Part shown: in pieces, positions 1 to 64,000 of the stretch
How positions within the stretch are numbered: position 1 is the first letter of the stretch
Layout: every line of letters begins with the position of its first letter
Source of the DNA: a virus
Virus record (IMG/VR): IMGVR_UViG_3300035698_010612
Location: 1-64,000 of that record
Reading direction: 5' to 3' (one strand)
Length of the DNA: 64,000 nt
Program-made: the position numbers and the translations under genes
Notes under the pieces: model-generated
Told to the model about the DNA's origin: nothing
Databases searched by the model: none
Seen by the model: only the letters and a program-made list of their open reading frames with translations

Positions 1-101
1 GATTAGCCCTAGAGAGATTAGCCCCAGAGAGATTAGCCTCAGAGAGATTAGCCCCAGAGAGATTAGCCTCAGAGAGATTAGCCTCAGAGAGATTAGCCTC
101 G
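1..101. repeat. 15-bp tandem repeat encoding pentapeptides
   Basis: About seven head-to-tail copies of a 15-bp unit (consensus AGAGAGATTAGCCTC, varying at one or two positions). The period is a multiple of three and the minus-strand reading is A-N-L-S-E/G, so this is coding repeat of the pentapeptide protein and not a CRISPR or iteron array. Confidence 0.9.
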
Positions 102-202
102 TTTTTTACTGCCAGTTCAACCGTCAGTTTCCAAGAATTATTATCAACATCATGTTCAAAAATAATAGAGCCATTAAATCTATTCTTGATTTGTATTTTC
201 AT
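1..202 (-). CDS. Pentapeptide-repeat protein, cut by the left window edge
   Basis: Reads leftward from ATG 202-200 and is open to base 1, so only 67 codons are visible. About 35 leader residues (start MKIQIKNRF) are followed by back-to-back pentapeptides of the form A-N-L-S-E/G, encoded by the 15-bp tandem repeat at 1-101. Runs of A(N/D)LXX fold as a right-handed quadrilateral beta-helix; some family members mimic DNA and protect gyrase, but most phage copies have no known role. A GGGGTGAGGAG ribosome site precedes the ATG, and the start overlaps the stop of the upstream 83-residue gene (ATGA), so the two are translationally coupled under the promoter at 481-510. The near-identical repeat units suggest recent expansion. 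Confidence 0.8.
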   Translation of the reverse strand, partial: MKIQIKNRFNGSIIFEHDVDNNSWKLTVELAVKNEANLSEANLSEANLSGANLSEANLSGANLSRAN

Positions 203-450
203 CTCCTCACCCCTTTTTTGATAAGCTCATACCCATGCTTAAGATAAATATTATGCACTACAGGACACCTATGGTAATACTTGCACACCTTGAAACATAT
301 CTCGGTTGATCGCTTCCCATTTGATTTTAGTTTCGGGCAGGATATAAAAAACCGAGGGGGACGCAAAGTTGATTGAGGGTCAGCTATCCCAGGAATGGGA
401 TGGATGCGGTCCCCCTCGATGTCCTTTATGTTTTTTAAGTTGGTTTTCAT
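199..450 (-). CDS. Small cysteine-containing protein, 83 aa
   Basis: Unrecognised. The middle and C-terminal part has a C-x13-C-x3-C-x6-C pattern (SCPKL ... CFKVCKYYHRC) that could bind a metal. A similar spacing of cysteines followed by CPRY occurs in the protein at 4362-4703, so the two may belong to one small phage family. It is the first gene of a leftward unit driven by the promoter at 481-510, which is overlapped by the repressor-type palindrome at 477-491, and it is coupled by ATGA to the pentapeptide-repeat gene. An AGAGGG sequence lies upstream of the ATG. Confidence 0.65.
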   Translation of the reverse strand: MKTNLKNIKDIEGDRIHPIPGIADPQSTLRPPRFFISCPKLKSNGKRSTEICFKVCKYYHRCPVVHNIYLKHGYELIKKGVRR

Positions 451-476
451 TTTCCTGACCCTCTTTGTATTGGTGA

Positions 477-491
477 TTTGATTATATCAAA
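477..491. promoter_or_regulatory. Operator copy overlapping the leftward -10 box
   Basis: TTTGATTATATCAAA is a near-perfect palindrome matching the core of the operator at 2166-2182. It covers the -10 hexamer of the leftward promoter (481-486), so a bound repressor would block RNA polymerase. Family: short XRE-type phage operators. The binding protein is inferred to be the product of 1714-2085 or 2195-2401. Confidence 0.65.
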
Positions 492-510
492 GTTTATGAT
501 TATATGTCAA
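481..510 (-). promoter_or_regulatory. Leftward sigma70-type promoter
   Basis: On the minus strand, TTGACA (510-505) and TATAAT (486-481) are both consensus and are separated by 18 bp. The promoter points at the 83-aa and pentapeptide-repeat genes. It is flanked by operators at 517-533 and 477-491. Confidence 0.75.
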
Positions 511-516
511 GCTTTT

Positions 517-533
517 ATTTGATAATATCAAAT
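517..533. promoter_or_regulatory. Operator copy upstream of the leftward promoter
   Basis: ATTTGATAATATCAAAT is a 17-bp palindrome and the exact reverse complement of the operator at 2166-2182 in the divergent control region. It lies just upstream of the -35 box at 505-510. The identical sequence 1.6 kb away shows that both units are controlled by the same regulator. Confidence 0.7.
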
Positions 534-630
534 AATTTATCGACTCTTATTCCTAAAAACTTGAGAGATTTCTATAACTATTTGATTATTGTGGGGTTTT
601 TACTTATTCGCAGGAACAAAAGATAATGGA

Positions 631-653
631 AAAGCCTCTAAAAAAGAGGCTTT
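631..653 (-). terminator. Hairpin terminator after the lysogeny-side operon
   Basis: AAAGCCTCT (631-639) pairs with AGAGGCTTT (645-653) around an A-rich loop. Read leftward the stem ends in TTTTCC, giving a short U-run. It lies just beyond the stop of the gene at 663-899 and probably ends transcripts from 1714-2085, 900-1658 and 663-899. Confidence 0.55.
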
Positions 654-662
654 CGAAAAGAA

Positions 663-899
663 TTATTCGGGGCGGGTTTCCATTTTTTCAATTAAAATAT
701 TGTTTTTGGATATGATGATGGCAAAATAATAATCACCGTAAAGTATTGGGAACGGCTCTTGAACTTCAAGCGAATAGGGATTTACCTCATATAATAATTT
801 GTGGTCTTTCTGCAGGGCATCAAAAATAAGTTTTGCATCTTCATCGGGTAGGGAAGATAATATTTTGTAACCCTTGTATTCTATTTCTCTGTCAGGCAT
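663..899 (-). CDS. Hypothetical protein, 78 aa
   Basis: Unrecognised, soluble, mixed alpha/beta-looking protein without cysteines. ATG at 899 is one base beyond the stop of the secreted-protein gene at 900-1658, with AGGA upstream. The two therefore form one leftward unit next to the repressor, ending at the hairpin at 631-653. Genes in this position are usually expressed from the prophage, which makes it a candidate lysogenic-conversion gene, but nothing in the sequence gives a function. Confidence 0.6.
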   Translation of the reverse strand: MPDREIEYKGYKILSSLPDEDAKLIFDALQKDHKLLYEVNPYSLEVQEPFPILYGDYYFAIIISKNNILIEKMETRPE

Positions 900-1658
900 T
901 TAAAATCCTATCAGCATATCAATCATTTCTTTGATGCCTTCTTTAAGTTGGGGATCCGCTTCAATAGCCCTCATTATAGCAGGGCTCCATTCATAGTAAA
1001 GACTTATTATTTCTCTGCCCTCAGGGGTATTGCTCAACATATTATCTCTAACACATCTAAGTATTTCAACTTCTTCTGAATATTCGCCATAGATCAATTC
1101 CGATGCACACATGCCCGCGGTGGTTGTAGTGGTAATGACGGTGGGGGATGTTGTGCTTGTGGTGGGTTGAATCGTTGTGGTGGTTGTAACATCTGTGGTG
1201 GACGTTGTGGGTTGGGTTGTTGTTGTGGTGATATCTGGTGGTATACCAGCTTCTACGTCGAAGTAATCATCATATTCCCAAATACCACAATAAATTCTAA
1301 AACTGTCCCATACATTAAAAGAGGGTGGGAACATACTCATTGTTCCTGTTGCCGTAACCCCCTCATAAATATAACCACACCCATTAAAATTCTGCCACTT
1401 AATTTCTATGTCATAAAAATAAGCTGCTCCAATTTCATACTGTTTGCCAGTCTGTACAATTGAACCAGGATCACCACAAAACCACGCTTCACCACTTGTA
1501 ACAGTTATTTTAAAAATAATTTTATCAGTTACATCCACGGTCACATATCCTCCCCCGCTTCCATATGGGTCTATAAAATCCCTTTCGTAGTGTCTTTCTG
1601 CAAAAACGCTTGAGGTAAAAAACACAAAACATAATTGAACAAATATTATCTTCCTCAT
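900..1658 (-). CDS. Secreted Thr-rich protein with CFI-box-like C-terminus
   Basis: 252 aa. A Sec signal peptide (MRKIIFVQ ... SSVFA, cleavage near residue 20) precedes a domain of about 120 residues with aromatic beta-strand-like sequence and several cysteines. A linker of mostly threonine with some Pro/Ser follows (about 143-182), then a helical C-terminal region starting CASELIYGEYSEE with a conserved-looking LYYEWSP motif. Its layout (Cys, then IYG, then RD, then GR, then LYY..SP) resembles the CFI-box C-terminal domain of host surface proteins. That likeness is pattern-based and not searched. Its start has a GGAGGAG ribosome site. It sits behind the repressor gene, so it is probably made in the lysogen and exported. 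Confidence 0.7.
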   Translation of the reverse strand: MRKIIFVQLCFVFFTSSVFAERHYERDFIDPYGSGGGYVTVDVTDKIIFKITVTSGEAWFCGDPGSIVQTGKQYEIGAAYFYDIEIKWQNFNGCGYIYEGVTATGTMSMFPPSFNVWDSFRIYCGIWEYDDYFDVEAGIPPDITTTTTQPTTSTTDVTTTTTIQPTTSTTSPTVITTTTTAGMCASELIYGEYSEEVEILRCVRDNMLSNTPEGREIISLYYEWSPAIMRAIEADPQLKEGIKEMIDMLIGF

Positions 1659-1713
1659 AACTCCTCCTTTCGTTTAGTGAAATCAACAAAGATTATATTC
1701 TCTTGTCTTGTCA

Positions 1714-2085
1714 TTATGCTTTTGTAATTTTTTTTACCTTACTTTTTGGATTTTCTCCGTGATGATGTTTGCTCGCTATTTCTAATATTTTTTTTAGGGC
1801 ATTGCTATCTTTTAGTAATTGTTCGATATTTAGGTTTTTTGGTAATTCAAAAAGATTGTCACCATCAATATAAATTGCCCTGTCAATGTTTTTTAATATT
1901 TGGCAAGTGTAATTAAGATACCAATTGTTTGTCCCTCCCAATAATTGTGAAAAATATTCAGGAGATAAAGGCTCACCCGATTTTTTTATGATCAAGTTGG
2001 CAGCTTCCTTCCCAGAAATATTTTTATCTTTCAAAACCTTCCGAAGATAATCGCCGAATTCTTTATCCATATTTTTCTTTGACAT
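1714..2085 (-). CDS. Small XRE-type repressor-like DNA-binding protein
   Basis: 123 aa from ATG 2085; an upstream TTG would add 13 residues but lies within the promoter. The N-terminal 70 residues (YLRKVLKDKNISGKEAANL, then EYFSQLLGG) look like a lambda-repressor-type helix-turn-helix. The basic tail contains HHHGENPKSKVKK. No S24 peptidase domain follows, so induction by RecA-style autocleavage is not expected. The gene diverges from the Cro-like gene at 2195, and four operator-like palindromes lie nearby, so it is the likely lysogeny regulator. Its -10 box (2093-2098) ends about 8 bases before the ATG, implying a leaderless or nearly leaderless message. Confidence 0.65.
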   Translation of the reverse strand: MSKKNMDKEFGDYLRKVLKDKNISGKEAANLIIKKSGEPLSPEYFSQLLGGTNNWYLNYTCQILKNIDRAIYIDGDNLFELPKNLNIEQLLKDSNALKKILEIASKHHHGENPKSKVKKITKA

Positions 2086-2092
2086 AGCTGAA

Positions 2093-2121
2093 CTATTATT
2101 GAGAACCCCCAGTAATGTCAA
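2093..2121 (-). promoter_or_regulatory. Repressor-gene promoter
   Basis: Minus-strand TTGACA (2121-2116), a 17-bp spacer and TAATAG (2098-2093). Expected transcription start falls at or within a base or two of the ATG at 2085, leaving no room for a Shine-Dalgarno site, as in lambda cI transcribed from PRM. Confidence 0.5.
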
Positions 2122-2125
2122 CACA

Positions 2126-2142
2126 ATTTGATTATGTGAAAT
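2126..2142. promoter_or_regulatory. Degenerate operator copy
   Basis: ATTTGATTATGTGAAAT matches one half of the 17-bp palindrome at 2166-2182 and diverges in the other half. It lies directly upstream of the -35 box of the repressor-gene promoter, a position suited to autoregulation. Confidence 0.45.
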
Positions 2143-2158
2143 TATTTTAAAAAATAGT

Positions 2159-2187
2159 TTGACTTATTTGATATTATCAAATATAAT
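2159..2187 (+). promoter_or_regulatory. Rightward early promoter
   Basis: TTGACT (2159-2164), a 17-bp spacer and consensus TATAAT (2182-2187). The operator at 2166-2182 fills the whole spacer, so repressor binding and polymerase binding are mutually exclusive. The predicted start near 2194 abuts the ATG at 2195. Confidence 0.75.
2166..2182. promoter_or_regulatory. Operator inside the rightward promoter
   Basis: ATTTGATATTATCAAAT is a 17-bp palindrome sitting between the -35 and -10 boxes of the rightward promoter. The reverse complement occurs exactly at 517-533, with weaker copies at 477-491 and 2126-2142. Confidence 0.75.
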
Positions 2188-2194
2188 ATTGATT

Positions 2195-2401
2195 ATGAAA
2201 CTCAAAGACTACTTAAAGCAAAACAAGATTAAGCAAAAAGATTTCGCTGTAAAACTAGATATTGGTGAAGCTCATCTATCAGAAATTGCTAACGATAATA
2301 CATTGCCGTCTTTAAAATTGGCATTGCTGATAGAAGAAAACACACAGGGTTTAGTAACTCCAAAAGATTATAGTTTGGAAATCAGCAATCATGCAGCCTA
2401 A
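2195..2401 (+). CDS. Cro-like XRE helix-turn-helix regulator
   Basis: 68 aa from ATG 2195. An in-frame TTG at 2159 lies inside the -35 box and cannot be the start. Residues 1-60 form a compact XRE domain (YLKQNKIKQKDFAVKL, then EAHLSEIANDNTLPSL). The predicted transcription start coincides with the ATG, so the message is probably leaderless. First gene of the rightward lytic transcript and divergent from the repressor, it occupies the position of cro. Its last 11 bases overlap the next gene. Confidence 0.75.
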   Translation: MKLKDYLKQNKIKQKDFAVKLDIGEAHLSEIANDNTLPSLKLALLIEENTQGLVTPKDYSLEISNHAA

Positions 2402-2912
2402 ACAACCTCGTTTTCTAAGAGAAAAGATTTTTTTGCAAGAGATGGAATCACAGGGAAGAAAGCTACTCTATGAGCCCCGCTTTTTTCGTCTCTCCGATGG
2501 CACCCGCTACACGCCTGATTTTTACGATCCAGAAACCCATATTTACTATGAACTAATCAGCACCCGCCAAAGGTGGCACCAGGCAAAAGACAAGCTAGCA
2601 CTGTTTAACGAAGACTATCCTTGTGTTAATCTTCTAATCATTCGCAATGACATCAAGGACAAAAAACAAATAAGACTATATCCAAAAAGCAAAAACTTAG
2701 GCATAGAAAAACTCAAAAGAGAAGCACAGGAAAAAGGCTTAAAACAAGCAGACATAGCGAAAATGACGGGCATTACCCAGGGTGCGATTTCCCATTATTT
2801 CACTGGCCGAAGAAAAAAGGTTGATACTGAGAATGCCAAAAAAATTTCCAATGTTTTTTCTACTATAGCGTTTGTGGATTTCTACACTTTTTCTAAAGAA
2901 CGTGCAGCTTAA
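2391..2912 (+). CDS. Nuclease-like domain fused to XRE helix-turn-helix
   Basis: 173 aa. Residues 20-95 resemble the phage endonuclease-like DUF1064/VRR-type PD-(D/E)XK fold: YEPRFFRLSDGTRYTPDF, then YYELIS, the positions where active members have PDF...E-x-K. Here the final lysine is absent (ELIS), so catalysis is doubtful. Residues 105-155 are an XRE helix-turn-helix (GLKQADIAKMTG, then QGAISHYFTGRR). The fusion suggests a DNA-targeted regulator or a repurposed nuclease. ATG overlaps the stop of the Cro-like gene. Compare the complete-motif relative at 5621-5959. Confidence 0.6.
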   Translation: MQPKQPRFLREKIFLQEMESQGRKLLYEPRFFRLSDGTRYTPDFYDPETHIYYELISTRQRWHQAKDKLALFNEDYPCVNLLIIRNDIKDKKQIRLYPKSKNLGIEKLKREAQEKGLKQADIAKMTGITQGAISHYFTGRRKKVDTENAKKISNVFSTIAFVDFYTFSKERAA

Positions 2913-3056
2913 ATACTTGGGAGAGCCAAACAAAACATGACCGCCACAGCCAGCATTTTATCCGGCCCCCCGCTTTGTATGTGTAATTATAATACAATAT
3001 GTGAGTTTAAGTCAAATACAAAACATTGACAAAATCTTGCCTAAAGGTTGACAAAA

Positions 3057-3326
3057 ATGGAAATCATAAAATTATTCAAAGAGGAAAAGCCGTCGAAACT
3101 GATTGAGGACGCACTCAAAGAAGTAATGGATAAAGGCAAGTATGAGAAAAGGGAGGCATTCTGTGAGGATAAAAATATCAATTACGAAACACTTTTAAGG
3201 ATTATTGGCAGCATAGACGAAAATTTTCATGTCTTGGGATTAGTTGCTTTTAAAAAAAGCAGGTTAAAGAAAATTGTGTCATTTACAGTCAATAAAATAA
3301 AAGGTTTGGAATCGCTGATTGAATAA
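3057..3326 (+). CDS. Hypothetical early protein, 89 aa
   Basis: Unrecognised, highly charged and probably helical. ATG 3057 is preferred over the in-frame TTG at 3048 because an AAAGG ribosome site sits about ten bases upstream. The preceding 145 bp hold a direct repeat of TTGACAAAA (3026-3034 and 3048-3056) and a TATAAT at 2988-2993 without a good -35. It is followed by the replication gene with a short gap. Confidence 0.6.
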   Translation: MEIIKLFKEEKPSKLIEDALKEVMDKGKYEKREAFCEDKNINYETLLRIIGSIDENFHVLGLVAFKKSRLKKIVSFTVNKIKGLESLIE

Positions 3327-3338
3327 AAAGAGGAGTTG

Positions 3339-4112
3339 ATGGTAGGGAAAAATCCGGCTTTCCAGTTTTATCCTTCTGATTGGTCAAACGATACAAGCAT
3401 GGTTTCGCTTGAAATTAAGGGTGCCTGGATAGACATTCTATGTGCCATGTGGTGGAACGGAAACAAAGGTGAGATCACCGGCTCAGACGATGATTTTTCC
3501 CGCCTCTTAAGAACGTCGGTTGATCATTCTAAAAACATAATCCAAACATTAATCGATAAAAAAATCTGTGATTGCGAAGTAAGCAATAACGGAATCCTTA
3601 CCTTAACTAACCGCAGAATGAAAAGAGAGGAAGAAAAGCGTAAGTACAATGCAGATAAAGTAAAAAAGCATTACCACAGCAAGAAAAGGAAGGAAGGAAA
3701 AGAAACCCTTACTAAAACCTTACCCAAAACTAATCTATATTCTTCATCTTCTACTTCATCTTCTAATACTAAAGTAAAAAAACCTAGCAAAGCTGCCCCT
3801 GTGGATAACTCAAAAATAAATGAAAAAAATGACTACGATTATTACGCAGAGCAGATCGATTTGTTGAGAGAAAAACTTTACAAAGTCTATTGGAAAAAAG
3901 TCCACGCTTGGGTGAACACCATGATAAAGAAAAAAACTAAACCGAAAGCCATTTACTACTGTTTGAAAAGAGTTGATGAAGTAAGACCGACCGACATGGA
4001 TCCTTGGGCTTGGTGTGAAGGTATTTTAAAAACATTCAATGAATCTGAAATTTATAAGAAGGACAACCTTTTTCTGGATATAACAAACAAGCTAAAGGCA
4101 GTTACCACATGA
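3339..4112 (+). CDS. DUF1376-type phage replication protein
   Basis: 257 aa. The N-terminal 80 residues carry the DUF1376 signature: AFQFYPSDW near residue 8, then the EIKGAWIDILCAMWW helix, a winged-helix fold found in phage replication initiators related to lambda O and DnaD-like proteins. A low-complexity Lys/Ser/Thr linker (about 100-150) leads to a helical C-terminal domain with repeated Trp/Tyr (WKKVHAWVNTMIKKK). Established for the family: origin binding and helicase loading; which of these applies here is inference. A GAGGAG ribosome site sits just before the start. It ends ATGA-coupled to the next gene. Confidence 0.65.
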   Translation: MVGKNPAFQFYPSDWSNDTSMVSLEIKGAWIDILCAMWWNGNKGEITGSDDDFSRLLRTSVDHSKNIIQTLIDKKICDCEVSNNGILTLTNRRMKREEEKRKYNADKVKKHYHSKKRKEGKETLTKTLPKTNLYSSSSTSSSNTKVKKPSKAAPVDNSKINEKNDYDYYAEQIDLLREKLYKVYWKKVHAWVNTMIKKKTKPKAIYYCLKRVDEVRPTDMDPWAWCEGILKTFNESEIYKKDNLFLDITNKLKAVTT

Positions 4113-4366
4113 ACACCATCCACATAACAGAACCTATCTGGAAAGAACCAAGATTTGTCGGCATAGCACATCACCGAATCTTTGATGATTTAAAGGTATA
4201 CATTGACTGGATAGAAGAATCAGGAAAAAAAACCTATCCCCACCCATTTTATATTTCCCTGGAAAGAGCCATAAAATATCCCGTACAGTTAAAACGGGTA
4301 AGCAAGAAAAAGGTGGTATTCCTTCACATAATCCCTATTCCCGCAATGGAGGAGATGAGAAATTAA
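4109..4366 (+). CDS. Hypothetical protein, 85 aa
   Basis: Unrecognised. Starts at ATG 4109 within the stop of the replication gene (ATGA). Basic, with a hydrophobic C-terminal strand VVFLHIIPIP. Its last codons hold a strong GGAGGAG (4348-4354) that appears to serve the next reading frame. Confidence 0.6.
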   Translation: MNTIHITEPIWKEPRFVGIAHHRIFDDLKVYIDWIEESGKKTYPHPFYISLERAIKYPVQLKRVSKKKVVFLHIIPIPAMEEMRN

Positions 4367-4703
4367 CGACTCCGATAAGTTCCTCGAAGAAACTGAATCT
4401 TTCAAATGCCCCGATTACAGCAATAACCGGATTACGGAATACGGCTGCCGGACTCGAAGGGTGAGGGCGATGAAAAATACTTCCGAGGATGTGTGTTCCG
4501 AGAACTGCCCCAGGTACCGGCCACCCACCCAGGAAGAGATTGAATCTGTTTTGGGAAAGAAAAAGACATTCAGGGTGAACTTAGTGAGAACCCGCAGCTT
4601 TACAGACAAGGAAAAGAAGGTATCGGCTAACAAGGTAAGAAACGCTTGTGCTAGAAGGCGGGTAAGAAGGGCGATGGAAAAGGAAACAACAAACAATATA
4701 TAG
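4362..4703 (+). CDS. Small cysteine-motif protein, probable AUU start
   Basis: The frame is open from 4359, and the Cys pattern (C16, C29, C45, C49, the last followed by PRY) begins upstream of the first conventional starts (GTG 4461, ATG 4470). The only good ribosome site, GGAGGAG at 4348-4354, is 7 bases before an in-frame ATT at 4362, giving 113 aa. An AUU start is rare but known (E. coli infC). If GTG 4461 is used instead, half the cysteine motif is lost. The C-terminal half is basic and helical. The Cys layout resembles the 83-aa protein at 199-450. Function unknown. Confidence 0.5.
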   Translation: MNDSDKFLEETESFKCPDYSNNRITEYGCRTRRVRAMKNTSEDVCSENCPRYRPPTQEEIESVLGKKKTFRVNLVRTRSFTDKEKKVSANKVRNACARRRVRRAMEKETTNNI

Positions 4704-4719
4704 CAAAAGGAGGTAGGAA

Positions 4720-4911
4720 ATGAAATTGAAATCATTATTAAAAGAGGTAGAACAGGAACTAAAAAAGGAAGAGGTAACAATGGCAAAGGAGGTAATAAAA
4801 ACAAGATTGAGGGAAATTAAATCGGCAGAAAAAACGCTTCAAAACATGAGGAAGTCTCTGGAAAACTTACTTGATAAGGGGTTGGATGATATCTCACTCG
4901 ATAACGACTAA
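4720..4911 (+). CDS. Small coiled-coil protein, 63 aa
   Basis: Almost entirely heptad-like Lys/Glu/Leu sequence, predicted to be one long helix. An excellent AAAGGAGGTAGGAA ribosome site precedes ATG 4720. No family recognised. The next gene begins inside its 3' end. Confidence 0.65.
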   Translation: MKLKSLLKEVEQELKKEEVTMAKEVIKTRLREIKSAEKTLQNMRKSLENLLDKGLDDISLDND

Positions 4912-5233
4912 TGACTTTTTGTTGCTCGGAGATGGAAAAGACATTTGGTTGATTTGTGGATGTGTCGCATATCACATGAAACAACCAATGATAAACGATG
5001 TGTCAATGGGGTGCAATAGGGATATTATTGATCTTGATCCTATGGGCGGAAGAAGATTTTCTGTGCCAGGATTTACTTCATATGAATCAACCATAAACAT
5101 AAGGTCGAACGAAATAGCGATCATAGAAACCGGAAACCCACAACTTATTTCCGAACTGCTCTTCAAAAGATATAGCATTCAAGACCTTTTTAAAATCATA
5201 AACCAAAAGGTAGAAAAGAGAGACCAAAAATAA
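4886..5233 (+). CDS. Hypothetical protein, 115 aa
   Basis: Unrecognised globular protein with beta-rich central part (FLLLGDGKDIWLICGCVAYH) and a short helical tail. Start taken at ATG 4886, 26 bases inside the previous gene; a TTG five codons earlier is possible. Overlap suggests translational coupling to the coiled-coil gene. Confidence 0.5.
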   Translation: MISHSITTNDFLLLGDGKDIWLICGCVAYHMKQPMINDVSMGCNRDIIDLDPMGGRRFSVPGFTSYESTINIRSNEIAIIETGNPQLISELLFKRYSIQDLFKIINQKVEKRDQK

Positions 5234-5256
5234 ACCGAAGCAAAAGGAGAGAGCAA

Positions 5257-5610
5257 ATGAGAGAGAAAAAGGCAAGAGAAATGGTGAAGTATTTTTTCAC
5301 AGATGAAGAAAAGAAAGAGTTTGGTTCAAGCATAGCACAGGCAATTAAAAACAAATCATCAAGGGAACTGGAACTAAAATCAGTATCAACACAAATCAAA
5401 AGTGACATTGCAAGAGAGGACGCAAACATAGATAGTCTTACCGAGAAAATTCAATCTGGCTATGAGTACAGGGGCGTTGAGTGCCGACTAAACTACAACG
5501 TGAAAAAGAAACTGGTTTATTATATTCGTATAGACGACGACGAAACCATTATAAGAACAAGAGGCATGAGGGCGGAAGAAATTCAAGACGATTTACCAAT
5601 CGAGGATTAG
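5257..5610 (+). CDS. Hypothetical charged phage protein, 117 aa
   Basis: The N-terminal two thirds are helical and charged (YFFTDEEKKEFGS ...); the C-terminal part has beta-strands with acidic end RTRGMRAEEIQDDLPIED. Similar small proteins are common in early phage regions, without assigned role. AAGGAGAG ribosome site upstream of ATG 5257. Confidence 0.65.
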   Translation: MREKKAREMVKYFFTDEEKKEFGSSIAQAIKNKSSRELELKSVSTQIKSDIAREDANIDSLTEKIQSGYEYRGVECRLNYNVKKKLVYYIRIDDDETIIRTRGMRAEEIQDDLPIED

Positions 5611-5620
5611 GGGGGAAGAA

Positions 5621-5959
5621 ATGAAAAGAAGTTTTAGCAAGCTAGGTCACAAACCAAAAGGGGTGATGAACAAGACCGAGGCTTTGTATGCTGGTATCCT
5701 TGAAACAAAAAAAAGCATGGGTGCGATAAAAGAATACGGGTTTGAAAAGTTGAAATTTAATATAGGTCAAAAATGTTGGTACACACCGGACTTTATGGTT
5801 ATTGAAAACAACGACCAACTAACAATGATTGAGGTCAAGGGCTGGATAACAGATGATGGCATGGTAAAGTTTAAGGCGGTCTGTACCCTTTATCCATTTA
5901 TAAAATTCATAATGGTTAAATATGAAAACAAACAATGGAAGGTGATAAGGGAGAATTGA
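5621..5959 (+). CDS. DUF1064 PD-(D/E)XK endonuclease-like protein
   Basis: 112 aa, the full family length. It has the DUF1064 core: helix around NKTEALYAGIL (about 17-27), CWYTPDFMV near residue 47 with the catalytic Asp, and MIEVKG near residue 66 supplying Glu and Lys. Family knowledge: phage endonuclease-like proteins of the PD-(D/E)XK superfamily, often among replication/recombination genes and thought to process branched DNA. A GGGGGGAAGAA ribosome site precedes the ATG. All three catalytic positions are intact, in contrast to the fusion protein at 2391-2912. Confidence 0.7.
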   Translation: MKRSFSKLGHKPKGVMNKTEALYAGILETKKSMGAIKEYGFEKLKFNIGQKCWYTPDFMVIENNDQLTMIEVKGWITDDGMVKFKAVCTLYPFIKFIMVKYENKQWKVIREN

Positions 5960-5960
5960 C

Positions 5961-6269
5961 ATGAGTATATTTTATAAATGTGACATGTGTGGGGAAAACA
6001 ATTTAAACGAAAAGGAAGTGCGTAGAGTCGTTATTAAAAGGAGGGAAAAAGTTGGTCTTGAAGAAGATAGAGTGTGGTGTGTGTTTGGAAGTGATATCTG
6101 CCCTAACTGTGAAGACAAAATAAGGAAGCTACTGAGTACGGGGGCTATGAGGTTCACCGCGAGCGAAATTAAATTTCAGTCGATCAATTCTATGGGAGAT
6201 CAGGTTTGCGATGTAGTTATAAAAAAACTTGAGGAAGAGGTAAATGCAAAGGCTAGGGATCGACCGTGA
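5961..6269 (+). CDS. Small zinc-ribbon-like protein, 102 aa
   Basis: Two cysteine pairs, C-x2-C near residue 8 and CPNC near residue 47, suggest one zinc ribbon. The remainder is a helical C-terminal tail. AAGGGAG ribosome site. No defined family. One base separates it from the DUF1064 stop, so it belongs to the same operon. Confidence 0.6.
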   Translation: MSIFYKCDMCGENNLNEKEVRRVVIKRREKVGLEEDRVWCVFGSDICPNCEDKIRKLLSTGAMRFTASEIKFQSINSMGDQVCDVVIKKLEEEVNAKARDRP

Positions 6270-6270
6270 G

Positions 6271-6375
6271 ATGTTTGATATGTGGCCAGGTAAGGCTTGG
6301 CGGGGCGGGGCGGGGCTGGGCGGGGCGGGGCACGGCAAATTTATTTTTATTAGCAAAGGAGAACAGGCATGGTGA
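6271..6375 (+). CDS. Possible Gly-rich 34-aa protein over the G-tract
   Basis: A short frame runs from ATG 6271, one base after the preceding stop, to TGA 6373-6375, overlapping the next gene's start. The G-rich tract is read as RGGAGLGGAGHGK. Support is only positional (tight packing on both sides); the upstream ribosome site is weak. It may instead be untranslated. Confidence 0.3.
   Translation: MFDMWPGKAWRGGAGLGGAGHGKFIFISKGEQAW
6299..6330 (+). repeat. G-rich tract, potential G-quadruplex
   Basis: Seven runs of three or four G separated by single C/T/CT bases, with none of the surrounding AT-rich character. It lies about 40 bases before the ribosome site of the gene at 6369, on the coding strand, so an RNA G-quadruplex could form in the message. 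Confidence 0.6.
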
Positions 6376-6740
6376 AAAAATCTGCAACAGCTTGGATATT
6401 TTGGTATGTGGAAGCCCTAATTTGCTTATGCCACGCATCATCAGCCGATGTGTTCTGTGAAAAAATATTCAGTTTCACCAAGGGGAGGAAGGTAAACCTT
6501 CACCGGATAGACACGATGGCGACGGTGGGGTACTACATATCGAAGTTGTCAAAGACGTGTGTGTTTATTATCGGGTGCCATTACATGGAGAACATGGGAA
6601 ACGTAGAGATAGCCAGGCGATTGAACAGGTTGCAGAACACAAGGAACTATAACAGCTTTAGGGTAGATGATATACACAGAGAGAATTTAAAGAAGCTCTC
6701 GAAGAAACTGGACAAAGCGGGGTTAATAAGGAGGGATTGA
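6369..6740 (+). CDS. Hypothetical protein, 123 aa
   Basis: Unrecognised. The N-terminal 30 residues are hydrophobic (AWIFWYVEALICLCH) and could be a membrane anchor or buried helix; the C-terminal half is basic and helical (NVEIARRLNRLQN, then ENLKKLSKKLDKAGLI). AAAGGAGA ribosome site before ATG 6369. It overlaps the next gene at TGATG. Confidence 0.55.
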   Translation: MVKKSATAWIFWYVEALICLCHASSADVFCEKIFSFTKGRKVNLHRIDTMATVGYYISKLSKTCVFIIGCHYMENMGNVEIARRLNRLQNTRNYNSFRVDDIHRENLKKLSKKLDKAGLIRRD

Positions 6741-6991
6741 TGGCAGAAGAAAAAAACTATAATTTCACGTGGAGTACTGCGAGTGAAATAAACTATAATT
6801 TCACGTGGAGTACTGCGAGTGAAATAAACTTTATAAAGACGGTTGGTGTTCATTGTGAGACCAGGAAATTGTCACACGCACAGCACGTAAGAAATTATGC
6901 CAAAGCAATAAAGTACAGAGTAAAATGGGACAACCTTGACAGGGTAGCCATATTGAATGCGTTGGAACTAGAGCTAACAAGAACCCAATGA
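6740..6991 (+). CDS. Hypothetical protein with internal 12-residue duplication
   Basis: 83 aa from ATG 6740. Two identical 12-residue units (NYNFTWSTASEI) follow each other near the N-terminus, encoded by a perfect 36-bp tandem duplication. The rest resembles a small DNA-associated helical protein but matches nothing I recognise. A GGAGGG ribosome site lies immediately upstream. Confidence 0.5.
   Translation: MAEEKNYNFTWSTASEINYNFTWSTASEINFIKTVGVHCETRKLSHAQHVRNYAKAIKYRVKWDNLDRVAILNALELELTRTQ
6755..6826 (+). repeat. Perfect 36-bp tandem duplication
   Basis: Copies at 6755-6790 and 6791-6826 are identical. Each contains an inverted repeat ATTTCAC/GTGAAAT, so either copy can form a hairpin. 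Being in frame, it duplicates 12 residues. Confidence 0.9.
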
Positions 6992-7005
6992 TAAGGGGGG
7001 AGAAA

Positions 7006-7203
7006 ATGGCGGGCAGTGGATATGTACGTTCTAAAAGAAAAATTGCTGAATATCTTGGTGTATCGAAAACGCAGGTAGCTATTTTTAAAAAGGAAGGTGC
7101 TCCAATCGCACAAACAACAAAGGGAACCTACTGGACGGTAAAAGAGGAGCTTGATAGTTGGTTTAAGAAAAAACTTCAAAAAGACATTAAAAAGGTTGAT
7201 TGA
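7006..7203 (+). CDS. Helix-turn-helix protein, Nu1/excisionase-like
   Basis: 65 aa from ATG 7006, chosen because AAGGGGGGAG is correctly spaced; the ATG at 6988 is not. Residues 8-45 form a MerR/AlpA-type winged helix (KIAEYLGVSKTQVAIFKKEG, then TYWTVKEELDSWF). Such small proteins act as excisionases, regulators or the DNA-binding part of small terminase subunits. It is the last gene before the 220-bp control region and terminator, so a regulatory role is the better guess. Confidence 0.6.
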   Translation: MAGSGYVRSKRKIAEYLGVSKTQVAIFKKEGAPIAQTTKGTYWTVKEELDSWFKKKLQKDIKKVD

Positions 7204-7243
7204 CTGTACCATGTAAAAAATCTCTTTTAAAAAGTCGCAAACA

Positions 7244-7292
7244 GATACCAAAACGACACCAACCGAACGCAACCTGATACCAAAACGACACC
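7244..7292 (+). repeat. 17-bp direct repeat, possible regulator sites
   Basis: GATACCAAAACGACACC occurs identically at 7244-7260 and 7276-7292, 32 bp apart (about three helical turns). Fifty bases on lies an inverted repeat GCGGTA/TACCGC (7340-7353). The pair could be binding sites for a late regulator. TTGACA at 7302-7307 has only a weak matching -10. Confidence 0.5.
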
Positions 7293-7378
7293 TGGAGCCC
7301 CTTGACACATATCCAACAACAGGTCAAAATACCTATACTGCGGTAAATACCGCTCACAACTATCTCCTTTTGTTTAGA

Positions 7379-7415
7379 CGCCCGGGGTTGCCTTGCCAGC
7401 TCCCTGGGCGTTTTT
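7379..7415 (+). terminator. Rho-independent terminator before the lysis genes
   Basis: CGCCCGGGG (7379-7387) pairs with CCCTGGGCG (7402-7410), with one G-U, followed by TTTTT. It separates the early rightward genes from the lysis/late block and may be a site of antitermination. Confidence 0.85.
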
Positions 7416-7426
7416 GTTTGGGGGTG

Positions 7427-7639
7427 ATGACAATGGATTTTAAAAAGAATGAAAGCCTCGAAGGTAAGGACCTTGAAGAAATCGGGTGTCATAGCTTGAT
7501 GTGTAAGCTCTCAATGAAAGAACTTATCCATTTATTTAAACTGCTTGGCATAAAGTATCGGGAAGAACATATCAGGAAGATCCAAGATTATAGGTTGTAT
7601 TTGCAGAAGCATACCAGGAGCCCAGCGTTGGGCTTTTAG
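7427..7639 (+). CDS. Hypothetical protein, 70 aa
   Basis: Unrecognised, helical, with two cysteines. Start ATG 7427 follows GGGGGTG and lies just after the terminator. First gene of the lysis block. The C-terminal half (LIHLFKLLGIKYREEHIRKI) resembles small DNA-associated helices, but this is not diagnostic. Confidence 0.55.
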   Translation: MTMDFKKNESLEGKDLEEIGCHSLMCKLSMKELIHLFKLLGIKYREEHIRKIQDYRLYLQKHTRSPALGF

Positions 7640-7653
7640 AGAGGAGGAAGAAA

Positions 7654-7920
7654 ATGGCAAGCCCAAACGGTAACGGAACCAGATTGTGGATATACGACAA
7701 TGCTTTGAAAATAATCGGTGCTTTGATAGTAGCGGTTTTTTTGCTTTTTACATACGAGGTCAGGTGTGGGATTGACGAAAACAAAAAAGCGATTCAGGGG
7801 AAAGTGGATAGCGACATTTATGAACGAGACAGGGTAGAGCTTTTGGGATCGCTTTACAGGGTAGAGGGAAAGGTTGATGAGATAATTATGTTGTTTGCGG
7901 GGAATCCACCGAGCAAATGA
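7654..7920 (+). CDS. Single-span membrane protein, holin candidate
   Basis: 88 aa. One transmembrane segment (about residues 19-37, LKIIGALIVAVFLLFTYEV) preceded by a short polar N-terminus and followed by a charged coiled-coil tail. Size, topology and position two to five genes before an amidase fit a class III-like holin or holin partner. A GAGGAGG ribosome site precedes the ATG. Its stop overlaps the next start (ATGA). A structural anchor role cannot be excluded. Confidence 0.5.
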   Translation: MASPNGNGTRLWIYDNALKIIGALIVAVFLLFTYEVRCGIDENKKAIQGKVDSDIYERDRVELLGSLYRVEGKVDEIIMLFAGNPPSK

Positions 7921-8369
7921 AAGAATCCGAAAGAGCACTAACAGAACGGATGGTTGGTCAGATAAGCGGGGAAGTGCACGCAATCCGAGCAGCCTATCTC
8001 GGAGATACGACCCTTGAAGGATATCTCGCAGCCATAGAGGGTTATGTTGACATTGCCCTTGGGTGTTTGGAATTAGACGAGCCAAGCGACGAAGAGTGCA
8101 GGGAAATGTATAAACGAAGCATTGCCAAAATAGAGGGGAACACCATGAACCCAGAAGCGATTATAGCAGCAATAAAGATTTTCCGTGAGGTATTAGATGG
8201 TTTGCCCGAAGAAACGAAACGGGAAATCGACAAAAGAATCGACAAAATTGAGGACAGGTTTAAGCAGGGCAGCACATTAGACCTAATAATGGAAAGAGCC
8301 ATGAAGATTGTTAGGGGAGATGAACTTCCTGACTACCCGGATGTGATTGATGAAAAGCCTGAAGCCTAA
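7917..8369 (+). CDS. Hypothetical acidic helical protein, 150 aa
   Basis: Almost entirely helical with many Glu/Asp and no transmembrane segment. A cluster around IDKRIDKIEDRFKQG looks like an amphipathic helix. Coupled by ATGA to the membrane protein, so it could act with it in lysis. No family recognised. Confidence 0.5.
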   Translation: MKESERALTERMVGQISGEVHAIRAAYLGDTTLEGYLAAIEGYVDIALGCLELDEPSDEECREMYKRSIAKIEGNTMNPEAIIAAIKIFREVLDGLPEETKREIDKRIDKIEDRFKQGSTLDLIMERAMKIVRGDELPDYPDVIDEKPEA

Positions 8370-8370
8370 G

Positions 8371-8667
8371 ATGAAATATCTATTAATTGCACTATTAATA
8401 ATATCTTTGGATGTTCCTTATAAATTATCTGGCAACTACGAAGAACCACCGCAAAGGGTGGAATCAATAGAACCAATAAGTGAATATGCAAAAAAACACA
8501 ACGTAAGATGTCAGGGTGGTATGGCTTCCTGTACTTGTATGGGTTGTGGTGGTGGTTACATTGACGAAGATGGTAATTATATACCGAAACAACAATGCAA
8601 CACCTGTACACAAGAATATGTTTGTGATGATGGAAAGGTATTTATATGTTCATCGAGGAGTTATTGA
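8371..8667 (+). CDS. Secreted protein with eight cysteines
   Basis: 98 aa from ATG 8371. The first 20 residues (MKYLLIALLIISLDV...) are a signal peptide or signal anchor. The mature part carries eight cysteines (RC, SC, TCMGC, then QCNTC, VC, IC), suggesting disulfides in the periplasm. ATG 8350 would add seven residues and overlap the previous gene. In a lysis cassette it could be a spanin-like or accessory lysis protein, but no lipobox is evident. Confidence 0.5.
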   Translation: MKYLLIALLIISLDVPYKLSGNYEEPPQRVESIEPISEYAKKHNVRCQGGMASCTCMGCGGGYIDEDGNYIPKQQCNTCTQEYVCDDGKVFICSSRSY

Positions 8668-8675
8668 AAAGTTTG

Positions 8676-9122
8676 ATGAAATTACACATATCAAAAATCA
8701 GGGAATTTGACGTTCTGCTTTATCCTAAGAATATCTTTGGTAAGACACTCTTCTATCACTGTGCCTGGTATGTGGGGAGAGTATGGGGAATGCGGGTGAA
8801 TTTTGAGAGTACATCTCGCGGCCCCGAATTTGAAGAGTGGGAGAATGGGGAAGTCCCGAAGTATGTTTGTCGATTGAAAGCATCTCTTACCCTGGCACAG
8901 AAGCAAAACATAAGGGAAGAGTGTGGGCTACTGAAAGACAGGGGATATGATTGGCTCGGCTTTTTTGGCCACTACCTGGCACTAGACCACCCGAAGCTAA
9001 TGAGATGTGACGAGCTTATTGAGATACCACTTATAGGGGCGGGGATAGACCCACAAAGACCAGAGAGACGACCAAGTGGATTTATGGAAAGTCCTGTTTT
9101 TGATGTTTATGAGGTTAAATGA
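8676..9122 (+). CDS. Permuted papain-fold (NlpC/P60, YiiX-like) protein
   Basis: 148 aa from ATG 8676 (ATG 8646 adds ten residues and overlaps the previous stop). The order of motifs is that of circularly permuted NlpC/P60 enzymes: REFDVLLYP, then HCAWYVG with the histidine, and later YDWLGFFG followed by the cysteine of RCDELIE. Family knowledge: YiiX/C92-type cysteine hydrolases acting on peptides or lipids, often found near phage lysis or tail genes. A second cell-wall hydrolase beside the amidase is the simplest reading. Confidence 0.6.
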   Translation: MKLHISKIREFDVLLYPKNIFGKTLFYHCAWYVGRVWGMRVNFESTSRGPEFEEWENGEVPKYVCRLKASLTLAQKQNIREECGLLKDRGYDWLGFFGHYLALDHPKLMRCDELIEIPLIGAGIDPQRPERRPSGFMESPVFDVYEVK

Positions 9123-9319
9123 CCACAGAACAAGAAGCAAAAGCATTAGTAATAGAGATAACCAAAATTCCAAATAATCTGGGCGGCGGATATAGTGCTT
9201 GTGTGCCAGATCTTGGAAGACTTGCTGCGGTAGGCGATGGAGAAACGCCGAAAGAGGCGGTGGAACATTTGTTTAGCAATTATGAAGATGATATCAATGG
9301 ATTGGTGGTTTTAACATGA
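9119..9319 (+). CDS. HicB-like antitoxin-fold protein without HicA
   Basis: 66 aa. The core GGGYSACVPDLGRLAAVGDG followed by ETPKEAVEHL is the HicB partial RNase-H-fold signature. No HicA (double-stranded-RNA-binding toxin) gene of about 60 residues lies on either side and no C-terminal DNA-binding extension is present. Overlaps its neighbours on both sides by four bases (ATGA). Stand-alone HicB-fold proteins are common in phages; role unknown. Confidence 0.65.
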   Translation: MTTEQEAKALVIEITKIPNNLGGGYSACVPDLGRLAAVGDGETPKEAVEHLFSNYEDDINGLVVLT

Positions 9320-9777
9320 GATGGAAATATATCATCAATCATCATAGCCTAGGGAAAGATAGCAGGGTCTTGAACACGCAAGACATCAGGAACGATCACA
9401 TTGTTAATAGAGAATGGGACGACATAGGTTATCATTTCTTGATTGAACTGGTTAGCAACTATTATGAAATTGTAGTAGGTAGGATGCTTGACACGAACGG
9501 AGCACACACTCTCGGACGCAACCCTGATTCAATCGGCATCTGTTGGGTGGGAAACTTTGACATAGCACCGCCAAGCAAAGAGCACTGGGCAAGAGGCGTT
9601 CAACTAAACAAGTCGCTCTGTTCCGAGTTTGACATACCTCTTAAAAACATAATAGGGCATAGGGATTGCGTGGAAGACGATAGAAGCTGCCCGGGAAAAT
9701 TATTTGACCTGCAGCAACTAAGAGACGATGTGGCAAAGCTGGTTATTGGCAGGGTTGTTAGATCGGATGGGTGGTAA
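9316..9777 (+). CDS. N-acetylmuramoyl-L-alanine amidase (endolysin)
   Basis: 153 aa, one Amidase_2/PGRP domain of the T7-lysozyme type. Zinc ligands are visible as H9 or H10 (INHHS), H115 (IIGHRD) and C125 (SCPGKL). GYHF at 38-41 and GICWVGNFD at 74-82 are typical of the fold. It would cut the amide between N-acetylmuramic acid and L-alanine. No signal peptide, so release by a holin is expected. No separate cell-wall-binding domain. Coupled to the HicB-like gene. Confidence 0.85.
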   Translation: MRWKYIINHHSLGKDSRVLNTQDIRNDHIVNREWDDIGYHFLIELVSNYYEIVVGRMLDTNGAHTLGRNPDSIGICWVGNFDIAPPSKEHWARGVQLNKSLCSEFDIPLKNIIGHRDCVEDDRSCPGKLFDLQQLRDDVAKLVIGRVVRSDGW

Positions 9778-9780
9778 GCA

Positions 9781-10026
9781 ATGAAATGCAAACACGGGCT
9801 AACGACTGGAACTTGTTGGTTATGTTTAGGAAACAAACCAAAACCAGAGGGTCCCGGTAGTGAATCGCTACAAATGCAATTTTCACGAGGAGCAATGCTT
9901 TTTCCAGGAGTGGATTCTAGCCCACGCATTTATGTAGATGGTAGCGGAGAAACAAACAAATACAATCCGGGAATGTGGGATAAAAGAGAAGCAAAAAAGA
10001 CTGGGAAAAGTGGGACAAAATGTTGA
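9781..10026 (+). CDS. Small Cys-motif protein, 81 aa
   Basis: The N-terminal CKHG ... CWLCLG could bind zinc; the rest is Gly/Pro-rich and probably unstructured. It starts four bases after the amidase stop. Phages often carry such short finger proteins just before the terminase genes. Function unknown. Confidence 0.5.
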   Translation: MKCKHGLTTGTCWLCLGNKPKPEGPGSESLQMQFSRGAMLFPGVDSSPRIYVDGSGETNKYNPGMWDKREAKKTGKSGTKC

Positions 10027-10037
10027 GGTGCATGTAA

Positions 10038-10271
10038 GTGGCTTACAAAATTCCTAAACTTACCAACAAAGAAATAGAAACCCTGCAAGTCGATGCTGCC
10101 GTAAGGATGATGGGGAAGCTGACACATACCCTCATTCAAATCAACCAAGAAAGCAGAAGTGCAACATGCGATCTGGGGCAGGCAAGATTAAAAGTCGATC
10201 AACTGAAGAACGACAAAAGTACTGTTATAGAGCTTTTGCGGGCTATAAAGGTGATGATCCAAAGTGGCTAA
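10038..10271 (+). CDS. Small helical protein, 77 aa, GTG start
   Basis: GTG 10038 start; GAGGTG lies about 13 bases upstream. Heptad-like helices suggest a coiled coil (ETLQVDAAVRMMGKL, then LKVDQLKNDKSTV). It ends inside the start of the small terminase gene, so it belongs to the packaging operon. No family recognised. Confidence 0.5.
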   Translation: MAYKIPKLTNKEIETLQVDAAVRMMGKLTHTLIQINQESRSATCDLGQARLKVDQLKNDKSTVIELLRAIKVMIQSG

Positions 10272-10782
10272 GAAAGCAGTGAAGAAAAAAACAGTTAAGA
10301 AGAAGGTTGTAAAAAAGAAAGCCTCCAAAAAGAAAGTGGTGCCAGAGAAGGAATTGATACAACCCCAGCTTAACTATGACGAAATAGAGTACATAAAGGC
10401 ATTATTGGCAGTTAACACATCAAAGCAAAGGGTAGCTGTTGAGGTAGGGCATTCATGGGCTACAATTGACAGGATAAGTAAGCTAAACGATAAGGAGATT
10501 GAGGGATTCCGTGACATAAAAAGGAAAGAGTTTATTAAAAAAGCCTGGCAAAAGATAGAAATGCTTCTAAGACAGGTCACAGAGGGCAAATGTGCTTTTG
10601 CTACAATCAACCAAGTTACCACAGCAATGGGAACGATTTATGATAAAGCGGCCTTGGCAAGTGGGGAGGCCACAGAGAGGGTTGAGGTTAAAAAAGACGA
10701 ATCGGAATTATCAAATCTTACCATTGAAGAACTCGAAACTATAAGAAAATTAAAGCATAAGGCAAGCAAAACAGATGCATGA
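10264..10782 (+). CDS. terS: Terminase small subunit, Lys-rich N-terminus
   Basis: 172 aa, GTG start. A very basic N-terminal tail of repeated KKK/VKKK units (about 1-26) precedes a helix-turn-helix-like region (TSKQRVAVEVGHSWATIDRISKL) and helices for oligomerisation. It ends ATGA-coupled to the large subunit. Identification rests mainly on position and the DNA-binding N-terminal half. It would recognise the packaging site. Confidence 0.6.
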   Translation: MAKKAVKKKTVKKKVVKKKASKKKVVPEKELIQPQLNYDEIEYIKALLAVNTSKQRVAVEVGHSWATIDRISKLNDKEIEGFRDIKRKEFIKKAWQKIEMLLRQVTEGKCAFATINQVTTAMGTIYDKAALASGEATERVEVKKDESELSNLTIEELETIRKLKHKASKTDA

Positions 10783-12227
10783 GAAAACAGGAGTATGTTG
10801 ATTATTTCAAAAACAATCCACTACCATCTGTTGAATTAATAGACAAGCTCCTTGCCGAAAAGTCTTTAAAACACTTTGTAGGGCAAGCGTGGCACGTTGT
10901 AGAACCCAGCACACCCTTTATTGATGGGTGGCATATTGATGTTATCTGTGACCATCTGGAAGCGATCACCAGGGGAGAAATCAGATACCTCATTATCAAT
11001 ATTCCTCCCCGATATATGAAGTCGCTGCTTGTTTCGGTGTTTTGGCCGTGTTGGGAATGGATTGACGAGCCATCGTTAAGGTGGCTTTTTTCTTCCTATG
11101 CAGAGACGTTATCAAAACGAGACTCGCTAAAATGCAGAAGGATTATCCAATCCCCCTGGTATCAGAGTAATTGGGGTGACACGGTAAAGATTACAAGCGA
11201 TCAGAATGAAAAGCTACGGTTTGAAAACGATGCATCGGGTTGCAGGGTAGCGACATCCGTTGGCGGTGTGGGAACAGGTGAGGGTGGAAATCGTATAATA
11301 GTAGATGATCCAAACAATGTAAAAGAAGCCGAATCAGAGGTTAAACGAGAGACAACAAATAGCTGGTGGGATGAAAGCATGTCCACCAGATTAAACAATC
11401 CGAAGAAAGATGCAAAAGTAATCATTCAGCAACGAACCCATTCAAGTGATCTGACCGGGCATGTCTTAGATAAACACGAAGACGACGAAAGCATTGTTCA
11501 TCTGTGCTTGCCTGCAAGATACGAGGTTGACCATCCCCATAAATGTGATGCTGACACTAGAACCGAAGACGGGGAGCTGTTGTGGGAAGCGAGATACGGT
11601 GAAAAGGAATTGACAGAGCTAGAGAAAGATATGGGGAGTTATGCAATAGCTGGCCAGTTACAGCAACGACCATCACCAAGGGGCGGTGGGATGTTTATGA
11701 TTGATCGGTTCAATATTATCAATGTTGTTCCGGGTGGCATAAAAAACACAGTCAGATATTGGGATAAGGCGGGCACCCTTGACGGTGGAGCTTATACGGC
11801 AGGTGTCAGGATGCACCGGATGGCTGACGGCACATATATAATTGATGATGTGGTCCGCGGTCAATGGTCTGCTGCAATAAGGGAAAAACGAATCAGACAA
11901 ACGGCGGAGCTCGACGGCAAAGGCGTTAAGGTATGGCATGAGCAAGAGCCCGGAAGCGGTGGGAAAGAGAGTGCGGAAGCCACCATAAAAAATCTTGCCG
12001 GATTTGTTGTCAAAGCAGAACGGGTGACAGGTGCGAAAGAAGTGAGAGCAGAACCCTATTCCGTACAAGTTGAGGCTGGCAATGTAAGCGTTTTAAATAA
12101 ACCCTGGGCGAAACCATTTATAGACGAACACGAAGATTTCCCAATGGGTAAATTTAAAGACCAGGTGGATTCGGCATCAGGAGCATTCAATAAATTAGCG
12201 GTCACATCGAGGGCGGGCACATGGTAG
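10779..12227 (+). CDS. terL: Terminase large subunit
   Basis: 482 aa, a complete motor plus nuclease. Walker A is PPRYMKS at 76-82, with Met where other families have Gly. Walker B is IIVDDPN at 173-179. The nuclease domain starts at VRYWDKAGTLDGG with its first acidic residue, followed by WHEQEPGSGGK. This arrangement is that of the psiM2 ORF9-type terminases. It cuts and pumps concatemeric DNA into proheads with the portal. It overlaps the portal start by seven bases. Confidence 0.93.
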   Translation: MRKQEYVDYFKNNPLPSVELIDKLLAEKSLKHFVGQAWHVVEPSTPFIDGWHIDVICDHLEAITRGEIRYLIINIPPRYMKSLLVSVFWPCWEWIDEPSLRWLFSSYAETLSKRDSLKCRRIIQSPWYQSNWGDTVKITSDQNEKLRFENDASGCRVATSVGGVGTGEGGNRIIVDDPNNVKEAESEVKRETTNSWWDESMSTRLNNPKKDAKVIIQQRTHSSDLTGHVLDKHEDDESIVHLCLPARYEVDHPHKCDADTRTEDGELLWEARYGEKELTELEKDMGSYAIAGQLQQRPSPRGGGMFMIDRFNIINVVPGGIKNTVRYWDKAGTLDGGAYTAGVRMHRMADGTYIIDDVVRGQWSAAIREKRIRQTAELDGKGVKVWHEQEPGSGGKESAEATIKNLAGFVVKAERVTGAKEVRAEPYSVQVEAGNVSVLNKPWAKPFIDEHEDFPMGKFKDQVDSASGAFNKLAVTSRAGTW

Positions 12228-13612
12228 AGAAAAAGAAGAAACCATTAAAACTTACAACCAACCAGAAAGAACACCTCTTCGCTCTGGCTTCAATTATGAC
12301 ACAAAGTGCTCTCTCCAGCAGGGCGGACTTGCAGGGGCGGATGGGGTATGCCTACGGCGGGGACAGGGATGTTTACACGGCGTTAGGATATAAAAAGGTA
12401 CTTGATTTTCCTGACTTTGAAGCCAAGTACAAACGGCAAGACATAGCAAGCCGGATCATTGACCTCCCTGTTAAGGCGACATGGCGGTTAAGACCTGAAA
12501 TAGTAGAAAAAGATGGTAAGGAAACCCCCTTTGAAAAAGGCTGGATGGCATTGGTCAAAGAAAAAAAGGTATTCCATTATCTGCAACGGGTAGACAGGCT
12601 TTCAGGCATCGGGCAGTATGGTGTTTTGCTAATCGGGTATGATGACAGCAAAGAACTGTCAGAGCCGGTAGAAAAGGCAACAGACATTTTATTCCTAAGA
12701 CCGTTTAAGCAATCCACCGCAGAGATATCTACATGGCAAAAAGACACCACAAAAAAACGGTATGGTTTGCCCGAAACCTATAAACTTACATTTACCAATG
12801 CCGAAGCACAGGGGACAGCATCAAAGGAAGTCCACCATAGCAGGGTGATTCACATAGCAGAAGGGCTTGATGAAGACAATGTGTATGGGAAACCGCGGTT
12901 AGAGGTAGTTTACAACCGCTTGATGAACATGGAGCTTGTGGCTGGCGGTAGTGCTGAAATGTTCTGGCGTGGAGCATTCCCAGGCATGGGGTTTGGTATT
13001 GATAAAGATGTTGATGTCAATACGCTAGACCTGGATGACATGAAAGATGAGATGGAAGATTATATCCACGGGTTTAAACGGACATTGAGAACACAGGGAG
13101 TTGACGTTCAGCAATTTGCCCCCCAGGTAGCCGATCCAAGCAATCACATTTCAGTTTTGTTAGACCTCATATCGGCAGCAACGGGGATCCCCAAACGTAT
13201 CTTGATGGGAAGCGAGAGGGGGGAACTGGCAAGCTCACAGGATGAAACGAACTGGAATAATACCATTGATGAACGACGGATGAACCATGCAGAGCCGATT
13301 ATTCTAAGACCGTTCATAGATAGGAATATTGAGACAGGGGTATTGCCGAAACCCGCAGATGAATACACGGTAAACTGGCCTGACTTGCAGATTAAATCAG
13401 AGAAGGAAGAAGCCGATGTCGCAAAGATCAAATCAGAAGCATTGAATAAATATCTGTCAACTCCTGGGGCCGACATGGTGATCCCGATTGAAACCTTCCT
13501 TGATAAGTTCATGGGATTCACAAAAGAGGAAATAGAGGACATTGTAAAGAAAATAGGGGAATACGAGAAAGAGGAAGTGGAGGAAATTGACGAGGGAGCA
13601 GAGGAAGAATAA
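12221..13612 (+). CDS. Portal protein, DUF1073 family
   Basis: 463 aa. DUF1073 signatures: RADLQGRMGYAYGGDRD near residue 30, then RQDIASRIIDLPVKATW, the MNMELVAGGSAEMFWRGAFPG segment and GIPKRILMGSERGELASSQD. The acidic C-terminus ends in EEVEEIDEGAEEE. DUF1073 is also the portal part linked to Acb1 anti-CBASS domains in some phages; no Acb1-like tail is visible here. It forms the dodecameric DNA channel. TAATG couples it to the next small gene. Confidence 0.88.
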   Translation: MVEKKKKPLKLTTNQKEHLFALASIMTQSALSSRADLQGRMGYAYGGDRDVYTALGYKKVLDFPDFEAKYKRQDIASRIIDLPVKATWRLRPEIVEKDGKETPFEKGWMALVKEKKVFHYLQRVDRLSGIGQYGVLLIGYDDSKELSEPVEKATDILFLRPFKQSTAEISTWQKDTTKKRYGLPETYKLTFTNAEAQGTASKEVHHSRVIHIAEGLDEDNVYGKPRLEVVYNRLMNMELVAGGSAEMFWRGAFPGMGFGIDKDVDVNTLDLDDMKDEMEDYIHGFKRTLRTQGVDVQQFAPQVADPSNHISVLLDLISAATGIPKRILMGSERGELASSQDETNWNNTIDERRMNHAEPIILRPFIDRNIETGVLPKPADEYTVNWPDLQIKSEKEEADVAKIKSEALNKYLSTPGADMVIPIETFLDKFMGFTKEEIEDIVKKIGEYEKEEVEEIDEGAEEE

Positions 13613-13755
13613 TGCCCAAAGAATGGTGGACAGATTGTCTTAACAGCTTGAAGGGAACCCCCTTTTATGGTAAGGTAACATTGCAGTACGAGAACGGCAA
13701 AGTAGTTTTAATCCGTAAGGAAGAAACGATTAAACCACCTAAACAGGACAACTGA
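13612..13755 (+). CDS. Small protein, 47 aa, after the portal gene
   Basis: ATG overlaps the portal stop (TAATG) and the frame runs 47 codons to TGA 13753-13755. Begins MPKEWWTDCLNSLKGTPFYG and has a beta-hairpin-like middle (GKVTLQYENGKVVLIRKEE), reminiscent of small phage proteins with a DUF2292-like strand pattern. Function unknown. Confidence 0.55.
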   Translation: MPKEWWTDCLNSLKGTPFYGKVTLQYENGKVVLIRKEETIKPPKQDN

Positions 13756-13774
13756 TAGGGAGGGAGTAAAAAAA

Positions 13775-14404
13775 ATGAGTAAATGTACTGATTGCGAAGC
13801 TATAGAATATGCAAAATTGATAATAGAAAATTATGAAATGGATATCAGAAATAGCATGGGATTATTAGGAATAGACTTAGTTGAATTGGGTTTTTGTCAG
13901 GGTTCAGTTTATAAAAATGCCATCCAACACATTGATAGACTCTTTACCGATACGGGACAACCGAAAGAAGAGGGCGTGTTTAAAAAGCTAAGGAGAAAAA
14001 AGGAATATTATGATGAATATTTTTTAGATAATACCCCCCTTGATTGGAATGTTTGTTATGATGTAAAAACAAAAAAAGGAGAGGAGCATGAAGGCGTAAG
14101 TCTTATAAAAAAAGACGTTTTATACCGTGGCATAAGAGGGATGAGCGAAGATACCACAGAAACTTATGGATATTTTATAACTTCTGGCGGATTAGAAGTA
14201 TTAATGAGAGAAGGAGCAAAACTGAAATACAATAAAGAAGCTACTAATCTACATTTAAAGAAGAGTGCCGAGAAACGCATGGAAGATAACTTGGAAAATT
14301 TAAGACGAAAGGCAAATAGATTGCGGGAAGAATTGCAATTAACAAAGAAGAAAATTGAACGCTTTGAAGGCAAAATAATAGCTTTGAAGGCAAAACAATA
14401 CTAA
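13775..14404 (+). CDS. Hypothetical protein with C-terminal coiled coil, 209 aa
   Basis: Unrecognised. The N-terminal third has paired cysteines (CTDCEAIEYAKLIIE); the last 50 residues form a coiled coil. The 3' end contains a short in-place duplication of about 17 bases (GCTTTGAAGGCAAAA). It is more AT-rich than the flanking portal and MuF genes and is followed directly by a terminator, so it looks like an inserted cargo gene. GGGAGGGAG ribosome site. Confidence 0.55.
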   Translation: MSKCTDCEAIEYAKLIIENYEMDIRNSMGLLGIDLVELGFCQGSVYKNAIQHIDRLFTDTGQPKEEGVFKKLRRKKEYYDEYFLDNTPLDWNVCYDVKTKKGEEHEGVSLIKKDVLYRGIRGMSEDTTETYGYFITSGGLEVLMREGAKLKYNKEATNLHLKKSAEKRMEDNLENLRRKANRLREELQLTKKKIERFEGKIIALKAKQY

Positions 14405-14476
14405 TGTAATCAATGTGGCCGTAATTTGTAATTAAATACAACTTAATAAAATATAGTATCAGGTATCAAAACACTT

Positions 14477-14514
14477 GGGCCTGTCATCCTTAACGGGGTG
14501 GCAGGCCCTTTTTT
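14477..14514 (+). terminator. Rho-independent terminator
   Basis: GGGCCTGTCATCC (14477-14489) pairs with GGGTGGCAGGCCC (14496-14508) including G-U pairs, followed by TTTTTT. It lies between the 209-aa gene and the convergent gene at 14575-14835 and could end transcription from both sides. Confidence 0.85.
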
Positions 14515-14574
14515 GCGTTTAATGGAGTATGGAAAACAAAGAATGAACAACCTCGCTCATAAGCACGAGCATAA

Positions 14575-14835
14575 TTACCTAGACAACAACTTACCCTCAT
14601 TGTTTTCAGACCATATTTTATATGGCCTATTTTTTGGTATAGAAGATTCAAACACAGATTCAACAACCTTACGGCGGGAAACCTTGCGATGGAAGGGGTA
14701 GGCAATTCCATGTTTTGCAGCCACTTTAAGAGCCTCTTCTGGTGTAGGTGCTTCCACTAGATGTCCAGTTAGGTGGGAGCCATCTAACGCTCTTGGAGTA
14801 GTTTCGTAACGATTATGAATTTTGTAAATAGGCAT
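14575..14835 (-). CDS. Reverse-strand hypothetical protein, 86 aa
   Basis: The only minus-strand gene inside the head-gene cluster. Predicted N-terminal strand-rich domain (MPIYKIHNRYETTPR) and a segment EAPTPEEALKVAAKHGI resembling the helix of small DUF-type alpha/beta proteins; basic C-terminus. It has an AAAGGTGA upstream (somewhat distant) and faces the terminator at 14477-14514. Orientation and isolation mark it as a moron with its own expression. Function unknown. Confidence 0.55.
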   Translation of the reverse strand: MPIYKIHNRYETTPRALDGSHLTGHLVEAPTPEEALKVAAKHGIAYPFHRKVSRRKVVESVFESSIPKNRPYKIWSENNEGKLLSR

Positions 14836-14878
14836 AAAGACAATATATCACCTTTAACCATATAAAGCAAGCAAATAA

Positions 14879-17119
14879 ATGCTCAACTTGGCAGAAAAAC
14901 ATAATCATCCGGCACTAACCATCAACAATGTTTTCAGGACAGATCCCACAAGAACCCTGATGTTGAGGAAGCGGTTTGTGTCAGATATGAATAGCCGGTT
15001 CAGAAGGTTAAAGGGTGATATTAGAAGATCCATTGTTGATAATGATTGTTTTGGATTGAAGGCTAAGTTCCCCGGACTAAAGCTGATGACTCCGGTTGAA
15101 ACAGAATATTTTAAGTTTGCAAAGGACAAAGATAAACTCGCGGGATTCATGTCTTGGCTCAAAGAAATGGAAAATACAATGGTGGATGGCAAGCCAATTC
15201 TTGAAATCATCCAACGTCCCGGTATGCACCCAGGGATTGAAGGGGCGTGGACAGATACCTATATCCAGACTGCCTATCAGAAAGGCATATTAAGGGCAAG
15301 GCAGGAGCTAAGAAATCAGGGTGTTAATGTTCCTAATGTGGAGCACATGCCAGGTGGGATGAGTTCTGTTTTTAACGCTCCCATTCACGTTGATAGGGTG
15401 GCTCTCCTCTATGCCAGAACTTTTAATGAGCTAAAAGGCATCACCGAAGAAATGAACCAGCAAATATCAAGGGTGTTGGCCCAGGGAATAGCCGAAGGGA
15501 AAAATCCGAGGCAGATAGCAAGCTGGCTGAATAGCCGCATTGAACTGCCAAGAGTAACGGTTAAGATTCCTGGTGTTGGGATAAGACGATTAACATCATT
15601 ACAACGGGCTCGGACACTTGCCAGAACTGAAATTATAAGAGCACATCATCAAGCGACAATTGCTGAATACAAACAATTCGGGGTTGAGGGAGTAAAAGTA
15701 AAGGCCGAATTTTTGTCAGCGGGGTATGGAGTTTGTCTAGAGTGTCAGAAGCTAGAGGGCAAAATATTTACTTTAAAGGAAATCGATGGAATGATTCCGG
15801 TTCACCCCAACTGCCTGATAGACCCACAAGTTAAAATACATACATCAAAGGGATGGATAAAAATAAAAGATATCAAAATTGGAGATTTGGTTCTTACCCA
15901 CAAGGGGCGATTCTGCAAAGTGACAAAAGACATTAGAGTTCCGAAGCAAGTTTCTAATGTGGTCAGAATAGAATTGAGAGGAGGTAGCCATAGACACTTA
16001 AAGCTAACTCTGACCGAAGATCATCCAGTGCTAACAAATAATGGGTGGATGTTGGCGAAAGATTTAAGACATGAACACACAATAAAATACTTAGCTAATC
16101 ATTGTAAAGAATGTGGGGTAGAAATACCATATTTTAAAAGTGTGTGTTCCTTTAGGTGCAATGGTAAACACAATCTTAAAAATCCGCAGACTATCAAGAA
16201 GATGCAGAATGCAAACAATACCCCTGCGTTAAAAAAGAAACAGTCTGAGCGATGGAGCAAAAACAATCCGTCGCAACTTGAAGAGCACAGAAAGCAGTCA
16301 AGTAAAAGAATGAAGACAAATAATCCCATGTTTATGCCAGGGATTAGAGAAAAGCTCCCCGAAATAATGAGGGAAAAATATAAATTAAATCCAGAGTTAG
16401 GCAAAAAACACTCAGAATTTTTAAAAAAATATTATTCAGAACATCCAGAAAAGCACATTAATGCGATAATGCGAAAGCGGGGGTTTATAAGTTCATTAGA
16501 GAAAAAGATGGAAAAGTTATTAATTAATGCTGACATCAATTATACACCACAATGTCGCATTCTTAATTACTTTGTTGATTTTGCAATACCCGAATTGAAT
16601 ATAGCAATTGAATGTGATGGGGATTATTGGCACTCGCAAAGAAAAGAGCAGGACAAAAAAAGACAGGAGAAAATAGAAAAAGAAGGATGGTTTGTACTTC
16701 GCTATACAGAACAAGAAATAAAAGAACAAACCAAAGAAATAGAAAACGAACTATTTAGAATAGCCTCCAATCACAACGGAGATTACCAATATACTCAATT
16801 ACAGATTAAAAAAATAACTAAATGGCAAACAAAAAAACCAGTAACTCTTTACAATCTTTCGGTTGAAGAAGATGAAAGTTATGTTGCAAATGGATTTGTG
16901 GTTCATAACTGCCGATGCGTAGCAATCCCGTACTTAGGGGGGAATGGCAAGACAAAGGCAAACGAAGAAAAACCCGTTGTCATAATACCCAAACCAGAAC
17001 CACAACCCATTCAGCTAAGAATAGTCGGCGGCAGCCTCTATGCAAATGATTCCGGTGACGGTATCTATCATCATATCGGATGGATAAAGAACATGCCGAA
17101 CAAAGACGGTAAAACTTAA
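14879..17119 (+). CDS. MuF/SPP1 gp7-type minor head protein containing an intein
   Basis: 746 aa as translated; removal of a 366-residue intein (312-677) leaves a 380-residue protein. Extein residues 1-311 carry the head-morphogenesis domain (RARTLARTEIIRAHH, then GVCLECQKLEGKIFTL and HPN); the C-extein resumes with CRCVAIPYL. Together they rebuild the conserved C-x2-C ... HPNCRC zinc-like motif of MuF proteins. Role: minor capsid protein associated with the portal, possibly ejected. No clear ribosome site is seen before ATG 14879. The C-terminal tail beyond the motif is Pro-rich. Confidence 0.88.
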   Translation: MLNLAEKHNHPALTINNVFRTDPTRTLMLRKRFVSDMNSRFRRLKGDIRRSIVDNDCFGLKAKFPGLKLMTPVETEYFKFAKDKDKLAGFMSWLKEMENTMVDGKPILEIIQRPGMHPGIEGAWTDTYIQTAYQKGILRARQELRNQGVNVPNVEHMPGGMSSVFNAPIHVDRVALLYARTFNELKGITEEMNQQISRVLAQGIAEGKNPRQIASWLNSRIELPRVTVKIPGVGIRRLTSLQRARTLARTEIIRAHHQATIAEYKQFGVEGVKVKAEFLSAGYGVCLECQKLEGKIFTLKEIDGMIPVHPNCLIDPQVKIHTSKGWIKIKDIKIGDLVLTHKGRFCKVTKDIRVPKQVSNVVRIELRGGSHRHLKLTLTEDHPVLTNNGWMLAKDLRHEHTIKYLANHCKECGVEIPYFKSVCSFRCNGKHNLKNPQTIKKMQNANNTPALKKKQSERWSKNNPSQLEEHRKQSSKRMKTNNPMFMPGIREKLPEIMREKYKLNPELGKKHSEFLKKYYSEHPEKHINAIMRKRGFISSLEKKMEKLLINADINYTPQCRILNYFVDFAIPELNIAIECDGDYWHSQRKEQDKKRQEKIEKEGWFVLRYTEQEIKEQTKEIENELFRIASNHNGDYQYTQLQIKKITKWQTKKPVTLYNLSVEEDESYVANGFVVHNCRCVAIPYLGGNGKTKANEEKPVVIIPKPEPQPIQLRIVGGSLYANDSGDGIYHHIGWIKNMPNKDGKT
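15812..16909 (+). mobile_element. Intein with Vsr/DUF559-like homing endonuclease
   Basis: 366 codons, inserted between HPN and CRC. Block A starts with the catalytic Cys (CLIDPQVKIHTSKGWI). Block B has TEDH (379-382 of the precursor). Block F/G ends SYVANGFVVHN followed by Cys+1. Inside are a four-Cys zinc finger (C409, C412, C423, C427), NUMOD-like basic repeats (KTNNPMFMPGIREK) and a PD-(D/E)XK/Vsr-fold nuclease: SSLEKK, YFVDFAIP, AIECDGDYWH, then WFVLRYTEQEI. All splicing residues are present, so it should splice. Confidence 0.9.
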
Positions 17120-17144
17120 CAAAGCCGTTGAACATCTTTCTTAG

Positions 17145-17171
17145 CCCTCCTGCAATCGCAAGGGGGTTTTT
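17145..17171 (+). terminator. Hairpin with U-tract before the secreted beta-helix gene
   Basis: CCCTCCTGC pairs imperfectly with GCAAGGGGG and is followed by TTTTTA; the next ribosome site (GGAG) and ATG 17183 come within 12 bases. One of a series of such elements placed just before late-gene starts. Confidence 0.65.
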
Positions 17172-17182
17172 ATTGGAGAACT

Positions 17183-20100
17183 ATGAAAAAACTTATTTTT
17201 ATTGTTATTTTAATGTTGTTTTATTGCCCAAATGCGTTTGCTGCAATTAGCGAGGATGCTGATTGTGTTGGAGGTGTATGTGAACTAAGTGCTGTTGGTG
17301 GGACTCAGGAGTGTACTGCGGAAGATACACCTTATGATTGTTGCACTGGTGCTGATGCTGGCTGTACTGGTGATTATAGGACATGGAAAGGTTTTTGGAA
17401 TGACTTAACTACTCTTACCGCAGACATAACCCTTCTTGTTGAGCCACATGTTTTTGTCGAAACAGTCTATCCTGGACAAGTAACCGAAGATTTAAATGGG
17501 TTTACTATTCACGTCAAGCCAACAGAGACTTATTATTACCCAACCTCATCTGATATTACAACAGGCCCACGTTTCGACTTGCAGTACACAACGTCTGATG
17601 AATTTCTTAATTTAAACGCTGCTGATACAGGGCATATAATCATTGAGGGTCTGAGTATTTATTCAACAACAGCAGGGAAGACTGCACCAGCAGCTTTTTT
17701 TCTTATCTCCAGTGTTGGAACATATACTACTACCTTACGGCGACTTAGCATAAAGGGGGATGGTACAACCAATGCACAATATGGTATCCAGGAAAATACT
17801 GCTGCTGTAAGTCCACTCAAGGTATATAATAACTTCATTTATGATGTTTATGCTGGGATTTATTTAAGTACTGCCCTTGCAGCAGGAAGCTATATAATAA
17901 ACAATACAATTTATGGTTGTGAGGGGGCTGGAATTGACTTCAATGGACTTGCTGCGATTGCTAACAATAATTATGTATATGACACGGTAGCTGCAAGTAG
18001 TGATTTTTTAGACCCCGATGGTGCAATTGGCTATAATAATGGATGTACTGATGCAAGTTGTGCTGATGCCGAGTGGTCTACTGGAGCTGGTAATCAAGAT
18101 AGTAAGACATTCGCATCTTTTACCCTTACTAGCTGGGCTAATGATGAGTATTTTCTCAACGCCAGTGCCGTTACACAGGTTAATTTAGGTGTAGGAGACC
18201 ACTCATCTACCGATGATGATTTGGTAGCCTATTATAAATTTGAAGATGGAGCTTTAAAGGTAGACTCGAGTACCAATTCTAATGCTCTAACTGATGACCT
18301 AGACGGAGCCCCATCTAGATATGTTGCCTCAGTGATAGTGGAGGATAGTTGTGCTTATTTTGAGGACGATGAAAGCTATTATAGAACATATGCTAATTTA
18401 ACAACTGATTTTCCTGGTAAAAATGGCAACAAAGACTTAACAGCTTGTATGTGGTATATGCCTGGTGGTGATAGTGATGGTGATACTGCTGGATTGGTTG
18501 GTATTTATGCAGGTAATGTTGGGGAAATAATATGGCTTGTATGGAAAGATACAAATGATAATATTGCATTTAAGAAAGGCTACAATGATGGGGCTAGCGA
18601 AGAGGAGATAAAGGAAACAGGTATTGCTTTACTTTGTGATTGGGCACATTGGTATCATGTATGTGTATCTTATGATGATTACGGTTCCGATTCTGCAAAT
18701 ACTGGTGATACAAAAATACAAGTTTATGACCTTACTGCAAATATTACTTATACTGAAGATGATTCTACGATGGATTATACTATGGATATTCATGTTGATG
18801 ATACCCCGCTCTTTCAAATCAACAACCTCCTTTGGGATGGAACTGATTATGAAGAAGCAGGTCTTATAGATGACCTTCGTATTTACAACACTGCTTTATC
18901 CTTTGCTGAAATGGATGACATAAGACATCTTAGATTCTATGGTGATGCTTGTAACAGATCACGAATAGGTAATTATGACATAGGAGCAGACGAATATATT
19001 GTTGATGATATTTATTACATGTCAGATAGTGGCAGTGATGATGCCACTGGACAGGATACATCTCATCCTTGGCTAACATTAGCCCATGCAACGGCATCTA
19101 CTGATAGAGGTGATACCATAAGCCTTAACAAAGCGGATACATGGACAGGTGTTACATTCTATATCCCGTATCCAGGAATGACTATTAATGCTTATGGAGA
19201 AGGTGCTGACCCTATTATTGATTGCAACGATGCTGTTGATAATGGAATATGGGCTGGATATTTTGTGGATGATATTACCATTGATGGTATTGAAATAATA
19301 GATTGGAAGGATAGGGGCATATATGTTGCTTACAGTAAAGGTTTGGCAATTAAGAATTGTACCATTTCAAGTGCTGAAGTAGGAGATGCAAACGATGGTT
19401 GGCTTCAAGGAGACGGCATACTTGTTTACAATGATGGAGCTGGTCATGTCAACAGCTCTGGTTCTGGTTTAACAATACAGGACAATGTGTTTGAAGGCGA
19501 ATTTATGGGTGAGATTTATGAGGATTTTCTAAATCTTGCTTACAAGTGTATTTTAGTGCAGGGGTGTAGTGATGTAACGATTACAGGGAATACAATGGAT
19601 CCTGGTGCTTATACTGGAGGCATAGGAGTTCTGTGGAACTCCACAACAGAAGAAACCTGTGAGGCTGTAACCATAGATGATAATGTAATAAATTCTTCCT
19701 ATGCTGCTATGTATTTTGTGGGGTGGAGTGGAACAAATTCTATATGCAATAATATTATTAAGGAGTCTGACTTCTGGAGCATGGGCATCCACGATTTTAG
19801 TGGAACAACTTTAATAGGTTGGAATGATATGAGTGGGGGAACTGGGTGTGGTATTAATTTGAATCGTGCAGATAATGTAGCACTTGTTTTTAACTTAATT
19901 TACGATAAGGATTTTTTTGAGGGGGGGGTAACAGACCTTTATAATGGTATTGATATTAGTCGTTATTCTGATGATGGGTTGTTATACCACAACACTATTT
20001 ATGATATATATCATGGTTGTATTACTTTAGAGGCTTATGACAATGAACCTTGTACTGGATGGACTATGATGAACAATGTTTTGGATGCTTCTGCTAATGA

Positions 20101-20554
20101 CCTTCACGGAGGAAATGCAACGGCATTTTACTATGAATGGTATGAATCGGGAGACATGGATCTCAATTCAGATTGTAATATCTTTTTCCCCTATCCTGAA
20201 AAGGAAGGTATTAGGGTTCGTGTTTCTACAAAATTTGATTATGTAACATTAGCAGAATGGCGAATATTGCAGGGGACAACTTATAGCCAAACCTACTATG
20301 ATGTTCATTCTTTTGATACCGACCCAATGTATCTTAGCCGAGTTAAAGATGCAGAAGATTTTCGGGTGGAAGGTACTTCCCCTGGTAGAAATTCTGGAGC
20401 TGATTTATCTGCTTATTTTGATGGAACTCCTGCTTATGTTGATTTGAATGATACCGTAGTTCCAGGTGGTTCTGGACCTGATATGGGTGCGTATGAATTT
20501 CATGAGGTGATTAATATTTTAATGGAACATTATAGGAGGAGAAGGGTATGGTGA
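17183..20554 (+). CDS. Secreted beta-helix/LamG/beta-helix protein, 1123 aa
   Basis: Starts with a Sec signal peptide (MKKLIFIVILML ... PNAFA, cleavage near residue 20). Residues about 60-330 and 600-1100 are parallel beta-helix-type repeats (NNTIYGCEGAGIDFNG and similar). Residues about 345-585 are a LamG/concanavalin-like domain (VAYYKFEDGALKVDSS). It resembles polysaccharide-binding or -degrading tailspike/adhesin architecture. A signal peptide is unexpected for a virion component, so export to the host surface is possible. An eight- to nine-G run at 19921 could mediate slippage. GGAG ribosome site. Confidence 0.7.
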   Translation: MKKLIFIVILMLFYCPNAFAAISEDADCVGGVCELSAVGGTQECTAEDTPYDCCTGADAGCTGDYRTWKGFWNDLTTLTADITLLVEPHVFVETVYPGQVTEDLNGFTIHVKPTETYYYPTSSDITTGPRFDLQYTTSDEFLNLNAADTGHIIIEGLSIYSTTAGKTAPAAFFLISSVGTYTTTLRRLSIKGDGTTNAQYGIQENTAAVSPLKVYNNFIYDVYAGIYLSTALAAGSYIINNTIYGCEGAGIDFNGLAAIANNNYVYDTVAASSDFLDPDGAIGYNNGCTDASCADAEWSTGAGNQDSKTFASFTLTSWANDEYFLNASAVTQVNLGVGDHSSTDDDLVAYYKFEDGALKVDSSTNSNALTDDLDGAPSRYVASVIVEDSCAYFEDDESYYRTYANLTTDFPGKNGNKDLTACMWYMPGGDSDGDTAGLVGIYAGNVGEIIWLVWKDTNDNIAFKKGYNDGASEEEIKETGIALLCDWAHWYHVCVSYDDYGSDSANTGDTKIQVYDLTANITYTEDDSTMDYTMDIHVDDTPLFQINNLLWDGTDYEEAGLIDDLRIYNTALSFAEMDDIRHLRFYGDACNRSRIGNYDIGADEYIVDDIYYMSDSGSDDATGQDTSHPWLTLAHATASTDRGDTISLNKADTWTGVTFYIPYPGMTINAYGEGADPIIDCNDAVDNGIWAGYFVDDITIDGIEIIDWKDRGIYVAYSKGLAIKNCTISSAEVGDANDGWLQGDGILVYNDGAGHVNSSGSGLTIQDNVFEGEFMGEIYEDFLNLAYKCILVQGCSDVTITGNTMDPGAYTGGIGVLWNSTTEETCEAVTIDDNVINSSYAAMYFVGWSGTNSICNNIIKESDFWSMGIHDFSGTTLIGWNDMSGGTGCGINLNRADNVALVFNLIYDKDFFEGGVTDLYNGIDISRYSDDGLLYHNTIYDIYHGCITLEAYDNEPCTGWTMMNNVLDASANDLHGGNATAFYYEWYESGDMDLNSDCNIFFPYPEKEGIRVRVSTKFDYVTLAEWRILQGTTYSQTYYDVHSFDTDPMYLSRVKDAEDFRVEGTSPGRNSGADLSAYFDGTPAYVDLNDTVVPGGSGPDMGAYEFHEVINILMEHYRRRRVW

Positions 20555-21993
20555 AGAAACTGTTTGTATTATTTCTCTTGTGTTGGTTTTGGACAGGTGG
20601 TGTCTGGGCGGGGAACTATCTTGAATACAATGCAGAGAATGTTATTCTCGTAGGCCCATTTCTTGATTATTTAGATGGGGTTACAGCTATTACTGATGTG
20701 GCTATATCATCGGGTGTTGGAGCGTGTTCATGGGAGGGTGTTGCCTGTACTGACATAGCAAATAATACCTGGAGTCATGTTGCTAATGGGTATTATTCAC
20801 TCACGCTTGATGCAGGGGACGTTAATACTTACGGTCGCCTTCTTGTAAGTTTCTATGATGTGGATGATTTCGTTCCGGTATGGCATGAATTTACCGTTGT
20901 TACAACTAATGTATATGATTCGTTTGGTGGGGATGGGGCAGATAAACTACAGGTTGATGTAGTGCAGCTTGGGGACAGCACTCAATCGGGAACTGATTTA
21001 AAAGACTTCTCCGATGCTGGTTACAACCCTGCAACCGACAAAGTAACAGGTGTGCTATTAACGGATACTTGCACAGCCAATACAGACCTTGTTAGTGCAG
21101 CAGCAGTAGTGAATGAGTGGGAGTCTCAATCGCAAACAGACCCAACAGGATTCTACGTTAATGTGCAAGAAGTGGATGATGTACCACAAACAGCTAACGA
21201 CAACGGGGCTGATATAAACACCATTCTTACCAGTACGGCTGCAATAGATACCAGCACTGAACTAAGAACACTACTTGCTGGGTCTGATACGGCATTAGCT
21301 ACAGCAACGGCACTTGGTACAGCACAAACCGATTTAAATACCCTGACAGGCTCAGATGGTGCTACACTGGCAACTGCACAGGGGTTATATGCACCTGCGA
21401 AGGCTGGTGATGCCATGACACTCTCTGATGATGCAATAACTCTTAGCAAGTTTGATGAGTCAACAGCATTTCCTTTAGTTGCTTCTGATGCTGGTGCAGC
21501 ACAAGTAGCAAGGGTGGGAGCTGACAGCGATACCCTTGAAGTCTTGAGTGATGAGATAGCCGCACTTGTTGCTAGTCTTGCTACTGTAGATGATATTGCT
21601 GATGGCGTATGGGATGAAACAAGTACGGGGCATGTAACGGCTGGGTATGCAGGAGAGCAATTATGGACTGATGTGGATGCTATATTAGTTGACACAGCTG
21701 TTATTGGTGCTTTGGGTGTTGGCTTAACTGCTATTCCTTGGAATAGTGATTGGGACACAGAGGTTCAGTCTGAATGTGACGATGCTATAACAGCTAATAC
21801 CTATATTGATATTATTAAACAGTTGGGTTTGGGACGAATGACAATCAACGAGACTGCCAACACGATGGTCATTTATGATGATGATGATACTGGTGAAGCT
21901 GCTCCCGATGGAACACCGTTAGTTACATTTGACCTTAAAGACATTGATGGTAATGCAGCACACTCAAGCATTTATGAAAGAATACCTGAATAA
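20548..21993 (+). CDS. Secreted fibre-like protein, 481 aa
   Basis: Signal peptide MVKKLFVLFLLCWFWTGGVWA, then a beta-rich module (residues 25-120: ENVILVGPFLDYL ... WHEFTVV) as seen at the start of phage baseplate/fibre proteins. The next 200 residues are Ala/Thr/Asp-rich and repetitive, leading to IADGVWDETSTGH, a motif common in phage fibre repeats, and a C-terminal beta domain. AGGAGGAGAAGG precedes the ATG, which overlaps the previous stop. Probable appendage or exported adhesin. Confidence 0.6.
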   Translation: MVKKLFVLFLLCWFWTGGVWAGNYLEYNAENVILVGPFLDYLDGVTAITDVAISSGVGACSWEGVACTDIANNTWSHVANGYYSLTLDAGDVNTYGRLLVSFYDVDDFVPVWHEFTVVTTNVYDSFGGDGADKLQVDVVQLGDSTQSGTDLKDFSDAGYNPATDKVTGVLLTDTCTANTDLVSAAAVVNEWESQSQTDPTGFYVNVQEVDDVPQTANDNGADINTILTSTAAIDTSTELRTLLAGSDTALATATALGTAQTDLNTLTGSDGATLATAQGLYAPAKAGDAMTLSDDAITLSKFDESTAFPLVASDAGAAQVARVGADSDTLEVLSDEIAALVASLATVDDIADGVWDETSTGHVTAGYAGEQLWTDVDAILVDTAVIGALGVGLTAIPWNSDWDTEVQSECDDAITANTYIDIIKQLGLGRMTINETANTMVIYDDDDTGEAAPDGTPLVTFDLKDIDGNAAHSSIYERIPE

Positions 21994-22004
21994 AGGAATA
22001 GTGA

Positions 22005-22658
22005 ATGATAAAAAAAACAATATTGTTTCTGGCGATAACTCTTTTTCTGACAGTGGGAGTGTGCGGAGCGGATACTCTTCTTGCGGGGATTGGCTCAGAT
22101 ACCAGCACATCAACAGGTAATTTCGGTATCTGGAAAGGCGTCCGATACCAGGCTGCGGCTTCGGGGGATGCCGCTTATTTTGGTATTTACTGCAAAACCT
22201 ATGCGGGGGACAGGACGGATGATGACATAGGTTTTGCTGTTTATTCTGATGATGGGGGGGATCCACCTTCTCCGAGTGCTTTAATGTTTCATGGATGTCT
22301 TGAAAATTATGACTGGACGGCTCAAGGGACAGGAGTGTTTCATGATATTACTGTGGGGACTGTTGTAACAACTCGCACTATAACATCGGGTAGTTATTAC
22401 TGGATATTTTATGGCGATTCTGTGGGAACTGATGGCGATGATTGTGTGTGGACAGGGCGGTATAATGCGTCGAGCTGTTCTGATTTATCTTATAAGATGG
22501 GTTCTAATAATTGTGCTACCTTTTGCGTTCCCCCTACTGTTCTTCAAATGACCACCAGATATAATGGTGATCCATTGTGCTGTGAGGGGTATGAGTGTAG
22601 TGGCAATTATACGTTCGGACTATGGAACACCAATGAAACAATCATGATTCTTAAATGA
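22005..22658 (+). CDS. Secreted adhesin-like protein, 217 aa
   Basis: Signal peptide (MIKKTILFLAITLFLTVGVCG, cleavage near 21) and a beta-rich mature part with aromatic and Gly residues and a Cys-rich C-terminal half (about eight cysteines), suggesting a disulfide-bonded extracellular domain. A seven-G run lies near 22254. AAAGGAATAG ribosome region. Family unknown; context is the fibre cluster. Confidence 0.55.
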   Translation: MIKKTILFLAITLFLTVGVCGADTLLAGIGSDTSTSTGNFGIWKGVRYQAAASGDAAYFGIYCKTYAGDRTDDDIGFAVYSDDGGDPPSPSALMFHGCLENYDWTAQGTGVFHDITVGTVVTTRTITSGSYYWIFYGDSVGTDGDDCVWTGRYNASSCSDLSYKMGSNNCATFCVPPTVLQMTTRYNGDPLCCEGYECSGNYTFGLWNTNETIMILK

Positions 22659-22665
22659 GGGATTT

Positions 22666-24459
22666 ATGAGTCCAGACATCCCAACCGGGGGCTACCCCGG
22701 AGGGAATATTCCAACAGGCGGATTTGGTGGGAAGGTAATTGAATTTTCGACAACCATCAATATCCAAACAAGCACGTCCGATGTGCTGCTGGGTTTTATA
22801 TTAGAGCTGTCTTCGGCTATTTCTGCCGTAACCGACGCATCAAATATTAACCTTAATTCTCTAAGAGAAATATCGTCAACAATTAGCAATCAAACAGCCA
22901 CATCGTCTTGCCAGCTTAATGTTTTACGGGAACTGTCGGCTGCTATCAGCACTCAGACAAGCACAAGCGAAATAGAATTAGTCGGAGCGTGGCTTTTGGA
23001 ATTTGCAACGACTATTAATGCTGCTACCTCAACAACTCCTGGGCTGTTAAGTGTCGTGCGGGAAATATCCTCTGCTCTGGCGGCTCAAGCTTCTGCATCA
23101 TCAGCAAGCATTAACGTGGTTAGGTCGGTTGATTCTACTGCGTCGGTTGTTTCGAGTGCATCTTCGGTGGATGGGAACATTCTAAGAAACTTATCATCAA
23201 GTGCTTCTGTTGAAACATCCACCTCGATTGCTCAGATGCAGGCGTTACGAGGACTAACATCAACTGCCGATTGTTCAAGCAGCTTGTCATCACCACAGGT
23301 TGAGGTTTCAAGAGAGCTTTCTGCTACCGTTAGCACCCAGACAAGCACAAGCGAAATAGCAATAAACACAGCAGAACTTATAGATTTTGCAGCTACTATC
23401 AATGCCGCTATCTCAACATCGGCTGCGGCGTTGAGTGCAGTCCGGGAAATGTCAGCAACATTAAGTCCTGCAACAAATGCAGCGGGGAGCCTTAATGTCT
23501 TAAGGCCTTTGTCATCTACCATCAATGTTGCCTCCGACGCTGCGAGTATAGACACAAGCATATTAAGGTTGATCTCGCTTACCTCTGCCTGGCAAACATC
23601 GACCTCGGACATCACGCTGACTATCGGGGCGGTGCCAATAGAATTGTCAGCTATTATTAATGCTGTAACTTCTTTATCTAACATTCAGTGTAATGTGGTG
23701 CGGGAAATATCCGGTATTGCCGCGATTCAATCATCCGTCAGCGATATCACACTGGCACGGCTGCTACCGGTATCTGCAACAATAAACGGCCAGACCAGCA
23801 CGGCCACAGCAGACATTTTAATTAGCAGATTACTTTCAGCAGCGATTAACGGGCAGGCATCAACTGCCAGTGTCCAGGCTAATATCTTAAGGGAATTATC
23901 AGCTACTTCGGCATGGTCAACTCTGACATCGGCAATAACTTTGCTAGTTGAAACTGCCGGAGTGATTGAGTTTTCAGCCCTGATTAATGCTGTTACTTCG
24001 ACTTCAAGTATTAATGTTGCGGTGTTAAGAGAGCTATCCGCCACAATTGACAATGTTATTAGTACCGCAAGCAGTGTTTTAGCTATATTGAGAGAGGTAT
24101 CCGCCACAGCGGGTGTCCAAACCCTTACGTCTCAAATTGAATTATTAGTTTATGACCTGATAAGTTTTTCTACTACCATTAATGCGGTTACAAGTACGAC
24201 AAGCCCGGAGATGTTGGTAACAAGGCTGTTGTCTGCTACGGCTCCAATCGTAACCCAAACGGCTGATATTGATGTTCTGATTCTGAGACTATTGAGCTCA
24301 ACCGTTGTGGCCAATTCTGCTCTTGCTGATATTGCTTTAAGCATCTTGGGGCTAGAGCCATGTTTTGTTAAAGACATTTCAAACACAGAGCTACATAGCA
24401 TGGTTCTTAGGAATAGTGAACCTTACAGCATAACGATTAGCAATCAAGACAGTGGCTAA
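22666..24459 (+). CDS. Ser/Thr-rich repetitive fibre protein, 597 aa
   Basis: After a Gly/Pro-rich start (about 1-23) the chain is about twenty degenerate repeats of 22-26 residues. Each has the pattern L-R-E-[LI]-S-[AS]-[TA]-[IA]-x2-Q-T-S-T-S-[ED]-I, giving alternating hydrophobic positions as in beta-solenoid or triple-beta fibres. The last 40 residues are non-repetitive. No signal peptide, unlike its neighbours. Probable trimeric tail or head fibre. GAGGG ribosome site. Confidence 0.6.
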   Translation: MSPDIPTGGYPGGNIPTGGFGGKVIEFSTTINIQTSTSDVLLGFILELSSAISAVTDASNINLNSLREISSTISNQTATSSCQLNVLRELSAAISTQTSTSEIELVGAWLLEFATTINAATSTTPGLLSVVREISSALAAQASASSASINVVRSVDSTASVVSSASSVDGNILRNLSSSASVETSTSIAQMQALRGLTSTADCSSSLSSPQVEVSRELSATVSTQTSTSEIAINTAELIDFAATINAAISTSAAALSAVREMSATLSPATNAAGSLNVLRPLSSTINVASDAASIDTSILRLISLTSAWQTSTSDITLTIGAVPIELSAIINAVTSLSNIQCNVVREISGIAAIQSSVSDITLARLLPVSATINGQTSTATADILISRLLSAAINGQASTASVQANILRELSATSAWSTLTSAITLLVETAGVIEFSALINAVTSTSSINVAVLRELSATIDNVISTASSVLAILREVSATAGVQTLTSQIELLVYDLISFSTTINAVTSTTSPEMLVTRLLSATAPIVTQTADIDVLILRLLSSTVVANSALADIALSILGLEPCFVKDISNTELHSMVLRNSEPYSITISNQDSG

Positions 24460-24488
24460 ATAAAAGACACCACAGACTTTTAACTAAG

Positions 24489-24521
24489 CCCTTCGAGACG
24501 AAACTCTCAGGGGTTTTTTTT
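24489..24521 (+). terminator. Hairpin with U-tract between fibre genes
   Basis: CCCT-GAGA (with a two-base bulge) pairs with TCTC-AGGG around a CGAAAC loop, followed by eight Ts. The next ribosome site GGGAGGA lies immediately behind. Confidence 0.75.
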
Positions 24522-24537
24522 ATGGGAGGAACAGAAA

Positions 24538-25311
24538 ATGGGATCACTTAGCGATTTTTTAGAAAATGAATTGTTAGATCATGTGCTGCAAGTCGGGTCG
24601 TACTCACCACCCACGATTTATGTGGCATTGTCAACAGCCGACCCCACCGATGATGCGTCTGGAATTGCCGAACCGTCTGGCAATGGATACGCCAGGAAAG
24701 CTCATTCTGCATGGGATGCGGCAGCAAGCAGACTTACCGAGAATACAGGAGTAGTAACGTTTGATGCAGCCAGTGGAGCGTGGGGGACAATTACCCATTA
24801 TGCCATTTACGATGCTTCAACTGCTGGCAACATGCTTGCTCATGGATCGCTTTCGGTTGAAAAAGATATTGTTAATGGCAACACAGCAAGCATAGCCGAC
24901 GGGGAAATTGAGATCTCCTTTAGTGCTGGAGCAATCTTTACCACCCTTGCTAATGCTTTGCTGGATCATGTATTTGGGAATGGTGCTTATAGTGTGCCGG
25001 ACGTTCACGTTGCCCTTTCAACAACCATCCCAACAGACGGCGGGCCGAATATAACCGAACCATCTGGTAGTAATTATGCGAGAGTTGATGTTTCGGCGTG
25101 GGATGCTGCGGCTGCTGGTGCAACTGAAAATACAGGAGCGGTCAATTTCCCCACTCCATCAGGATCTTGGGGAGCTTGTGTCTATGTTGTCATTTGTGAT
25201 GCTCTTACCGGAACAGACTATCTTTTTTATGGGGATATAACCGACCAGACACCGGATAACGGCGACACTGTAAGGTTTAATGCCGGGGAACTAGACATTA
25301 CTCTTACTTAG
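24538..25311 (+). CDS. Tandem Gp80-like phage structural protein, 257 aa
   Basis: Two homologous halves of about 125 residues: LLDHVLQVGSYSPPTIYVAL ... and LLDHVFGNGAYSVPDVHVAL. Each continues with EPSGxxYAR, AWDAAA, ENTG and a Gly-terminated strand (FSAG / FNAG). This matches the widespread phage Gp80-type structural domain, normally present once per gene. Likely a fibre or decoration protein. Confidence 0.7.
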   Translation: MGSLSDFLENELLDHVLQVGSYSPPTIYVALSTADPTDDASGIAEPSGNGYARKAHSAWDAAASRLTENTGVVTFDAASGAWGTITHYAIYDASTAGNMLAHGSLSVEKDIVNGNTASIADGEIEISFSAGAIFTTLANALLDHVFGNGAYSVPDVHVALSTTIPTDGGPNITEPSGSNYARVDVSAWDAAAAGATENTGAVNFPTPSGSWGACVYVVICDALTGTDYLFYGDITDQTPDNGDTVRFNAGELDITLT

Positions 25312-25322
25312 GGGAATGCAAG

Positions 25323-25613
25323 ATGGACACATACAAAGCAGGAACAACCGTTAAAATAACAGCTACAATTAAAGATGCAGACGGAGAGCTTCTTGACCCT
25401 GATTCATTTGTCGTAACAGTCCAGGAAAATGATTCAGACACGCCAGTTGTTGATGAAGCAGCTATGATAAAGGATTCGACAGGTGTGTATTATTATAACT
25501 ATCAGAGCTTAACGACTACTCCGGCTGGAAGATATAATGAAATAGTGAAAATAGTTAAGGATGGCTATACGTCAATTAAAGAAGCAATCGGTGCGTTCAG
25601 CCTAAAAAGCTAA
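25323..25613 (+). CDS. Ig-like/BppU-like small structural protein, 96 aa
   Basis: Beta-rich: GTTVKITATIKDADGELLDP followed by a hydrophobic strand and GVYYYNYQSL. This pattern is typical of immunoglobulin-like or baseplate-upper-protein N-domains of phages. GGGGAATGC region serves as ribosome site. Its stop overlaps a possible ATG at 25613. Confidence 0.6.
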   Translation: MDTYKAGTTVKITATIKDADGELLDPDSFVVTVQENDSDTPVVDEAAMIKDSTGVYYYNYQSLTTTPAGRYNEIVKIVKDGYTSIKEAIGAFSLKS

Positions 25614-25627
25614 TGGGAGGACTTGCA

Positions 25628-27193
25628 ATGGGAAATAAATCTATTATCGGCATGGTCAATGCCTGTATTGAGGCAAACGCAGAGCGAAGAAAATTTGAAG
25701 GCGATGATTATCAGGTAGTGCCCGCAATCGCCTTAAAAGAAGGGGTTCACAGCGGATCGGCGGGTGCTGCATATTATCCAGGGGCAGAGATAAGCAAATT
25801 TGCAGAAGCATGGAACGGTGTCCCATTGCCCGTTCTACATCCTATAGATGCTAATGGTAATTATGTATCCTGCAATACCCCGGAGACGATTGAAAAACAA
25901 TCAGTAGGGCGTTTTTTTAATGTTCACTGTGAAGACGGTAAACTTAAAGGTGAACTCTGGATTAACATTGAAAAAGCGAAAAAGATATCCCCTGCTGTTC
26001 TTGATATTTTGAGCAGCGGTCAAATGCTTGAAGTATCGACATCGTTCTTCTCCGACCAGGACATGACAAGCGGTGATTGGAATGGTGAGAATTATGAAAT
26101 GGTAATAAGGAACATCCGGCCCGATCACTTAGCTCTTTTGCCCGGAGGACAGGGTGCTTGCTCGGTGAAAGACGGATGTGGAGCTCCAAGAGTAAATGCG
26201 GAAGGAGGTGAACCAATGGAAGGGAAAGACAAGTCAGTCGGGAAAGTAAGAGCCCTGCTGACACAGTTTGTGAAAGGTCTTGGATTAACGGTTCAAGAAG
26301 TAAGTCACGAAGAAACTAGAGATCAAATCCAGAAAGTGCTTGATGGATATGATACAAAAGAAACGGTTGATATGCCGATCTCTCATTTTGTGAGGGAAGT
26401 GTATGCCGACCATTTCATTTATGAACAATATGACCAAGAGGGCGGAAAGCTGTTTAAGCTCTCTTACACTACCAGCGGTGACGGCACCGTTAAACTAGGG
26501 AAGAAACCTGCCGAGGTCAGGCAAGAAACGGAATATGTAGCAGTTAAATCTAACACTTCTAAGGGAGGTGAAAGTAACATGGAGAAAATAAAAGAAATGG
26601 CAACAGCGTTAATTGCCAACGAGCAAAGCTCTCTTGTTGAAGTAGACAGGGAGTTTTTAGAAGGGTTGACCGAGGAACAACTCACTAAACTGGAGCCGAA
26701 GGTAAACGAAGTCAAACATCCCGACGAAAAGGATGTCGCGGCTTTGATTGCTTTGGAAACCTCACCGTTTGAGGATAAGGATAAAGGTCTGCTTTCTGGT
26801 TTGAACATCTGCCAGTTCACCGAATTGGTAGAAAAGTATCCGCCGGAAAAGAAGAAGGAGGAACCGAAGGTGAACGAGGAAGAAAAACCCGTCACCGTTG
26901 ACTCATACATTGAGAAAGCACCTGCAGAGATTCAGGATGTGCTTGCCAATGGAGTGAAGATGCAGAACGAGCAGAAAGATGTGATCATCAAAGGCTTGCT
27001 TGCTAACAAGAGAAACACCTTCACCGAGGACCAGCTCAAAGCCAAGAAGATTGATGAGCTTCAAGCACTGGCAAAACTCGCCCAAGTGGATGTGGATTAC
27101 AGCGGGAACGGCGGAAGTGCAAACACGGTACTTGACAACGGAGAGCCTTTGGTAGCTCCCACCATGAACGAGTATCAGGAAGGCTTGAAGTAG
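25628..27193 (+). CDS. Prohead protease (DUF2213) fused to scaffolding protein
   Basis: 521 aa from ATG 25628, chosen for its GGGAGG site; ATG 25613 is the alternative. Residues 1-195 match the DUF2213 capsid-maturation protease: VPLPVLHP, then SVGRFFNV and SPAVLDILSSGQMLEVSTSFF with the likely catalytic Ser. The Glu/Lys-rich helical C-terminal part fits a scaffold. Two strong in-frame internal starts (ATG 26216 after AAGGAGGTGA and ATG 26579 after GGGAGGTGA) should yield free scaffolds of 325 and 204 residues, as in lambda C/Nu3. Confidence 0.8.
   Translation: MGNKSIIGMVNACIEANAERRKFEGDDYQVVPAIALKEGVHSGSAGAAYYPGAEISKFAEAWNGVPLPVLHPIDANGNYVSCNTPETIEKQSVGRFFNVHCEDGKLKGELWINIEKAKKISPAVLDILSSGQMLEVSTSFFSDQDMTSGDWNGENYEMVIRNIRPDHLALLPGGQGACSVKDGCGAPRVNAEGGEPMEGKDKSVGKVRALLTQFVKGLGLTVQEVSHEETRDQIQKVLDGYDTKETVDMPISHFVREVYADHFIYEQYDQEGGKLFKLSYTTSGDGTVKLGKKPAEVRQETEYVAVKSNTSKGGESNMEKIKEMATALIANEQSSLVEVDREFLEGLTEEQLTKLEPKVNEVKHPDEKDVAALIALETSPFEDKDKGLLSGLNICQFTELVEKYPPEKKKEEPKVNEEEKPVTVDSYIEKAPAEIQDVLANGVKMQNEQKDVIIKGLLANKRNTFTEDQLKAKKIDELQALAKLAQVDVDYSGNGGSANTVLDNGEPLVAPTMNEYQEGLK
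26201..26218 (+). promoter_or_regulatory. Internal ribosome site for a nested scaffold start
   Basis: GAAGGAGGTGAACCA followed by ATG 26216-26218, in frame with the protease. The Shine-Dalgarno match is better than that of the full-length start. Confidence 0.65.
26562..26581 (+). promoter_or_regulatory. Second internal ribosome site in the protease/scaffold gene
   Basis: AGGGAGGTGAAAGTAAC before ATG 26579-26581, in frame. It would produce a 204-residue helical protein covering the scaffold region only. Confidence 0.6.
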
Positions 27194-27222
27194 TTTTCAA
27201 TAAGTAACAAACCTATCAACAA

Positions 27223-27257
27223 AACCTGCGGTCTTAAATGACTGTCAGGTTTTTTTA
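27223..27257 (+). terminator. Hairpin with U-tract before the decoration gene
   Basis: AACCTG+CGGTC (27223-27233) pairs with GACTG+CAGGTT (27240-27251) with one bulged T, followed by a run of Ts. AAGGAGGTGA for the next gene lies about 20 bases on. Closely similar to the element at 27771-27802. Confidence 0.8.
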
Positions 27258-27287
27258 TTTCCAATCATTTAAGGAGGTGAATGAACA

Positions 27288-27740
27288 ATGGGTGCAGAAA
27301 ACACAATTGTAATTAAAGGAACAGGTTTAAGAAGGGAAAGAGTCGCAAACGCTGCAATCACTCCGGGGCATTTGGTGGAAGTTATGACATCGGGCAACCT
27401 TCGAGTCCATGCAACGGCAGGCGGGATTGCACAAGCCGCTTTCGCTATTGAGGATGAGTTGCAGGGAAACCCCATCTCAACTGATTATGCTACCGATGCG
27501 GTAGTGCAGTATAACATTTTTGAGAAAGGGGATGTAGTAAATGCCCTTATCGCCAACGGTGAGAACATTGCTATCGGGAACTATCTGGTGTCTGCTGGTG
27601 ATGGGACGTTGGAGCTAATGAGAGTCGATAGTAGTGCAGAAATTACCGAGCAATACCCGGTAGCAATTGCACTTGAGGATTGTGACATGAGCGATTCATC
27701 GGCCGTCGATGATCCAAGATGCCACGCGGAAATACTGTAA
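27288..27740 (+). CDS. Head decoration protein, DUF2190-like
   Basis: 150 aa of beta-rich sequence with GENTIVIKG at the start, then AAITPGHLVEV, GIAQAAFAIEDELQG, FEKGDVVNALIANGENI and GNYLVSAGDGTL. This is the layout of phage capsid-stabilising decoration proteins (DUF2190/lambda D-like). It lies between protease and major capsid genes, the usual place. AAGGAGGTGA ribosome site. Confidence 0.75.
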   Translation: MGAENTIVIKGTGLRRERVANAAITPGHLVEVMTSGNLRVHATAGGIAQAAFAIEDELQGNPISTDYATDAVVQYNIFEKGDVVNALIANGENIAIGNYLVSAGDGTLELMRVDSSAEITEQYPVAIALEDCDMSDSSAVDDPRCHAEIL

Positions 27741-27770
27741 CGTAAACCAAAACTAAAAAACTTATTAACC

Positions 27771-27802
27771 AACCTGGGATCGTAATGATTGCCAGGTTTT
27801 TT
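27771..27802 (+). terminator. Hairpin with U-tract before the capsid gene
   Basis: AACCTGG (27771-27777) pairs with CCAGGTT (27792-27798), inner GATC/GATT, then TTTTTT and AGGAGGTGA for the capsid start. A near copy of the element 550 bp upstream. Confidence 0.8.
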
Positions 27803-27824
27803 ATTTTAGGAGGTGAATCAAATC

Positions 27825-28895
27825 ATGAATATAGCACAAGTTGATGGAATACACAGAGGACAGGCGTTTGGATCTGTTGCTGAAAGGCTGCTTGCTAACG
27901 GCATGGATACTAACGCTTTAAGACCTTGGGTTGAAGATGACCCGACCCGCTCTGATTTCGGTAAGTCATTTATTACTGCAAACGGGAAACGGGTTCCGAT
28001 TGCCAACGACACGCTGCTGCGGAAGGACGAATGGAAGCAGTATGACACCGTGGCAATCAAAACAGCACAAAGCAGGCTTATCGGTATTAATGACCTGATT
28101 CAAAGGGGTTTAACCTACAACATCTCGAATGGTTTGGGAAAAACCGTTTTAGAATACGAGGACATTTCTGACATCACGGCAGCCGAAACTTCAATGGACG
28201 CTGTGGCCGACACCAAGAAAGACCGCCCGAAATACGGAATCAACTACTTGCCCTTACCGATCACGCACAAAGATTTTCAGATCAATTTAAGGGTACTTTC
28301 AGCATCCCGTACAACCGGAATGCCACTTGATACCACGCTTGTCGAGTTTGCATCGAGGAAGGTAGCGGAACGGCTTGAAGCGATGCTGTTCACCGATATC
28401 ACTTATACCTTTGGCGGAGGGACAATCTACAGTTACATCAATGCACCTGACCGTAACACAGGAAATTTAACCGCTTGCTGGGATGATGAAAGCGATGCCG
28501 GTGGTGAACATATCCTGGAAGATGTCAGAGCCATGAAACAGGCTTCGATTGATGCCATGCATTACGGGCCTTGGGTGCTTTATGTCGCAACCAATTTTGA
28601 GACGGCTCTTGACGCTGATTTCAAAGCCGCATCGGATAAAACCGTCCGGCAGAGAATCTTAGAAATCGGCGGGATTACCGATGTCAAAGTAGCGGATACC
28701 CTAACGGCTGATAATGTGGTTCTGGTTCAGATGACCGCAGATGTTGTCAGGTTAGTTGTGGGGATGCCTATTTCTACCGTTCAATGGGACGAAAAGGGTG
28801 GTCTTATCAGCAACTATAAGGTGATGACTATTCAGGTTCCACAGATCAGGCAAGATCAGGCTGGGAATAGTGGGATCACCCATTATTGTTGTTAA
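27825..28895 (+). CDS. Major capsid protein, HK97/encapsulin-like (DUF6260-type)
   Basis: 356 aa from ATG 27825; the GTG at 27813 is inside the ribosome site. It contains NDTLLRKDEWKQYD near residue 60, then GINDLIQRGLTYNI, PLPITHKDFQINLR with the ASRTTGMPLDTT loop, VRQRILEIGGITDV and DVVRLVVGMPISTVQWDEKG. These are typical of encapsulin-related HK97-fold capsid proteins of the DUF6260 group. The N-terminus is not preceded by a long delta domain, consistent with a separate scaffold. It forms the icosahedral shell. Confidence 0.85.
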   Translation: MNIAQVDGIHRGQAFGSVAERLLANGMDTNALRPWVEDDPTRSDFGKSFITANGKRVPIANDTLLRKDEWKQYDTVAIKTAQSRLIGINDLIQRGLTYNISNGLGKTVLEYEDISDITAAETSMDAVADTKKDRPKYGINYLPLPITHKDFQINLRVLSASRTTGMPLDTTLVEFASRKVAERLEAMLFTDITYTFGGGTIYSYINAPDRNTGNLTACWDDESDAGGEHILEDVRAMKQASIDAMHYGPWVLYVATNFETALDADFKAASDKTVRQRILEIGGITDVKVADTLTADNVVLVQMTADVVRLVVGMPISTVQWDEKGGLISNYKVMTIQVPQIRQDQAGNSGITHYCC

Positions 28896-28915
28896 ACCTT
28901 AACAGACAAACCTAA

Positions 28916-28949
28916 AGGGGAGTGAGTTTTTACTTGCTCCCCTATTTTA
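28916..28949 (+). terminator. Strong hairpin after the capsid gene
   Basis: A 12-bp stem AGGGGAGTGAGT / ACTTGCTCCCCT (28916-28927 with 28932-28943) closes over TTTT and is followed by ATTTTAT. It overlaps the region feeding GGAGG of the next gene; the U-tract is weak, so it may attenuate or protect RNA rather than fully terminate. Confidence 0.65.
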
Positions 28950-28959
28950 TGGAGGATTT

Positions 28960-29319
28960 ATGGCTAAGTACATTATCACCGGAGGCCCTCATTACAAACG
29001 AGGCTTTGACGGTAAATGGAAACGATATGTCAAAGACGACACTATTGACCTGTCTGATTTACATGCACAGAGCATCATGGACAAACTGAAACGGGTAAGT
29101 CCAAAAGAACCGATCGAGCAAGACATACCGGAGAAGAAAGAGAAACAATATGTATCTGACACCCAGGAATCGCCAGACAAACCGGAAGAAAATCGGGGGT
29201 TGAAAGCAGTTCATAAAGGTGCTGGTAGATACGATGTTGTAAACGAAAAATCCGGCAAGAAACTAAACGAAAAATCCCTTTCGAAAGACGAAGCGAATGC
29301 CCTGCTGGACAATTCCTAA
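28960..29319 (+). CDS. Hypothetical head-region protein, 119 aa
   Basis: N-terminal beta segment (YIITGGPHYKRGFDGKWKRYVKDD), Pro/Lys/Glu-rich linker and a C-terminal segment YDVVNEKSGKKLNEKSLSKD that resembles short modules found at the end of phage head proteins. GGAGG ribosome site. Position after the capsid gene suggests a head-completion or fibre protein. Its 3' end overlaps the next gene by 23 bases. Confidence 0.5.
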   Translation: MAKYIITGGPHYKRGFDGKWKRYVKDDTIDLSDLHAQSIMDKLKRVSPKEPIEQDIPEKKEKQYVSDTQESPDKPEENRGLKAVHKGAGRYDVVNEKSGKKLNEKSLSKDEANALLDNS

Positions 29320-29770
29320 GATTTGGGACGGTGACACCGCCTACATCCTTGGTGGTGGCCCTAGCCTTAACGATTGCAACCTTAACTTGATAAAAGATAA
29401 GCATGTGATCGGCGTGAACAATGCTTATCTCATGGGGCAATGGGTTGACATCTGTTGGTTTGGTGATTGCCGTTGGTGGGATTGGCACAAGGACGAGTTA
29501 AGGAAATTCGGCGGGTTAGTTGCAACGTGCTGCGTCCGGTTACTGGATAAAGGCTTGCCGTTGAAAATATGTCAACGGGGCAAACCGCAAGGCATTGAGA
29601 AGAGACAAAACAGGATCGCATGGAACAGTAATTCGGGTGGGAGTGCTGTAAACTTTGCTTACCACTTAGGAGCAAAGCGGGTTGTGCTTTTAGGATATGA
29701 CATGAGGCGGGTTAATGACCAGGCTAACTGGCACAACAACCATCCGGCTCCACAAAAGAATCCTTACTGA
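29297..29770 (+). CDS. DUF115-like protein, interrupted by an in-frame TGA
   Basis: 157 aa to TGA 29768-29770. Contains GGGPSLNDCNL near residue 14, VIGVNNAYLMG, DICWFGDCRWWDWH, then NSGGSAVNFAYHLGAKRVVLLGYDM. This matches the DUF115 (MptE-like, nucleotide-binding) proteins that accompany glycosyltransferases in phages and flagellin/surface-glycan loci. The same frame stays open for 41 more sense codons to 29896 with sequence continuing the family's C-terminus, and the next gene starts inside that later stop. The gene is therefore truncated, read through, or mis-sequenced at 29768. Confidence 0.65.
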   Translation: MPCWTIPKIWDGDTAYILGGGPSLNDCNLNLIKDKHVIGVNNAYLMGQWVDICWFGDCRWWDWHKDELRKFGGLVATCCVRLLDKGLPLKICQRGKPQGIEKRQNRIAWNSNSGGSAVNFAYHLGAKRVVLLGYDMRRVNDQANWHNNHPAPQKNPY

Positions 29771-29896
29771 CGCTTTATCAAGCGGTTCAGTCGAATCGCC
29801 AGAGATGCCCTTATCTTAAACTTGGAGATAATAAATGCAACGCCTGGTAGTGCATTGACCTTTTTCCCTATTCAAAAGTTGGAGGATTTAGTTTGA
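29771..29896 (+). other. Open in-frame extension beyond the TGA of the DUF115-like gene
   Basis: Codons from CGC 29771 to TGA 29894-29896 encode RFIKRFSRIARDALILNL... and end LTFFPIQKLEDLV, reading as the normal C-terminus of the preceding protein (Arg-rich helix, then INATPGSAL). The final TGA overlaps the TTG start at 29893 (TTGA), as in other coupled genes here, which argues that 29896 is the original end. Confidence 0.7.
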
Positions 29897-30426
29897 ACAC
29901 AGAACCGGAAGAATGGGTAATTTTAGACAAGCTAACCGACATTATCTTAACACATTGTAAGGGCTGTATTGTAGAGATCGGGATGGGAACATCAACTCCG
30001 ATGTTTGTCAAACACGCCAAGCATTTCGGGGTTGTTCTTTACAGTTGCGACATAGATGAAGAGAAACTGCGGATAGCCCTGAGAAGTGCAAGAAAAATAC
30101 GGCACAATGTTTTTCATGGGACATCAATAGACTTCATGGAACAGCTTGACGTTAATCCCGCCGTTGTTTTCATTGACGGCTTACATGAAAGCCATACTGT
30201 TTTCAAAGAAGTCGATTTCTTTTTACCAAGGCTTTTACCGGGCGGGGTTATCTTTTTACATGATACGTTACCGCCCTGTACTTTATATAAAGACCCTGAT
30301 TATTGCGGGGATGTGTATAAGGTTCGCAGACATTTTGAAGGGAGTAAGGACATTCAATGTTTTACTTTCCCTTATACCGCAAAAAATTGCGGGCTCACCA
30401 TGTTAATGAAAAATAATGGATATTAA
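29893..30426 (+). CDS. SAM-dependent methyltransferase, Methyltransf_24-like
   Basis: 177 aa, TTG start with GGAGG and TTGA overlap. Motif I is IVEIGMGTSTP (about 26-36); a second acidic strand VVLYSCDIDEEK follows; VVFIDGLHES and the LLPGGVIFLHDT strand are typical of class I methyltransferases of the Methyltransf_24 type, which act on small molecules or sugars. No DNA-methyltransferase motifs (NPPY/DPPY) are present. Overlaps the radical-SAM gene by 11 bases. Confidence 0.75.
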   Translation: MNTEPEEWVILDKLTDIILTHCKGCIVEIGMGTSTPMFVKHAKHFGVVLYSCDIDEEKLRIALRSARKIRHNVFHGTSIDFMEQLDVNPAVVFIDGLHESHTVFKEVDFFLPRLLPGGVIFLHDTLPPCTLYKDPDYCGDVYKVRRHFEGSKDIQCFTFPYTAKNCGLTMLMKNNGY

Positions 30427-31390
30427 AAACTCATACACGGCAGCGGATAGCTTGCCAGCTAAATTAGTCAGGGATTACCGGCTAGTTGAAATAATCGCTA
30501 ACCGAAAAGTGATCCCCCCCGTTCATGTTCAGTTTATTCCTACCAACAAGTGTAATATGAATTGTGAGTTTTGCAGTTGTGCGGAAGATGACCGCAAGAC
30601 AGAAATGAGCATTGACGATGCGGGGGCTATTATCGCACAGTTGCGGGAACTTGGAACAAAAGCGGTTACTGTCACAGGTGGCGGGGAACCTTTATTATAC
30701 CCCTACATACAAAGACTTTTATGGTCATTTGCCCTTGCGGGGATCCAGATAGGGCTAGTCACCAACGGACTGTTATTAAAACAACAGTCTGAGGCTTTGA
30801 AATGCGTTGTGTGGTGCAGGATATCGAATGATGACAAACGATCTTTGACAGGTAAATACAGGGATGATTTAAGCGAAGTTGTCAATCAGCGACCTAACGT
30901 AGATTGGGCTTTTTCTCATGTGATATCAGCAAATCCTAATATTGACGAGATTCAGAGGGTAATTGAGTTCGCCAATAAGCACGAATTTACCCATGTAAGA
31001 TTAGTTGCCGACATATTGCACCCTGATGCTGTCGATATGGGGTCTGTAAGGCACGATATACTCCAAAGAGGGGTAGATGATAGGCTGGTTATTTATCAGC
31101 CGAGAAACGAGCCTAAAAAGGGTGGTGATTGCTACATCTGTTACTTGAAGCCAATCATCGGGGCTGACTGTAAGGTTTATACCTGTTGCGGGGTCCAATA
31201 TGCTTTAGATCCTCCATCAAAGAAAATGCCAAAGGAGCTATGCCTGGGGAGTGCTTTTAAGTTTCACAATATCATCGAAAGAAGCCATATCCCGTTTAAA
31301 GGGCAAATCTGCAAGAAGTGTTATTACACGAATTATAATATCGCATTAAAAGCAATGTTGACGGATGTTGACCATGAATGTTTCCTCTAA
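30416..31390 (+). CDS. Radical SAM enzyme with Cys-rich C-terminal domain
   Basis: 324 aa. Canonical C46-x3-C50-x2-C53 (NKCNMNCEFC) binds the [4Fe-4S]-SAM cluster; GGGEP at 88-92 is the SAM-contact motif. The C-terminal third has six or more cysteines (DCYICYL, YTCCG, QICKKCYY) typical of SPASM/twitch auxiliary-cluster domains. Such enzymes modify peptides, sugars or cofactors by radical chemistry; substrate unknown. It overlaps the methyltransferase upstream and the methyltransferase downstream, so it acts within the glycan cassette. Confidence 0.85.
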   Translation: MDIKNSYTAADSLPAKLVRDYRLVEIIANRKVIPPVHVQFIPTNKCNMNCEFCSCAEDDRKTEMSIDDAGAIIAQLRELGTKAVTVTGGGEPLLYPYIQRLLWSFALAGIQIGLVTNGLLLKQQSEALKCVVWCRISNDDKRSLTGKYRDDLSEVVNQRPNVDWAFSHVISANPNIDEIQRVIEFANKHEFTHVRLVADILHPDAVDMGSVRHDILQRGVDDRLVIYQPRNEPKKGGDCYICYLKPIIGADCKVYTCCGVQYALDPPSKKMPKELCLGSAFKFHNIIERSHIPFKGQICKKCYYTNYNIALKAMLTDVDHECFL

Positions 31391-32000
31391 ACGCAAAGCC
31401 GAACTGGTTTTCTGGGAGAAAGAAAAAGAGCAGTATGCCGAATGGTTTGCTGGCCAAAGGTGGCTCCACGGAGTTCCCCCGCTTAATGGCAAATGCAACG
31501 ATTATCAATCCCCGGAGCATGCTTGGATAAAACTATATCAGGAGCCTCATTATTTGAAGTCGCTTGGCATACCGAAAAATGCATTTGAGGGAAAGACCGT
31601 TTTGGAAATCGGATGTGGTCCCGTATCAGGGGCAAGCGTTTTTATAGGTGCAACTATTTTCAAGCTCGACCCTTTGATATGCGAATATCAAAAGTTGGGG
31701 TTCGATGTATATGGAGCATCCGAATGTATCCACGAAACATCATATTCTAAACTTTGCTTTGATGCGGTGATAGCGGTTAATAGCATAGACCATGTTGACC
31801 GTTTTCGAGACAGTGCGTTTGAGATAATACGAGTTTTGAAAGATGGTGGGCTGTTTGCTATGAATGTCCACTATCACAAGCCGACTGTATGCGAGCCGGT
31901 TGAGCTAAACGACAAGATATTTTTTAATGCCTTCCGGTGGATTAAGGGACTGGAGAAGAAAAAACAAATCGGGGACAAAGCTATATGGAGGAACTTTTGA
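31365..32000 (+). CDS. Class I SAM methyltransferase, 211 aa
   Basis: Motif I VLEIGCGPVSG (about 79-89), then a SAM-binding acidic strand, FDAVIAVNSIDHVDRF and VLKDGGLFAMNVHYH (motifs of Methyltransf_11/23). The N-terminus is helical with FWEKEKEQYAEWF. Starts at ATG 31365 or 31374 inside the radical-SAM gene. Likely a small-molecule or sugar O-methyltransferase in the cassette. Confidence 0.75.
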   Translation: MLTMNVSSKRKAELVFWEKEKEQYAEWFAGQRWLHGVPPLNGKCNDYQSPEHAWIKLYQEPHYLKSLGIPKNAFEGKTVLEIGCGPVSGASVFIGATIFKLDPLICEYQKLGFDVYGASECIHETSYSKLCFDAVIAVNSIDHVDRFRDSAFEIIRVLKDGGLFAMNVHYHKPTVCEPVELNDKIFFNAFRWIKGLEKKKQIGDKAIWRNF

Positions 32001-32713
32001 AAACACTTGAGATCACCACAAAGATTGGCTGTTTTAACTGTAAGTATTGCCCGCAGGATAAGTTGTTAAAAGCATACAAGAGCGGCATTAAAGATTTATC
32101 TTTTTATCTATTCCAGGTTGCCCTTGCAACCGTTCCAAAAGATATCAGGATTGATTTCTCCGGTATGGGTGAGCCGTTTCTAAATCCCGAAACGATTGAT
32201 ATGATTTTAAATACTCATCTCAGGGGATATAAGATCGCGGTGTTTACAACTTGTGTCGGGCTGACCAAAAAGCACGTTCAAAAAATCCAGCATATTCCAT
32301 TTGAGACATTTGAGATCCACACAAGAGACCAGGCTAAGTTATCACCGATTCCACAATCACCGGACTTGCAAAATGTGATTAAAGTTGCAAAACGACGGCT
32401 TTCAAATGTTGTTATTAGTAATCATTTAAAAATAAAGTTAATCAGCAGGGCGGGAAATGTTGGTGGTATTAAAGCACCTGACCACAAAGGCAAGATAAAA
32501 TGCTCAAGAGGACTTGAACGGTTTGTCTTGTTACCGAATGGGGATTTAATATTGTGTTGCATGGATTACAGTATGAGGCATGTTATGGGGAACCTATTAA
32601 ACCAAAGCTATATAAGCGTAGTTGGTGGCAAAGAATTTCAATCGGTTAAAGACGCTATGTTATCAGGTGATGATGTATTGTGTCGAAAATGCGAAATGGC
32701 TAGAGCAATCTGA
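31997..32713 (+). CDS. Radical SAM/SPASM protein with atypical cluster motif
   Basis: 238 aa from TTG 31997, which has GGAGG five bases upstream and a TTGA overlap with the previous stop; ATG 31985 adds four residues. The cluster motif reads GCFNCKYCPQ, i.e. C-x2-C-x2-C, one residue short of the canonical C-x3-C-x2-C, while the following CPQ and the later GMGEP are normal. The C-terminus has SPASM-like cysteines (KCSRGL, LCCMDYSMRHVMGNL, CRKC). Either a true variant or a one-codon deletion. Confidence 0.75.
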   Translation: MKTLEITTKIGCFNCKYCPQDKLLKAYKSGIKDLSFYLFQVALATVPKDIRIDFSGMGEPFLNPETIDMILNTHLRGYKIAVFTTCVGLTKKHVQKIQHIPFETFEIHTRDQAKLSPIPQSPDLQNVIKVAKRRLSNVVISNHLKIKLISRAGNVGGIKAPDHKGKIKCSRGLERFVLLPNGDLILCCMDYSMRHVMGNLLNQSYISVVGGKEFQSVKDAMLSGDDVLCRKCEMARAI

Positions 32714-32725
32714 CCTTTTGTCGTT

Positions 32726-33133
32726 TCAATCTGTTTCGGCTTTAACTGTGCTGACAGTCATGTGTTTCATGATTACGTCGTAATAATTTTTTTTCTTACT
32801 TATCTTCAATGCACAAAAGATAGATTTATACTTTAAAGTAAGAGGCGTTTTCCTGCTGACACTTTTAATGGTCTGTTGGTGGGCAAGCTCTAGGGTAGGA
32901 AACTGCAAACGATAATGGTTTTGCAAAAGAAGCGTTTCCTGGGGGGTACATTGCAAACAACATTCTGTAATATATGAGTGATTGTATCCATCCAAATCAT
33001 CAAAAAACTGCCTTTTGGTTTGTTTGGGGTCAGATATATCAATATGCTCCCGATTATAAGCTACGCCATCTATTTTTATAATAGTACCCACGCAGATATC
33101 TTCGATAAACAATTTCGGGGGTTGTTTAGACAT
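32726..33133 (-). CDS. Reverse-strand hypothetical protein, 135 aa
   Basis: Starts at ATG 33133 after AAGGAGGATTGAG, two bases beyond the stop of the ribbon-helix-helix gene. Beta-rich N-terminal part (FIEDICVGTIIKIDGVAYN), two cysteine pairs (ECCLQC) and a basic C-terminus. Not recognised. Last gene of a three-gene reverse operon inside the glycan cassette. Confidence 0.6.
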   Translation of the reverse strand: MSKQPPKLFIEDICVGTIIKIDGVAYNREHIDISDPKQTKRQFFDDLDGYNHSYITECCLQCTPQETLLLQNHYRLQFPTLELAHQQTIKSVSRKTPLTLKYKSIFCALKISKKKNYYDVIMKHMTVSTVKAETD

Positions 33134-33134
33134 C

Positions 33135-33284
33135 TCAATCCTCCTTGTTGGGGTTAAAATCTTTGACATACTCTTCCATGCAGGAAATAAAAAACTCCTT
33201 CATGGATATGCCGTTTAGCTTTAGTTTTGATGCACAGCGTTTCATAAGGTCTTCAGGGATGTCTCTGATTAGAAATGTTTTCAT
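33135..33284 (-). CDS. Ribbon-helix-helix (Arc/CopG-like) regulator, 49 aa
   Basis: Reads MKTFLIRDIPEDLMKRC..., the beta strand plus turn of an Arc/MetJ-type fold, followed by helices (LKLNGISMKEFFISCM). AAGGGGAAGGAGAACA ribosome site before ATG 33284. Proteins of this size and fold are dimeric repressors or antitoxins. It is flanked by operon partners and its likely operator repeats lie over the promoter at 33571-33608. Confidence 0.7.
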   Translation of the reverse strand: MKTFLIRDIPEDLMKRCASKLKLNGISMKEFFISCMEEYVKDFNPNKED

Positions 33285-33320
33285 TGTTCTCCTTCCCCTT
33301 GCGGGTGTTAAATTAATTAT

Positions 33321-33530
33321 TTACAGAGCCGTTGCTAAACAAAACAATAGCATTTCAGTAATTTTACTTTTATTTGCATTATAATCTGAAGAAACCGTAG
33401 TGGGGTAGTTTCCGGTATCAATGCCATATTCAACTTTGAAGTTCATATATGTTTTGCCATCGATAGCAGTGATTATTTTTTCAACCTGTTCTTTACTCCC
33501 GATGTTTCCTAGATCGATTATTTTGCTCAT
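33321..33530 (-). CDS. Reverse-strand hypothetical protein, 69 aa
   Basis: Starts at ATG 33530 after AAAAAGGAGAACATT. Contains a beta hairpin (KTYMNFKVEYGIDTGNYP) and a hydrophobic C-terminal helix (EMLLFCLATAL). First gene after the leftward promoter. Function unknown; the neighbouring RHH gene makes a toxin-antitoxin-like pair a possibility, but no toxin fold is recognised. Confidence 0.55.
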   Translation of the reverse strand: MSKIIDLGNIGSKEQVEKIITAIDGKTYMNFKVEYGIDTGNYPTTVSSDYNANKSKITEMLLFCLATAL

Positions 33531-33570
33531 AATGTTCTCCTTTTTAAATGGTTTGTGTTGAGTTGCCCTT

Positions 33571-33598
33571 ATAATAGCATGATAATAATGGTTGTCAA
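33571..33598 (-). promoter_or_regulatory. Promoter of the reverse mini-operon
   Basis: Minus-strand TTGACA (33598-33593), 16-bp spacer, TATTAT (33576-33571). A direct repeat GATAATAATG occurs at 33581-33590 and 33599-33608, flanking the -35 box with an 18-bp period, suited to a ribbon-helix-helix repressor. Confidence 0.7.
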
Positions 33599-33608
33599 GA
33601 TAATAATG
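33581..33608. repeat. GATAATAATG direct repeat, candidate RHH operator
   Basis: Two exact 10-bp copies (33581-33590, 33599-33608), 18 bp apart, overlapping the leftward promoter. Arc/CopG-type repressors commonly bind such paired sites; the regulator is inferred to be the 49-aa protein at 33135-33284. Confidence 0.5.
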
Positions 33609-33661
33609 ATAAGCAACGGTGCAAGTGTATGAAACATAAAGGAATAATAATTATCTGAAAC

Positions 33662-33690
33662 TTGACACGAAAAACAGCAATGGTCATAGT
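33662..33690 (+). promoter_or_regulatory. Rightward promoter of the glycosyltransferase genes
   Basis: TTGACA (33662-33667), 17-bp spacer and CATAGT (33685-33690). It diverges from the reverse-operon promoter and would restart transcription for the genes from 33765 on. Confidence 0.45.
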
Positions 33691-33764
33691 TTTGTTAAGT
33701 AGCTGAATTATAAAAGAAAAACAGAGACAAAAGAGATAAGTGGTTGAAATTAAAGGGATTTACC

Positions 33765-34523
33765 ATGCCAGAACAGAGAATAGTAATCATAAGTGCGGGC
33801 TGGAACTGCGGCGGTTATGTTGACGAATGGTATCAAAGCATCGCATCCCAGAAATATAATAATTTTGTATGCCTGGCGATTGATGACAACAGCGATGATG
33901 ATACTTTTTTAAGGCTGCTCAAATGTGCAAAAGAGGACAAGCGGTTTATTGTTATAAAAAACACAGAAAGGAAATGGGGATTATATAACAAGTCGGTTGG
34001 CCTCATAGAGAATGGGCTTGTTGATGACAATGACATTATTGTAAGTGTTGATATAGACGACTATTTGGTTGGCGATATGGCGTTGTGGACGGTCAACAAA
34101 ATATTCAGCAATGATAACGTATGGTTTTCTTACGGGAACATGAAGCCACATATGAATGTATGCAAGCCGATAGACTGGCCGGTATCTATTAGAAAGCAAA
34201 CGTGGAAAACGTCTTGCTTAAGAGCTTGCCGCTGGTTCCTGTTGAAGAATATTTTAAAAAAAGATTTACAAGATGCAAGCGGTAACTGGCATAAGTTTCC
34301 AGAAGACAGAATCGTGTGTTACCCGATGGTTGAAATGGCTGGGCGGGATCATGTGTGGTGCAACCAGGTAATCTTATATCATCACCGGGACGATAACCCC
34401 CGCTGCGATTTCAAGGTTAACCAAAAGCAGATTGACGACACCTTGAACGATCTATTACAGCAACCGCCTTATAAAGAAAAGACTTACGAAGAACTCATGG
34501 AGCATAGAAACGATTGGCTGTAA
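33765..34523 (+). CDS. Family 2-like glycosyltransferase (GT-A)
   Basis: 252 aa from ATG 33765 (AAAGGG upstream); a TTG at 33744 lies further up. GT-A features: RIVIISAGWNCGGYV at the start, AIDDNSDDDT (about 38-47) as the nucleotide-sugar loop, and VDIDDYL (96-99) as the metal-binding DxD. The C-terminal half contains WKTSCLRACRW and EDRIVCYPMVEMAG, consistent with the acceptor side. Transfers an unknown sugar; overlaps the next gene by ten bases. Confidence 0.8.
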   Translation: MPEQRIVIISAGWNCGGYVDEWYQSIASQKYNNFVCLAIDDNSDDDTFLRLLKCAKEDKRFIVIKNTERKWGLYNKSVGLIENGLVDDNDIIVSVDIDDYLVGDMALWTVNKIFSNDNVWFSYGNMKPHMNVCKPIDWPVSIRKQTWKTSCLRACRWFLLKNILKKDLQDASGNWHKFPEDRIVCYPMVEMAGRDHVWCNQVILYHHRDDNPRCDFKVNQKQIDDTLNDLLQQPPYKEKTYEELMEHRNDWL

Positions 34524-35353
34524 AACTACCGAAGCAGATATGGTTCTTTTGGGGCAACGAGAAGATGAGTTTCCTCCGATACATGACGCTCAAATCATTT
34601 GCTCATTATAACCCTGATTGGCAAATCAATTTAATTGTGCCAGAGGACCCGATTAGCCAAAAAGAATCAAAGAAGATTTGGGACGAGGAACAGGATTATA
34701 CTTATTACGATGGTGCGGATTACACCGAGCAAGCACATGAAATAGTCAAGGTCATCAAGCTCAAAGACTTTGCTCCTGATTATGTAAAGCATCCCCCTAA
34801 TATTATCGGGGATTTACTCAAATGGCTTGTGCTTGGATTTGGCGGTGGTGTGTTTTCTGACATGGACATTTTGTTTGTCAAGCCGTTCCCTTACATAAAA
34901 TATAATGACATCCAAACTGGAATATACAAATATTTATCGGGTGCTTATCCGGCTGGTTTTCTGATTGGGAATCGAAGTCCGTTATTCCAAACCGCTTACT
35001 TTCTTTCGGTAAAACGATTAAAAAAACAATTAAACAATTACCAGGACATGGGGCCGCTATTATTGAGGGATGCATATTGGTCTGTTAGTAATCAATCCAA
35101 CATTACATTTATACCCAATGAGACGGTTTACCCATTTATAAATGGACGAGGAAACGGGGAAAAATGGCAAGACCATTTAGCGATTCCCTTCTTGCCAAAA
35201 AGCGAGGACATTAAATTGCCCGATGAATGTTTCGGCATCCATTGGTACGGTGGGTGTCAGGCAGCCAAGCAGTATAATGCAATAGCCGATCACAACACAT
35301 ATAAAAATATGGAGTGTCTAATAACCAGAGAGATCAAGCGGGTTATAACATGA
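34514..35353 (+). CDS. GT32-like glycosyltransferase with DxD
   Basis: 279 aa, TTG start coupled to the previous gene. KLPKQIWFFWGNEKMSF and FAHYNPDWQINLI are the opening of Gly_transf_sug proteins. GDLLKWLVLGFGGGVFSDMD (DxD at 116-118) is the conserved centre. FGIHWYGG near 245 is the late His motif. Resembles capsular or lipopolysaccharide mannosyl/galactosyl transferases. Confidence 0.82.
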   Translation: MAVKLPKQIWFFWGNEKMSFLRYMTLKSFAHYNPDWQINLIVPEDPISQKESKKIWDEEQDYTYYDGADYTEQAHEIVKVIKLKDFAPDYVKHPPNIIGDLLKWLVLGFGGGVFSDMDILFVKPFPYIKYNDIQTGIYKYLSGAYPAGFLIGNRSPLFQTAYFLSVKRLKKQLNNYQDMGPLLLRDAYWSVSNQSNITFIPNETVYPFINGRGNGEKWQDHLAIPFLPKSEDIKLPDECFGIHWYGGCQAAKQYNAIADHNTYKNMECLITREIKRVIT

Positions 35354-35958
35354 ACGATGACAACCTATGTATAGACAACTGGAGAACACTTCACGACAAC
35401 GGATATTTCGAGAACCATCCTCATTACCGGAACTGGAAACTGGATGCATCCGCTGTTGCTTTTCAAATCATGAAGTATGCCGGATTATATAGCACAGATG
35501 ATGTGCTGGAAATCGGGTGTGGCTATGGGCGGATTATGTATGCTGTTTCGGATCATGTCAACACAGTCAAGGGAATCGATCTTCACGAAGCTCCACTTAA
35601 AAAAGCAATAGAGATATTAAGGGTCAAACCAAATACAGAAGTTATCATGTGTACCGGGCAGACTATCCCGTTACCTGATAATTCGGTTGATTTAGTCTAT
35701 TCGTTTTCAGCAATGCAGCACATGCCAAGAAGCATTGTCGAGAAATATCTTGTTGAAATTATTCGAGTGTTAAAACCGGGAGGCAGGTTTTGTTTGCAGT
35801 TTCTATCTGCTCCGATGGGGCTGGAAGATATTAATCCACAAAAAGCACAAGAGCAATCAGTAGGGTGGGAACGGAACGACTTGATAAACCTGGCAAGCCG
35901 ACATTTCAAAGAATTTACAGTTTATGCTTATCCACTTATCTTGAAAGGAGAGGTATGA
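35350..35958 (+). CDS. Class I SAM methyltransferase, 202 aa
   Basis: ATGA coupling at 35350. Motif I VLEIGCGYG (52-60), then TVKGIDLHEAPLKKA, DLVYSFSAMQHMP and VLKPGGRFCLQF: a textbook Methyltransf_11 enzyme. Probably methylates a sugar or lipid intermediate in the same pathway. Confidence 0.82.
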   Translation: MNDDNLCIDNWRTLHDNGYFENHPHYRNWKLDASAVAFQIMKYAGLYSTDDVLEIGCGYGRIMYAVSDHVNTVKGIDLHEAPLKKAIEILRVKPNTEVIMCTGQTIPLPDNSVDLVYSFSAMQHMPRSIVEKYLVEIIRVLKPGGRFCLQFLSAPMGLEDINPQKAQEQSVGWERNDLINLASRHFKEFTVYAYPLILKGEV

Positions 35959-36701
35959 AATATAGTATTTTGATGCCGTACTTAAGGCGGGCAGGGCAGT
36001 TGCACAATACCTTGATATCTTTTGAACAGCATTACTTTTTACGGAAGCAAGATTTTGAGGTAATTATAATTGAAGATGAGAAAAACTCTTTAGACCAAAG
36101 ACAACACAATGCATTAGTGGCTGTCTTGGATCACTTTTTTCCCCGGATGAACATAAAACATTTGCACACAAACAACAAGGATCAGTTTAACCCTGCTCCG
36201 CTTTTTAACTTAGCAGGCAAAAAAGCAAGCGGTGAATTTCTAATTGTTACAAATCCAGAGTGCTTTCATTCTAGCGATATCTTAGACGGGCTGGATTGGG
36301 AGTTTAAGCAAAACCCAGATGTCTATGTAGTGTGTGCCTGTAAAAGCTGGAAAGAATGCGATCTTTACATTCCTTGTTTTGATGCTATGTGTGGCAGACA
36401 CCACGCATGGTATCAGCACTCTATAAATCGGAATGCTCAATATCATTTCTGCTCTGCTATTTCAAAAAAGAATTGGGATAAGCTCGGCGGCTTTGATGAA
36501 CGATTCGGGGATGGAATCGGCTATGATGACGATGATTTCAGGGATAGAGTAAAACATGCGGGCATCCCATTTGTTACAAGAGATGACCTTCTAACAATAC
36601 ATATTCAACACGAAAAAAGCGATAGACCCAAAGGATTTAGAACGCTATTAAAGAAAAACGAGAAGCTGTATAAAACAAACTGTGTGGAGAGAGGATGCTA
36701 A
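35955..36701 (+). CDS. GT2/GT27-like glycosyltransferase, 248 aa
   Basis: Start ATG 35955 with AAAGGAGAGG and ATGA overlap. YSILMPYLRRAGQLHNTL opens the nucleotide-binding fold; EVIIIEDEKNS is the sugar-nucleotide loop; GGFDERFGDGIGYDDDDF (around 200) matches the acceptor-recognition motif of galactosaminyl/galactosyl transferases (Glyco_transf_7C). The usual DxD is replaced by a less acidic TNPECFH, which is unusual. Confidence 0.75.
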   Translation: MKYSILMPYLRRAGQLHNTLISFEQHYFLRKQDFEVIIIEDEKNSLDQRQHNALVAVLDHFFPRMNIKHLHTNNKDQFNPAPLFNLAGKKASGEFLIVTNPECFHSSDILDGLDWEFKQNPDVYVVCACKSWKECDLYIPCFDAMCGRHHAWYQHSINRNAQYHFCSAISKKNWDKLGGFDERFGDGIGYDDDDFRDRVKHAGIPFVTRDDLLTIHIQHEKSDRPKGFRTLLKKNEKLYKTNCVERGC

Positions 36702-37318
36702 AAGTTGTTTGTGTTTTAAAATCAGGCGGTGATTATGATGAGACTTACGTTCTGGCTTTGTATTACGCTGTTTTACGGAATCTTACTATACCTTTTGAGT
36801 TCGTATGTTTATCGGATGTACCGGTTATTTGCGGATGTGTACCTCTGACAAATAATTGGGAAGGCTGGTGGTCAAAGATAGAGATGTTTAAATTAACAGG
36901 CCCCGTCCTGTATCTCGATCTTGACACCGTTGTCGTAGGGAGCCTTAACCCATTGGCAGAGTCTATTTTAAATCTGCCTGTAGACCAGTTTCTAATGTTG
37001 CGGGCACTCCACAAAAGGCGGCAATGGGCTTCCGGTATAATGGGATGGAATGGTGACTTCTCATTTATTTACGATAGCTTTAATTACGATAGATGCCCCA
37101 AACACTTCCCCTGGGATCAGCAGTATATTATTAACAGGCTATTGGGGAAAAGCATTTCAATAAAGTATGTCCAGGATTATCAATCGGGTATGTATAGTTA
37201 CAAGAAATACTGTAGGCAAACTGGCTGCCCTCCGGATGATGCAACCGTCGTTTATTTTCATGGGAAGCCACGGCCTCATCAATGCATAGAAACTTGGATA
37301 AAGGAGAACTGGGCATGA
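36695..37318 (+). CDS. GT8-like glycosyltransferase, first paralogue
   Basis: 207 aa. VVCVLKSGGDYDETYVLALY opening, FEFVCLSDVPV, WWSKIEMFKLTGPVLYLDLD (DxD) and ASGIMGWNGDFSFIYD, ending with YFHGKPRPHQ. This pattern is widely seen in phage-borne putative glycosyltransferases. Closely related to the gene at 37794-38477. GAGAGAGG ribosome site. Confidence 0.75.
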   Translation: MLKVVCVLKSGGDYDETYVLALYYAVLRNLTIPFEFVCLSDVPVICGCVPLTNNWEGWWSKIEMFKLTGPVLYLDLDTVVVGSLNPLAESILNLPVDQFLMLRALHKRRQWASGIMGWNGDFSFIYDSFNYDRCPKHFPWDQQYIINRLLGKSISIKYVQDYQSGMYSYKKYCRQTGCPPDDATVVYFHGKPRPHQCIETWIKENWA

Positions 37319-37797
37319 ATCCGTTTACAATTATTATCAAGAACGACACAGGTATTGGACTTGGCACAAAAGTATATAATGAAAAAGGAGTGGAATTAGA
37401 AGGTGTCGCTGGCATCCATTTAGATGTTGTCTTTGACGATGCCAATTTTGCAGACCTACGGTTTACTCATGTTAAGCTAGACGTTAAAGCTACGACAAGA
37501 GACTACATCATTTCTTGTTCAATATGCGGAGGCGATGTTGATTTGAGCAAGCCGGTTAAACTATTTGAAGGTTCTATGGATAAAGATGGTTTGTTCCCTG
37601 TTATGTGCCACAAGTGTTTAGAGAAAGAAGGGGGGGCGAAAGAAAAGAAAGAAGCGAAGAACGGCTATGGGAAAACGGTGATTTGCAAGTGTTGCGGAAG
37701 ACCCTTTGAGTCTATTGATGCCCGTGAAATAGTTATAGATAATTGGGTACTGAAACCTGTATGCAGAAGATGCTTTATACAAGAGAACAATAAATGA
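37315..37797 (+). CDS. Double zinc-ribbon protein, 160 aa
   Basis: Start ATG 37315 after AAAGGAGAAC, overlapping TGA. Residues 1-60 are beta-rich (FTIIIKNDTGIGLGTKVYN); C-x2-C pairs at CSICGG/CHKC and CKCCG/CRRC make two zinc ribbons. Located between two paralogous glycosyltransferases and coupled to both. Function unknown; the N-terminal part resembles small virion-associated beta domains. Confidence 0.6.
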   Translation: MNPFTIIIKNDTGIGLGTKVYNEKGVELEGVAGIHLDVVFDDANFADLRFTHVKLDVKATTRDYIISCSICGGDVDLSKPVKLFEGSMDKDGLFPVMCHKCLEKEGGAKEKKEAKNGYGKTVICKCCGRPFESIDAREIVIDNWVLKPVCRRCFIQENNK

Positions 37798-38477
37798 CCA
37801 GCGAAAAACCTATCTTAACAGTCGCTTGCGTGCTGCGGTCTGGCAAAGAGTTTACTCCTCATTATGTAAATGTTATGGAGCATCATATTGAGAAGAACTT
37901 AACCGTACCGCACCGATTTGTTTGTCTTTCCGATGTTAAAGTCAGATCAGACCGGATTCCCCTGGAACATAACTGGCGGAGATGGTGGCCTAAAATCGAA
38001 CTGTTTAAATTGCCAAGCCCTGTTCTCTATTTCGATCTTGACGTATTGGTTGTTAATAATATTGACAGCCTGGCGAACTATGTTTTGTCAATGGGCTCCG
38101 ATGAGTTCCTTTGTTTTAAGCCTATCAAATTCAGGGATGTTAATCAGGTAGGATCAACAGTTTTGGCCTGGACGGGTGATTTTTCGTTTGTCTACAATGA
38201 GTTTGTCCCCACAGCAAATAAGTTGATGCTAAAGTACGGAGGGGATCAGAGATGGGTTTGGAAGTCGATTAGAAGGAGAGAAGGGCTGAAACTTACTTAC
38301 ATAAAAACGGTGCAAAGCGGTGTCTATTTCTATTCTATTGATTGCCGCGATTATGACCAGCAGCCGGACGATGCGACGATAATTATTTTCTGCGGTCATC
38401 CACGGCCACCCAGGATAGATAAACCGTGGGTGAGGCAACATTACCAGAACTTTTTCCCAGAGAGGCTAATGAAATGA
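37794..38477 (+). CDS. GT8-like glycosyltransferase, second paralogue
   Basis: 227 aa. TVACVLRSGKEFTPHYVNVM, HRFVCLSDVKV, WWPKIELFKLPSPVLYFDLD (DxD) and STVLAWTGDFSFVYNEF align throughout with the protein at 36695-37318. The tandem copies presumably add related sugars. ATGA coupling to the zinc-ribbon gene, and its stop is overlapped by the sulfotransferase start. Confidence 0.78.
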   Translation: MTSEKPILTVACVLRSGKEFTPHYVNVMEHHIEKNLTVPHRFVCLSDVKVRSDRIPLEHNWRRWWPKIELFKLPSPVLYFDLDVLVVNNIDSLANYVLSMGSDEFLCFKPIKFRDVNQVGSTVLAWTGDFSFVYNEFVPTANKLMLKYGGDQRWVWKSIRRREGLKLTYIKTVQSGVYFYSIDCRDYDQQPDDATIIIFCGHPRPPRIDKPWVRQHYQNFFPERLMK

Positions 38478-39163
38478 TTGTTTACCCTATTTTTAATGAA
38501 CCCGTACTCGTTACTGGCTGTGCAAGAAGTGGAACATCTTTAGTCGCCGGAATCCTTAATCTATGCGGTGCATACATAGGAGGAACATCGGGGCCGACGA
38601 GATACAACAAAAAGGGGCAGTTTGAAAACGGGGAAATCCGGAAGAACATAGTCAAGCCATATATCAAAGGCATGGGGTATGATCCGATGTGTCAGAACCC
38701 ATTACCGGACATCAATAAACTGGCTCTATTCGATATGCGGTCAAGGGTGTTGGATGCAATGGTCAATCAGGAGTACGAAGGTGGTCATTGGATGTATAAG
38801 TGCCCCGAAATGTGCCTGATATTGCCCGTGTGCAATGACGCCTTCCCTGGTGCTAAATGGATAATTGTCCGACGTGACACAGACGATATCATTGACTCTT
38901 GTTTAAATACGCAATTTATGCGGGCTTATAGAGATAGAAAAGGATGGAGAAAATGGGTAGATGTTCACGTCGAACGATTCCACGAAATGAAAAACGTGGG
39001 GCTGGATGTCCACGAAATATGGTCATGGAAAGTAGTTGCAGGAGATTATAGAGAAATAAGGGAAGCAGTTATAGATTGCGGATTAGAATGGAATGAATCC
39101 GCAGTCAGAGATTTTGTGTCACCTGAACTTTATCACAGCAAGCGAGAGGTAAATCATGGCTAA
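38474..39163 (+). CDS. Sulfotransferase family protein
   Basis: 229 aa from ATG 38474 (AGAGG upstream; ATGA overlap). The PAPS 5'-phosphosulfate loop is TGCARSGTSLVAG (about 14-26), and KWIIVRRDTDDIIDS supplies the 3'-phosphate-binding Arg and Ser. Family knowledge: transfers sulfate from PAPS to carbohydrate or small-molecule hydroxyls. As the last gene of the cassette it could sulfate the finished glycan. It overlaps the first connector gene by eight bases. Confidence 0.8.
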   Translation: MIVYPIFNEPVLVTGCARSGTSLVAGILNLCGAYIGGTSGPTRYNKKGQFENGEIRKNIVKPYIKGMGYDPMCQNPLPDINKLALFDMRSRVLDAMVNQEYEGGHWMYKCPEMCLILPVCNDAFPGAKWIIVRRDTDDIIDSCLNTQFMRAYRDRKGWRKWVDVHVERFHEMKNVGLDVHEIWSWKVVAGDYREIREAVIDCGLEWNESAVRDFVSPELYHSKREVNHG

Positions 39164-39509
39164 CAGAGTTACACATGCAGATTTAATATTAGTCTTTGAT
39201 ACGGACATAGCAGATACGACCCCGTTTATCACAACGGCAAATCTTATCGTGACAGACAAATTAGACGGTGAAGGTTTATCGGCTGCTCAATTAAAAGAGA
39301 TTGAACAATATCTAAGTGCTCACATGGCATCCCTTATGGATCAACGGATTGCACAGGAGAAAATCGGGGAGGTAGCCGTAACCTATCAGGGGAAAACAGG
39401 GCTTGGATTGGACGGTACAAAGTACGGGCAGACGGTTAAGATGCTGGACACAACGGGCATCCTTGCCAGCATGGGAAAAGGGAAAATAACCTTTGACGCA
39501 TTGGTGTAG
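39156..39509 (+). CDS. Head-tail connector protein, 117 aa
   Basis: Helical N-terminal part (ITTANLIVTDKL, then AQLKEIEQYLSAHMASL) with the layout of HK97 gp6-type connectors, and a C-terminal KYGQTVKMLDTTGILASM. First structural gene after the glycan cassette, in the position where the head-completion protein normally follows the capsid gene. GCGAGAGG ribosome site. Confidence 0.65.
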   Translation: MANRVTHADLILVFDTDIADTTPFITTANLIVTDKLDGEGLSAAQLKEIEQYLSAHMASLMDQRIAQEKIGEVAVTYQGKTGLGLDGTKYGQTVKMLDTTGILASMGKGKITFDALV

Positions 39510-39516
39510 ATATATA

Positions 39517-39867
39517 ATGGAAATACGTTTTAAAATATGGGACAAGAAAAACAAAAAGATGTCTAAGCCAGTTACCCCATTAGACATAGCACTAAACAAA
39601 GAATTGGTTTTGGAATCCCGCTCTGTCTGTCCACAAATTGATCCGTGCTATGAACCGAGAGATGTTGTGTTTTTGCTATATGCAAATCTTGTGGATAAAA
39701 AGGGTGAGGATATTTACGCGGAGGATATCCTCAAAGATAAAGATGGTTTGGTAACAATCAAATGGTCTGATGGTGCATTCATAGAAAGAGATTGTGCAAG
39801 GCTAACCCAAGCGGATGCAAACAATTTTGAAAAAGTTGGGAACAGTTATGAGCAGACTATTAACTAA
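39517..39867 (+). CDS. YopX-like protein
   Basis: 116 aa. MEIRFKIWDKKNKKM at the start and NLVDKKGEDIYAEDI, followed by VTIKWSDGAF, form the YopX domain known from phages and plasmids (function unknown). YopX genes usually sit among early genes; here one lies between two connector genes, an atypical place. The next gene starts inside its last 20 bases. Confidence 0.7.
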   Translation: MEIRFKIWDKKNKKMSKPVTPLDIALNKELVLESRSVCPQIDPCYEPRDVVFLLYANLVDKKGEDIYAEDILKDKDGLVTIKWSDGAFIERDCARLTQADANNFEKVGNSYEQTIN

Positions 39868-40198
39868 ATCCTTAAAACAGACTTGCGTTTATTGGGGGTC
39901 GCCTTCTGCAGATGGCACAGGCGGTTATTCTTTTTCCGAACCTGTTGAGTTGTCTTGTAGGTGGGAAGACCGCCAGGAATTGTTTATCAATGCACAGGGC
40001 AAAGAAGAACGGTCGCAGGCGGTTGTATATCTAAGTCAAGATGTTGACCTGGGGGGCTATCTTTACCTGGGGGAAATAGACGACTTTGATTCCTCTGCTC
40101 CCGATCCGCAAGATGTGGATGGTGTGAAAGAAATTAAATCATTAAAGAAAATCCCTAACATGAAGGCGACTGCTTTTCTAAGAAAGGTGTGGTTGTAA
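39848..40198 (+). CDS. Head-closure / connector protein, 116 aa
   Basis: MSRLLTKSLKQTCVYWG followed by GTGGYSFSEPVELSCRWEDR is the typical start of SPP1 gp16/HK97 gp7-like stoppers (beta-barrel). Start ATG 39848 chosen by fold; ribosome site weak (GTTGGGAAC). Forms the joint between portal-connector and tail. Confidence 0.6.
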   Translation: MSRLLTKSLKQTCVYWGSPSADGTGGYSFSEPVELSCRWEDRQELFINAQGKEERSQAVVYLSQDVDLGGYLYLGEIDDFDSSAPDPQDVDGVKEIKSLKKIPNMKATAFLRKVWL

Positions 40199-40635
40199 TG
40201 GCGAAACAAGTTGTAGGGCTTACATCGGTACTTAAAAACTTAAATTGTGAAATCGAAGGTATTAAAAACAGGTCAAAAAAAGGGCTTGTGAAAGCAGGGG
40301 CATTGGTAAGACGAGAGGGGGAAATAATTACTCCGGTTGACACAGGAAATCTTATCAATAGCTGGTACGGCCCCACCGTCACAGAAAAATGGTCTGGAGA
40401 GATATACGCCGAAATAGGACTGACTGCTGCCTATGCTCCTATTGTTCACGAGATGATAGATGCAGAACAAGCCTTATATGATATGTATTATGGGGAACAG
40501 GGCAGTGTATATCAAAAGGGTGGTGTTGTCTTCAAAAAACCTGAGGCACAACCCAAGTTTTTAGAAACACCGCTCAAAGAAAATGCAGGCAAGATACTTC
40601 AAATCATTAGGCGTAACGCAAAGGTAAAAAGATGA
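40198..40635 (+). CDS. HK97 gp10-like tail-completion protein
   Basis: 145 aa from ATG 40198 (TAATG overlap). The family motif is VRREGEIITPVDTGNLINSWYG (about 36-57, given in part here), followed by YAPIVHEM and a C-terminal helix. Members help join heads and tails or cap the tail. Ends coupled to the next gene. Confidence 0.78.
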   Translation: MAKQVVGLTSVLKNLNCEIEGIKNRSKKGLVKAGALVRREGEIITPVDTGNLINSWYGPTVTEKWSGEIYAEIGLTAAYAPIVHEMIDAEQALYDMYYGEQGSVYQKGGVVFKKPEAQPKFLETPLKENAGKILQIIRRNAKVKR

Positions 40636-41033
40636 ACTCACCAGCCATTGATATAGCGGGTATATTAGCAACTGCGGGGGTCGGTACTATTAGTACTGAC
40701 CTTTTTGTTTCTGAACAACCGGATTCGCCGGATAAATGCGTGACCGTATTTGACACCGGAGGATTCCCGCCAGAATCAAATTATGTTTATGACAAGCCTA
40801 CCATAAACATAAGGGTGCGTGGGAAAAGGGGTGGGTATGCAAATGCTTACGCTGTAGCACAGTCGGTTAAAGATGCGTTAAAAGATTTAACAAACGAGGA
40901 TTTAGGAAGTTCAGGCGATACAGATAGGATTATATCTGTATGGTGCATGGGGGATGTCATCGCTTTAGGCAAAGACGAACAGGGACGGCCGATGTTATCC
41001 CTCAATTTCAGGATTCACAGAACCGGAGATTAA
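40632..41033 (+). CDS. Minor capsid / tail terminator protein, 133 aa
   Basis: DLFVSEQPDSPDKCVTVFDTGG and INIRVRGKRGGYANAYAVAQ followed by LKDLTNEDLG match the phage minor-capsid/tail-terminator group (PF12691-like). It is placed between gp10-like and tail-tube genes as expected. ATGA coupling. Confidence 0.68.
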   Translation: MNSPAIDIAGILATAGVGTISTDLFVSEQPDSPDKCVTVFDTGGFPPESNYVYDKPTINIRVRGKRGGYANAYAVAQSVKDALKDLTNEDLGSSGDTDRIISVWCMGDVIALGKDEQGRPMLSLNFRIHRTGD

Positions 41034-41063
41034 CAAGAACCAAACAAACAGAATGAAAGGCGA

Positions 41064-41091
41064 GCTCCACTTTTTTAAGTGGGGCTTTTTT
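41064..41091 (+). terminator. Hairpin with U-tract before the tail tube gene
   Basis: GCTCCACTT (41064-41072) pairs with AAGTGGGGC (41077-41085) around a T-rich loop, followed by TTTTTT. The tail-tube ribosome site (GGGAGGA) follows 30 bases later. Confidence 0.85.
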
Positions 41092-41133
41092 ATTGCCTGA
41101 AATCTTAACAATCTAACCAGGGAGGATAAGACA

Positions 41134-41556
41134 ATGGCTAGCAATGCATTTAGTGGTGTAGGAACTGCTTTTAATAGAGGCGATGGTTCAAGTGCGGAAG
41201 CCTTTGTGGCTATCGCAGAGATAAATTCTATCGGTGGCCCCAACTTGAGCCGTGACGTGATTGATGTGACAAGCCTTGATTCAACGGGCGGGTACAGGGA
41301 ATTCATCGCGGGTTTCCGTGATGGCGGAGAGGTAACTCTCAACATGAATTTCACGCTTGACGGGTACGATGACCTGAAAGCCGACTTCGATAGCGACGAC
41401 ACGGTAAACTATCAAATCGTGCTGGCTGACACCGGAGCCACAACCTTTGATTTTGCTGCTCTTGTAACAGCACTAGGGGTGTCAGTACCGATGGATGACA
41501 AAGTTACTTGTGATGTCACGCTGAAAATAAGCGGTGCGGTAACACCATCAACCTAA
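41134..41556 (+). CDS. Major tail (tube) protein
   Basis: 140 aa. SAEAFVAIAEINSIGGPNLS, then VIDVTSLDSTGGYREFIAGF and GGEVTLNMNFTLDGYDDLK are signature strands of lambda-V/HK97-type tail tube proteins. C-terminal VTLKISGAVTPST. Flanked by strong hairpin terminators on both sides, consistent with a highly expressed gene. Confidence 0.85.
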   Translation: MASNAFSGVGTAFNRGDGSSAEAFVAIAEINSIGGPNLSRDVIDVTSLDSTGGYREFIAGFRDGGEVTLNMNFTLDGYDDLKADFDSDDTVNYQIVLADTGATTFDFAALVTALGVSVPMDDKVTCDVTLKISGAVTPST

Positions 41557-41572
41557 CGTAGCAATGTATTGA

Positions 41573-41607
41573 GCGAGCCTCTTAACCGGGGCTCGCTTTG
41601 TTTTTTT
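41573..41607 (+). terminator. Hairpin with U-tract after the tail tube gene
   Basis: GCGAGCC (41573-41579) pairs with GGCTCGC (41590-41596), then TTTGTTTTTTT. Lies immediately behind the tube gene and before the chaperone gene. Confidence 0.85.
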
Positions 41608-41630
41608 AATCTCATTTTATGAGGTGCTTT

Positions 41631-42026
41631 ATGACTATTTTGACCAGAGATCAGATTTTAGAAGCACAGGATTTAACAACCGAGAAAGTAGAAATTAGCG
41701 AATGGGACGGGGAAGTTAACGTTAAATCCCTTACCGGAAAGGAAAGAGATCAATTTGAGGAATCCATCTTTCAGCAAAAAGGGAAGAAGATGGAAAGGAA
41801 TTTCAAAAATCTGAGGGCTAAACTCGTTGCACTAACCGTTATTGACGACAACGGTGATCTGATCTTTGCTCAAAAAGACATCGAGGCACTGGGAGCGAAA
41901 AATGCTTCTGCTCTCGATAAAGTGTTTTCCGTTGCTCAGAGATTATCGGGGCTGACCAAAGAAGACATTGACGATATGACCTCAACTTTAGAAGACGGCC
42001 AGAGCGAAGATTCGCTTTCCGATTAG
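41631..42026 (+). CDS. Tail assembly chaperone, first frame
   Basis: 131 aa from ATG 41631 after GAGGTG. TEKVEISEWDGEVNVKSLTGKERDQFEESIF and the LVALTVIDDNG strand are typical of gpG-type chaperones. The acidic C-terminus ends just before a frame that continues in -1. Located between tube and tape measure. Confidence 0.75.
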   Translation: MTILTRDQILEAQDLTTEKVEISEWDGEVNVKSLTGKERDQFEESIFQQKGKKMERNFKNLRAKLVALTVIDDNGDLIFAQKDIEALGAKNASALDKVFSVAQRLSGLTKEDIDDMTSTLEDGQSEDSLSD

Positions 42027-42034
42027 CTCTGGCT

Positions 42035-42370
42035 TTGGGGTATCCCCACCCGGACTTTCTTTTGTCTGTTCTGTCAAGCCGGCAACTCTCCGAGTGGATG
42101 GCGTATGATCGTTTAGAACCATTCGGGGAGGAACGGGCGGACTTAAGGGCTGGCGTAGTGGCAAGCGTAATCGCAAATGTCAACAGGGGAAAGAAGGGGA
42201 AGGCATACTCTCCCCAGGACTTTACGCTAAAATTCGGGGAACAGGAAGCAGAAGAACCTTACAAACAATCAACAGAAGAAATGAAAAAGATTATGATGGG
42301 AATGGCGGAAGCTACGAAACCTAAAAAGAAGAAAGATTTAAAATCCTTCAAGAAAAAAGAGGGCAAGTAA
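42035..42370 (+). CDS. Tail assembly chaperone, second frame (gpT/DUF4035-like)
   Basis: GYPHPDFLLSVLSSRQLSEW followed by AYDRLEPFGEERADLRAG is the conserved T-domain of tail-assembly proteins. Its frame is -1 to the first chaperone and open back to a TGA near 41966, so the natural product is probably a frameshift fusion. A TTG at 42035 has no ribosome site. I see no canonical X-XXY-YYZ heptamer in the overlap, so the shift mechanism is unresolved. Confidence 0.7.
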   Translation: MGYPHPDFLLSVLSSRQLSEWMAYDRLEPFGEERADLRAGVVASVIANVNRGKKGKAYSPQDFTLKFGEQEAEEPYKQSTEEMKKIMMGMAEATKPKKKKDLKSFKKKEGK

Positions 42371-45300
42371 GTGGCTAATATAGGGACACTTTATGCGAAA
42401 ATCGGGGCGGATACACGTGGACTGCGGACATCTCTCACTAAAGCAGAACGTCGCTTTAGACGCTTTAGTACCACCATGACAAAAGGACTGGCAGCCGTAC
42501 AGAAGCATTGGATTGCTCTTGCTGCGACTGCTGCTGCGGTTACGCTGACGCTGAAAAAATCCTACAACGAGGCTAAACATTTTGAAACCGCCCTTGTTGA
42601 CATGGGGAAAGTTACAGATAGAAGCCTTGGAGTGATGAAGAAAGAGGTAATGGAGTTGCCCGCCGTCCTGGGAAGTGCCACCGATTTAATGCGTGGCTAT
42701 TACCAGGTCATTTCTGCGGGTGTGACGGAGCCAGTTGCAGCCATAAAACTTCTGGTTACCGCAGCTCAAACAGCAAATGCCGCACATATTACCCAGGCAG
42801 AAGTCATAAAGGGTTTAACTAAAGTAATGAGAGGTTATGGTGGAGAACTAAATGCGGTTAGTGATGCTGCCGATCTTTTGTTTTCTATGGAAAAAGCAGG
42901 GCAAACAGAAGTACGGGAATTAGTTCCCGTTATCGGTGGTTTGGCAAAAATGTCTCACGAGACAGGTGTAAGCATTAATGAGATGGGTGCTGCATTATCA
43001 CTTATGACACAGACCGCAGGAGATACAGCAGAAGCATCAACGCAATACAGAATGATATTAATGGCTCTGTTAAAACCGATGGGGGCACTAAAAACAGCAT
43101 TAAAAGACCTTCACTATACATCGGGCGTTGCGATGGTAAAGGAACTTGGGCTAGCCAATACGTTTAAAACGCTAACAGCCTATATGAGGGAAAACAATAT
43201 TGCAATGGGTGATATGTTTGAATCTCAAAGGGGTTTGCTTGGCTTGCTTTCTCTCATGGAAAACAACTTTGGAGAATTTGAAAATAAAATTGAAGAATTA
43301 TCAAAGAAAACTGGCATGGCAGACAAAGCCTTTAAGGATTGGTCTAAGACTATGGCTGCAACAGGGCAGATATTCTGGAATACAATTGGCAAATTACTGA
43401 TAAGGTTTGGCACTTACATAGCCCCAGCGGTACAAAGTGCGATGCTTGCTATTGTAGATGCCATAGAATCAAATTTGGATGGCATCGTTCGTTTTTCAAA
43501 AGGTGCTTTATCTGCTTTCGGGGCGTTGTGGAAAGTGATGAGTGCCATGCCTGTTGGATTGATAAGTTACTTTGATAACGTGCAAAAGGAACTCGCTGAA
43601 ACAGCGGAGGAAGCAGATAAGTTAAAAGAATCTTTTACCCCACCCGACATGACTACTTGGGATGTAGTTTTCACCGACATAAAAAATGCTGTTAGGGGAT
43701 TGGTACTTATGGCTAAAGGGGTGGGTGCTATTTTTGGCTTAATGGTTGGTGATGTGATGGAAGTGTTTAAGTTATTGGCAAGGGAATTGTGGGCGGTAGC
43801 AGGAATGATTGAGGGAGTATTAACCCTTGATGTCAGCAAGGTTAAAAAAAGTTGGAATGAAGTTGGGGCTGTATGGGATGACTATGGCAAAAGAACATCT
43901 GCCAACTGGGAAGCATTTGCAAAAACCACAGAAAACAATTGGGATACAATGATTGAGGGGATGCGGTCAGAAGTTGATAGTATAGAATTGATTGAACCCA
44001 TTATTAAAAAAGCAAAAGCAGCACAGAAGCCAGCAGAAGCAGCCGGAGCAGAAGTTGGAAAAGCGTTTGCCAAAGCGATGACCGACGAAATGATAAAAGC
44101 CGAGAGCATGGCAACTGATTGGTATTTAGCTGTCATGGATTTAGAAAAAGAACTTACTCGATCTTTGTTGTCTGAGAAAGATCAAAGAATTGCTGCGATT
44201 CAAGACGAATACGATGCAAAAATGCAGATTGTAGAGGCATCGTTTCAAAAAGCTGAATGGATTGACAAGCAGCTTTTAAAGTTAGAGGAGTGGAAAATAC
44301 AAGAAATTAAAAACGTTAACGAGGATGCTGCAAAAGACACCTCGGACATATGGAAAGACTTATTCCTTTCTGCTTCCGAAGATAATTTCGATGGATTCTT
44401 AAATTCTATCGAGAACAAATTGAAAAACTTTGCTGCCAATGTAGCTGCCGGAATATTTGCAGATATGGCAAGCAATCTATTCAGCGGGAAAGATATTACC
44501 GGAGTTCTTGGGGAAGTAACAGGCGAAGCTAGTACTGCAGGAACAATCGGTAAAATGGCTGCATCAAAATCTACAGGTATGTTTAGTTCGGCTGTTGGTG
44601 CATTTAAGGGAGCAGTTTCTAAATTTGGTGCTTCTACCGTGACCTTGGGGGCAGTAGGGATTGCCTTGGCTGGAATAGGTGCGGGTTTAAATCGTACGGA
44701 GTATGGGGGCCCAGGAGGAGGTAGTGGCTGGCTGGGAGGATTAAAAGAAGGAAATGAAAACATGAAAGGTACTGGCCCGATAGGTCAATGGCTGGGAGCA
44801 GGAACAGGTGCGTTTCTTGGTTTGTTTGGTATACACCCATTTGGTGCAGGTGAAAGAAAACGAATGGACGAAAACATTAAACAGGTGGAGGAATATTGGG
44901 ATGAATACGAAAAAATAATGAAAAAAGGCTATTCGTCGATCGCTGCTTTAGCCTCTGATTTTGATGCCATGATTTCCCATGACCATATTAGAGCATTACA
45001 TGCACTGGGAGAGGTGGATGAGAATACGGCAGCCACCCTATATGTATTTGCAGATGCTTTGAGGGCTTTAAAAGATGAAGCTGAGGGAGCTTTTGCTGTA
45101 AGCGTCGATAGTATGAGACGGATGAATACAGCCGGTGGGTTGCTGCTCAAAACCCTGTCTGGCGAGCAAGTAGAGAGAGCCACTAATCTAATCAAGAAAA
45201 TGAATGAGCAGTTCAAAGCTGATTTCATGGAGGATTTCGCAAAAGGGCTTTATTCTGCCAGTGATGCCATTCAGCAATTAATGAGAATGGGCATGGATCA

Positions 45301-47224
45301 ACTTGATGCACAGACTGAATTATTCGGTGAAGATTATGCAGAAATGATGTTAATGCTCCGGGGTGGTATCCCTGTTATCGATGCTACTTCTGAAAAGTTT
45401 AACGAGCTATATGAGACCCTTGATGACCTCGATGCTCTAGTAGCCGATATCCCCGATAAATATGAGGATCTCAAAAAGTCCCTCACAGAAGTTGCTTATG
45501 CGATTCGATACCTCACAAATATGAGCCAGAGCCTTATCAATATGTTTGAGGACTTAGATAAGTTGCCCGATATTATTGACTCACTAAACAATGCCATTAA
45601 ACAGGGGGATTGGGATCAAGCCGCACAAGATTTGCAGTCTTTATCTAACCAGGCTATCAATGCAGCTTCGGCGTTTACTCAATTAGCAGAAGCAGCCAAT
45701 TATTTAGGGCTGGCTCAATTAGGAAACGTGGCTGGCTGGTTAGGGCAATTACTTACTGGATTAGCTGCGTTGATTGCTATTGGTAAATTTATCGGACAGG
45801 TGCTAAAAGCGATCGGGGAATTTTTAGGAATCATCCAAAAAGAATCCGATCTGGTTATAGACGAATTTGAGTTATGGCAAAAGCAGCTTGAAGATATGGA
45901 AGATTCAGGAGTGATTTCCTATGTAACGGATGGGCTTAGAGAGTGGCAGAGAATTATAGACGAGTTCAATCTCGGTACAGTCAGATCCGACATGAACGCT
46001 CTACTGACTGATTTTGTGAAGCAGAAAATGGCTCTCGACGAACTTCTTGAGCGTGAATTGATTACTCCAAAAGAGTACGGAGCTGCGTGGATGGACTTGA
46101 TGGCTGCGATGAGAATTTCAATCAATGAATATTTCGACGACTTGCTTGAAGGCTTCCAGGATTTCAGAGATACCCTTAAACGTGATATGCAGGGGCTCAC
46201 CAAAGAAGGCCGGACGGCTGCCGATGTAACGGCAGATATATTCAAAGTCTTTAAAGAAATGGGTGGGCTAAGAGGTTATGACATAAGCATGGATCCCGAC
46301 GAATACCTGGCTAATGCCGAAGAAATGCGGTCATTAATCCTTGAACGGTATGAGATTGAGAAGAAGGGAATAGAAGAAAGCATTGCAAAGCTGACGGAAT
46401 ACCGGGATGCCTGGGAAGCAGCAGCGAAGTCAATCAAAGACATCCTGTTGAGCATTACCACAGGTGGCCTTAATCCGGCAGCGGGTGTCGACAGTATCGG
46501 CGGGATGTTAGATAATGTCAATAGGTTAAGGGCATTATACGAGGGGGAATCTGGTGTAGAAAAGGCGGGCTATGCTGCCGAGCTTGCCGCTGCCTTGCAG
46601 GATTATTTGACAATGGCGGAAGATACCTATTCAAGACCATCGACAGCTTACAAGCAAATTTACGATGCTGTTGTAACAGAATTGAAAGAACTACAAAACA
46701 TCGCAGAAAACAAAGTAAGTTTTGCCGACGCTCTACTGATAAAGCTTGAAGAAAGGCTGGTTAAATTACAGGAAGACACAATAAAAGAGCTGCAATGGCT
46801 GGATAATAATATCGCAACTGCAATGGGTGTTATAAATGAAGCGAGAGACCTTGCTCTTGGTTCGATTTCTGGCGACATAGAAGCCATCAAAGAGGATATG
46901 TTCAATACAAGGTTAAATACAGCAACCACAGGACAGCAATTAGTAACAGCAAACGAATATTTGTACGATATTGTCACCAATGGGATAAAGATAAAAGGTG
47001 GTGGATTAGAAACAAACAATAACCCGACTGCCATACCTGTTCCAAATATCGGTCCCTACGGAGGGAGCAATGTTTCTTTTTCCGTTGGTGACATTATTAT
47101 CCAAGCAGGAGAAGGAGCAAACGGAGAAGAAATTGCAAATTCAGTTATGAGCAAAATTGAAGATGAAGTCAACTATGGCAGGTTTGGCAAAGTGATTATC
47201 GAAAAGGTAAAGAGTGCCGCATAG
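42371..47224 (+). CDS. Tape measure protein, 1617 aa
   Basis: GTG start. The N-terminal TP901/PhageMin_Tail region reads NIGTLYAKIGADTRGLRTSL, then ALVDMGKVTDRSLGVMKKEV and a run of helices including TQTAGDTAEASTQYRMILMALLKP. Hydrophobic segments occur near 690-780 (GAVGIALAGIGAGL; a Gly-rich GGPGGGSGWLGG) and near 1100-1160. The rest is long helical/coiled. It sets tail length and may insert in the host membrane on ejection. The length implies a long non-contractile tail. Confidence 0.92.
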   Translation: MANIGTLYAKIGADTRGLRTSLTKAERRFRRFSTTMTKGLAAVQKHWIALAATAAAVTLTLKKSYNEAKHFETALVDMGKVTDRSLGVMKKEVMELPAVLGSATDLMRGYYQVISAGVTEPVAAIKLLVTAAQTANAAHITQAEVIKGLTKVMRGYGGELNAVSDAADLLFSMEKAGQTEVRELVPVIGGLAKMSHETGVSINEMGAALSLMTQTAGDTAEASTQYRMILMALLKPMGALKTALKDLHYTSGVAMVKELGLANTFKTLTAYMRENNIAMGDMFESQRGLLGLLSLMENNFGEFENKIEELSKKTGMADKAFKDWSKTMAATGQIFWNTIGKLLIRFGTYIAPAVQSAMLAIVDAIESNLDGIVRFSKGALSAFGALWKVMSAMPVGLISYFDNVQKELAETAEEADKLKESFTPPDMTTWDVVFTDIKNAVRGLVLMAKGVGAIFGLMVGDVMEVFKLLARELWAVAGMIEGVLTLDVSKVKKSWNEVGAVWDDYGKRTSANWEAFAKTTENNWDTMIEGMRSEVDSIELIEPIIKKAKAAQKPAEAAGAEVGKAFAKAMTDEMIKAESMATDWYLAVMDLEKELTRSLLSEKDQRIAAIQDEYDAKMQIVEASFQKAEWIDKQLLKLEEWKIQEIKNVNEDAAKDTSDIWKDLFLSASEDNFDGFLNSIENKLKNFAANVAAGIFADMASNLFSGKDITGVLGEVTGEASTAGTIGKMAASKSTGMFSSAVGAFKGAVSKFGASTVTLGAVGIALAGIGAGLNRTEYGGPGGGSGWLGGLKEGNENMKGTGPIGQWLGAGTGAFLGLFGIHPFGAGERKRMDENIKQVEEYWDEYEKIMKKGYSSIAALASDFDAMISHDHIRALHALGEVDENTAATLYVFADALRALKDEAEGAFAVSVDSMRRMNTAGGLLLKTLSGEQVERATNLIKKMNEQFKADFMEDFAKGLYSASDAIQQLMRMGMDQLDAQTELFGEDYAEMMLMLRGGIPVIDATSEKFNELYETLDDLDALVADIPDKYEDLKKSLTEVAYAIRYLTNMSQSLINMFEDLDKLPDIIDSLNNAIKQGDWDQAAQDLQSLSNQAINAASAFTQLAEAANYLGLAQLGNVAGWLGQLLTGLAALIAIGKFIGQVLKAIGEFLGIIQKESDLVIDEFELWQKQLEDMEDSGVISYVTDGLREWQRIIDEFNLGTVRSDMNALLTDFVKQKMALDELLERELITPKEYGAAWMDLMAAMRISINEYFDDLLEGFQDFRDTLKRDMQGLTKEGRTAADVTADIFKVFKEMGGLRGYDISMDPDEYLANAEEMRSLILERYEIEKKGIEESIAKLTEYRDAWEAAAKSIKDILLSITTGGLNPAAGVDSIGGMLDNVNRLRALYEGESGVEKAGYAAELAAALQDYLTMAEDTYSRPSTAYKQIYDAVVTELKELQNIAENKVSFADALLIKLEERLVKLQEDTIKELQWLDNNIATAMGVINEARDLALGSISGDIEAIKEDMFNTRLNTATTGQQLVTANEYLYDIVTNGIKIKGGGLETNNNPTAIPVPNIGPYGGSNVSFSVGDIIIQAGEGANGEEIANSVMSKIEDEVNYGRFGKVIIEKVKSAA

Positions 47225-47225
47225 C

Positions 47226-47813
47226 ATGGAGAAAACAATCAAAGGATTATTGAAAGCACTTCTTGCGGTGCTTTTTTTATTTTGTGCATCACCTTGTGGA
47301 GCTGATAAGTTCTGCGACTTTATAGACAGGGTACAGGGAACCCATTGCCCCACCACAAGTATTACAAGCACAACTACTTCTATCTGTGTTTGCCCGACCA
47401 CTACCACAACATCTCTACCTGTGCCCGAATTTTGCGGTGAAACCACCAGGGATGAGATTGATGATTTAATTACTGCTACCCATGAAACCTTTTGGGATTA
47501 TCCCTACAGGTTAATATCTGTTGATAGCTTAAAAGAGTTTTTGCGGTTTACCGTAATAGAGGACATCCCTACCGGAGATTACAACTGGCATGACTGCGAT
47601 GATTATGCCAAGCGGCTATTAGGAAAAGTAATGGAATGGGCTCCAGGTATAGCCTTTGGAATTGCCTGGGTTACAAATGAAGATCGAACGAGTTCACACG
47701 CTGTTAATGTGATGATCGACTGTAATTTAGACGTTTGGAGAATAGAGCCACAGTGGAACAGAATAGATTTATGGGATGAAACCTCTCATGTAATTTTATT
47801 GGGTGAACAATAA
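47226..47813 (+). CDS. Secreted papain/transglutaminase-like protein, 195 aa
   Basis: A signal peptide (hydrophobic LLKALLAVLFLFCASPCGA) is followed by two Cys motifs in a Thr-rich linker (about 38-62). A domain with a putative Cys-His-acid triad comes next: WHDCDDYAKRLLG, SSHAVNVMID and WRIEPQWN. The order resembles transglutaminase-like or MOA-type papain-fold cysteine peptidases (DCDDFA motif). The Thr-rich linker is like that of the secreted protein at 900-1658. It lies between tape measure and tail-tip genes. Whether it is secreted by the infected cell or loaded on the tail is not known. Confidence 0.6.
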   Translation: MEKTIKGLLKALLAVLFLFCASPCGADKFCDFIDRVQGTHCPTTSITSTTTSICVCPTTTTTSLPVPEFCGETTRDEIDDLITATHETFWDYPYRLISVDSLKEFLRFTVIEDIPTGDYNWHDCDDYAKRLLGKVMEWAPGIAFGIAWVTNEDRTSSHAVNVMIDCNLDVWRIEPQWNRIDLWDETSHVILLGEQ

Positions 47814-49286
47814 ATGGCAAATGTTGTTACAAATGACCCGAACTGCAAAGCTCTATACAGGTTTGAATCAGGGGCATTAACTGTAGATTCAAAAGGGAGC
47901 AATACGCTTACCAATGTTGGTTCTGTTGCCGAAGATACTGATTCAGCCGATGTCGTGGAAGGTGATTGTGCAGCCTACTTTGATGATACTGTTAATCAGT
48001 ATTTGTACAGAACCGATGCAAATTTAGATTCGGGCTTCCCTTGCAAAAGCGGAGAAAGCAATCGAAGTTTCTCGTTCTCGTCTTGGTTTAAGCCCGATGC
48101 TGTAGGGATTCCCGCATTACAAGTATTGTTTGGGAAACTTTACGGTGGTTCTTTACAAAATTCTTTTTATGCTAATATGAGCAACAGTTCCAAAAAGATT
48201 TCACTTGGTATGTATCGGGACGGAACCGACACGGTAGATTTTTTGACCCACGATTCCGTTTTGACCGATGATGGGAACACTTGGTATCACATAACCTTTA
48301 CATTTGATTCAGTCACGAAAGCACGACGAATACGAATACAGGATGCGGTGGGGGCTACCGTAGGAACTGACAAAACCGATACCTGGGGGTATCAGATTAA
48401 TATCGGCAATGCATGGTTTTACATTTCTTCGGCTACGGTTCAGAATGTTGGTGGCAACATAGATGAGTTCGTAGTTTTTAATGATGTTCTTACTGTTGAC
48501 GAAACAGATGCTATCAGGGCTGGCACTTATGTTTATATTGAATTTATAACCGCTAATGCCATTGGCTTCCTTTGTGACCTTGTTGATCTCGATTCAACCG
48601 CAGCTTGCGATAACGAAGACAGTAGCTTCCTTCTGGAAAATGCCACCGAAGATTATGACCGACCATTCAAACGGCTCCACGCACAAGACACAACCGAGAC
48701 CACAATAGATTTAGGGTATCAATCAGCTATTGATTCCCTATTCATTGGTAACTGCAATTTCGATAGTTTTAAAATAGAAGTTAGTAGCATTCAATATGAT
48801 TTCACAACAGTTATGGATAAAGATACCGGTTGTTACAATGCACTCGTCCGCATAGAAGATTCGATAACCAGCTTAAAATTAATCATACCCTCGCAAACAC
48901 CAAACAACGGCGAATCGTTTTTTGCTATCGGTGTGCTTGTCGCTGCCGTCCGGGCAGACTTTACTAAAAACCCACAATACCCATTAGATAAAAAGCTGGA
49001 AGAACCCACTTTTAAAATGCGGTTTGACGGCCAGAATACCGAAGTTCAGAACATCGGCAGACCCTACCACCTCATCAAATACAACTGGAATGCGATAAAC
49101 GATGTTGATATCGAAGAGCTCCAGGATATTGTCAGGGAACTTGGACAGGCGGGGATCGGGGTATTGTATGAAAAACGGGATGATTACGAAGCAGCTTATC
49201 TATGCCAGCTTTTGGGCGGGTTCTCACATCCAAGAATATTAAATGAACACTATCAGTCATCGTTAGAGTTCAGAGAGGTCGTATGA
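47814..49286 (+). CDS. LamG-bearing tail protein, 490 aa
   Basis: Residues about 8-245 form a LamG/concanavalin-like domain (CKALYRFESGALTVDSKGSN, FSFSSWFKPD, NTWYHITFTFD, NIDEFVVFNDVLT). From about 260 the chain switches to a tail-tip domain (AFFAIGVLVAAVRADF-like segment, then PYHLIKYNWN) that is homologous to the next gene. Probably part of the distal tail with an added carbohydrate-binding domain. Starts directly after the previous stop. Confidence 0.72.
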   Translation: MANVVTNDPNCKALYRFESGALTVDSKGSNTLTNVGSVAEDTDSADVVEGDCAAYFDDTVNQYLYRTDANLDSGFPCKSGESNRSFSFSSWFKPDAVGIPALQVLFGKLYGGSLQNSFYANMSNSSKKISLGMYRDGTDTVDFLTHDSVLTDDGNTWYHITFTFDSVTKARRIRIQDAVGATVGTDKTDTWGYQINIGNAWFYISSATVQNVGGNIDEFVVFNDVLTVDETDAIRAGTYVYIEFITANAIGFLCDLVDLDSTAACDNEDSSFLLENATEDYDRPFKRLHAQDTTETTIDLGYQSAIDSLFIGNCNFDSFKIEVSSIQYDFTTVMDKDTGCYNALVRIEDSITSLKLIIPSQTPNNGESFFAIGVLVAAVRADFTKNPQYPLDKKLEEPTFKMRFDGQNTEVQNIGRPYHLIKYNWNAINDVDIEELQDIVRELGQAGIGVLYEKRDDYEAAYLCQLLGGFSHPRILNEHYQSSLEFREVV

Positions 49287-50053
49287 TTCTTTTATCAAGC
49301 ATTACCGACTTTGATTCCGGCTGTACCGCTACGAGTGAGGAAACGGATTATGATTTAGACAATGTCCTTGACTATGAAAAGCCGTGGTTGAAGTGGCGAT
49401 CAACAAATACAGATGCACAGACCCTTACTCTGAATTATACGGGTGCGATAGATTGCATTGCTATTTTTGGGGCGAACTTTGACGACATTACAATAGGGGC
49501 GGGGGCTGGTTTTGGTGCTGAACCTTTTGGGGCATTCCCCTTTGGTGGCGGGGGTGGCGGGGGATCAGACGAAACGCTTGGTTATCTAAGGGCTCTCGGT
49601 GAATATCGAGGGTTTTTTTCTTTTGCAAATATATCAGATTCCATTCAATTAATAATCCCCAGTCAAAGTGTTGATGAAGATTATTATACTATATCCGCTA
49701 TAGTGATCGGGGTTAAAACTACACTTACAGACAAGCCATTAAGTCCCCTCGAAAAAGAACTAATCCTTCCGGTAAATGAAGTTATGCTGGAAAGCAAAGT
49801 TCCCAAAAAATCAGCATTGGGAAGTGGCTATCATATTCTCAAAGCAAACCGCAGGGGGCTTGACATATCGGGGCTTGATGAACTAAGGGCAATCAAAAGA
49901 GCAAAAGGCAAAGCGAGTATTTTTGTTGTATATGAGAACCTTGGGAAAACACAGGATGTCTTTTTGGTGAGACGGACAGAAAATTTCGCATACAAAGAGG
50001 CGGGGTATCACGACTATCAAGATAATTTAATTTTGGAAGAAATAGCCGGATGA
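49283..50053 (+). CDS. Tail-tip protein, 256 aa, related to the C-terminal half of its neighbour
   Basis: SITDFDSGCTATSEETDYDL, then DNVLDYEKPWLKWRST and SIQLIIPSQS followed by AIVIGVKTTLTDKPLSPLEKE correspond to the non-LamG half of the protein at 47814-49286. A Gly-rich loop (FGGGGGGGSDE) interrupts the fold. ATGA coupling on both sides. Resembles distal-tail proteins in position. Confidence 0.65.
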   Translation: MILLSSITDFDSGCTATSEETDYDLDNVLDYEKPWLKWRSTNTDAQTLTLNYTGAIDCIAIFGANFDDITIGAGAGFGAEPFGAFPFGGGGGGGSDETLGYLRALGEYRGFFSFANISDSIQLIIPSQSVDEDYYTISAIVIGVKTTLTDKPLSPLEKELILPVNEVMLESKVPKKSALGSGYHILKANRRGLDISGLDELRAIKRAKGKASIFVVYENLGKTQDVFLVRRTENFAYKEAGYHDYQDNLILEEIAG

Positions 50054-52263
50054 ACATTAGAAATTTAGTTGATATAAATTTAGGTGATGGTGACATCAAA
50101 CATTATGCCACCGAAGACAGAGAGTTTCCTGTTTCAAGTCCCGTTTCTTATGAGGGACGGCTAATCAGTTCTGGAACAATCGGTGTTTCATTGTCAGATA
50201 TTTATTTCGGATCCAGGGTATTTGCAAATGCTACTATAACCCTCGATGACACAGACGGAGGGATCAGGGCTATATGGAATGCTAATGAGATGCGGGGTAA
50301 AGCGGTAACGGTAAAAAGAGTTGATATTGATGCGGACTCGGTACTGGAATCACATTATTTTACTATTAATACAGTTAAGTTTGCAGGTGTAAACAATAAA
50401 GTCAACATCGGATTAATGCCAGAGAATTTAGAACTGTTCAAACAGTTAATACCCAAAGATAAAATTACAATTGACGATTACCCCAATGCCCTCGAAGCAT
50501 CCCTGGGCTTACCGATCCCTATTGTTTTCGGTGCGGGTCATGAAAAGATACCATGCCCTAATATCAATTATGATGATAGTGCCAGCGAGTGGGATTACCT
50601 TATCGGATATGGGATCATAAGCGACGTATCAAGCGTTTACAGATATCTTGGTGATAGAGAATGGCTTGTCGCTGAAAGTGAATATGACTTTTATGATGGC
50701 AGTCAGTCCGCACCCTATCCGGGGTTTGCTTTTATAAGATTCGACTCGCAGCAAGAAGATGCAAACGGTACTCGGTATAATATTTATTGTGATTGTGATG
50801 GCATAGAAAATGAGGGCTCATCCAGTTCCGGCAGCATGGACGGTGCATTAAAACAGTTACAACGGTTATTGACCGACGCTGAATTTGGGCTTGAACTTAC
50901 CTGCAACAATACATCTTTCAATACCGCCCAGGCTATATTGGACGGATGGGGATTGACAAGCAGGGCCTATATCGGGGAGCAGAAAAGTGCTAGTGAATGG
51001 ATTGACCAGTTTTTAATGGTGGCTCGAATGGCACAGCTAAAGCAGGGATCATCCGGTTATGAGGTAGAGATTGAAGCTTACAATGGAACGCCCGTTGCAA
51101 CCTTTGATGAACATAATTTAAAGATTATATCAGACACCAAAAGACCTTATGTGGAGTACATATCAGCAGTTCATTTTAATTATGACCGGTCTGAATTTTT
51201 TAGAAAGTTTAATAAATTACTAAAGAAATATGTGGCTGCTACAACGAATATATTTAGCAACGACCCTCATTGTGTTGCTTTATACAGATTTGAAGAAGAT
51301 GCGATTGGAATAGATTCTAAGCAAGGGAACAACCTTACTAATAGTGGTGCAACGGTAGATACTGATTCCAGCGACGTAATGGAAGGCGAAGCATCAGCTT
51401 ATTTCGCTGAATACGGCGATTATTTATATATATTACCTGCAAAACAAAGTTCTAATTTTCCATTCAAGGGGGGAACGACTAACACAAAGATGAGCCTTGC
51501 AGGATGGATTAAGCCTTACAATACAGGCGTGTTTGCAGGCTTGTCAGGCAAGGCTGGGATCTATAACAACTATATGTCATTCGGGATATACAAAGACACG
51601 GACGACAAATTAGTAGTAGAAGTGGGCGACGAAGACGGGGAGAGTGCCGATGCTGTTTTTGGAGTAGCTTTCAACTGTGATGGAAATCATTGGTATCATA
51701 TTGGAGTTACTATTGATGGAGTGACGGGTGCGTACCTAGTAAGGATATGGGATGAAACAGCACAAGACTTTTTAGACACCGATGAAACGGGGACTTTTAG
51801 TGCATCTGCTTTTGTCTTACCTGTCAGAATGTCATACAGAACTTTTACGATTGGGACTAACTACGCAGGCAATGCTGCCAACTGGCTCACTAGCTGGGCT
51901 GATGAACTTGCTTTGTTCAACGACATTTTAACCACCGCCGAAATAAATGATATACGTCAGGCTCAATACGGTTGGGATGATGTAGCAGGTATCATAAAAG
52001 AATACAATAGTTATTTTTGCTCCGACAGCACAACCGCTGCAAGGATCGCTGAATTTATTAGGAATAAATTTAAATATCAAGACAGGCAAATCAAGGGACT
52101 GGCCGGGATTGATGCAGCAAGTCTATTGAATGGAAACGTGCTTAGTCTTACCAATAGTGCGTTGGGGTTATCATCGTCATTATATCAAATTCTCAACATA
52201 TTAAAGAAGGCAAACGATTATGAAATTTTAGCGGGTGCGTATTCTCAAGATATATTTCTATAA
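50050..52263 (+). CDS. Tail hub/tip protein with inserted LamG domain, 737 aa
   Basis: The N-terminal 390 residues (beta-rich, with IGVSLSDIYFGSRVFANATI, then LGLPIPIVFGAGHEKIPCP) resemble baseplate/tail-hub proteins. A LamG domain of about 235 residues (401-636: CVALYRFEEDAIGIDSKQGN ... ADELALFNDILTTAEINDI) is inserted, after which the hub sequence resumes (IKEYNSYFCSDSTTAARIAEFI ... YEILAGAYSQDIFL). The insert is homologous to the LamG of the gene at 47814, so an internal domain transfer occurred. Confidence 0.7.
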   Translation: MNIRNLVDINLGDGDIKHYATEDREFPVSSPVSYEGRLISSGTIGVSLSDIYFGSRVFANATITLDDTDGGIRAIWNANEMRGKAVTVKRVDIDADSVLESHYFTINTVKFAGVNNKVNIGLMPENLELFKQLIPKDKITIDDYPNALEASLGLPIPIVFGAGHEKIPCPNINYDDSASEWDYLIGYGIISDVSSVYRYLGDREWLVAESEYDFYDGSQSAPYPGFAFIRFDSQQEDANGTRYNIYCDCDGIENEGSSSSGSMDGALKQLQRLLTDAEFGLELTCNNTSFNTAQAILDGWGLTSRAYIGEQKSASEWIDQFLMVARMAQLKQGSSGYEVEIEAYNGTPVATFDEHNLKIISDTKRPYVEYISAVHFNYDRSEFFRKFNKLLKKYVAATTNIFSNDPHCVALYRFEEDAIGIDSKQGNNLTNSGATVDTDSSDVMEGEASAYFAEYGDYLYILPAKQSSNFPFKGGTTNTKMSLAGWIKPYNTGVFAGLSGKAGIYNNYMSFGIYKDTDDKLVVEVGDEDGESADAVFGVAFNCDGNHWYHIGVTIDGVTGAYLVRIWDETAQDFLDTDETGTFSASAFVLPVRMSYRTFTIGTNYAGNAANWLTSWADELALFNDILTTAEINDIRQAQYGWDDVAGIIKEYNSYFCSDSTTAARIAEFIRNKFKYQDRQIKGLAGIDAASLLNGNVLSLTNSALGLSSSLYQILNILKKANDYEILAGAYSQDIFL

Positions 52264-52278
52264 AACCAGGAGATCATC

Positions 52279-52818
52279 ATGAAAAAGACAGCTTTAATTA
52301 CCATCCTTATCGGGATGGTTTTTGTTTGGGTGCTGTGTGCTTATGCACAGCTTGATACAGGAAGCTATACAACCAATAGTTATTTTTACCAACCTAGCTA
52401 TGGTGATTATGGCAGTACCCATTATACAAAAAGAATGGCTGCTCTTGACGTGGCAGACAGGGGAATTAACGTCGGCAATTCGCTTTACTGGTCATTGGAA
52501 TATCCGGTATCGGGTGATAATTTCGGGGCTAAACGAGTTCCAACGGCAGTAACCATTACAAAGGTTATTGCCGTTTTGCAAGAAGATGCAAGTGCAACGG
52601 TTGACATTAATTTCAAGCATGGAACCGACAGAAGCGGAGCCGGTGAAGTCGATTTATTTAGTGCCGACGAGGAAATCTCATCAAAGACAACGGGTGATGA
52701 TTTTGATTCGTTTAACGATGCTACCCTGGCAGCCAATGAGTGGATATGGCTTGAAGTGACAGCAAATAGCGGAACGGTAGAAGCACTAGACGTAACCATT
52801 GAAGTGTCGGTTGATTAG
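52279..52818 (+). CDS. Secreted beta-rich protein, 179 aa
   Basis: Signal peptide (MKKTALITILIGMVFVWVLCAYA, cleavage near 23) and a Tyr-rich stretch (SYTTNSYFYQPSYGDYG) followed by a beta-sandwich-like domain (TAVTITKVIAVLQEDASATV, TANSGTVEALDVTIEVSVD). The C-terminal part resembles modules in phage tail-associated adhesins. CAGGAG ribosome site. Confidence 0.6.
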   Translation: MKKTALITILIGMVFVWVLCAYAQLDTGSYTTNSYFYQPSYGDYGSTHYTKRMAALDVADRGINVGNSLYWSLEYPVSGDNFGAKRVPTAVTITKVIAVLQEDASATVDINFKHGTDRSGAGEVDLFSADEEISSKTTGDDFDSFNDATLAANEWIWLEVTANSGTVEALDVTIEVSVD

Positions 52819-52853
52819 GGAAATCAACATTTTTATTAACCATGTGTATTTAA

Positions 52854-52882
52854 AAGGCTCTGATTATTCAGGGTCTTTTTTT
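52854..52882 (+). terminator. Hairpin with U-tract, perfect 10-bp stem
   Basis: AAGGCTCTGA (52854-52863) and TCAGGGTCTT (52868-52877) pair over TTAT, followed by TTTTTTTA, and the next ribosome site GGGAGAT comes at once. Confidence 0.85.
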
Positions 52883-52894
52883 ATGGGAGATGAA

Positions 52895-54874
52895 ATGAAA
52901 ACCAAGATAATATTATTTACAGTGTTTGTGTGGTTGTTTGCAACAACGGGGTATTGCACCACTTATTATATGCAGGAAAGTGGCACAAATGCCGACCCTG
53001 ATTGTTCTGAAAGTTCTGCTTGTTGTGCAAGTGCAATGGATATGCCAGACTTTAACGCTGCTACATTTGCTGGTGATGACATTATCTATGTTTGCGACGA
53101 TGATGGAGTTTACCGTAGCCAGATGATTCCCCCCGACAGTGGTACGAGCGGGCATCAAATAACTGTCAAAAATGCTCCTGGGGACAGCCCCATTATAAAT
53201 GGTGCTGATGATGTTACTGGTGTTAGTGGTAATTGGGCTGAACAAGGGGACGGTATTTGGAGAAAGGATATTGGTTCCGTAGAACCATTTGCAGTTTTCT
53301 TTGATTCAACCCATGTCGGAGTTGAAGATGCTACACCCGACACAGAATATGAGTGGACGTATTCTGACCCTAATTTAGATGTTTACACATCGGCTGGGGA
53401 CGATAACCCCGTAGACCATTATACTCTAATAGAAGCGACACAAAGAAATGTTGGGATTAGGTTAGATGATGATATAGATTTTATCACTTTTGATGGGCTT
53501 GAGATAGCGAACCACGGTGCAACTGATGTTGCTACGGGTGTCCCTGGTGCAATTACTGATGCTTATGCCGAGACAACATTTGCCACTGATATTACCATTC
53601 AGAATTGTACGTTTACAAACAACATGGCTTCTATAACCATAAGGGAAGATACCGCTGGCACGGGTAGCGATAGATGGTTAATCGACAACAATACTTTTAC
53701 TGCTTGGGATGGTGCGGTAGGAATTTCTGTTGCTGGGCCGAGCAATATAACTATTTCTAACAATACATTATCCGATTTTAAAAAGGGCATGTTCCTTACG
53801 GGGGTTGGTAGTAACATTACCATAGATACTAATACGGTGACTAGATATGCTCATTTTGGAATTGATTTTGAGCCTACTGGTGGTGACCACTTTACTGTTA
53901 CTGATAATATAGTAAGGGAGCCAACCGGAAATTATGACGCATATGAATTAGCATTTTTATGTAGCCCTACGGATGTAACGATTACTGGCAATAGTTTTTA
54001 CCAAGATGGAAGTGCTTATGGTGATAGTGGGATTATAGTTGATATGTATGACGGTGGTCAAGCGACTATAACTGACAACTATGTTGAGGGTGCAAAATGT
54101 ATGGGGATGTATATCCTTGGTGGTGATGGGCATACTATAAGCAATAATCATTTTAAAGATTGTGGTGATGGTTGTCATAGTGGTACAGCGGGGCAACATG
54201 GACTAAGCGTTGCAAGTGCTAGTTGGCAAGCCGCAGACCGCACAGCAGAAAATCATGTTGTATCCTATAACATATTTGATAATTGCTATAGTTCTATTTA
54301 TTTAGTTGAAACCATAGTGGCTGCATCATCTGGTCATAAAGTTTATAATAACACGATTGCTAATGCAATAGGGCAATATGGATTTAGAGCCTTTGGGGAG
54401 ATTACGGGGGTTGAGTTTAAAAATAATATTATTACTGGCACCTCAGATAAACTGATATGGATTGACCAATTTTTCATTGGTTCCATTACCTTGAACAATA
54501 ACTGTTATGATGGTACTGGAACCTACAGGTGGGATCTTACATCTCATGCAACCCTGGCACTTTATCAGACAGCTTCTAGTAAAGATGCAAACTCCAAAGA
54601 AGCAGACCCCCTCTTTGTTGATGCTGCTGGTGGGAATTTTGGGTTAAAATTTGGAAGTCCCTGTATAAATGCAGGAACGAATTTAGGGCCTCCATACAAC
54701 GATGCTCTGGATCCCCGCGATTTGACTTTCCCTTATGATACCTTCGATCAAGATTTCTATGCTCCATGGGAAATTGGGGCGAAAGCATACATAAGAAGAT
54801 ATGACATTGGATTTGTTAAAGATGTTTTGCAGAACCTTACATTTTATAAAACAGATGAAATCGTAAAAGAATAG
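52895..54874 (+). CDS. Secreted parallel beta-helix protein, 659 aa
   Basis: ATG 52895 after GGGAGATGAA. Signal peptide MKTKIILFTVFVWLFATTGYC. The body is right-handed parallel beta-helix (repeated strands like ITIQNCTFTNNM, NITISNNTLSDF, VTITGNSFYQDG, TISNNHFKDCG), as in tailspikes and polysaccharide lyases. It has a distinct C-terminal segment (KDVLQNLTFYKTDEIVKE). Candidates: depolymerase or surface adhesin. An exported signal peptide is atypical for a virion spike. Confidence 0.72.
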   Translation: MKTKIILFTVFVWLFATTGYCTTYYMQESGTNADPDCSESSACCASAMDMPDFNAATFAGDDIIYVCDDDGVYRSQMIPPDSGTSGHQITVKNAPGDSPIINGADDVTGVSGNWAEQGDGIWRKDIGSVEPFAVFFDSTHVGVEDATPDTEYEWTYSDPNLDVYTSAGDDNPVDHYTLIEATQRNVGIRLDDDIDFITFDGLEIANHGATDVATGVPGAITDAYAETTFATDITIQNCTFTNNMASITIREDTAGTGSDRWLIDNNTFTAWDGAVGISVAGPSNITISNNTLSDFKKGMFLTGVGSNITIDTNTVTRYAHFGIDFEPTGGDHFTVTDNIVREPTGNYDAYELAFLCSPTDVTITGNSFYQDGSAYGDSGIIVDMYDGGQATITDNYVEGAKCMGMYILGGDGHTISNNHFKDCGDGCHSGTAGQHGLSVASASWQAADRTAENHVVSYNIFDNCYSSIYLVETIVAASSGHKVYNNTIANAIGQYGFRAFGEITGVEFKNNIITGTSDKLIWIDQFFIGSITLNNNCYDGTGTYRWDLTSHATLALYQTASSKDANSKEADPLFVDAAGGNFGLKFGSPCINAGTNLGPPYNDALDPRDLTFPYDTFDQDFYAPWEIGAKAYIRRYDIGFVKDVLQNLTFYKTDEIVKE

Positions 54875-54885
54875 GAGGTATAGTT

Positions 54886-55269
54886 ATGAAAAAAGCAATT
54901 GCCATAATTGCCATTGTTTTGTTTTTGTTGGTTCCTGCAGCAGCCTTCTCAGGTGTAAGCGTAACACAAACGATTGACGGGGCCCCCGGTGAAAGTGGAA
55001 CATGGACTGATGCGATAACCACAGTGTTTAATAATACCGGTGCTTATGTTCCTGGCTATATTAATGTCAGTGTTTACGGTGCGACTTGGAGTGCAACGGT
55101 TACGCTGCAAAGGAAATTCAAAGCTGATGCGACCTGGTATGATGTGGATTCATGGACTTCTAATGCACAGGCAGCACTTACCGATACCGAAAAGGGCGTG
55201 ACTTATAGAATCGGTGTGAAATACGAGGAGTTTACCTCCGGCTCGGTTGCCGTGAGGTTAAGTAAATAA
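54886..55269 (+). CDS. Secreted beta-rich protein, 127 aa
   Basis: Signal peptide MKKAIAIIAIVLFLLVPAAAF then a domain with WSATVTLQRKFKADATWYDV and TYRIGVKYEEFTSGSVAVRL, a pattern seen in small phage tail-fibre accessory proteins. AGGAGGTATAG ribosome site. Probably forms a complex with the beta-helix protein upstream. Confidence 0.62.
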   Translation: MKKAIAIIAIVLFLLVPAAAFSGVSVTQTIDGAPGESGTWTDAITTVFNNTGAYVPGYINVSVYGATWSATVTLQRKFKADATWYDVDSWTSNAQAALTDTEKGVTYRIGVKYEEFTSGSVAVRLSK

Positions 55270-55291
55270 ACCTTTTTATGTGGAGGATGCT

Positions 55292-55678
55292 ATGAAAAAG
55301 ATAGTTTTTTTATTATTTTTAATGCTGTTCTACGCCACTACTGCTATGGCAGGTGAAAAGACATTGCAATTCACCTGGGATCAAGATGTTCCGTCTGATA
55401 TGGGCGGGTGGAAACTATATCAATCAATATCCCCGATGACAGACTGTAAAATTGATGGCACAGAGGTAATGAACATTGTTTATACCGGGCAAACAGAATA
55501 TCAGGCCACTCATCAGCTTACATCACCCGATGGACAGACAGCAACCTATTACTGGCGGTTGACCGCTTATGATACATCTGCGAATGAGAGTGATTGTTCA
55601 AACGAAGTATCAAAGGCCATTGACTTTGAAACACCTGGAATACCGTTTAGTTTGGATGTGGTTATTATCGCTCAGTAG
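55292..55678 (+). CDS. Secreted fibronectin-III-like protein, 128 aa
   Basis: Signal peptide MKKIVFLLFLMLFYATTAMA; the mature part is one FN3-like domain (TLQFTWDQDVPSDMGGWKLY ... ATYYWRLTAYDTSANES). Starts at ATG 55292 after GGAGGATGC. Last gene of the late rightward block. Confidence 0.68.
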   Translation: MKKIVFLLFLMLFYATTAMAGEKTLQFTWDQDVPSDMGGWKLYQSISPMTDCKIDGTEVMNIVYTGQTEYQATHQLTSPDGQTATYYWRLTAYDTSANESDCSNEVSKAIDFETPGIPFSLDVVIIAQ

Positions 55679-55693
55679 GTTTTGTAGGACATA

Positions 55694-55721
55694 CCCCCCC
55701 TTAAATCGTTAGGGGGGGGGG
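55694..55721. terminator. Long C7/G10 hairpin between convergent operons
   Basis: CCCCCCCTTAA (55694-55704) faces TTAGGGGGGG (55709-55718 and following Gs). It lies in the 124-bp gap between the late rightward and early leftward genes. No clear U-tract follows on either strand, so it may be a bidirectional terminator or roadblock. The rest of the gap (55722-55801) holds G-rich AT-mixed sequence without genes. Confidence 0.5.
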
Positions 55722-55801
55722 CAAATCTGCCCCAGGGGAGGACTTTATCTGCCAGGGCATACAATGTATTGAGGAAAGGCTTAAATCGAGGGGTTAGGGT
55801 G

Positions 55802-56017
55802 TTAAATTAACTTAGATTCTATTCTTTCTAGTTCGGTTCTGGCTTTTGCCTCAATTAGAAGAAGTACCTCAGAATAAGTACATATTCCATAGGGTGATTC
55901 TTGATCTTCGTGCAAAAAAGTTTCGAGTGCTTCAATTATTTTATTTCTGCGTTTTCCCCGCAATTGTCTTTCCCCTTCACTCATCGTTTTACTTTCCTTT
56001 TTTGGGAACCCGAACAT
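55802..56017 (-). CDS. Small helical protein, 71 aa
   Basis: Start ATG 56017; AGGGGTGAG sits a few bases upstream. Acidic helical sequence with EALETFLHEDQESPYGICTY. No family recognised. Last gene of the leftward early unit before the convergent junction. Confidence 0.5.
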   Translation of the reverse strand: MFGFPKKESKTMSEGERQLRGKRRNKIIEALETFLHEDQESPYGICTYSEVLLLIEAKARTELERIESKLI

Positions 56018-56028
56018 ATTTCTCACCC

Positions 56029-56202
56029 CTAATTTGAAGGTTTATCAACCAGCCCCCGCCCCATTTCATCCTTTAATTTGTTACACCTTTTAATGGCGTT
56101 TTCTCTTATAATTTTTTCCCAGGTTGTCATCCCCAACTTAACAGCCATTTTATACTTTAGATACTCCCACTCATATTTTTCTAATTGAAATCTAAGTCTC
56201 AT
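56029..56202 (-). CDS. Small basic protein, 57 aa
   Basis: ATG 56202 after AGAGGATGGAA. Mixed helix (LEKYEWEYLKYKMAVKLGMT) with an MTTWEKIIRENAIKRC segment that looks like a ribbon-helix-helix or HTH fragment. The start overlaps the previous gene's stop by 11 bases, and the stop TAG is part of the AGGGGTGAG leader of the next gene. Confidence 0.55.
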   Translation of the reverse strand: MRLRFQLEKYEWEYLKYKMAVKLGMTTWEKIIRENAIKRCNKLKDEMGRGLVDKPSN

Positions 56203-56509
56203 TTCCATCCTCTATACATCTAATAGCTACATTTGCGTCCTCATCTCCATCCTCCCCAACAGGATCCCGCACAACCCACTTTTCAACATCCCATTCAAAA
56301 AGGCGACCAACCGCTTTTAGTGCCATCTCGTTGGCATACTCTGTTTTGTTTTTGCCCTTTGGTACTTTTCCCATAGCATCAAAATAAGCATTAACATAAA
56401 TGTGTTTTAACTCCTGTGGCATTGCCCTGATTTTGTGGGGTTTTGGTTCTTTGTGAGGAAACTTACTGTCTAAAGTAGCATCCTTTGATTTAAAATATTC
56501 TTCTTTCAT
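56192..56509 (-). CDS. Hypothetical protein, 105 aa
   Basis: ATG 56509 after GGAGGTTGG. Basic N-terminal third, central helices (ELKHIYVNAYFDAMGKV) and the acidic tail PVGEDGDEDANV. Resembles ChaB-like small phage proteins in its central region (KNKTEYANEMALKAV), though unproven. Coupled to the 57-aa gene. Confidence 0.5.
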   Translation of the reverse strand: MKEEYFKSKDATLDSKFPHKEPKPHKIRAMPQELKHIYVNAYFDAMGKVPKGKNKTEYANEMALKAVGRLFEWDVEKWVVRDPVGEDGDEDANVAIRCIEDGNET

Positions 56510-56547
56510 CAACCAACCTCCGGTTTATTGTCAACGGGGTTAATGAT

Positions 56548-56679
56548 TCAACGACAATTAATAAATCTTTCTCTTACCCACTTATGATTGCACTCAGTAC
56601 ACCAAAATCGAAAGAATGGTTCTTCTAAATCGGTAATATCTAATATCCTAGTGCTTCCACATTTAGGGCATTCATCCAT
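56548..56679 (-). CDS. Zinc-ribbon protein, 43 aa
   Basis: ATG 56679 after AGAGGTTGACA; ends TGA 56548. Two C-x2-C pairs (DECPKCGS and WCTECNHKW) form a classic zinc ribbon as in small phage TFIIS-like or ribbon proteins. One of many short Cys-pair proteins in this region. Confidence 0.65.
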   Translation of the reverse strand: MDECPKCGSTRILDITDLEEPFFRFWCTECNHKWVRERFINCR

Positions 56680-56706
56680 TGTCAACCTCTGTTGGGTAGA
56701 TCATAA

Positions 56707-56913
56707 CTAACCCTTCAGTATTGTCAAAAAATATCCACAATTTATATCATATCCACAATTTAATGCTTTCAGTTCGCCGTTGCAAAAAGCGTTATGCAAT
56801 TCTTGATATGTTTGCTTGAACTTATCCTCATCTTCTCTGCCAAAGTATGCGGTTAAATATCCACCCTCGGAAAAAACCCATCTCATTCTCTCGTGTTTTT
56901 TGTTTGTTTCCAT
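56707..56913 (-). CDS. Hypothetical protein, 68 aa
   Basis: Starts METNKKHERMRW at ATG 56913; the AGGGGTGAG element lies ten bases upstream. Contains four cysteines in the C-terminal half (NAFCNGELKALNCGYDINC). Begins with the same METNK residues as the gene at 57230-57400. Confidence 0.55.
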   Translation of the reverse strand: METNKKHERMRWVFSEGGYLTAYFGREDEDKFKQTYQELHNAFCNGELKALNCGYDINCGYFLTILKG

Positions 56914-56940
56914 AACTATACATCTCACCCCTAATTCACC

Positions 56941-57156
56941 CTATAGTTTATTAATTTTCTTAAAAGAATAGCCAAGCTCAAAATGCATTGCAGACTGATT
57001 GCTTATGGTTAGTTGATTCAAAATGTGAGCGATTCTCGCCCCCCGTTCAGGAGATGATGGAGTTTTCATTTCCCTATCAATTAATTTCTCGCATCGGAGA
57101 ACTGCTTCGGTCAAAATCTTTAATGCTTTTTTGTATTCAGTTGCAGTTTTGCTCAT
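56941..57156 (-). CDS. Small coiled-coil protein, 71 aa
   Basis: MSKTATEYKKALKILTEAVLRC then a helical region with LDREMK-like charged stretch. ATG 57156 chosen as the only start downstream of the AGGGGTGAG element at 57178-57186. No family recognised. Confidence 0.45.
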   Translation of the reverse strand: MSKTATEYKKALKILTEAVLRCEKLIDREMKTPSSPERGARIAHILNQLTISNQSAMHFELGYSFKKINKL

Positions 57157-57229
57157 ACCAAATTCTTTTTTATTGTTCTCACCCCTAATTCGCCCCCCTG
57201 CAACGAAGTTATTGTATCCGCATATCTTT

Positions 57230-57400
57230 TTAATATTTATAAGGTATCTCATAGTGATCAATCCTTACAACCTTCTTGTCATTGATAGCAGAAGCAATAG
57301 CCAATAGAGCATAGGCTATCTTTGAAACATCAGACCTTGACACGTTATCTATTGCCTTTTTTGCGTCGTCTATTATCTCGCATGTCTTGTTTGTTTCCAT
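57230..57400 (-). CDS. Small protein, 56 aa
   Basis: ATG 57400 after GGGGGAGGAAAGG, giving METNKTCEIIDDAKKAI.... Amphipathic helices (YALLAIASAINDKKVVRI). Like the gene at 56707 it begins METNK, so the two leaders are related. Confidence 0.5.
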   Translation of the reverse strand: METNKTCEIIDDAKKAIDNVSRSDVSKIAYALLAIASAINDKKVVRIDHYEIPYKY

Positions 57401-57441
57401 ACCCTTTCCTCCCCCGCACACAACCTGCACACAACTAGATA

Positions 57442-57738
57442 TTATTTGGCACTTCTTTCTTTGGTAGTGAACCAATGGCATCTTTCCCATTTTTCATCGT
57501 TTTCGTCTTTTCCCCACAAGAAACAACGAGACAGCTTAGCGGTCAATTCTTTCCCCGCGTCAATCTCTCTGTGTTGCTGTTCACAGGAAATTACTTTTGC
57601 TTTTACAACGCCCCGAAGGCATGAAACAAATTCACAGAAATAAAAGAAAGTAAAATTGTTTATGAGTTTCCTTATATAAATTGTGTCCCCTTTTTCAAAC
57701 TCCGCTATTAACTTGTTTGTTAAATTAACCTTCCTCAT
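57442..57738 (-). CDS. Hypothetical Cys-containing protein, 98 aa
   Basis: ATG 57738 (AGGTAGGTG upstream). Beta-rich N-terminal half (KLIAEFEKGDTIYIRKLI) and later CEQQHREID, SRCFLWG, ERCHWF. Unrecognised. Cysteine and histidine content may indicate metal binding. Confidence 0.5.
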   Translation of the reverse strand: MRKVNLTNKLIAEFEKGDTIYIRKLINNFTFFYFCEFVSCLRGVVKAKVISCEQQHREIDAGKELTAKLSRCFLWGKDENDEKWERCHWFTTKERSAK

Positions 57739-57778
57739 AAACACCTACCTTTTTATGTGCCTCATTTTGTAAACCTGT

Positions 57779-57952
57779 TTATACCGATTGGCTGTCTCGT
57801 AATTGTGCCAACCCCCCTTTTGTACCATCTTCCTCTTGCCACTTTTTAAAAGCTATCTGCTTATCAACTGTAGAAATATCAATGGAAGCAATTAGTTTAT
57901 AAAATTCTTTTTCATTCTCAAACCCACATTCCTTAACGAGCTGCTCTAACAT
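57779..57952 (-). CDS. Small helical protein, 57 aa
   Basis: ATG 57952 after GAGGAGGG, ends TAA. Sequence MLEQLVKECGFENEKEFYKL... with a predicted helix-turn-helix-like or helical fold. First gene after the tandem CACCCCTAA repeats at 57997-58018. Confidence 0.55.
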   Translation of the reverse strand: MLEQLVKECGFENEKEFYKLIASIDISTVDKQIAFKKWQEEDGTKGGLAQLRDSQSV

Positions 57953-57996
57953 AATTATTCCCTCCTCGATGTATTCCCCGGAACCTAGATATACTT

Positions 57997-58018
57997 CTCA
58001 CCCCTAATTCACCCCTAG
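57997..58018 (-). repeat. Tandem CTCACCCCTAA-type elements, left of the att core
   Basis: CTCACCCCTAA (57997-58007) followed by TTCACCCCTAG (58008-58018). Together with 58160-58181 they flank the tmRNA-like core, as arm-type integrase sites do. Single or partial copies recur near 56024, 56926 and 57179 as gene leaders. Confidence 0.55.
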
Positions 58019-58087
58019 TTTTGTAGTTCATAAAATCAACACAATGTTGTTTGTGGCTCACAAATCACTATATGTTGTGCTTGGGGT

Positions 58088-58150
58088 GGTGGAGGCGGCG
58101 GGAGTCGAACCCGCGTCTTTATGGTCTAAGTCTTTGATTTTTCGACACCT
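58088..58150 (-). other. attP: tmRNA 3' end: probable attP core
   Basis: On the minus strand the sequence forms a complete T-arm (GCGGG TTCGACT CCCGC, 58115-58099), the 3' acceptor strand CGCCTCC, discriminator A and CCA (ending at 58088). That is the 3' end of tmRNA (ssrA), whose usual 5' end GGGGGCG would pair with CGCCTCC. No 5' half exists in the window, so this is not a functional RNA but the att segment copied from the host gene. The integrase gene starts 400 bp away and the repeats at 57997-58018 and 58160-58181 flank the core. Phage genes on both sides favour attP over attL/attR. Confidence 0.75.
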
Positions 58151-58159
58151 GTTTTGAGA

Positions 58160-58181
58160 CTCACCCCTAACTCACCCCTAA
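58160..58181 (-). repeat. Tandem CTCACCCCTAA repeats, right of the att core
   Basis: Two exact 11-bp copies (58160-58170 and 58171-58181), followed by ATT. They mirror the pair at 57997-58018 and are good candidates for integrase arm-type sites. They also match the AGGGGTGAG motif before several small genes. Confidence 0.55.
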
Positions 58182-58205
58182 ATTACCTAAACATGCTGCG
58201 AACAA

Positions 58206-58499
58206 CTAGGATTCCATCTTTGATATATCAACCCACTTGCCATTTATTAAACGATGGTCTCCAAACACTTCCAACAGGCGATCTAACTTATTATCTATAC
58301 TCTCAAGCATTTCATGGTTAAGTTTTTGCTCAACAGGTTTCTTCTTAACAAAGGGTTCTTTTGCCTCAGTCATAAAAGGGTTTCTCTCATCTGTGGCATG
58401 GAGATCATCAATAGAATCCTTAATCCCATCAATAAAATCTTTAATCCCCTCCCCTTGGTCATCTTCTACTAATGGTATTATTCTTCCGTCAGCGTCCAT
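58206..58499 (-). CDS. Hypothetical acidic protein, 97 aa
   Basis: ATG 58499 after AAGGAGGTATGAG, coupled to the integrase gene upstream. Two helical parts (GIKDFIDGIKDSIDDL and LNHEMLESIDNKLDRLLEVFG) with a basic middle. Sits between int and the att core, the usual place of a directionality factor, but no winged-helix motif is visible. Confidence 0.55.
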   Translation of the reverse strand: MDADGRIIPLVEDDQGEGIKDFIDGIKDSIDDLHATDERNPFMTEAKEPFVKKKPVEQKLNHEMLESIDNKLDRLLEVFGDHRLINGKWVDISKMES

Positions 58500-58500
58500 C

Positions 58501-59634
58501 TCATACCTCCTTATTATTTGGTTTAACCTGAATTACTTTCCCACTCGGTTCAATGATCGACTGTGTTTCCTCGCTATGCGTATATTTAAGCGTGGTTCTG
58601 ATGTCCTCATGTCTTAAGGCCTTCTTGACCGCATAGATATCTTTTGAATATGCATAACCCTCAGTAGCCGAACTGTGCCTTGTCGCACCGTACAGACAAA
58701 GTTCCTTGCTATATCCTACCTTATCTCTCGCCTCATTAAACCGTTTTCTTAGCCAGGACTCACTTAACGGTCTACCCCTGTGGGTGAACACAAATGCTTT
58801 CGGGTGTCCTCTGCGTGGCCACAACATATCTTTGACAGTCGAATGCAGATGTATTGTAGCCTGGTTCCCTGTCTTAGTGGTTTCCCTAAACTCATTACCG
58901 GAGAAAGAGTTTTTTATGACAAGCTGGTTGCTGTCAAATAGTACGGTTTCCCATATCAAACCCCTGACCTCCCCCGTTCTTAGCCATTGTAACCGCATGG
59001 TGATGATGGCTTCCCTTGTGAGCTCGTCGGGGATCTTACTGATAATATTCTCAAAGACTTCCCATGAGCAAACCTTGCGGTATTTATAGCTAACCCGTTC
59101 CCACTTTGGCATAGTAGGCAATTGCTTAATCAATTCAATCCGGTGGAGATGTTTGATAAAACTCTTTAGCATAGACATGATGTTATTCCGGGTCTTGGGA
59201 GATCGGTCTTTTAAGCTGTTATGAAAATCATTAAGGCGGGATGCTGTTAAATCCCTGACATCGATATTGTCAAATGTTGGAATAAAAAGCCTGGTTATTT
59301 TATTGTTATATTCTTTCCTGGTAGTGGGTGAAAGTCGATCTGAAATTTCACTATACCATTTTAAAATAGCCTGATTAAATGTTAAATCCTGCAGCTTGAT
59401 AGGATTATAATTGTTGGGGTCAAAAGTCCTGTTGGCAATCTGCGTTAAGGCATTTGCCCTGACCCTGATAGCTTCACGTTCTGACTGTATTCTGAATCCA
59501 CGTTCATTCCAGTTGATACAAAAAGAGTGTTTATGTGGACGAGAATAGACCTTGATCTCATATCCATCTTTAGTGTTTTTTCTGATCCCTCTCATGAGGG
59601 CAGTCATAGCACTTTGCATCGGTTCAGTCAACAT
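58501..59634 (-). CDS. int: Tyrosine integrase
   Basis: 377 aa. The N-terminal 175 residues hold an arm-binding-like part and the SAM-like core-binding domain (FNQAILKWYSEISDRLS ... LTASRLNDFHNSL). Catalytic residues: R224 (GEVRGL), K254 (TTKTGNQ), R319-H320 (GATRHSSAT), H342 (RHED) and nucleophile Y351 (LKYTH). The first residue of the His-x-x-Arg box is Gly316 instead of the usual His. It would recombine the tmRNA-derived attP at 58088-58150 with host ssrA. Confidence 0.9.
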   Translation of the reverse strand: MLTEPMQSAMTALMRGIRKNTKDGYEIKVYSRPHKHSFCINWNERGFRIQSEREAIRVRANALTQIANRTFDPNNYNPIKLQDLTFNQAILKWYSEISDRLSPTTRKEYNNKITRLFIPTFDNIDVRDLTASRLNDFHNSLKDRSPKTRNNIMSMLKSFIKHLHRIELIKQLPTMPKWERVSYKYRKVCSWEVFENIISKIPDELTREAIITMRLQWLRTGEVRGLIWETVLFDSNQLVIKNSFSGNEFRETTKTGNQATIHLHSTVKDMLWPRRGHPKAFVFTHRGRPLSESWLRKRFNEARDKVGYSKELCLYGATRHSSATEGYAYSKDIYAVKKALRHEDIRTTLKYTHSEETQSIIEPSGKVIQVKPNNKEV

Positions 59635-59951
59635 TATTTATCCACCCATTGATAATTATTAGCGTAGGTTGATACTCTCAGTACACCATTCTCTTTTGGA
59701 TCAAGCAGTATATATCTGTATGGATCTACACCATCAAAAACCATCGGGAACATTCCACCCATTCCACCCTCTCCCGAATATAGCAGTTTACCATTATGAT
59801 AAATTTCTACCCTGACGATAGGTGCTATTGTTTCTATCCCTTCTTGGTATCCTGTATTATAACCCTCTATGTATCTTGTATTACAACCACCCGAAAAGTA
59901 AGCGATACCAATTGCCAATAAAATAATTATTGCAATTATTGTTTTGCCCAT
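59634..59951 (-). CDS. Membrane-anchored or lipoprotein-like protein, 105 aa
   Basis: ATG 59951 (GAGGAC upstream). A hydrophobic N-terminal segment (IIAIIILLAIGIAYFSGGC) ends in SGGC, close to but not a perfect lipobox. The outside part is Tyr/Gly-rich with VEIYHNGKLLYSGEGGMG. Possibly envelope-located and involved in superinfection exclusion or similar, but undetermined. Its stop overlaps the integrase start. Confidence 0.6.
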   Translation of the reverse strand: MGKTIIAIIILLAIGIAYFSGGCNTRYIEGYNTGYQEGIETIAPIVRVEIYHNGKLLYSGEGGMGGMFPMVFDGVDPYRYILLDPKENGVLRVSTYANNYQWVDK

Positions 59952-60034
59952 CACGTCCTCAGTTCCCTGTTGTCAAACGTAGCTGTAAGCCCAGCAATGG
60001 TTACGGTCATGGTTGGTGCTTTTGGTTTAGGCAT
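59951..60034 (-). CDS. Very small protein, 27 aa
   Basis: MPKPKAPTMTVTIAGLTATFDNRELRT. Excellent AAGGAGAAGAAAG before ATG 60034, and the TGA overlaps the next ATG (TGATG), so it is translated in the operon. No known function; the single beta-like strand suggests a partner protein. Confidence 0.55.
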   Translation of the reverse strand: MPKPKAPTMTVTIAGLTATFDNRELRT

Positions 60035-60061
60035 CTTTCTTCTCCTTAAAATCTCATATTT

Positions 60062-60316
60062 TCAATGTGCTGGTGGTTTCTTCAACTCCTTAATCTCCTT
60101 CTCCAACTTCTTAACAATATCTTGGTAAATCAATTGTTCTGTCCTATATTTACCTATTCTTCTCTCCAACTTAGTAATCCTGGCATCCTGCTTCACAATG
60201 GGACAGTCATCAGGGCAATCATTCATTCTTTCTTCTACGACCAAGTTAAGTCCCGCTGGACAACCCTGTGTCATTAACCCTGTGGCTTGGAAAAATTCAC
60301 AATACTCTGGTTTCAT
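60062..60316 (-). CDS. Coiled-coil protein with Cys motif, 84 aa
   Basis: ATG 60316 after GGGAGGGAG. The first 40 residues have five cysteines (EYCEFF, GCPAG, DCPDDCP), then a coiled coil (ARITKLERRIGKYRTEQ, KKLEKEIKELKK). Unrecognised; probably binds a metal. Confidence 0.55.
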   Translation of the reverse strand: MKPEYCEFFQATGLMTQGCPAGLNLVVEERMNDCPDDCPIVKQDARITKLERRIGKYRTEQLIYQDIVKKLEKEIKELKKPPAH

Positions 60317-60326
60317 ATCTCCCTCC

Positions 60327-60521
60327 CTAAAAACAGTTTCCTTGTTCGAATAGATAAAATGCTGTTCCACAAACACCTATTGCTATAGTAACACCTATAA
60401 GTATTTCTAACATACTCTGCAAGAAACTCTTCCAACTTCCTAGCAATAGTCTCAATGACACTAATGCACCACCAAATACACTTCCAAGAATCAAATACCC
60501 TACAATACATTGCCAGTTCAT
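60327..60521 (-). CDS. Two-span membrane protein, 64 aa
   Basis: ATG 60519-60521 after AGGGGAGGAAC. Two hydrophobic segments (YLILGSVFGGALVSLRLLL and ILIGVTIAIGVCGTAFYLF) with a short polar loop: holin-like topology but located with early genes, so another membrane role is equally likely. Confidence 0.55.
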   Translation of the reverse strand: MNWQCIVGYLILGSVFGGALVSLRLLLGSWKSFLQSMLEILIGVTIAIGVCGTAFYLFEQGNCF

Positions 60522-60730
60522 TTTTGTTCCTCCCCTATTATTCCATTTTCTGTTAATCCCCTATAACAGCCATCAAGTTCTTTTACCCAATCGGCATGAG
60601 GGTTCTTACACTCCCCCCTAGCAATATGAGCAAACTTATATATCATGGATAGCTTCTTCTCTGGTGGCGTTGTTATGTCCTCAAAGGTCAATCCTTCTAT
60701 TGTTAAGAGTGCTTTATTTTTTATGTTCAT
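60518..60730 (-). CDS. Hypothetical protein, 70 aa
   Basis: ATG 60730 after AAAGGAGTGAG. Helical, with a short acidic tail; contains FAHIARGECKNPHADWVKEL. No family recognised. Four-base overlap with the membrane-protein gene downstream. Confidence 0.5.
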   Translation of the reverse strand: MNIKNKALLTIEGLTFEDITTPPEKKLSMIYKFAHIARGECKNPHADWVKELDGCYRGLTENGIIGEEQK

Positions 60731-60760
60731 CTCACTCCTTTCTAACACCGTCTTTCCTCC

Positions 60761-60937
60761 CTAAATATCCTTTAAGTTTAGTTTGATGCGTTGCTTCTGT
60801 CCTTCTTTCAGGTTAGCTACAATGTAGCAATGCCTGGGGCTGCTTATCCACTCCCCACCCTTATCTAACTTTGGTTCTTTGGTGTGTATCCACAAAGATT
60901 CATCATTCTTATCTCTTGCTATCCATATCGTTAGCAT
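60761..60937 (-). CDS. Hypothetical protein, 58 aa
   Basis: ATG 60937 after AAGGAGGATAAAG. MLTIWIARDKNDESLWIHTKEP... is beta-rich; likely a small single-domain protein. Sits in the dense leftward gene string. Confidence 0.55.
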   Translation of the reverse strand: MLTIWIARDKNDESLWIHTKEPKLDKGGEWISSPRHCYIVANLKEGQKQRIKLNLKDI

Positions 60938-60951
60938 CTTTATCCTCCTTC

Positions 60952-61140
60952 TCACCCTTGTCTGTCATCGGCTTTCCTTTGTTCCTCTGGGCTATCAATA
61001 GTCATGGTATATCCGCAGCATTTAGGCCATCCATTTCCAAGACATTGTTCAGAATCAATTTTAATGGTACGCCCACAGGTTCTACACCATACCCTGTCAC
61101 GACTAAGACTTGGATGACTATTTGCTATTTTGTTATACAT
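60952..61140 (-). CDS. Zinc-finger-like protein, 62 aa
   Basis: ATG 61140 after GGGGGAGTG. CRTCG and KCCGY pairs form a zinc ribbon. The start belongs to a 28-bp repeat shared with the leader at 61556-61583. Confidence 0.6.
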   Translation of the reverse strand: MYNKIANSHPSLSRDRVWCRTCGRTIKIDSEQCLGNGWPKCCGYTMTIDSPEEQRKADDRQG

Positions 61141-61165
61141 CACTCCCCCATCGGTAGGTGTAGGT
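61138..61165 (-). repeat. 28-bp repeated leader, copy 1
   Basis: Identical to 61556-61583. It covers the ATG, the GGGGGAGTG ribosome site and a CCTACACCTA segment upstream (minus strand). Duplicated translation-initiation region. Confidence 0.85.
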
Positions 61166-61171
61166 TATGCC

Positions 61172-61339
61172 TCATGGATTAACCAGTTTCCCCTCTTCTA
61201 TTGTCCAAGTATCTGTCTTGGAGTCATAGGTAACACCCTTGCATCGGTATATGTCTTCTGCAATGCGGACTATAACATATTCATCCTTTTCAACAGAAGA
61301 AACGATTGCTAAATTTCTATACCCTTTTGCTACTGCCAT
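61172..61339 (-). CDS. Small protein, 55 aa
   Basis: ATG 61339 after GGGGTGGTGAA, ends TGA 61172. MAVAKGYRNLAIVSSVEKDE... is beta-rich with one Cys. Its leader is a 23-bp sequence also found before the gene at 61590-61805. Confidence 0.6.
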   Translation of the reverse strand: MAVAKGYRNLAIVSSVEKDEYVIVRIAEDIYRCKGVTYDSKTDTWTIEEGKLVNP

Positions 61340-61359
61340 TTCACCACCCCACTATCAAT
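61337..61359 (-). repeat. 23-bp repeated leader, copy 1
   Basis: Same sequence as 61803-61825. It spans ATG, GGGGTGGTGAA and upstream ATTGATAGTG on the minus strand. Confidence 0.8.
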
Positions 61360-61558
61360 CTGTTATCAATTCTCCTGTATGGATATCCAACCCTTTAGGC
61401 CACTTACAATGACGATGCCAATGTGAGAATACCCTTTTACACTTAGTACACCATACCTCTTCATAATAATGCTGCAACCCGAATGGTAAAACCTCATCAC
61501 AATAAGGACACCAATAATCTCTGTGTTCGTCTGCGTGTCTGTGGTTGATGTGTAGCAT
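61355..61558 (-). CDS. Double zinc-ribbon protein, 67 aa
   Basis: ATG 61558 inside the 28-bp leader repeat. C-x2-C pairs YWCPYCDEV and WCTKCKRV with several His give one or two zinc sites. A typical small nucleic-acid-related ribbon; function unknown. Confidence 0.65.
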   Translation of the reverse strand: MLHINHRHADEHRDYWCPYCDEVLPFGLQHYYEEVWCTKCKRVFSHWHRHCKWPKGLDIHTGELITD

Positions 61559-61583
61559 CACTCCCCCATCGGTAGGTGTAGGT
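61556..61583 (-). repeat. 28-bp repeated leader, copy 2
   Basis: Identical to 61138-61165; covers the ATG and GGGGGAGTG site of the gene at 61355-61558. Confidence 0.85.
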
Positions 61584-61589
61584 GGTTAT

Positions 61590-61805
61590 TTATCGCTTAA
61601 AAAAGGTGCGTCTTAACGTAGGGTCTATGGACAACTTTTCTTCAATGACATCTATAGAGTCTCTTTTAAAATCTATAATACATTTACCACACTGCATTTC
61701 ACCATCATCACCGTATAACGATGAAATAGGACAACCATGATGAAGCCACAATAGATACCTCAATCTCATATTTCTTTTGTTTAGTTCTTCAATCCCTTTA
61801 TCCAT
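61590..61805 (-). CDS. Phage protein with LHHGCPISSLYGDDGEMQCGKC motif, 71 aa
   Basis: ATG 61805 after GGGGTGGTGAA. RLRYLLWLHHGCPISSLYGD followed by EMQCGKCIIDFKRD is a pattern often found in small early proteins of phages; the HHG/C...CGKC residues could bind a metal. Function unknown. Confidence 0.6.
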   Translation of the reverse strand: MDKGIEELNKRNMRLRYLLWLHHGCPISSLYGDDGEMQCGKCIIDFKRDSIDVIEEKLSIDPTLRRTFFKR

Positions 61806-61825
61806 TTCACCACCCCACTATCAAT
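61803..61825 (-). repeat. 23-bp repeated leader, copy 2
   Basis: Same as 61337-61359, before the gene at 61590-61805. Confidence 0.8.
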
Positions 61826-61845
61826 GTTATCGGTTGTACCCGAAA

Positions 61846-62265
61846 CTACTCTTTTGCATTTATATAGAAACTAATATTTTGCGAAAAGGTTCCAAGTTTT
61901 TCTATGAGTCTTTTTTCAAACTCCTTATTGTCAACTACTTCTGTTTTAAACGCCTTCGCAATAATCGCAGTTAGCTTCCCCTTCTTCTTTTCTGCTTCTT
62001 TTGTAATTGCTTCTTTAAGCATTGGTTTTAATGCTGCATCTACAGCCGACTCAAAAAAGGTTGGTTTCTCGCTGTCGTATGAATGTTGCTTGGGTGGTCG
62101 CAAAAACAATACCGCCTCTATAATGCCATTGAGAACATCCGGTTCTTTGAGCATTACTTTCGCAACTTCTGCTGTTAGAATATCTCTGACGCTTTTTTCA
62201 CCTAGCTTAACCTCTGTTGTTACTACACTACTGCTATTAACTACATTATCCTCTTTTTTGTCCAT
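61846..62265 (-). CDS. Hypothetical protein, 139 aa
   Basis: ATG 62265 after AAAGGAGGAGAAAA. Charged helices (SVRDILTAEVAKVMLKEPDVL, AVDAALKPMLKEAITKEAEKKKGK). It resembles single-strand-annealing-associated phage proteins only loosely. No assigned family. Confidence 0.5.
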   Translation of the reverse strand: MDKKEDNVVNSSSVVTTEVKLGEKSVRDILTAEVAKVMLKEPDVLNGIIEAVLFLRPPKQHSYDSEKPTFFESAVDAALKPMLKEAITKEAEKKKGKLTAIIAKAFKTEVVDNKEFEKRLIEKLGTFSQNISFYINAKE

Positions 62266-62334
62266 TTTTCTCCTCCTTTGATTAGAATAATAAATAGAAC
62301 AAGCACATCGGTTGTACCCATACCCCCAAGGCAA

Positions 62335-62367
62335 CTACATCTCACTTGCCTTATTTACACCAGCCAT
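62335..62367 (-). CDS. Possible 10-residue leader peptide
   Basis: AAGGAGAACTAAAC then ATG 62367 and MAGVNKASEM to TAG. The ribosome site is strong, the frame very short. It might be a leader or simply chance; kept as low confidence. Confidence 0.25.
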   Translation of the reverse strand: MAGVNKASEM

Positions 62368-62392
62368 GTTTAGTTCTCCTTGTTTAATTGGT

Positions 62393-63076
62393 TTATGCTG
62401 CCCTGCTAGAAACCGTTCTGTTGTTTACTACTTTCACCCCAGGTATGTCTATCCCCCCATCGTTTGCCTTGACAGCGGCATCAAGCAGTTTCTGGCTTGG
62501 GATAAGGTACGGTCTTGGAACTTTGCTCGCATCTATAACTACCGCTGTAAAATTGTCGATATATGATATGCCCTTCGGGGTTTCCTGTTTGGAGAGAACG
62601 GGAACCGGATCGGGGATTACCTCGTCTTTCCGTTCCCTGATTTCTTCTGCCTTCTCTGCCTTGCCTTTGGCTTCCCACTTCTCCGCCTGTTTCTCTAACC
62701 GTTCTCTTTCCCGCCTTGCCTTGTTGTCTGCTTCCCTTTGCAACCTGTCTTGTGCATCCTTTCTTATTTTCTCTTGCCTTATGTCAAATTCATTCATTAA
62801 TGATTTAAGGAACTTCTCTGCTTTGGTCAGGCTATCGGTGGCGGGTCTTAGCGAATCCATAATCCGTTTTTTGCTTAAGTCTAACGGATCGGTCAGGGAC
62901 TTTCTGAACTCGGTAACGGTTTTTAATTTTTTCTTGATTGCCTTCGTCTGTTCGGAAGCGATCTCACATTGCTCAAAGGTTTTAACAACGAGGGAGTTTG
63001 CAGTCGATACCATAATGGCAACATCGGTTTCCACTTCTTGAATTTTGCTTGTGTCTATTGTTAAATTTTCACTCAT
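62393..63076 (-). CDS. Coiled-coil phage protein near the recombination genes, 227 aa
   Basis: Long charged coiled coil (about 70-160: RERERLEKQAEKWEAKGKAE and similar) and a C-terminal domain with PRPYLIPSQKLLDAAVKAND followed by IDIPGVKV. This C-terminus is common in phage proteins next to recombination exonucleases. ATGA-coupled to the nuclease gene. Possibly the recombination partner, but not a recognisable RecT/Erf. Confidence 0.6.
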   Translation of the reverse strand: MSENLTIDTSKIQEVETDVAIMVSTANSLVVKTFEQCEIASEQTKAIKKKLKTVTEFRKSLTDPLDLSKKRIMDSLRPATDSLTKAEKFLKSLMNEFDIRQEKIRKDAQDRLQREADNKARRERERLEKQAEKWEAKGKAEKAEEIRERKDEVIPDPVPVLSKQETPKGISYIDNFTAVVIDASKVPRPYLIPSQKLLDAAVKANDGGIDIPGVKVVNNRTVSSRAA

Positions 63077-63657
63077 GATATATCCTCCATAATGTTAGCA
63101 ACGGTTATGCAAGCTATGAACTTTGAAATGTCAGTCTTGCCTTTGTAGGTTACTTTTTTATAAGTGCCGTTCTCAAACAACCAAACGGCTACCCTCTGTT
63201 TAATCTTTTCCTTGGATGCCAATTCGTAACCCCCAAGCTGTATGCCTGTTTTATATTCTGTCTTTTTATTTTTCACCCCCGTCTTAAGATCAAGCAATGT
63301 TGACATATCTTCTAATAGCCCAAACCGATCACGTCTTCCGGCATACATATATTTTTTTGAGGCTACTATCTGTTCAATGTCAATTATTTGAAAATTGGTT
63401 TCCCGCAGGAACTTTTGCCAAGCAGCCAGATGGGGCAGTAAGGCGGGGTCAAGGCTGTCCATATTAAGATCATCCCGGTCATACAGTGCGGTCATATCAT
63501 GGACGGCTGTACCGAAAGCACTCGCCCTTTTCCATACATCGTCTGAACAATAATGTTGTTCAGTTCCCAGTGCTTCATCAATGATCTGAGTAACTCCCTT
63601 AACCTTGATGCCGTCCAGGAAATATTCGTGATCTTTGTCGAAATACTCTACTTTCAT
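63073..63657 (-). CDS. PD-(D/E)XK exonuclease-like protein (RecB/Cas4-type)
   Basis: 194 aa. The conserved core is FGTAVHDMTALYD (around 48-60), EQIVASKKYMYAGRRDRFG and STLLDLKTG, supplying Glu, Asp and Asp-x-Lys of the nuclease fold, followed by IQLGGYELA with the Gln-x3-Tyr motif. This is the PDDEXK_1 pattern of phage recombination nucleases. Likely the 5'-3' exonuclease of the phage recombination system. Confidence 0.78.
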   Translation of the reverse strand: MKVEYFDKDHEYFLDGIKVKGVTQIIDEALGTEQHYCSDDVWKRASAFGTAVHDMTALYDRDDLNMDSLDPALLPHLAAWQKFLRETNFQIIDIEQIVASKKYMYAGRRDRFGLLEDMSTLLDLKTGVKNKKTEYKTGIQLGGYELASKEKIKQRVAVWLFENGTYKKVTYKGKTDISKFIACITVANIMEDIS

Positions 63658-64000
63658 TGTGGTATTTCCTCGTCAGTCCATTCCGGGATATCATCGAGCG
63701 GGTCTTTCTTTGGCTGGTTGAACCCTGCCGCTTCCCAAGCCTCTTTAGCTTTGCCGTAGGTGGATTTCAGCCACTTGCCATTTAGCTTGTCTATTGAATC
63801 CCTTCCTGGAATCTCTTTCTTTTCTTTGTTGGTGAAAGAGGAATACTTGTAAACAAGGTCGCTGATACTTTCTCCATCACTTTTCAAGTCGTTCAGTATT
63901 CCTTCAAGTTTTGCCCTAAGTGCAACATCTTCATCACCATCGGCAGTGTTAGCTGATTTTGACTCCGGTGGTTTGACTTCCGGCTTCCCGGCAGCAGGTT
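63654..64000 (-). CDS. Partial protein, C-terminal part only
   Basis: The frame is open from the window edge (codons such as PAAGKPEVKPPESKS read from 64000 down) to the stop at 63654. It contains a Pro/Lys/Ala-rich linker and a folded end (LVYKYSSFTNKEKKEIPGRDS, then GKWLKSTYGKAKEAWEAAGF). Its start and family lie outside. Position next to the exonuclease suggests a recombination partner. The TTG at 63887 is probably internal, not a start. Confidence 0.5.
   Translation of the reverse strand, partial: PAAGKPEVKPPESKSANTADGDEDVALRAKLEGILNDLKSDGESISDLVYKYSSFTNKEKKEIPGRDSIDKLNGKWLKSTYGKAKEAWEAAGFNQPKKDPLDDIPEWTDEEIPQ

Follow-up and report, generated by a model that had tools for sequence, protein, structure and literature searches.

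Why should a phage keep a long run of glycosyl-, methyl- and sulfotransferase genes directly behind its major capsid gene, and what would their product decorate? Glycosylated virions have been described in a few mycobacteriophages. Here, we analyzed a 64,000-nucleotide stretch of viral DNA (the window; IMG/VR record IMGVR_UViG_3300035698_010612, positions 1 to 64,000) in which the slot between a DUF6260-type capsid gene and the first connector gene holds a DUF115-like gene, three methyltransferase genes, two radical-SAM genes, five GT-A-like glycosyltransferase genes, and genes for a zinc-ribbon protein and a sulfotransferase. The preliminary description of this DNA had proposed this gene set, and ORF analysis with Pfam and PHROG searches recovered all of it at or near the places given there (Table 1). 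The capsid protein matches those of Brevundimonas phages at 36-37%. The gene that closes the slot downstream is taken as a head-tail connector from its position, its family, phrog_37884, having no assigned function.

Table 1. Features of the capsid-connector slot and its borders, by position in the window
Feature	Coordinates	Strand	Evidence or remark
Major capsid protein (MCP), DUF6260/phrog_771; upstream slot border	27813..28895	+	PF19774 E 8.5e-24; phrog_771 E 6e-28
Terminator-like hairpin, MCP/cassette junction	28916..28943	+	12-bp stem, T-rich tail; position suggestive only, such sites being regionally at chance number
Small post-capsid gene, 119 aa, C-terminal tag	28960..29319	+	no Pfam/PHROG match; same position in filled slots
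C-terminal tag, ~40 residues, GAGRYDVVNEKSGKKLNEKSLSKDEANALL	29197..29316	+	tag HMM E 1.8e-13
DUF115/MptE-like glycosyltransferase-fold gene	29297..29896	+	PF01973 E 2e-6, below cut-off; phrog_4603 "alpha-2,3-sialyltransferase" E 2e-33
Class I methyltransferase	29893..30426	+	Methyltransf_24 3e-15
Radical SAM protein 1, canonical CNMNCEFC	30416..31390	+	Radical_SAM 5e-14
Class I methyltransferase	31365..32000	+	Methyltransf_11 1e-5
Radical SAM/SPASM protein 2, BtrN-like	31985..32713	+	SPASM 8e-9; weak Radical_SAM 6e-4
ORF, 147 aa	32726-33169	-	no Pfam match
ORF, ribbon-helix-helix-like by eye	33135-33284	-	no Pfam match
ORF, 69 aa	33321-33530	-	ORF listing
GT2-family glycosyltransferase	33744..34523	+	PF00535 E 4e-6; ATG 33765 likelier start
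Gly_transf_sug-like glycosyltransferase	34514..35353	+	PF04488 E 0.004, below cut-off but backed by relatives
Class I methyltransferase	35350..35958 (also given as 35314)	+	Methyltransf_11/25 E 3e-19
Glycosyltransferase	35955..36701 (also given as 35865)	+	Glyco_tranf_2_2 / Glyco_transf_7C
Glycosyltransferase	36695..37318	+	phrog_1962 E 3e-32
Double zinc-ribbon-like protein	37315..37797 (also given as 37282)	+	two CxxC...CxxC pairs; no family match
Glycosyltransferase	37794..38477	+	phrog_1962 E 9e-22
Sulfotransferase, Sulfotransfer_3, tyrosylprotein-sulfotransferase-like fold	38474..39163 (also given as 38426)	+	PF13469 E 9e-10; model pLDDT 91
First conserved gene past the slot; downstream border	39156..39509	+	phrog_37884 E 3.5e-8; conserved order

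Layout and recurrence of the slot

The cassette was at first read as one programme. From the glycosyltransferase at 33744 to the connector gene at 39156, the genes are indeed continuously coupled, five of the junctions being ATGA overlaps, but a minus-strand group splits the cassette: radical SAM protein 2 and that glycosyltransferase are parted by 1 kb of AT-rich sequence holding three ORFs on the minus strand (32726-33530). Promoter-like sites lie by the minus-strand group (33598-33571, minus strand) and upstream of the glycosyltransferase (33662-33690, plus strand), in a region where a sigma-70 promoter scan gives a number of sites equal to chance. The hairpin behind the capsid gene may keep cassette expression below that of the MCP.

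The same gene order recurs beside DUF6260-type capsids, as the preliminary description had suggested looking for. Among 67 capsid lineages with a complete slot (90% clusters, retrieved by capsid sequence alone), 53 carry a cassette; over all 95 distinct complete slots, 77 are filled, with 1.2 to 11.5 kb, and 18 are empty. DUF115 is found in 49 of the 53 filled lineages, as the second gene after the MCP in 45, and the sulfotransferase in 47, as the last gene ahead of the connector in 45, the distance to the connector start usually being -106 to +34 bp. Both occur together in 43; in L139, L177 and L182, the pair is intact but lies on the far side of the connector gene. Converse retrieval, by DUF115 sequence alone, gave 80 relatives, of which 75 are preceded within 2.5 kb by this MCP and 4 are cut by contig ends; the tagged small gene lies upstream in 69 of the 75 capsid-linked ones. 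Phage-encoded glycosyltransferases are genetically linked here to virion structural genes. Across 133 Zixiibacteriota genomes, profiles for DUF115 and for the sulfotransferase pick up phage loci only; a search for radical SAM protein 1, run without a positive control and hence uninformative, gave no match.

DUF115 tracks capsid divergence as strongly as connector genes do. Over 50 lineages, co-divergence with the MCP (rho) is 0.56 for DUF115, 0.53 for the connector and 0.59 for the pre-capsid protein, with 0.24 for the sulfotransferase and 0.20 for the interior glycosyltransferase. The conserved slot edges could partly be a trace of insertion history.

Enzymes of the edges and the interior

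The DUF115-like gene described earlier does exist, but its reading frame in the window is broken by an in-frame TGA (29768-29770). Past this codon, a further 41 residues, with homology in every relative, stay in frame up to position 29896, where the gene overlaps the TTG at which the next one starts. The truncated protein falls short of the pfam01973 cut-off (27.9 versus 34.6) and is placed by phrog_4603 membership instead. TGA recoding was considered, with 9 of the 29 listed gene ends being TGA, and rejected because all of these except that of DUF115 extend only into short, unrelated sequence. The premature stop may reflect gene decay, unless the base is wrong or the codon is read through; scanning IMG/VR by pattern gave no second copy of the stop region, so these three cases look alike.

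The model of a 50% identical relative (pLDDT 90) has a CstII-like fold, with CstII (1ro8) at rank 1 (E 2e-4, prob 1.00) and MptE (8sd5) and ST8SiaIII among the other matches. We infer that the DUF115 protein is a glycosyltransferase, and go no further because TM-scores against CstII reach only some 0.5 and the fold of MptE, a pterin diphosphokinase, is similar. Maf enzymes, which attach O-glycans to Ser/Thr residues of flagellin, likewise have a CstII-like central domain, pfam01973 (PMC11339370). The phage relatives lack the three-domain Maf architecture and the flagellin linkage, being single-domain proteins of about 200-230 aa that are linked to capsid genes.

At the other edge, the sulfotransferase scores 39.6 bits against a Sulfotransfer_3 cut-off of 27, and its PAPS-binding 5'-PSB and 3'-PB motifs are intact; RSG.S and R......S are invariant across 17 aligned sequences. 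Tyrosylprotein sulfotransferases TPST1/2 are the best-matching experimentally solved folds: TPST chains make up the majority of the 14 Foldseek hits with E no higher than 0.001, and the alignment with TPST1 includes the invariant Arg of RSGT, Lys109, Arg134 and Ser142. PAPS-binding and catalytic-type residues are common to both, whereas identity is 14-19% and the phage protein is soluble.

Interior genes with a recognizable function are overwhelmingly glycan enzymes. The phrog_1962-type glycosyltransferase at 36695 is the commonest (38 of 53 filled slots), the 34514 family also occurs in the cassettes of L016, L050, L116, L147 and L151, and the 35955 family recurs together with radical SAM protein 1 and the 34514 family. 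Slots of relatives also carry epimerases, dehydrogenases, an aminotransferase, a fucosyltransferase and an acetyltransferase. A CxxxCxxC motif had been listed for the locus, and radical-SAM protein 1 has it (PF04055 53.3 bits, cut-off 29.5); its relatives occupy the same slot in other phages, with MoaA, cytosylglucuronate decarboxylase and viperin as PDB relatives. Protein 2 instead has the atypical C-x2-C-x2-C of GCFNCKYC and scores below the PF04055 and above the SPASM cut-off, while its sole viral relative has CPLKCTFC. It aligns over its whole length (residues 1-237, E 4e-7) with BtrN, the radical-SAM 2-deoxy-scyllo-inosamine dehydrogenase, relative to which its cluster motif is shortened to CX2CX2C. 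The suggestion that radical-SAM chemistry plus sulfation would make such a locus unusual loses force on the radical-SAM side, because PMC7029224 describes radical-SAM cassettes in pelagimyophage hypervariable regions and because these genes are optional here (5 of 53 filled capsid lineages). DUF115 and the sulfotransferase are the diagnostic parts.

Target and product of the cassette

Would the product decorate the virion or the host surface? Both had been proposed. Recurrence strongly supports a phage glycan programme tied to the capsid, and of the two targets the evidence favors the virion, because of the structural-operon position, the co-divergence with the capsid, the lack of flippase, polymerase and membrane transferases, and the relatives in P1, D3 and PAJU2. 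We consider it probable that the slot is a virion-decoration cassette, a soluble cytoplasmic pathway in which DUF115 adds the first sugar and sulfate forms the cap. The pathway would be made together with the head proteins. The capsid-dedicated DUF115 enzyme would recognize a protein of the head, which might be the capsid itself, a decoration protein or the small tagged product of the preceding gene, and attach a sugar to it. Building and modifying the chain would fall to the exchangeable interior glycosyltransferases, methyltransferases and radical-SAM enzymes, and capping it, with sulfate drawn from host PAPS, to the terminal sulfotransferase. The edges would be the constant machinery, and the variable middle would set the glycan type. 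The enzyme families predict a methylated and sulfated product. The benefit would probably be evasion of recognition or defence, or tuning of particle surface charge. Gene content, slot conservation, edge order, co-divergence, fold similarity and the scarcity of membrane proteins are direct results of the analysis; late expression, acceptor, donor sugars, sulfation and benefit are all parts that we infer.

The small post-capsid protein is a candidate acceptor or docking protein. By tag HMM, the gene preceding DUF115 carries the tag in 66 of 77 filled slots, compared with 0 of 18 empty ones; as an evolutionary test, the direction of this link always agrees, with only 3 independent supported contrasts and a p value that is not significant. 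One Asn is invariant in the tag alignment. The HMM has no hit in ORFs of the D3, PAJU2, P1, D14C, IME307, CcrColossus, StAshley, MaInes and Hardycor1 regions, and tblastn gave no match in 50,697 phage records, a weak test of a general phage motif with so short a query.

Remodelling of LPS, capsule or S-layer glycans, which would block superinfection or change the lysogen, is distinctly unlikely. The phage is temperate (integrase at 58501-59634), the interior genes resemble O-antigen enzymes, gtr seroconversion cassettes are known, and PMC7029224 interprets pelagimyophage glycosyltransferases in this way. However, the cassette lacks the GtrA flippase, GtrB bactoprenol transferase and polytopic Gtr of O-antigen conversion, as well as a polymerase. 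Among slot proteins of 120 aa or longer (455 in all), just 8 attain a KD19 of 1.9, nearly all marginally and one at 2.19, whereas the P22 GtrA/B/C positive controls give 2.0-2.8. This near-absence of membrane-bound proteins favors a cytoplasmic acceptor, i.e., a virion protein, over an exported host glycan, as do the fixed capsid-connector position, tight connector coupling and co-divergence of DUF115. The same co-divergence makes it quite improbable that the slot is a permissive hotspot for moron genes unconnected to the head, since cargo would not diverge with the capsid. Interior genes are highly variable and a minus-strand group interrupts the window's copy, as a hotspot would have it, but the edge genes stay the same, and in the same places, across capsids that have strongly diverged, what can be recognized in the interior belongs almost wholly to one functional class, and DUF115 and the sulfotransferase remain paired even beyond the connector gene.

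A further question is whether the sulfate goes onto a glycan at all. The TPST-like enzyme could sulfate a head protein directly, the glycan enzymes being a separate layer. The Foldseek hits and aligned invariant residues fit this reading, as do three slots with the sulfotransferase alone (L028, L031 and L201), because of which DUF115 cannot be needed for every product. Against it, the similarity to TPST is remote, the Sulfotransfer_3 family also includes carbohydrate sulfotransferases, and 43 of the 47 sulfotransferases in capsid-fetched slots have DUF115 alongside. The tag is no evident tyrosine-sulfation site either, since it has no invariant Tyr and its aromatic position varies between Y, F and W. 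In all, we regard glycan-free sulfation as unlikely. Decoration of phage DNA bases against restriction by the glycosyl-, methyl- and sulfotransferases of the cassette, a role suggested for phage glycosyl- and sulfotransferases (PMC10829341), is very improbable: the enzymes all look soluble, as it would require, but no hydroxymethylating or other base-activating enzyme was recognized among the window genes scanned (a scan that covered all but some small ORFs), location and co-divergence indicate the head rather than replication genes, and the relatives in D3, PAJU2 and P1 lie in structural or morphogenesis regions.

Virion decoration may take a more specific form, which we put forward tentatively and think rather doubtful as a whole: a large uncultured phage lineage could bear lineage-specific sulfated (possibly sialic-acid-like, methylated) head glycans through a dedicated three-part core, i.e., a tagged head-associated acceptor, a capsid-co-evolving Maf/CstII-like transferase recognizing this acceptor, and a TPST-like sulfotransferase, either capping the product or acting directly on a head protein. 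If so, these phages would have a system for virion sulfation in which the glycan-type locus is swappable, in logic comparable to bacterial O-antigen or flagellar glycan islands.

Related systems and implications

Virion glycosylation in mycobacteriophages Che8, Corndog and Myrna is attributed to Freeman et al. 2023 in PMC11600133 and PMC12363180; there, capsid and tail-tube proteins are modified by phage glycosyltransferases, joined in cluster O phages by an O-methyltransferase. The present putative system belongs to another phage lineage and differs in its DUF115/Maf-like hallmark, sulfotransferase, radical-SAM and sugar-nucleotide genes, and conserved capsid-connector slot. Maf enzymes share a related Pfam family and the CstII-like fold, and glycosylate, in the cytoplasm, a protein that self-assembles afterwards (PMC11339370); the phage protein lacks their N- and C-terminal domains. 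Pelagimyophage hypervariable regions are likewise variable, with glycosyltransferases beside their radical-SAM cassettes, but they accompany tail-fibre genes and are read as modifying the host O-chain, with no conserved DUF115-sulfotransferase edges reported in the available part of that source (PMC7029224). Literature joining a phage-capsid sulfotransferase, radical SAM and a glycosyltransferase was not found in a search whose coverage left out most subscription journals.

Gene order alone suggests that virion glycosylation is a core trait of the whole phage lineage, with DUF115 as its hallmark, and a DUF115 gene adjoining the capsid gene could serve as a marker for virion-glycosylation loci in metagenomes. 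If sulfation is confirmed, sulfated surfaces would enter phage biology, with effects on particle charge, adsorption, persistence, recognition and phage proteomics. The closest gene sets are P1 PmgO/PmgP/PmgQ and the DUF115-GT9-methyltransferase trio of D3 and PAJU2, in which glycosyl- and methyltransferases accompany a homologue of DUF115 (E about 1e-29 to 1e-36). These sets are smaller, without sulfotransferase or tag, and their capsids are unrelated. The related genes lie beside the head gene in D3, among connector genes in D3 and PAJU2, with the annotation "structural protein" in these two phages, and in the P1 morphogenesis region (PmgO, PmgQ). Since the hallmark is found in these head and morphogenesis regions, the "putative morphogenetic" genes pmgO, pmgP and pmgQ offer a direct test in laboratory E. 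coli. P1 PmgQ belongs to the same glycosyltransferase family as the gene at 36695 (E 3e-45).

The slot in the window

The window comes from a 67,251-base IMG/VR virus record of a temperate, tailed phage that has a terminase, a portal, a MuF-like gene, a DUF6260-type capsid gene, a tape measure, and a minus-strand integrase. Its slot, the stretch between the capsid gene and the first connector gene, is 10.26 kb long, the second largest among the slots found. The preliminary description listed DUF115-like, methyltransferase, radical-SAM, glycosyltransferase, zinc-ribbon, and sulfotransferase genes here, and this list was borne out, with every enzyme class matched in family searches. Its radical-SAM motif, CxxxCxxC, does not apply to the second radical-SAM protein (radical SAM 2), which reads CX2CX2C in place of CX3CX2C, despite a clear SPASM domain and a clear full-length match to BtrN. 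A viral relative of this BtrN-like protein (locus L053) has CX3CX2C.

The cassette had also been described as one coupled programme. Coupling is indeed unbroken from 33744 into the connector gene, but a 1-kb stretch with three minus-strand open reading frames (ORFs) splits the cassette. Promoter-like sites next to it face both ways, though the number of sites in the scan is at chance level. The minus-strand group resembles a regulated moron, or a unit of toxin-antitoxin type, within the cassette.

An in-frame TGA stops the window's DUF115-like gene. Past it, the frame stays open for another 41 residues, which match all relatives, and its end overlaps the next start by 4 bases; none of the aligned relatives has this TGA. 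It may be a nonsense mutation, a sequencing error, or a site of readthrough, and the DUF115 gene of this particular phage may thus be broken.

Positions of features in the window and, where an L-number is given, in loci of relatives
Feature	Position	Remark
MuF-like head gene	14879-17119	split by an intein (Intein_splicing, HINT) bearing a DUF559/MTES_1575-type endonuclease domain
Fibre-like genes, MuF to capsid protease	17183-25311	include beta-helix + LamG (1123 aa) and Gp80 podophage fibre domain (257 aa) proteins; mostly without counterparts in capsid relatives; possibly head fibres
Capsid gene	27813-28895	upstream slot border
In-frame TGA in DUF115-like gene	29768-29770
Radical SAM 2	31985-32713
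Three minus-strand ORFs	32726-33530	one ribbon-helix-helix-like by eye
Promoter-like sites, both directions	33571-33690
Promoter-like site of minus-strand trio	33598-33571
"Connector"	39156-39509	downstream slot border; phrog_37884, first conserved downstream gene; named by position only
Split transketolase	L064:12582-13376; L072:4764-5243	separate TPP-binding and pyrimidine-binding genes within the slot
B12-binding radical-SAM protein	L095:7818-9005	radical-SAM class differs from the window's
DUF115 homologue, GT9-like gene, and methyltransferase amid head-tail connector genes	L298:5762-9143 (D3); L299:4986-6929 (PAJU2)	D3-like phages
pmgO/pmgP/pmgQ	L300:4941-7496 (P1 79592-82147)

Recurrence and descent of the cassette

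The finding holds, and it is broader than the preliminary description could show. Capsid relatives were drawn from IMG/VR, where one search confirmed 467 and 80 of them were kept, and from bacterial and archaeal genomes, and the capsid-to-connector stretch was read with hidden Markov models (HMMs) from the window proteins. Distinct slots that are complete numbered 95 and fell into 85 clusters of capsids at 90% identity; 77 were filled with a cassette (1.2 to 11.5 kb) and 18 were empty (82 to 910 bp). Because some loci had been retrieved with the sulfotransferase, slot statistics use only capsid-fetched loci, one per 90%-identity cluster (n = 67). The gene order recurs beside DUF6260-type capsids, with filled slots in 53 of these 67 clusters. 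DUF115 is present in 49 of the 53, in 45 as the second gene after the capsid gene, and the sulfotransferase in 47, in 45 as the last gene before the connector; 43 have both. The window's first radical-SAM gene (radical SAM 1) occurs in only 5 of the 53. The smallest cassettes consist of a tagged gene, DUF115, and the sulfotransferase (L018, L024, and L035), or of the sulfotransferase alone (L028, L031, and L201).

The converse also holds. Loci fetched by DUF115 alone have a capsid gene at most 2.5 kb upstream in 75 of 80 cases, with 4 more cut by contig ends. Among 77 sulfotransferase-fetched loci, a connector gene lies at most 60 bp downstream in 57 and at most 2.5 kb downstream in 13 more. 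The DUF115-sulfotransferase pair moves as one: in L139, L177, and L182 its two overlapping genes lie past the connector gene. The pair in these three loci, and its parts in L129, are found after connector gene 1 and ahead of connector gene 3 rather than before 1; L177 has a second DUF115 gene with glycan genes at the usual place as well.

The capsid tree places the cassette in a single large clade, where it has secondarily been lost several times; the isolates Brevundimonas StAshley/MaInes and Halorubrum Hardycor1 branch outside this clade and have an empty slot. Across 50 lineages, DUF115 distances track those of the capsid (rho 0.56) as well as connector distances (0.53) and pre-capsid protein distances (0.59) do, and the sulfotransferase (0.24) and the interior glycosyltransferase (0.20) track the capsid far more weakly. 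Therefore, DUF115 behaves as a core head-module gene and the interior as exchangeable. An intact host locus of homologues, which the preliminary description took as evidence against a phage cassette, was not seen in the Zixiibacteriota: in 133 genomes of that phylum, the DUF115 and sulfotransferase profiles matched at phage loci only.

The small gene between the capsid gene and DUF115 carries a tag, a short domain (∼40 residues) at or near its C-terminus that reads roughly GGGxYDVxNxxTGKxxNEKxLxxxEAxxL. The tag HMM has hits in 66 of the 77 filled slots versus 0 of 18 empty ones (51 of 59 versus 0 of 18 for capsid-fetched slots only). Within the cassette clade the split is 66 of 77 versus 0 of 4 (Fisher p 8e-4), and in 3 of those 4 empty slots the entire small gene is absent. 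However, supported independent contrasts number only three, so the association may reflect descent. We infer that the tag is a candidate acceptor or docking element.

Predicted chemistry

The structural model of a DUF115 relative (L002, pLDDT 90) has as its top match the sialyltransferase CstII (E 2e-4, probability 1.00, TM about 0.5), followed by MptE; human ST8SiaIII was also matched. The DUF115 profile reaches CstII/CstI from sequence alone (E 3e-4). Maf enzymes transfer CMP-activated nonulosonic acids onto Ser/Thr of flagellin, and their central domain belongs to the same Pfam family as DUF115 (PMC11339370). For the sulfotransferase, the model (pLDDT 91) has matches to tyrosylprotein sulfotransferases (TPSTs) and mycobacterial sulfotransferases. 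Four of its residues line up with TPST1, namely the P-loop Arg, Lys109, Arg134, and Ser142; these are functional residues in TPSTs.

Between the edges, nearly all recognisable genes are glycan-related. They encode methyltransferases, including FkbM; GT2, GT9, GT11, and GT47-like transferases; a hexapeptide acetyltransferase; NDP-sugar epimerases/dehydratases; UDP-glucose/GDP-mannose dehydrogenase; a DegT aminotransferase; further sulfotransferases; a B12-binding radical-SAM protein; and a two-gene split transketolase, which could possibly serve synthesis of branched or higher sugars. Radical SAM 1 recurs as a sub-module with the families of the window glycosyltransferases starting at 34514 and 35955 (L016, L050, L116, L147, and L151).

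Hydropathy over 19 residues was scored for 455 slot proteins no shorter than 120 aa; 8 come up to 1.9, 7 of them only marginally, and on the same measure the P22 controls GtrA, GtrB, and GtrC score 2.0, 2.4, and 2.8. A pathway free of membrane steps would suit the modification of a cytoplasmic protein rather than the export of an envelope polymer.

Probable virion decoration and cultured relatives

The best reading of these gene patterns is that the cassette would decorate the virion, with DUF115 and the sulfotransferase as conserved edges around an interior that can be swapped. Glycosylation of virions is not in itself new for phages (Freeman et al. 2023, cited in PMC11600133 and PMC12363180); what is new is the linkage of DUF115 to the capsid, together with the tag and the predicted sulfation.

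With tblastn, no match to the sulfotransferase turned up among 50,697 phage records. DUF115 has matches in 70 phage records, including Caulobacter and Brevundimonas giant phages, D3-like phages of P. aeruginosa, P1, and P7. In D3, the DUF115 homologue has the major head protein gene on one side and head-tail adaptor genes on the other, and is followed, inside the connector genes, by orf12 and a methyltransferase; the D14C gene at the place of orf12 is annotated as GT9. The PAJU2 homologue is annotated as a “structural protein.” The “putative morphogenetic” region of P1 encodes PmgO, which is a relative of DUF115, and PmgP, a weaker one; its PmgQ is a phrog_1962-type glycosyltransferase (E 3e-45), the cassette's commonest glycosyltransferase family. 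Given these arrangements, DUF115 is linked to structural genes across unrelated capsids as well, and P1 and D3 offer laboratory models for this. Together, pmgO, pmgP, and pmgQ of the model phage P1 are possibly a locus for virion glycosylation that has gone unrecognised.
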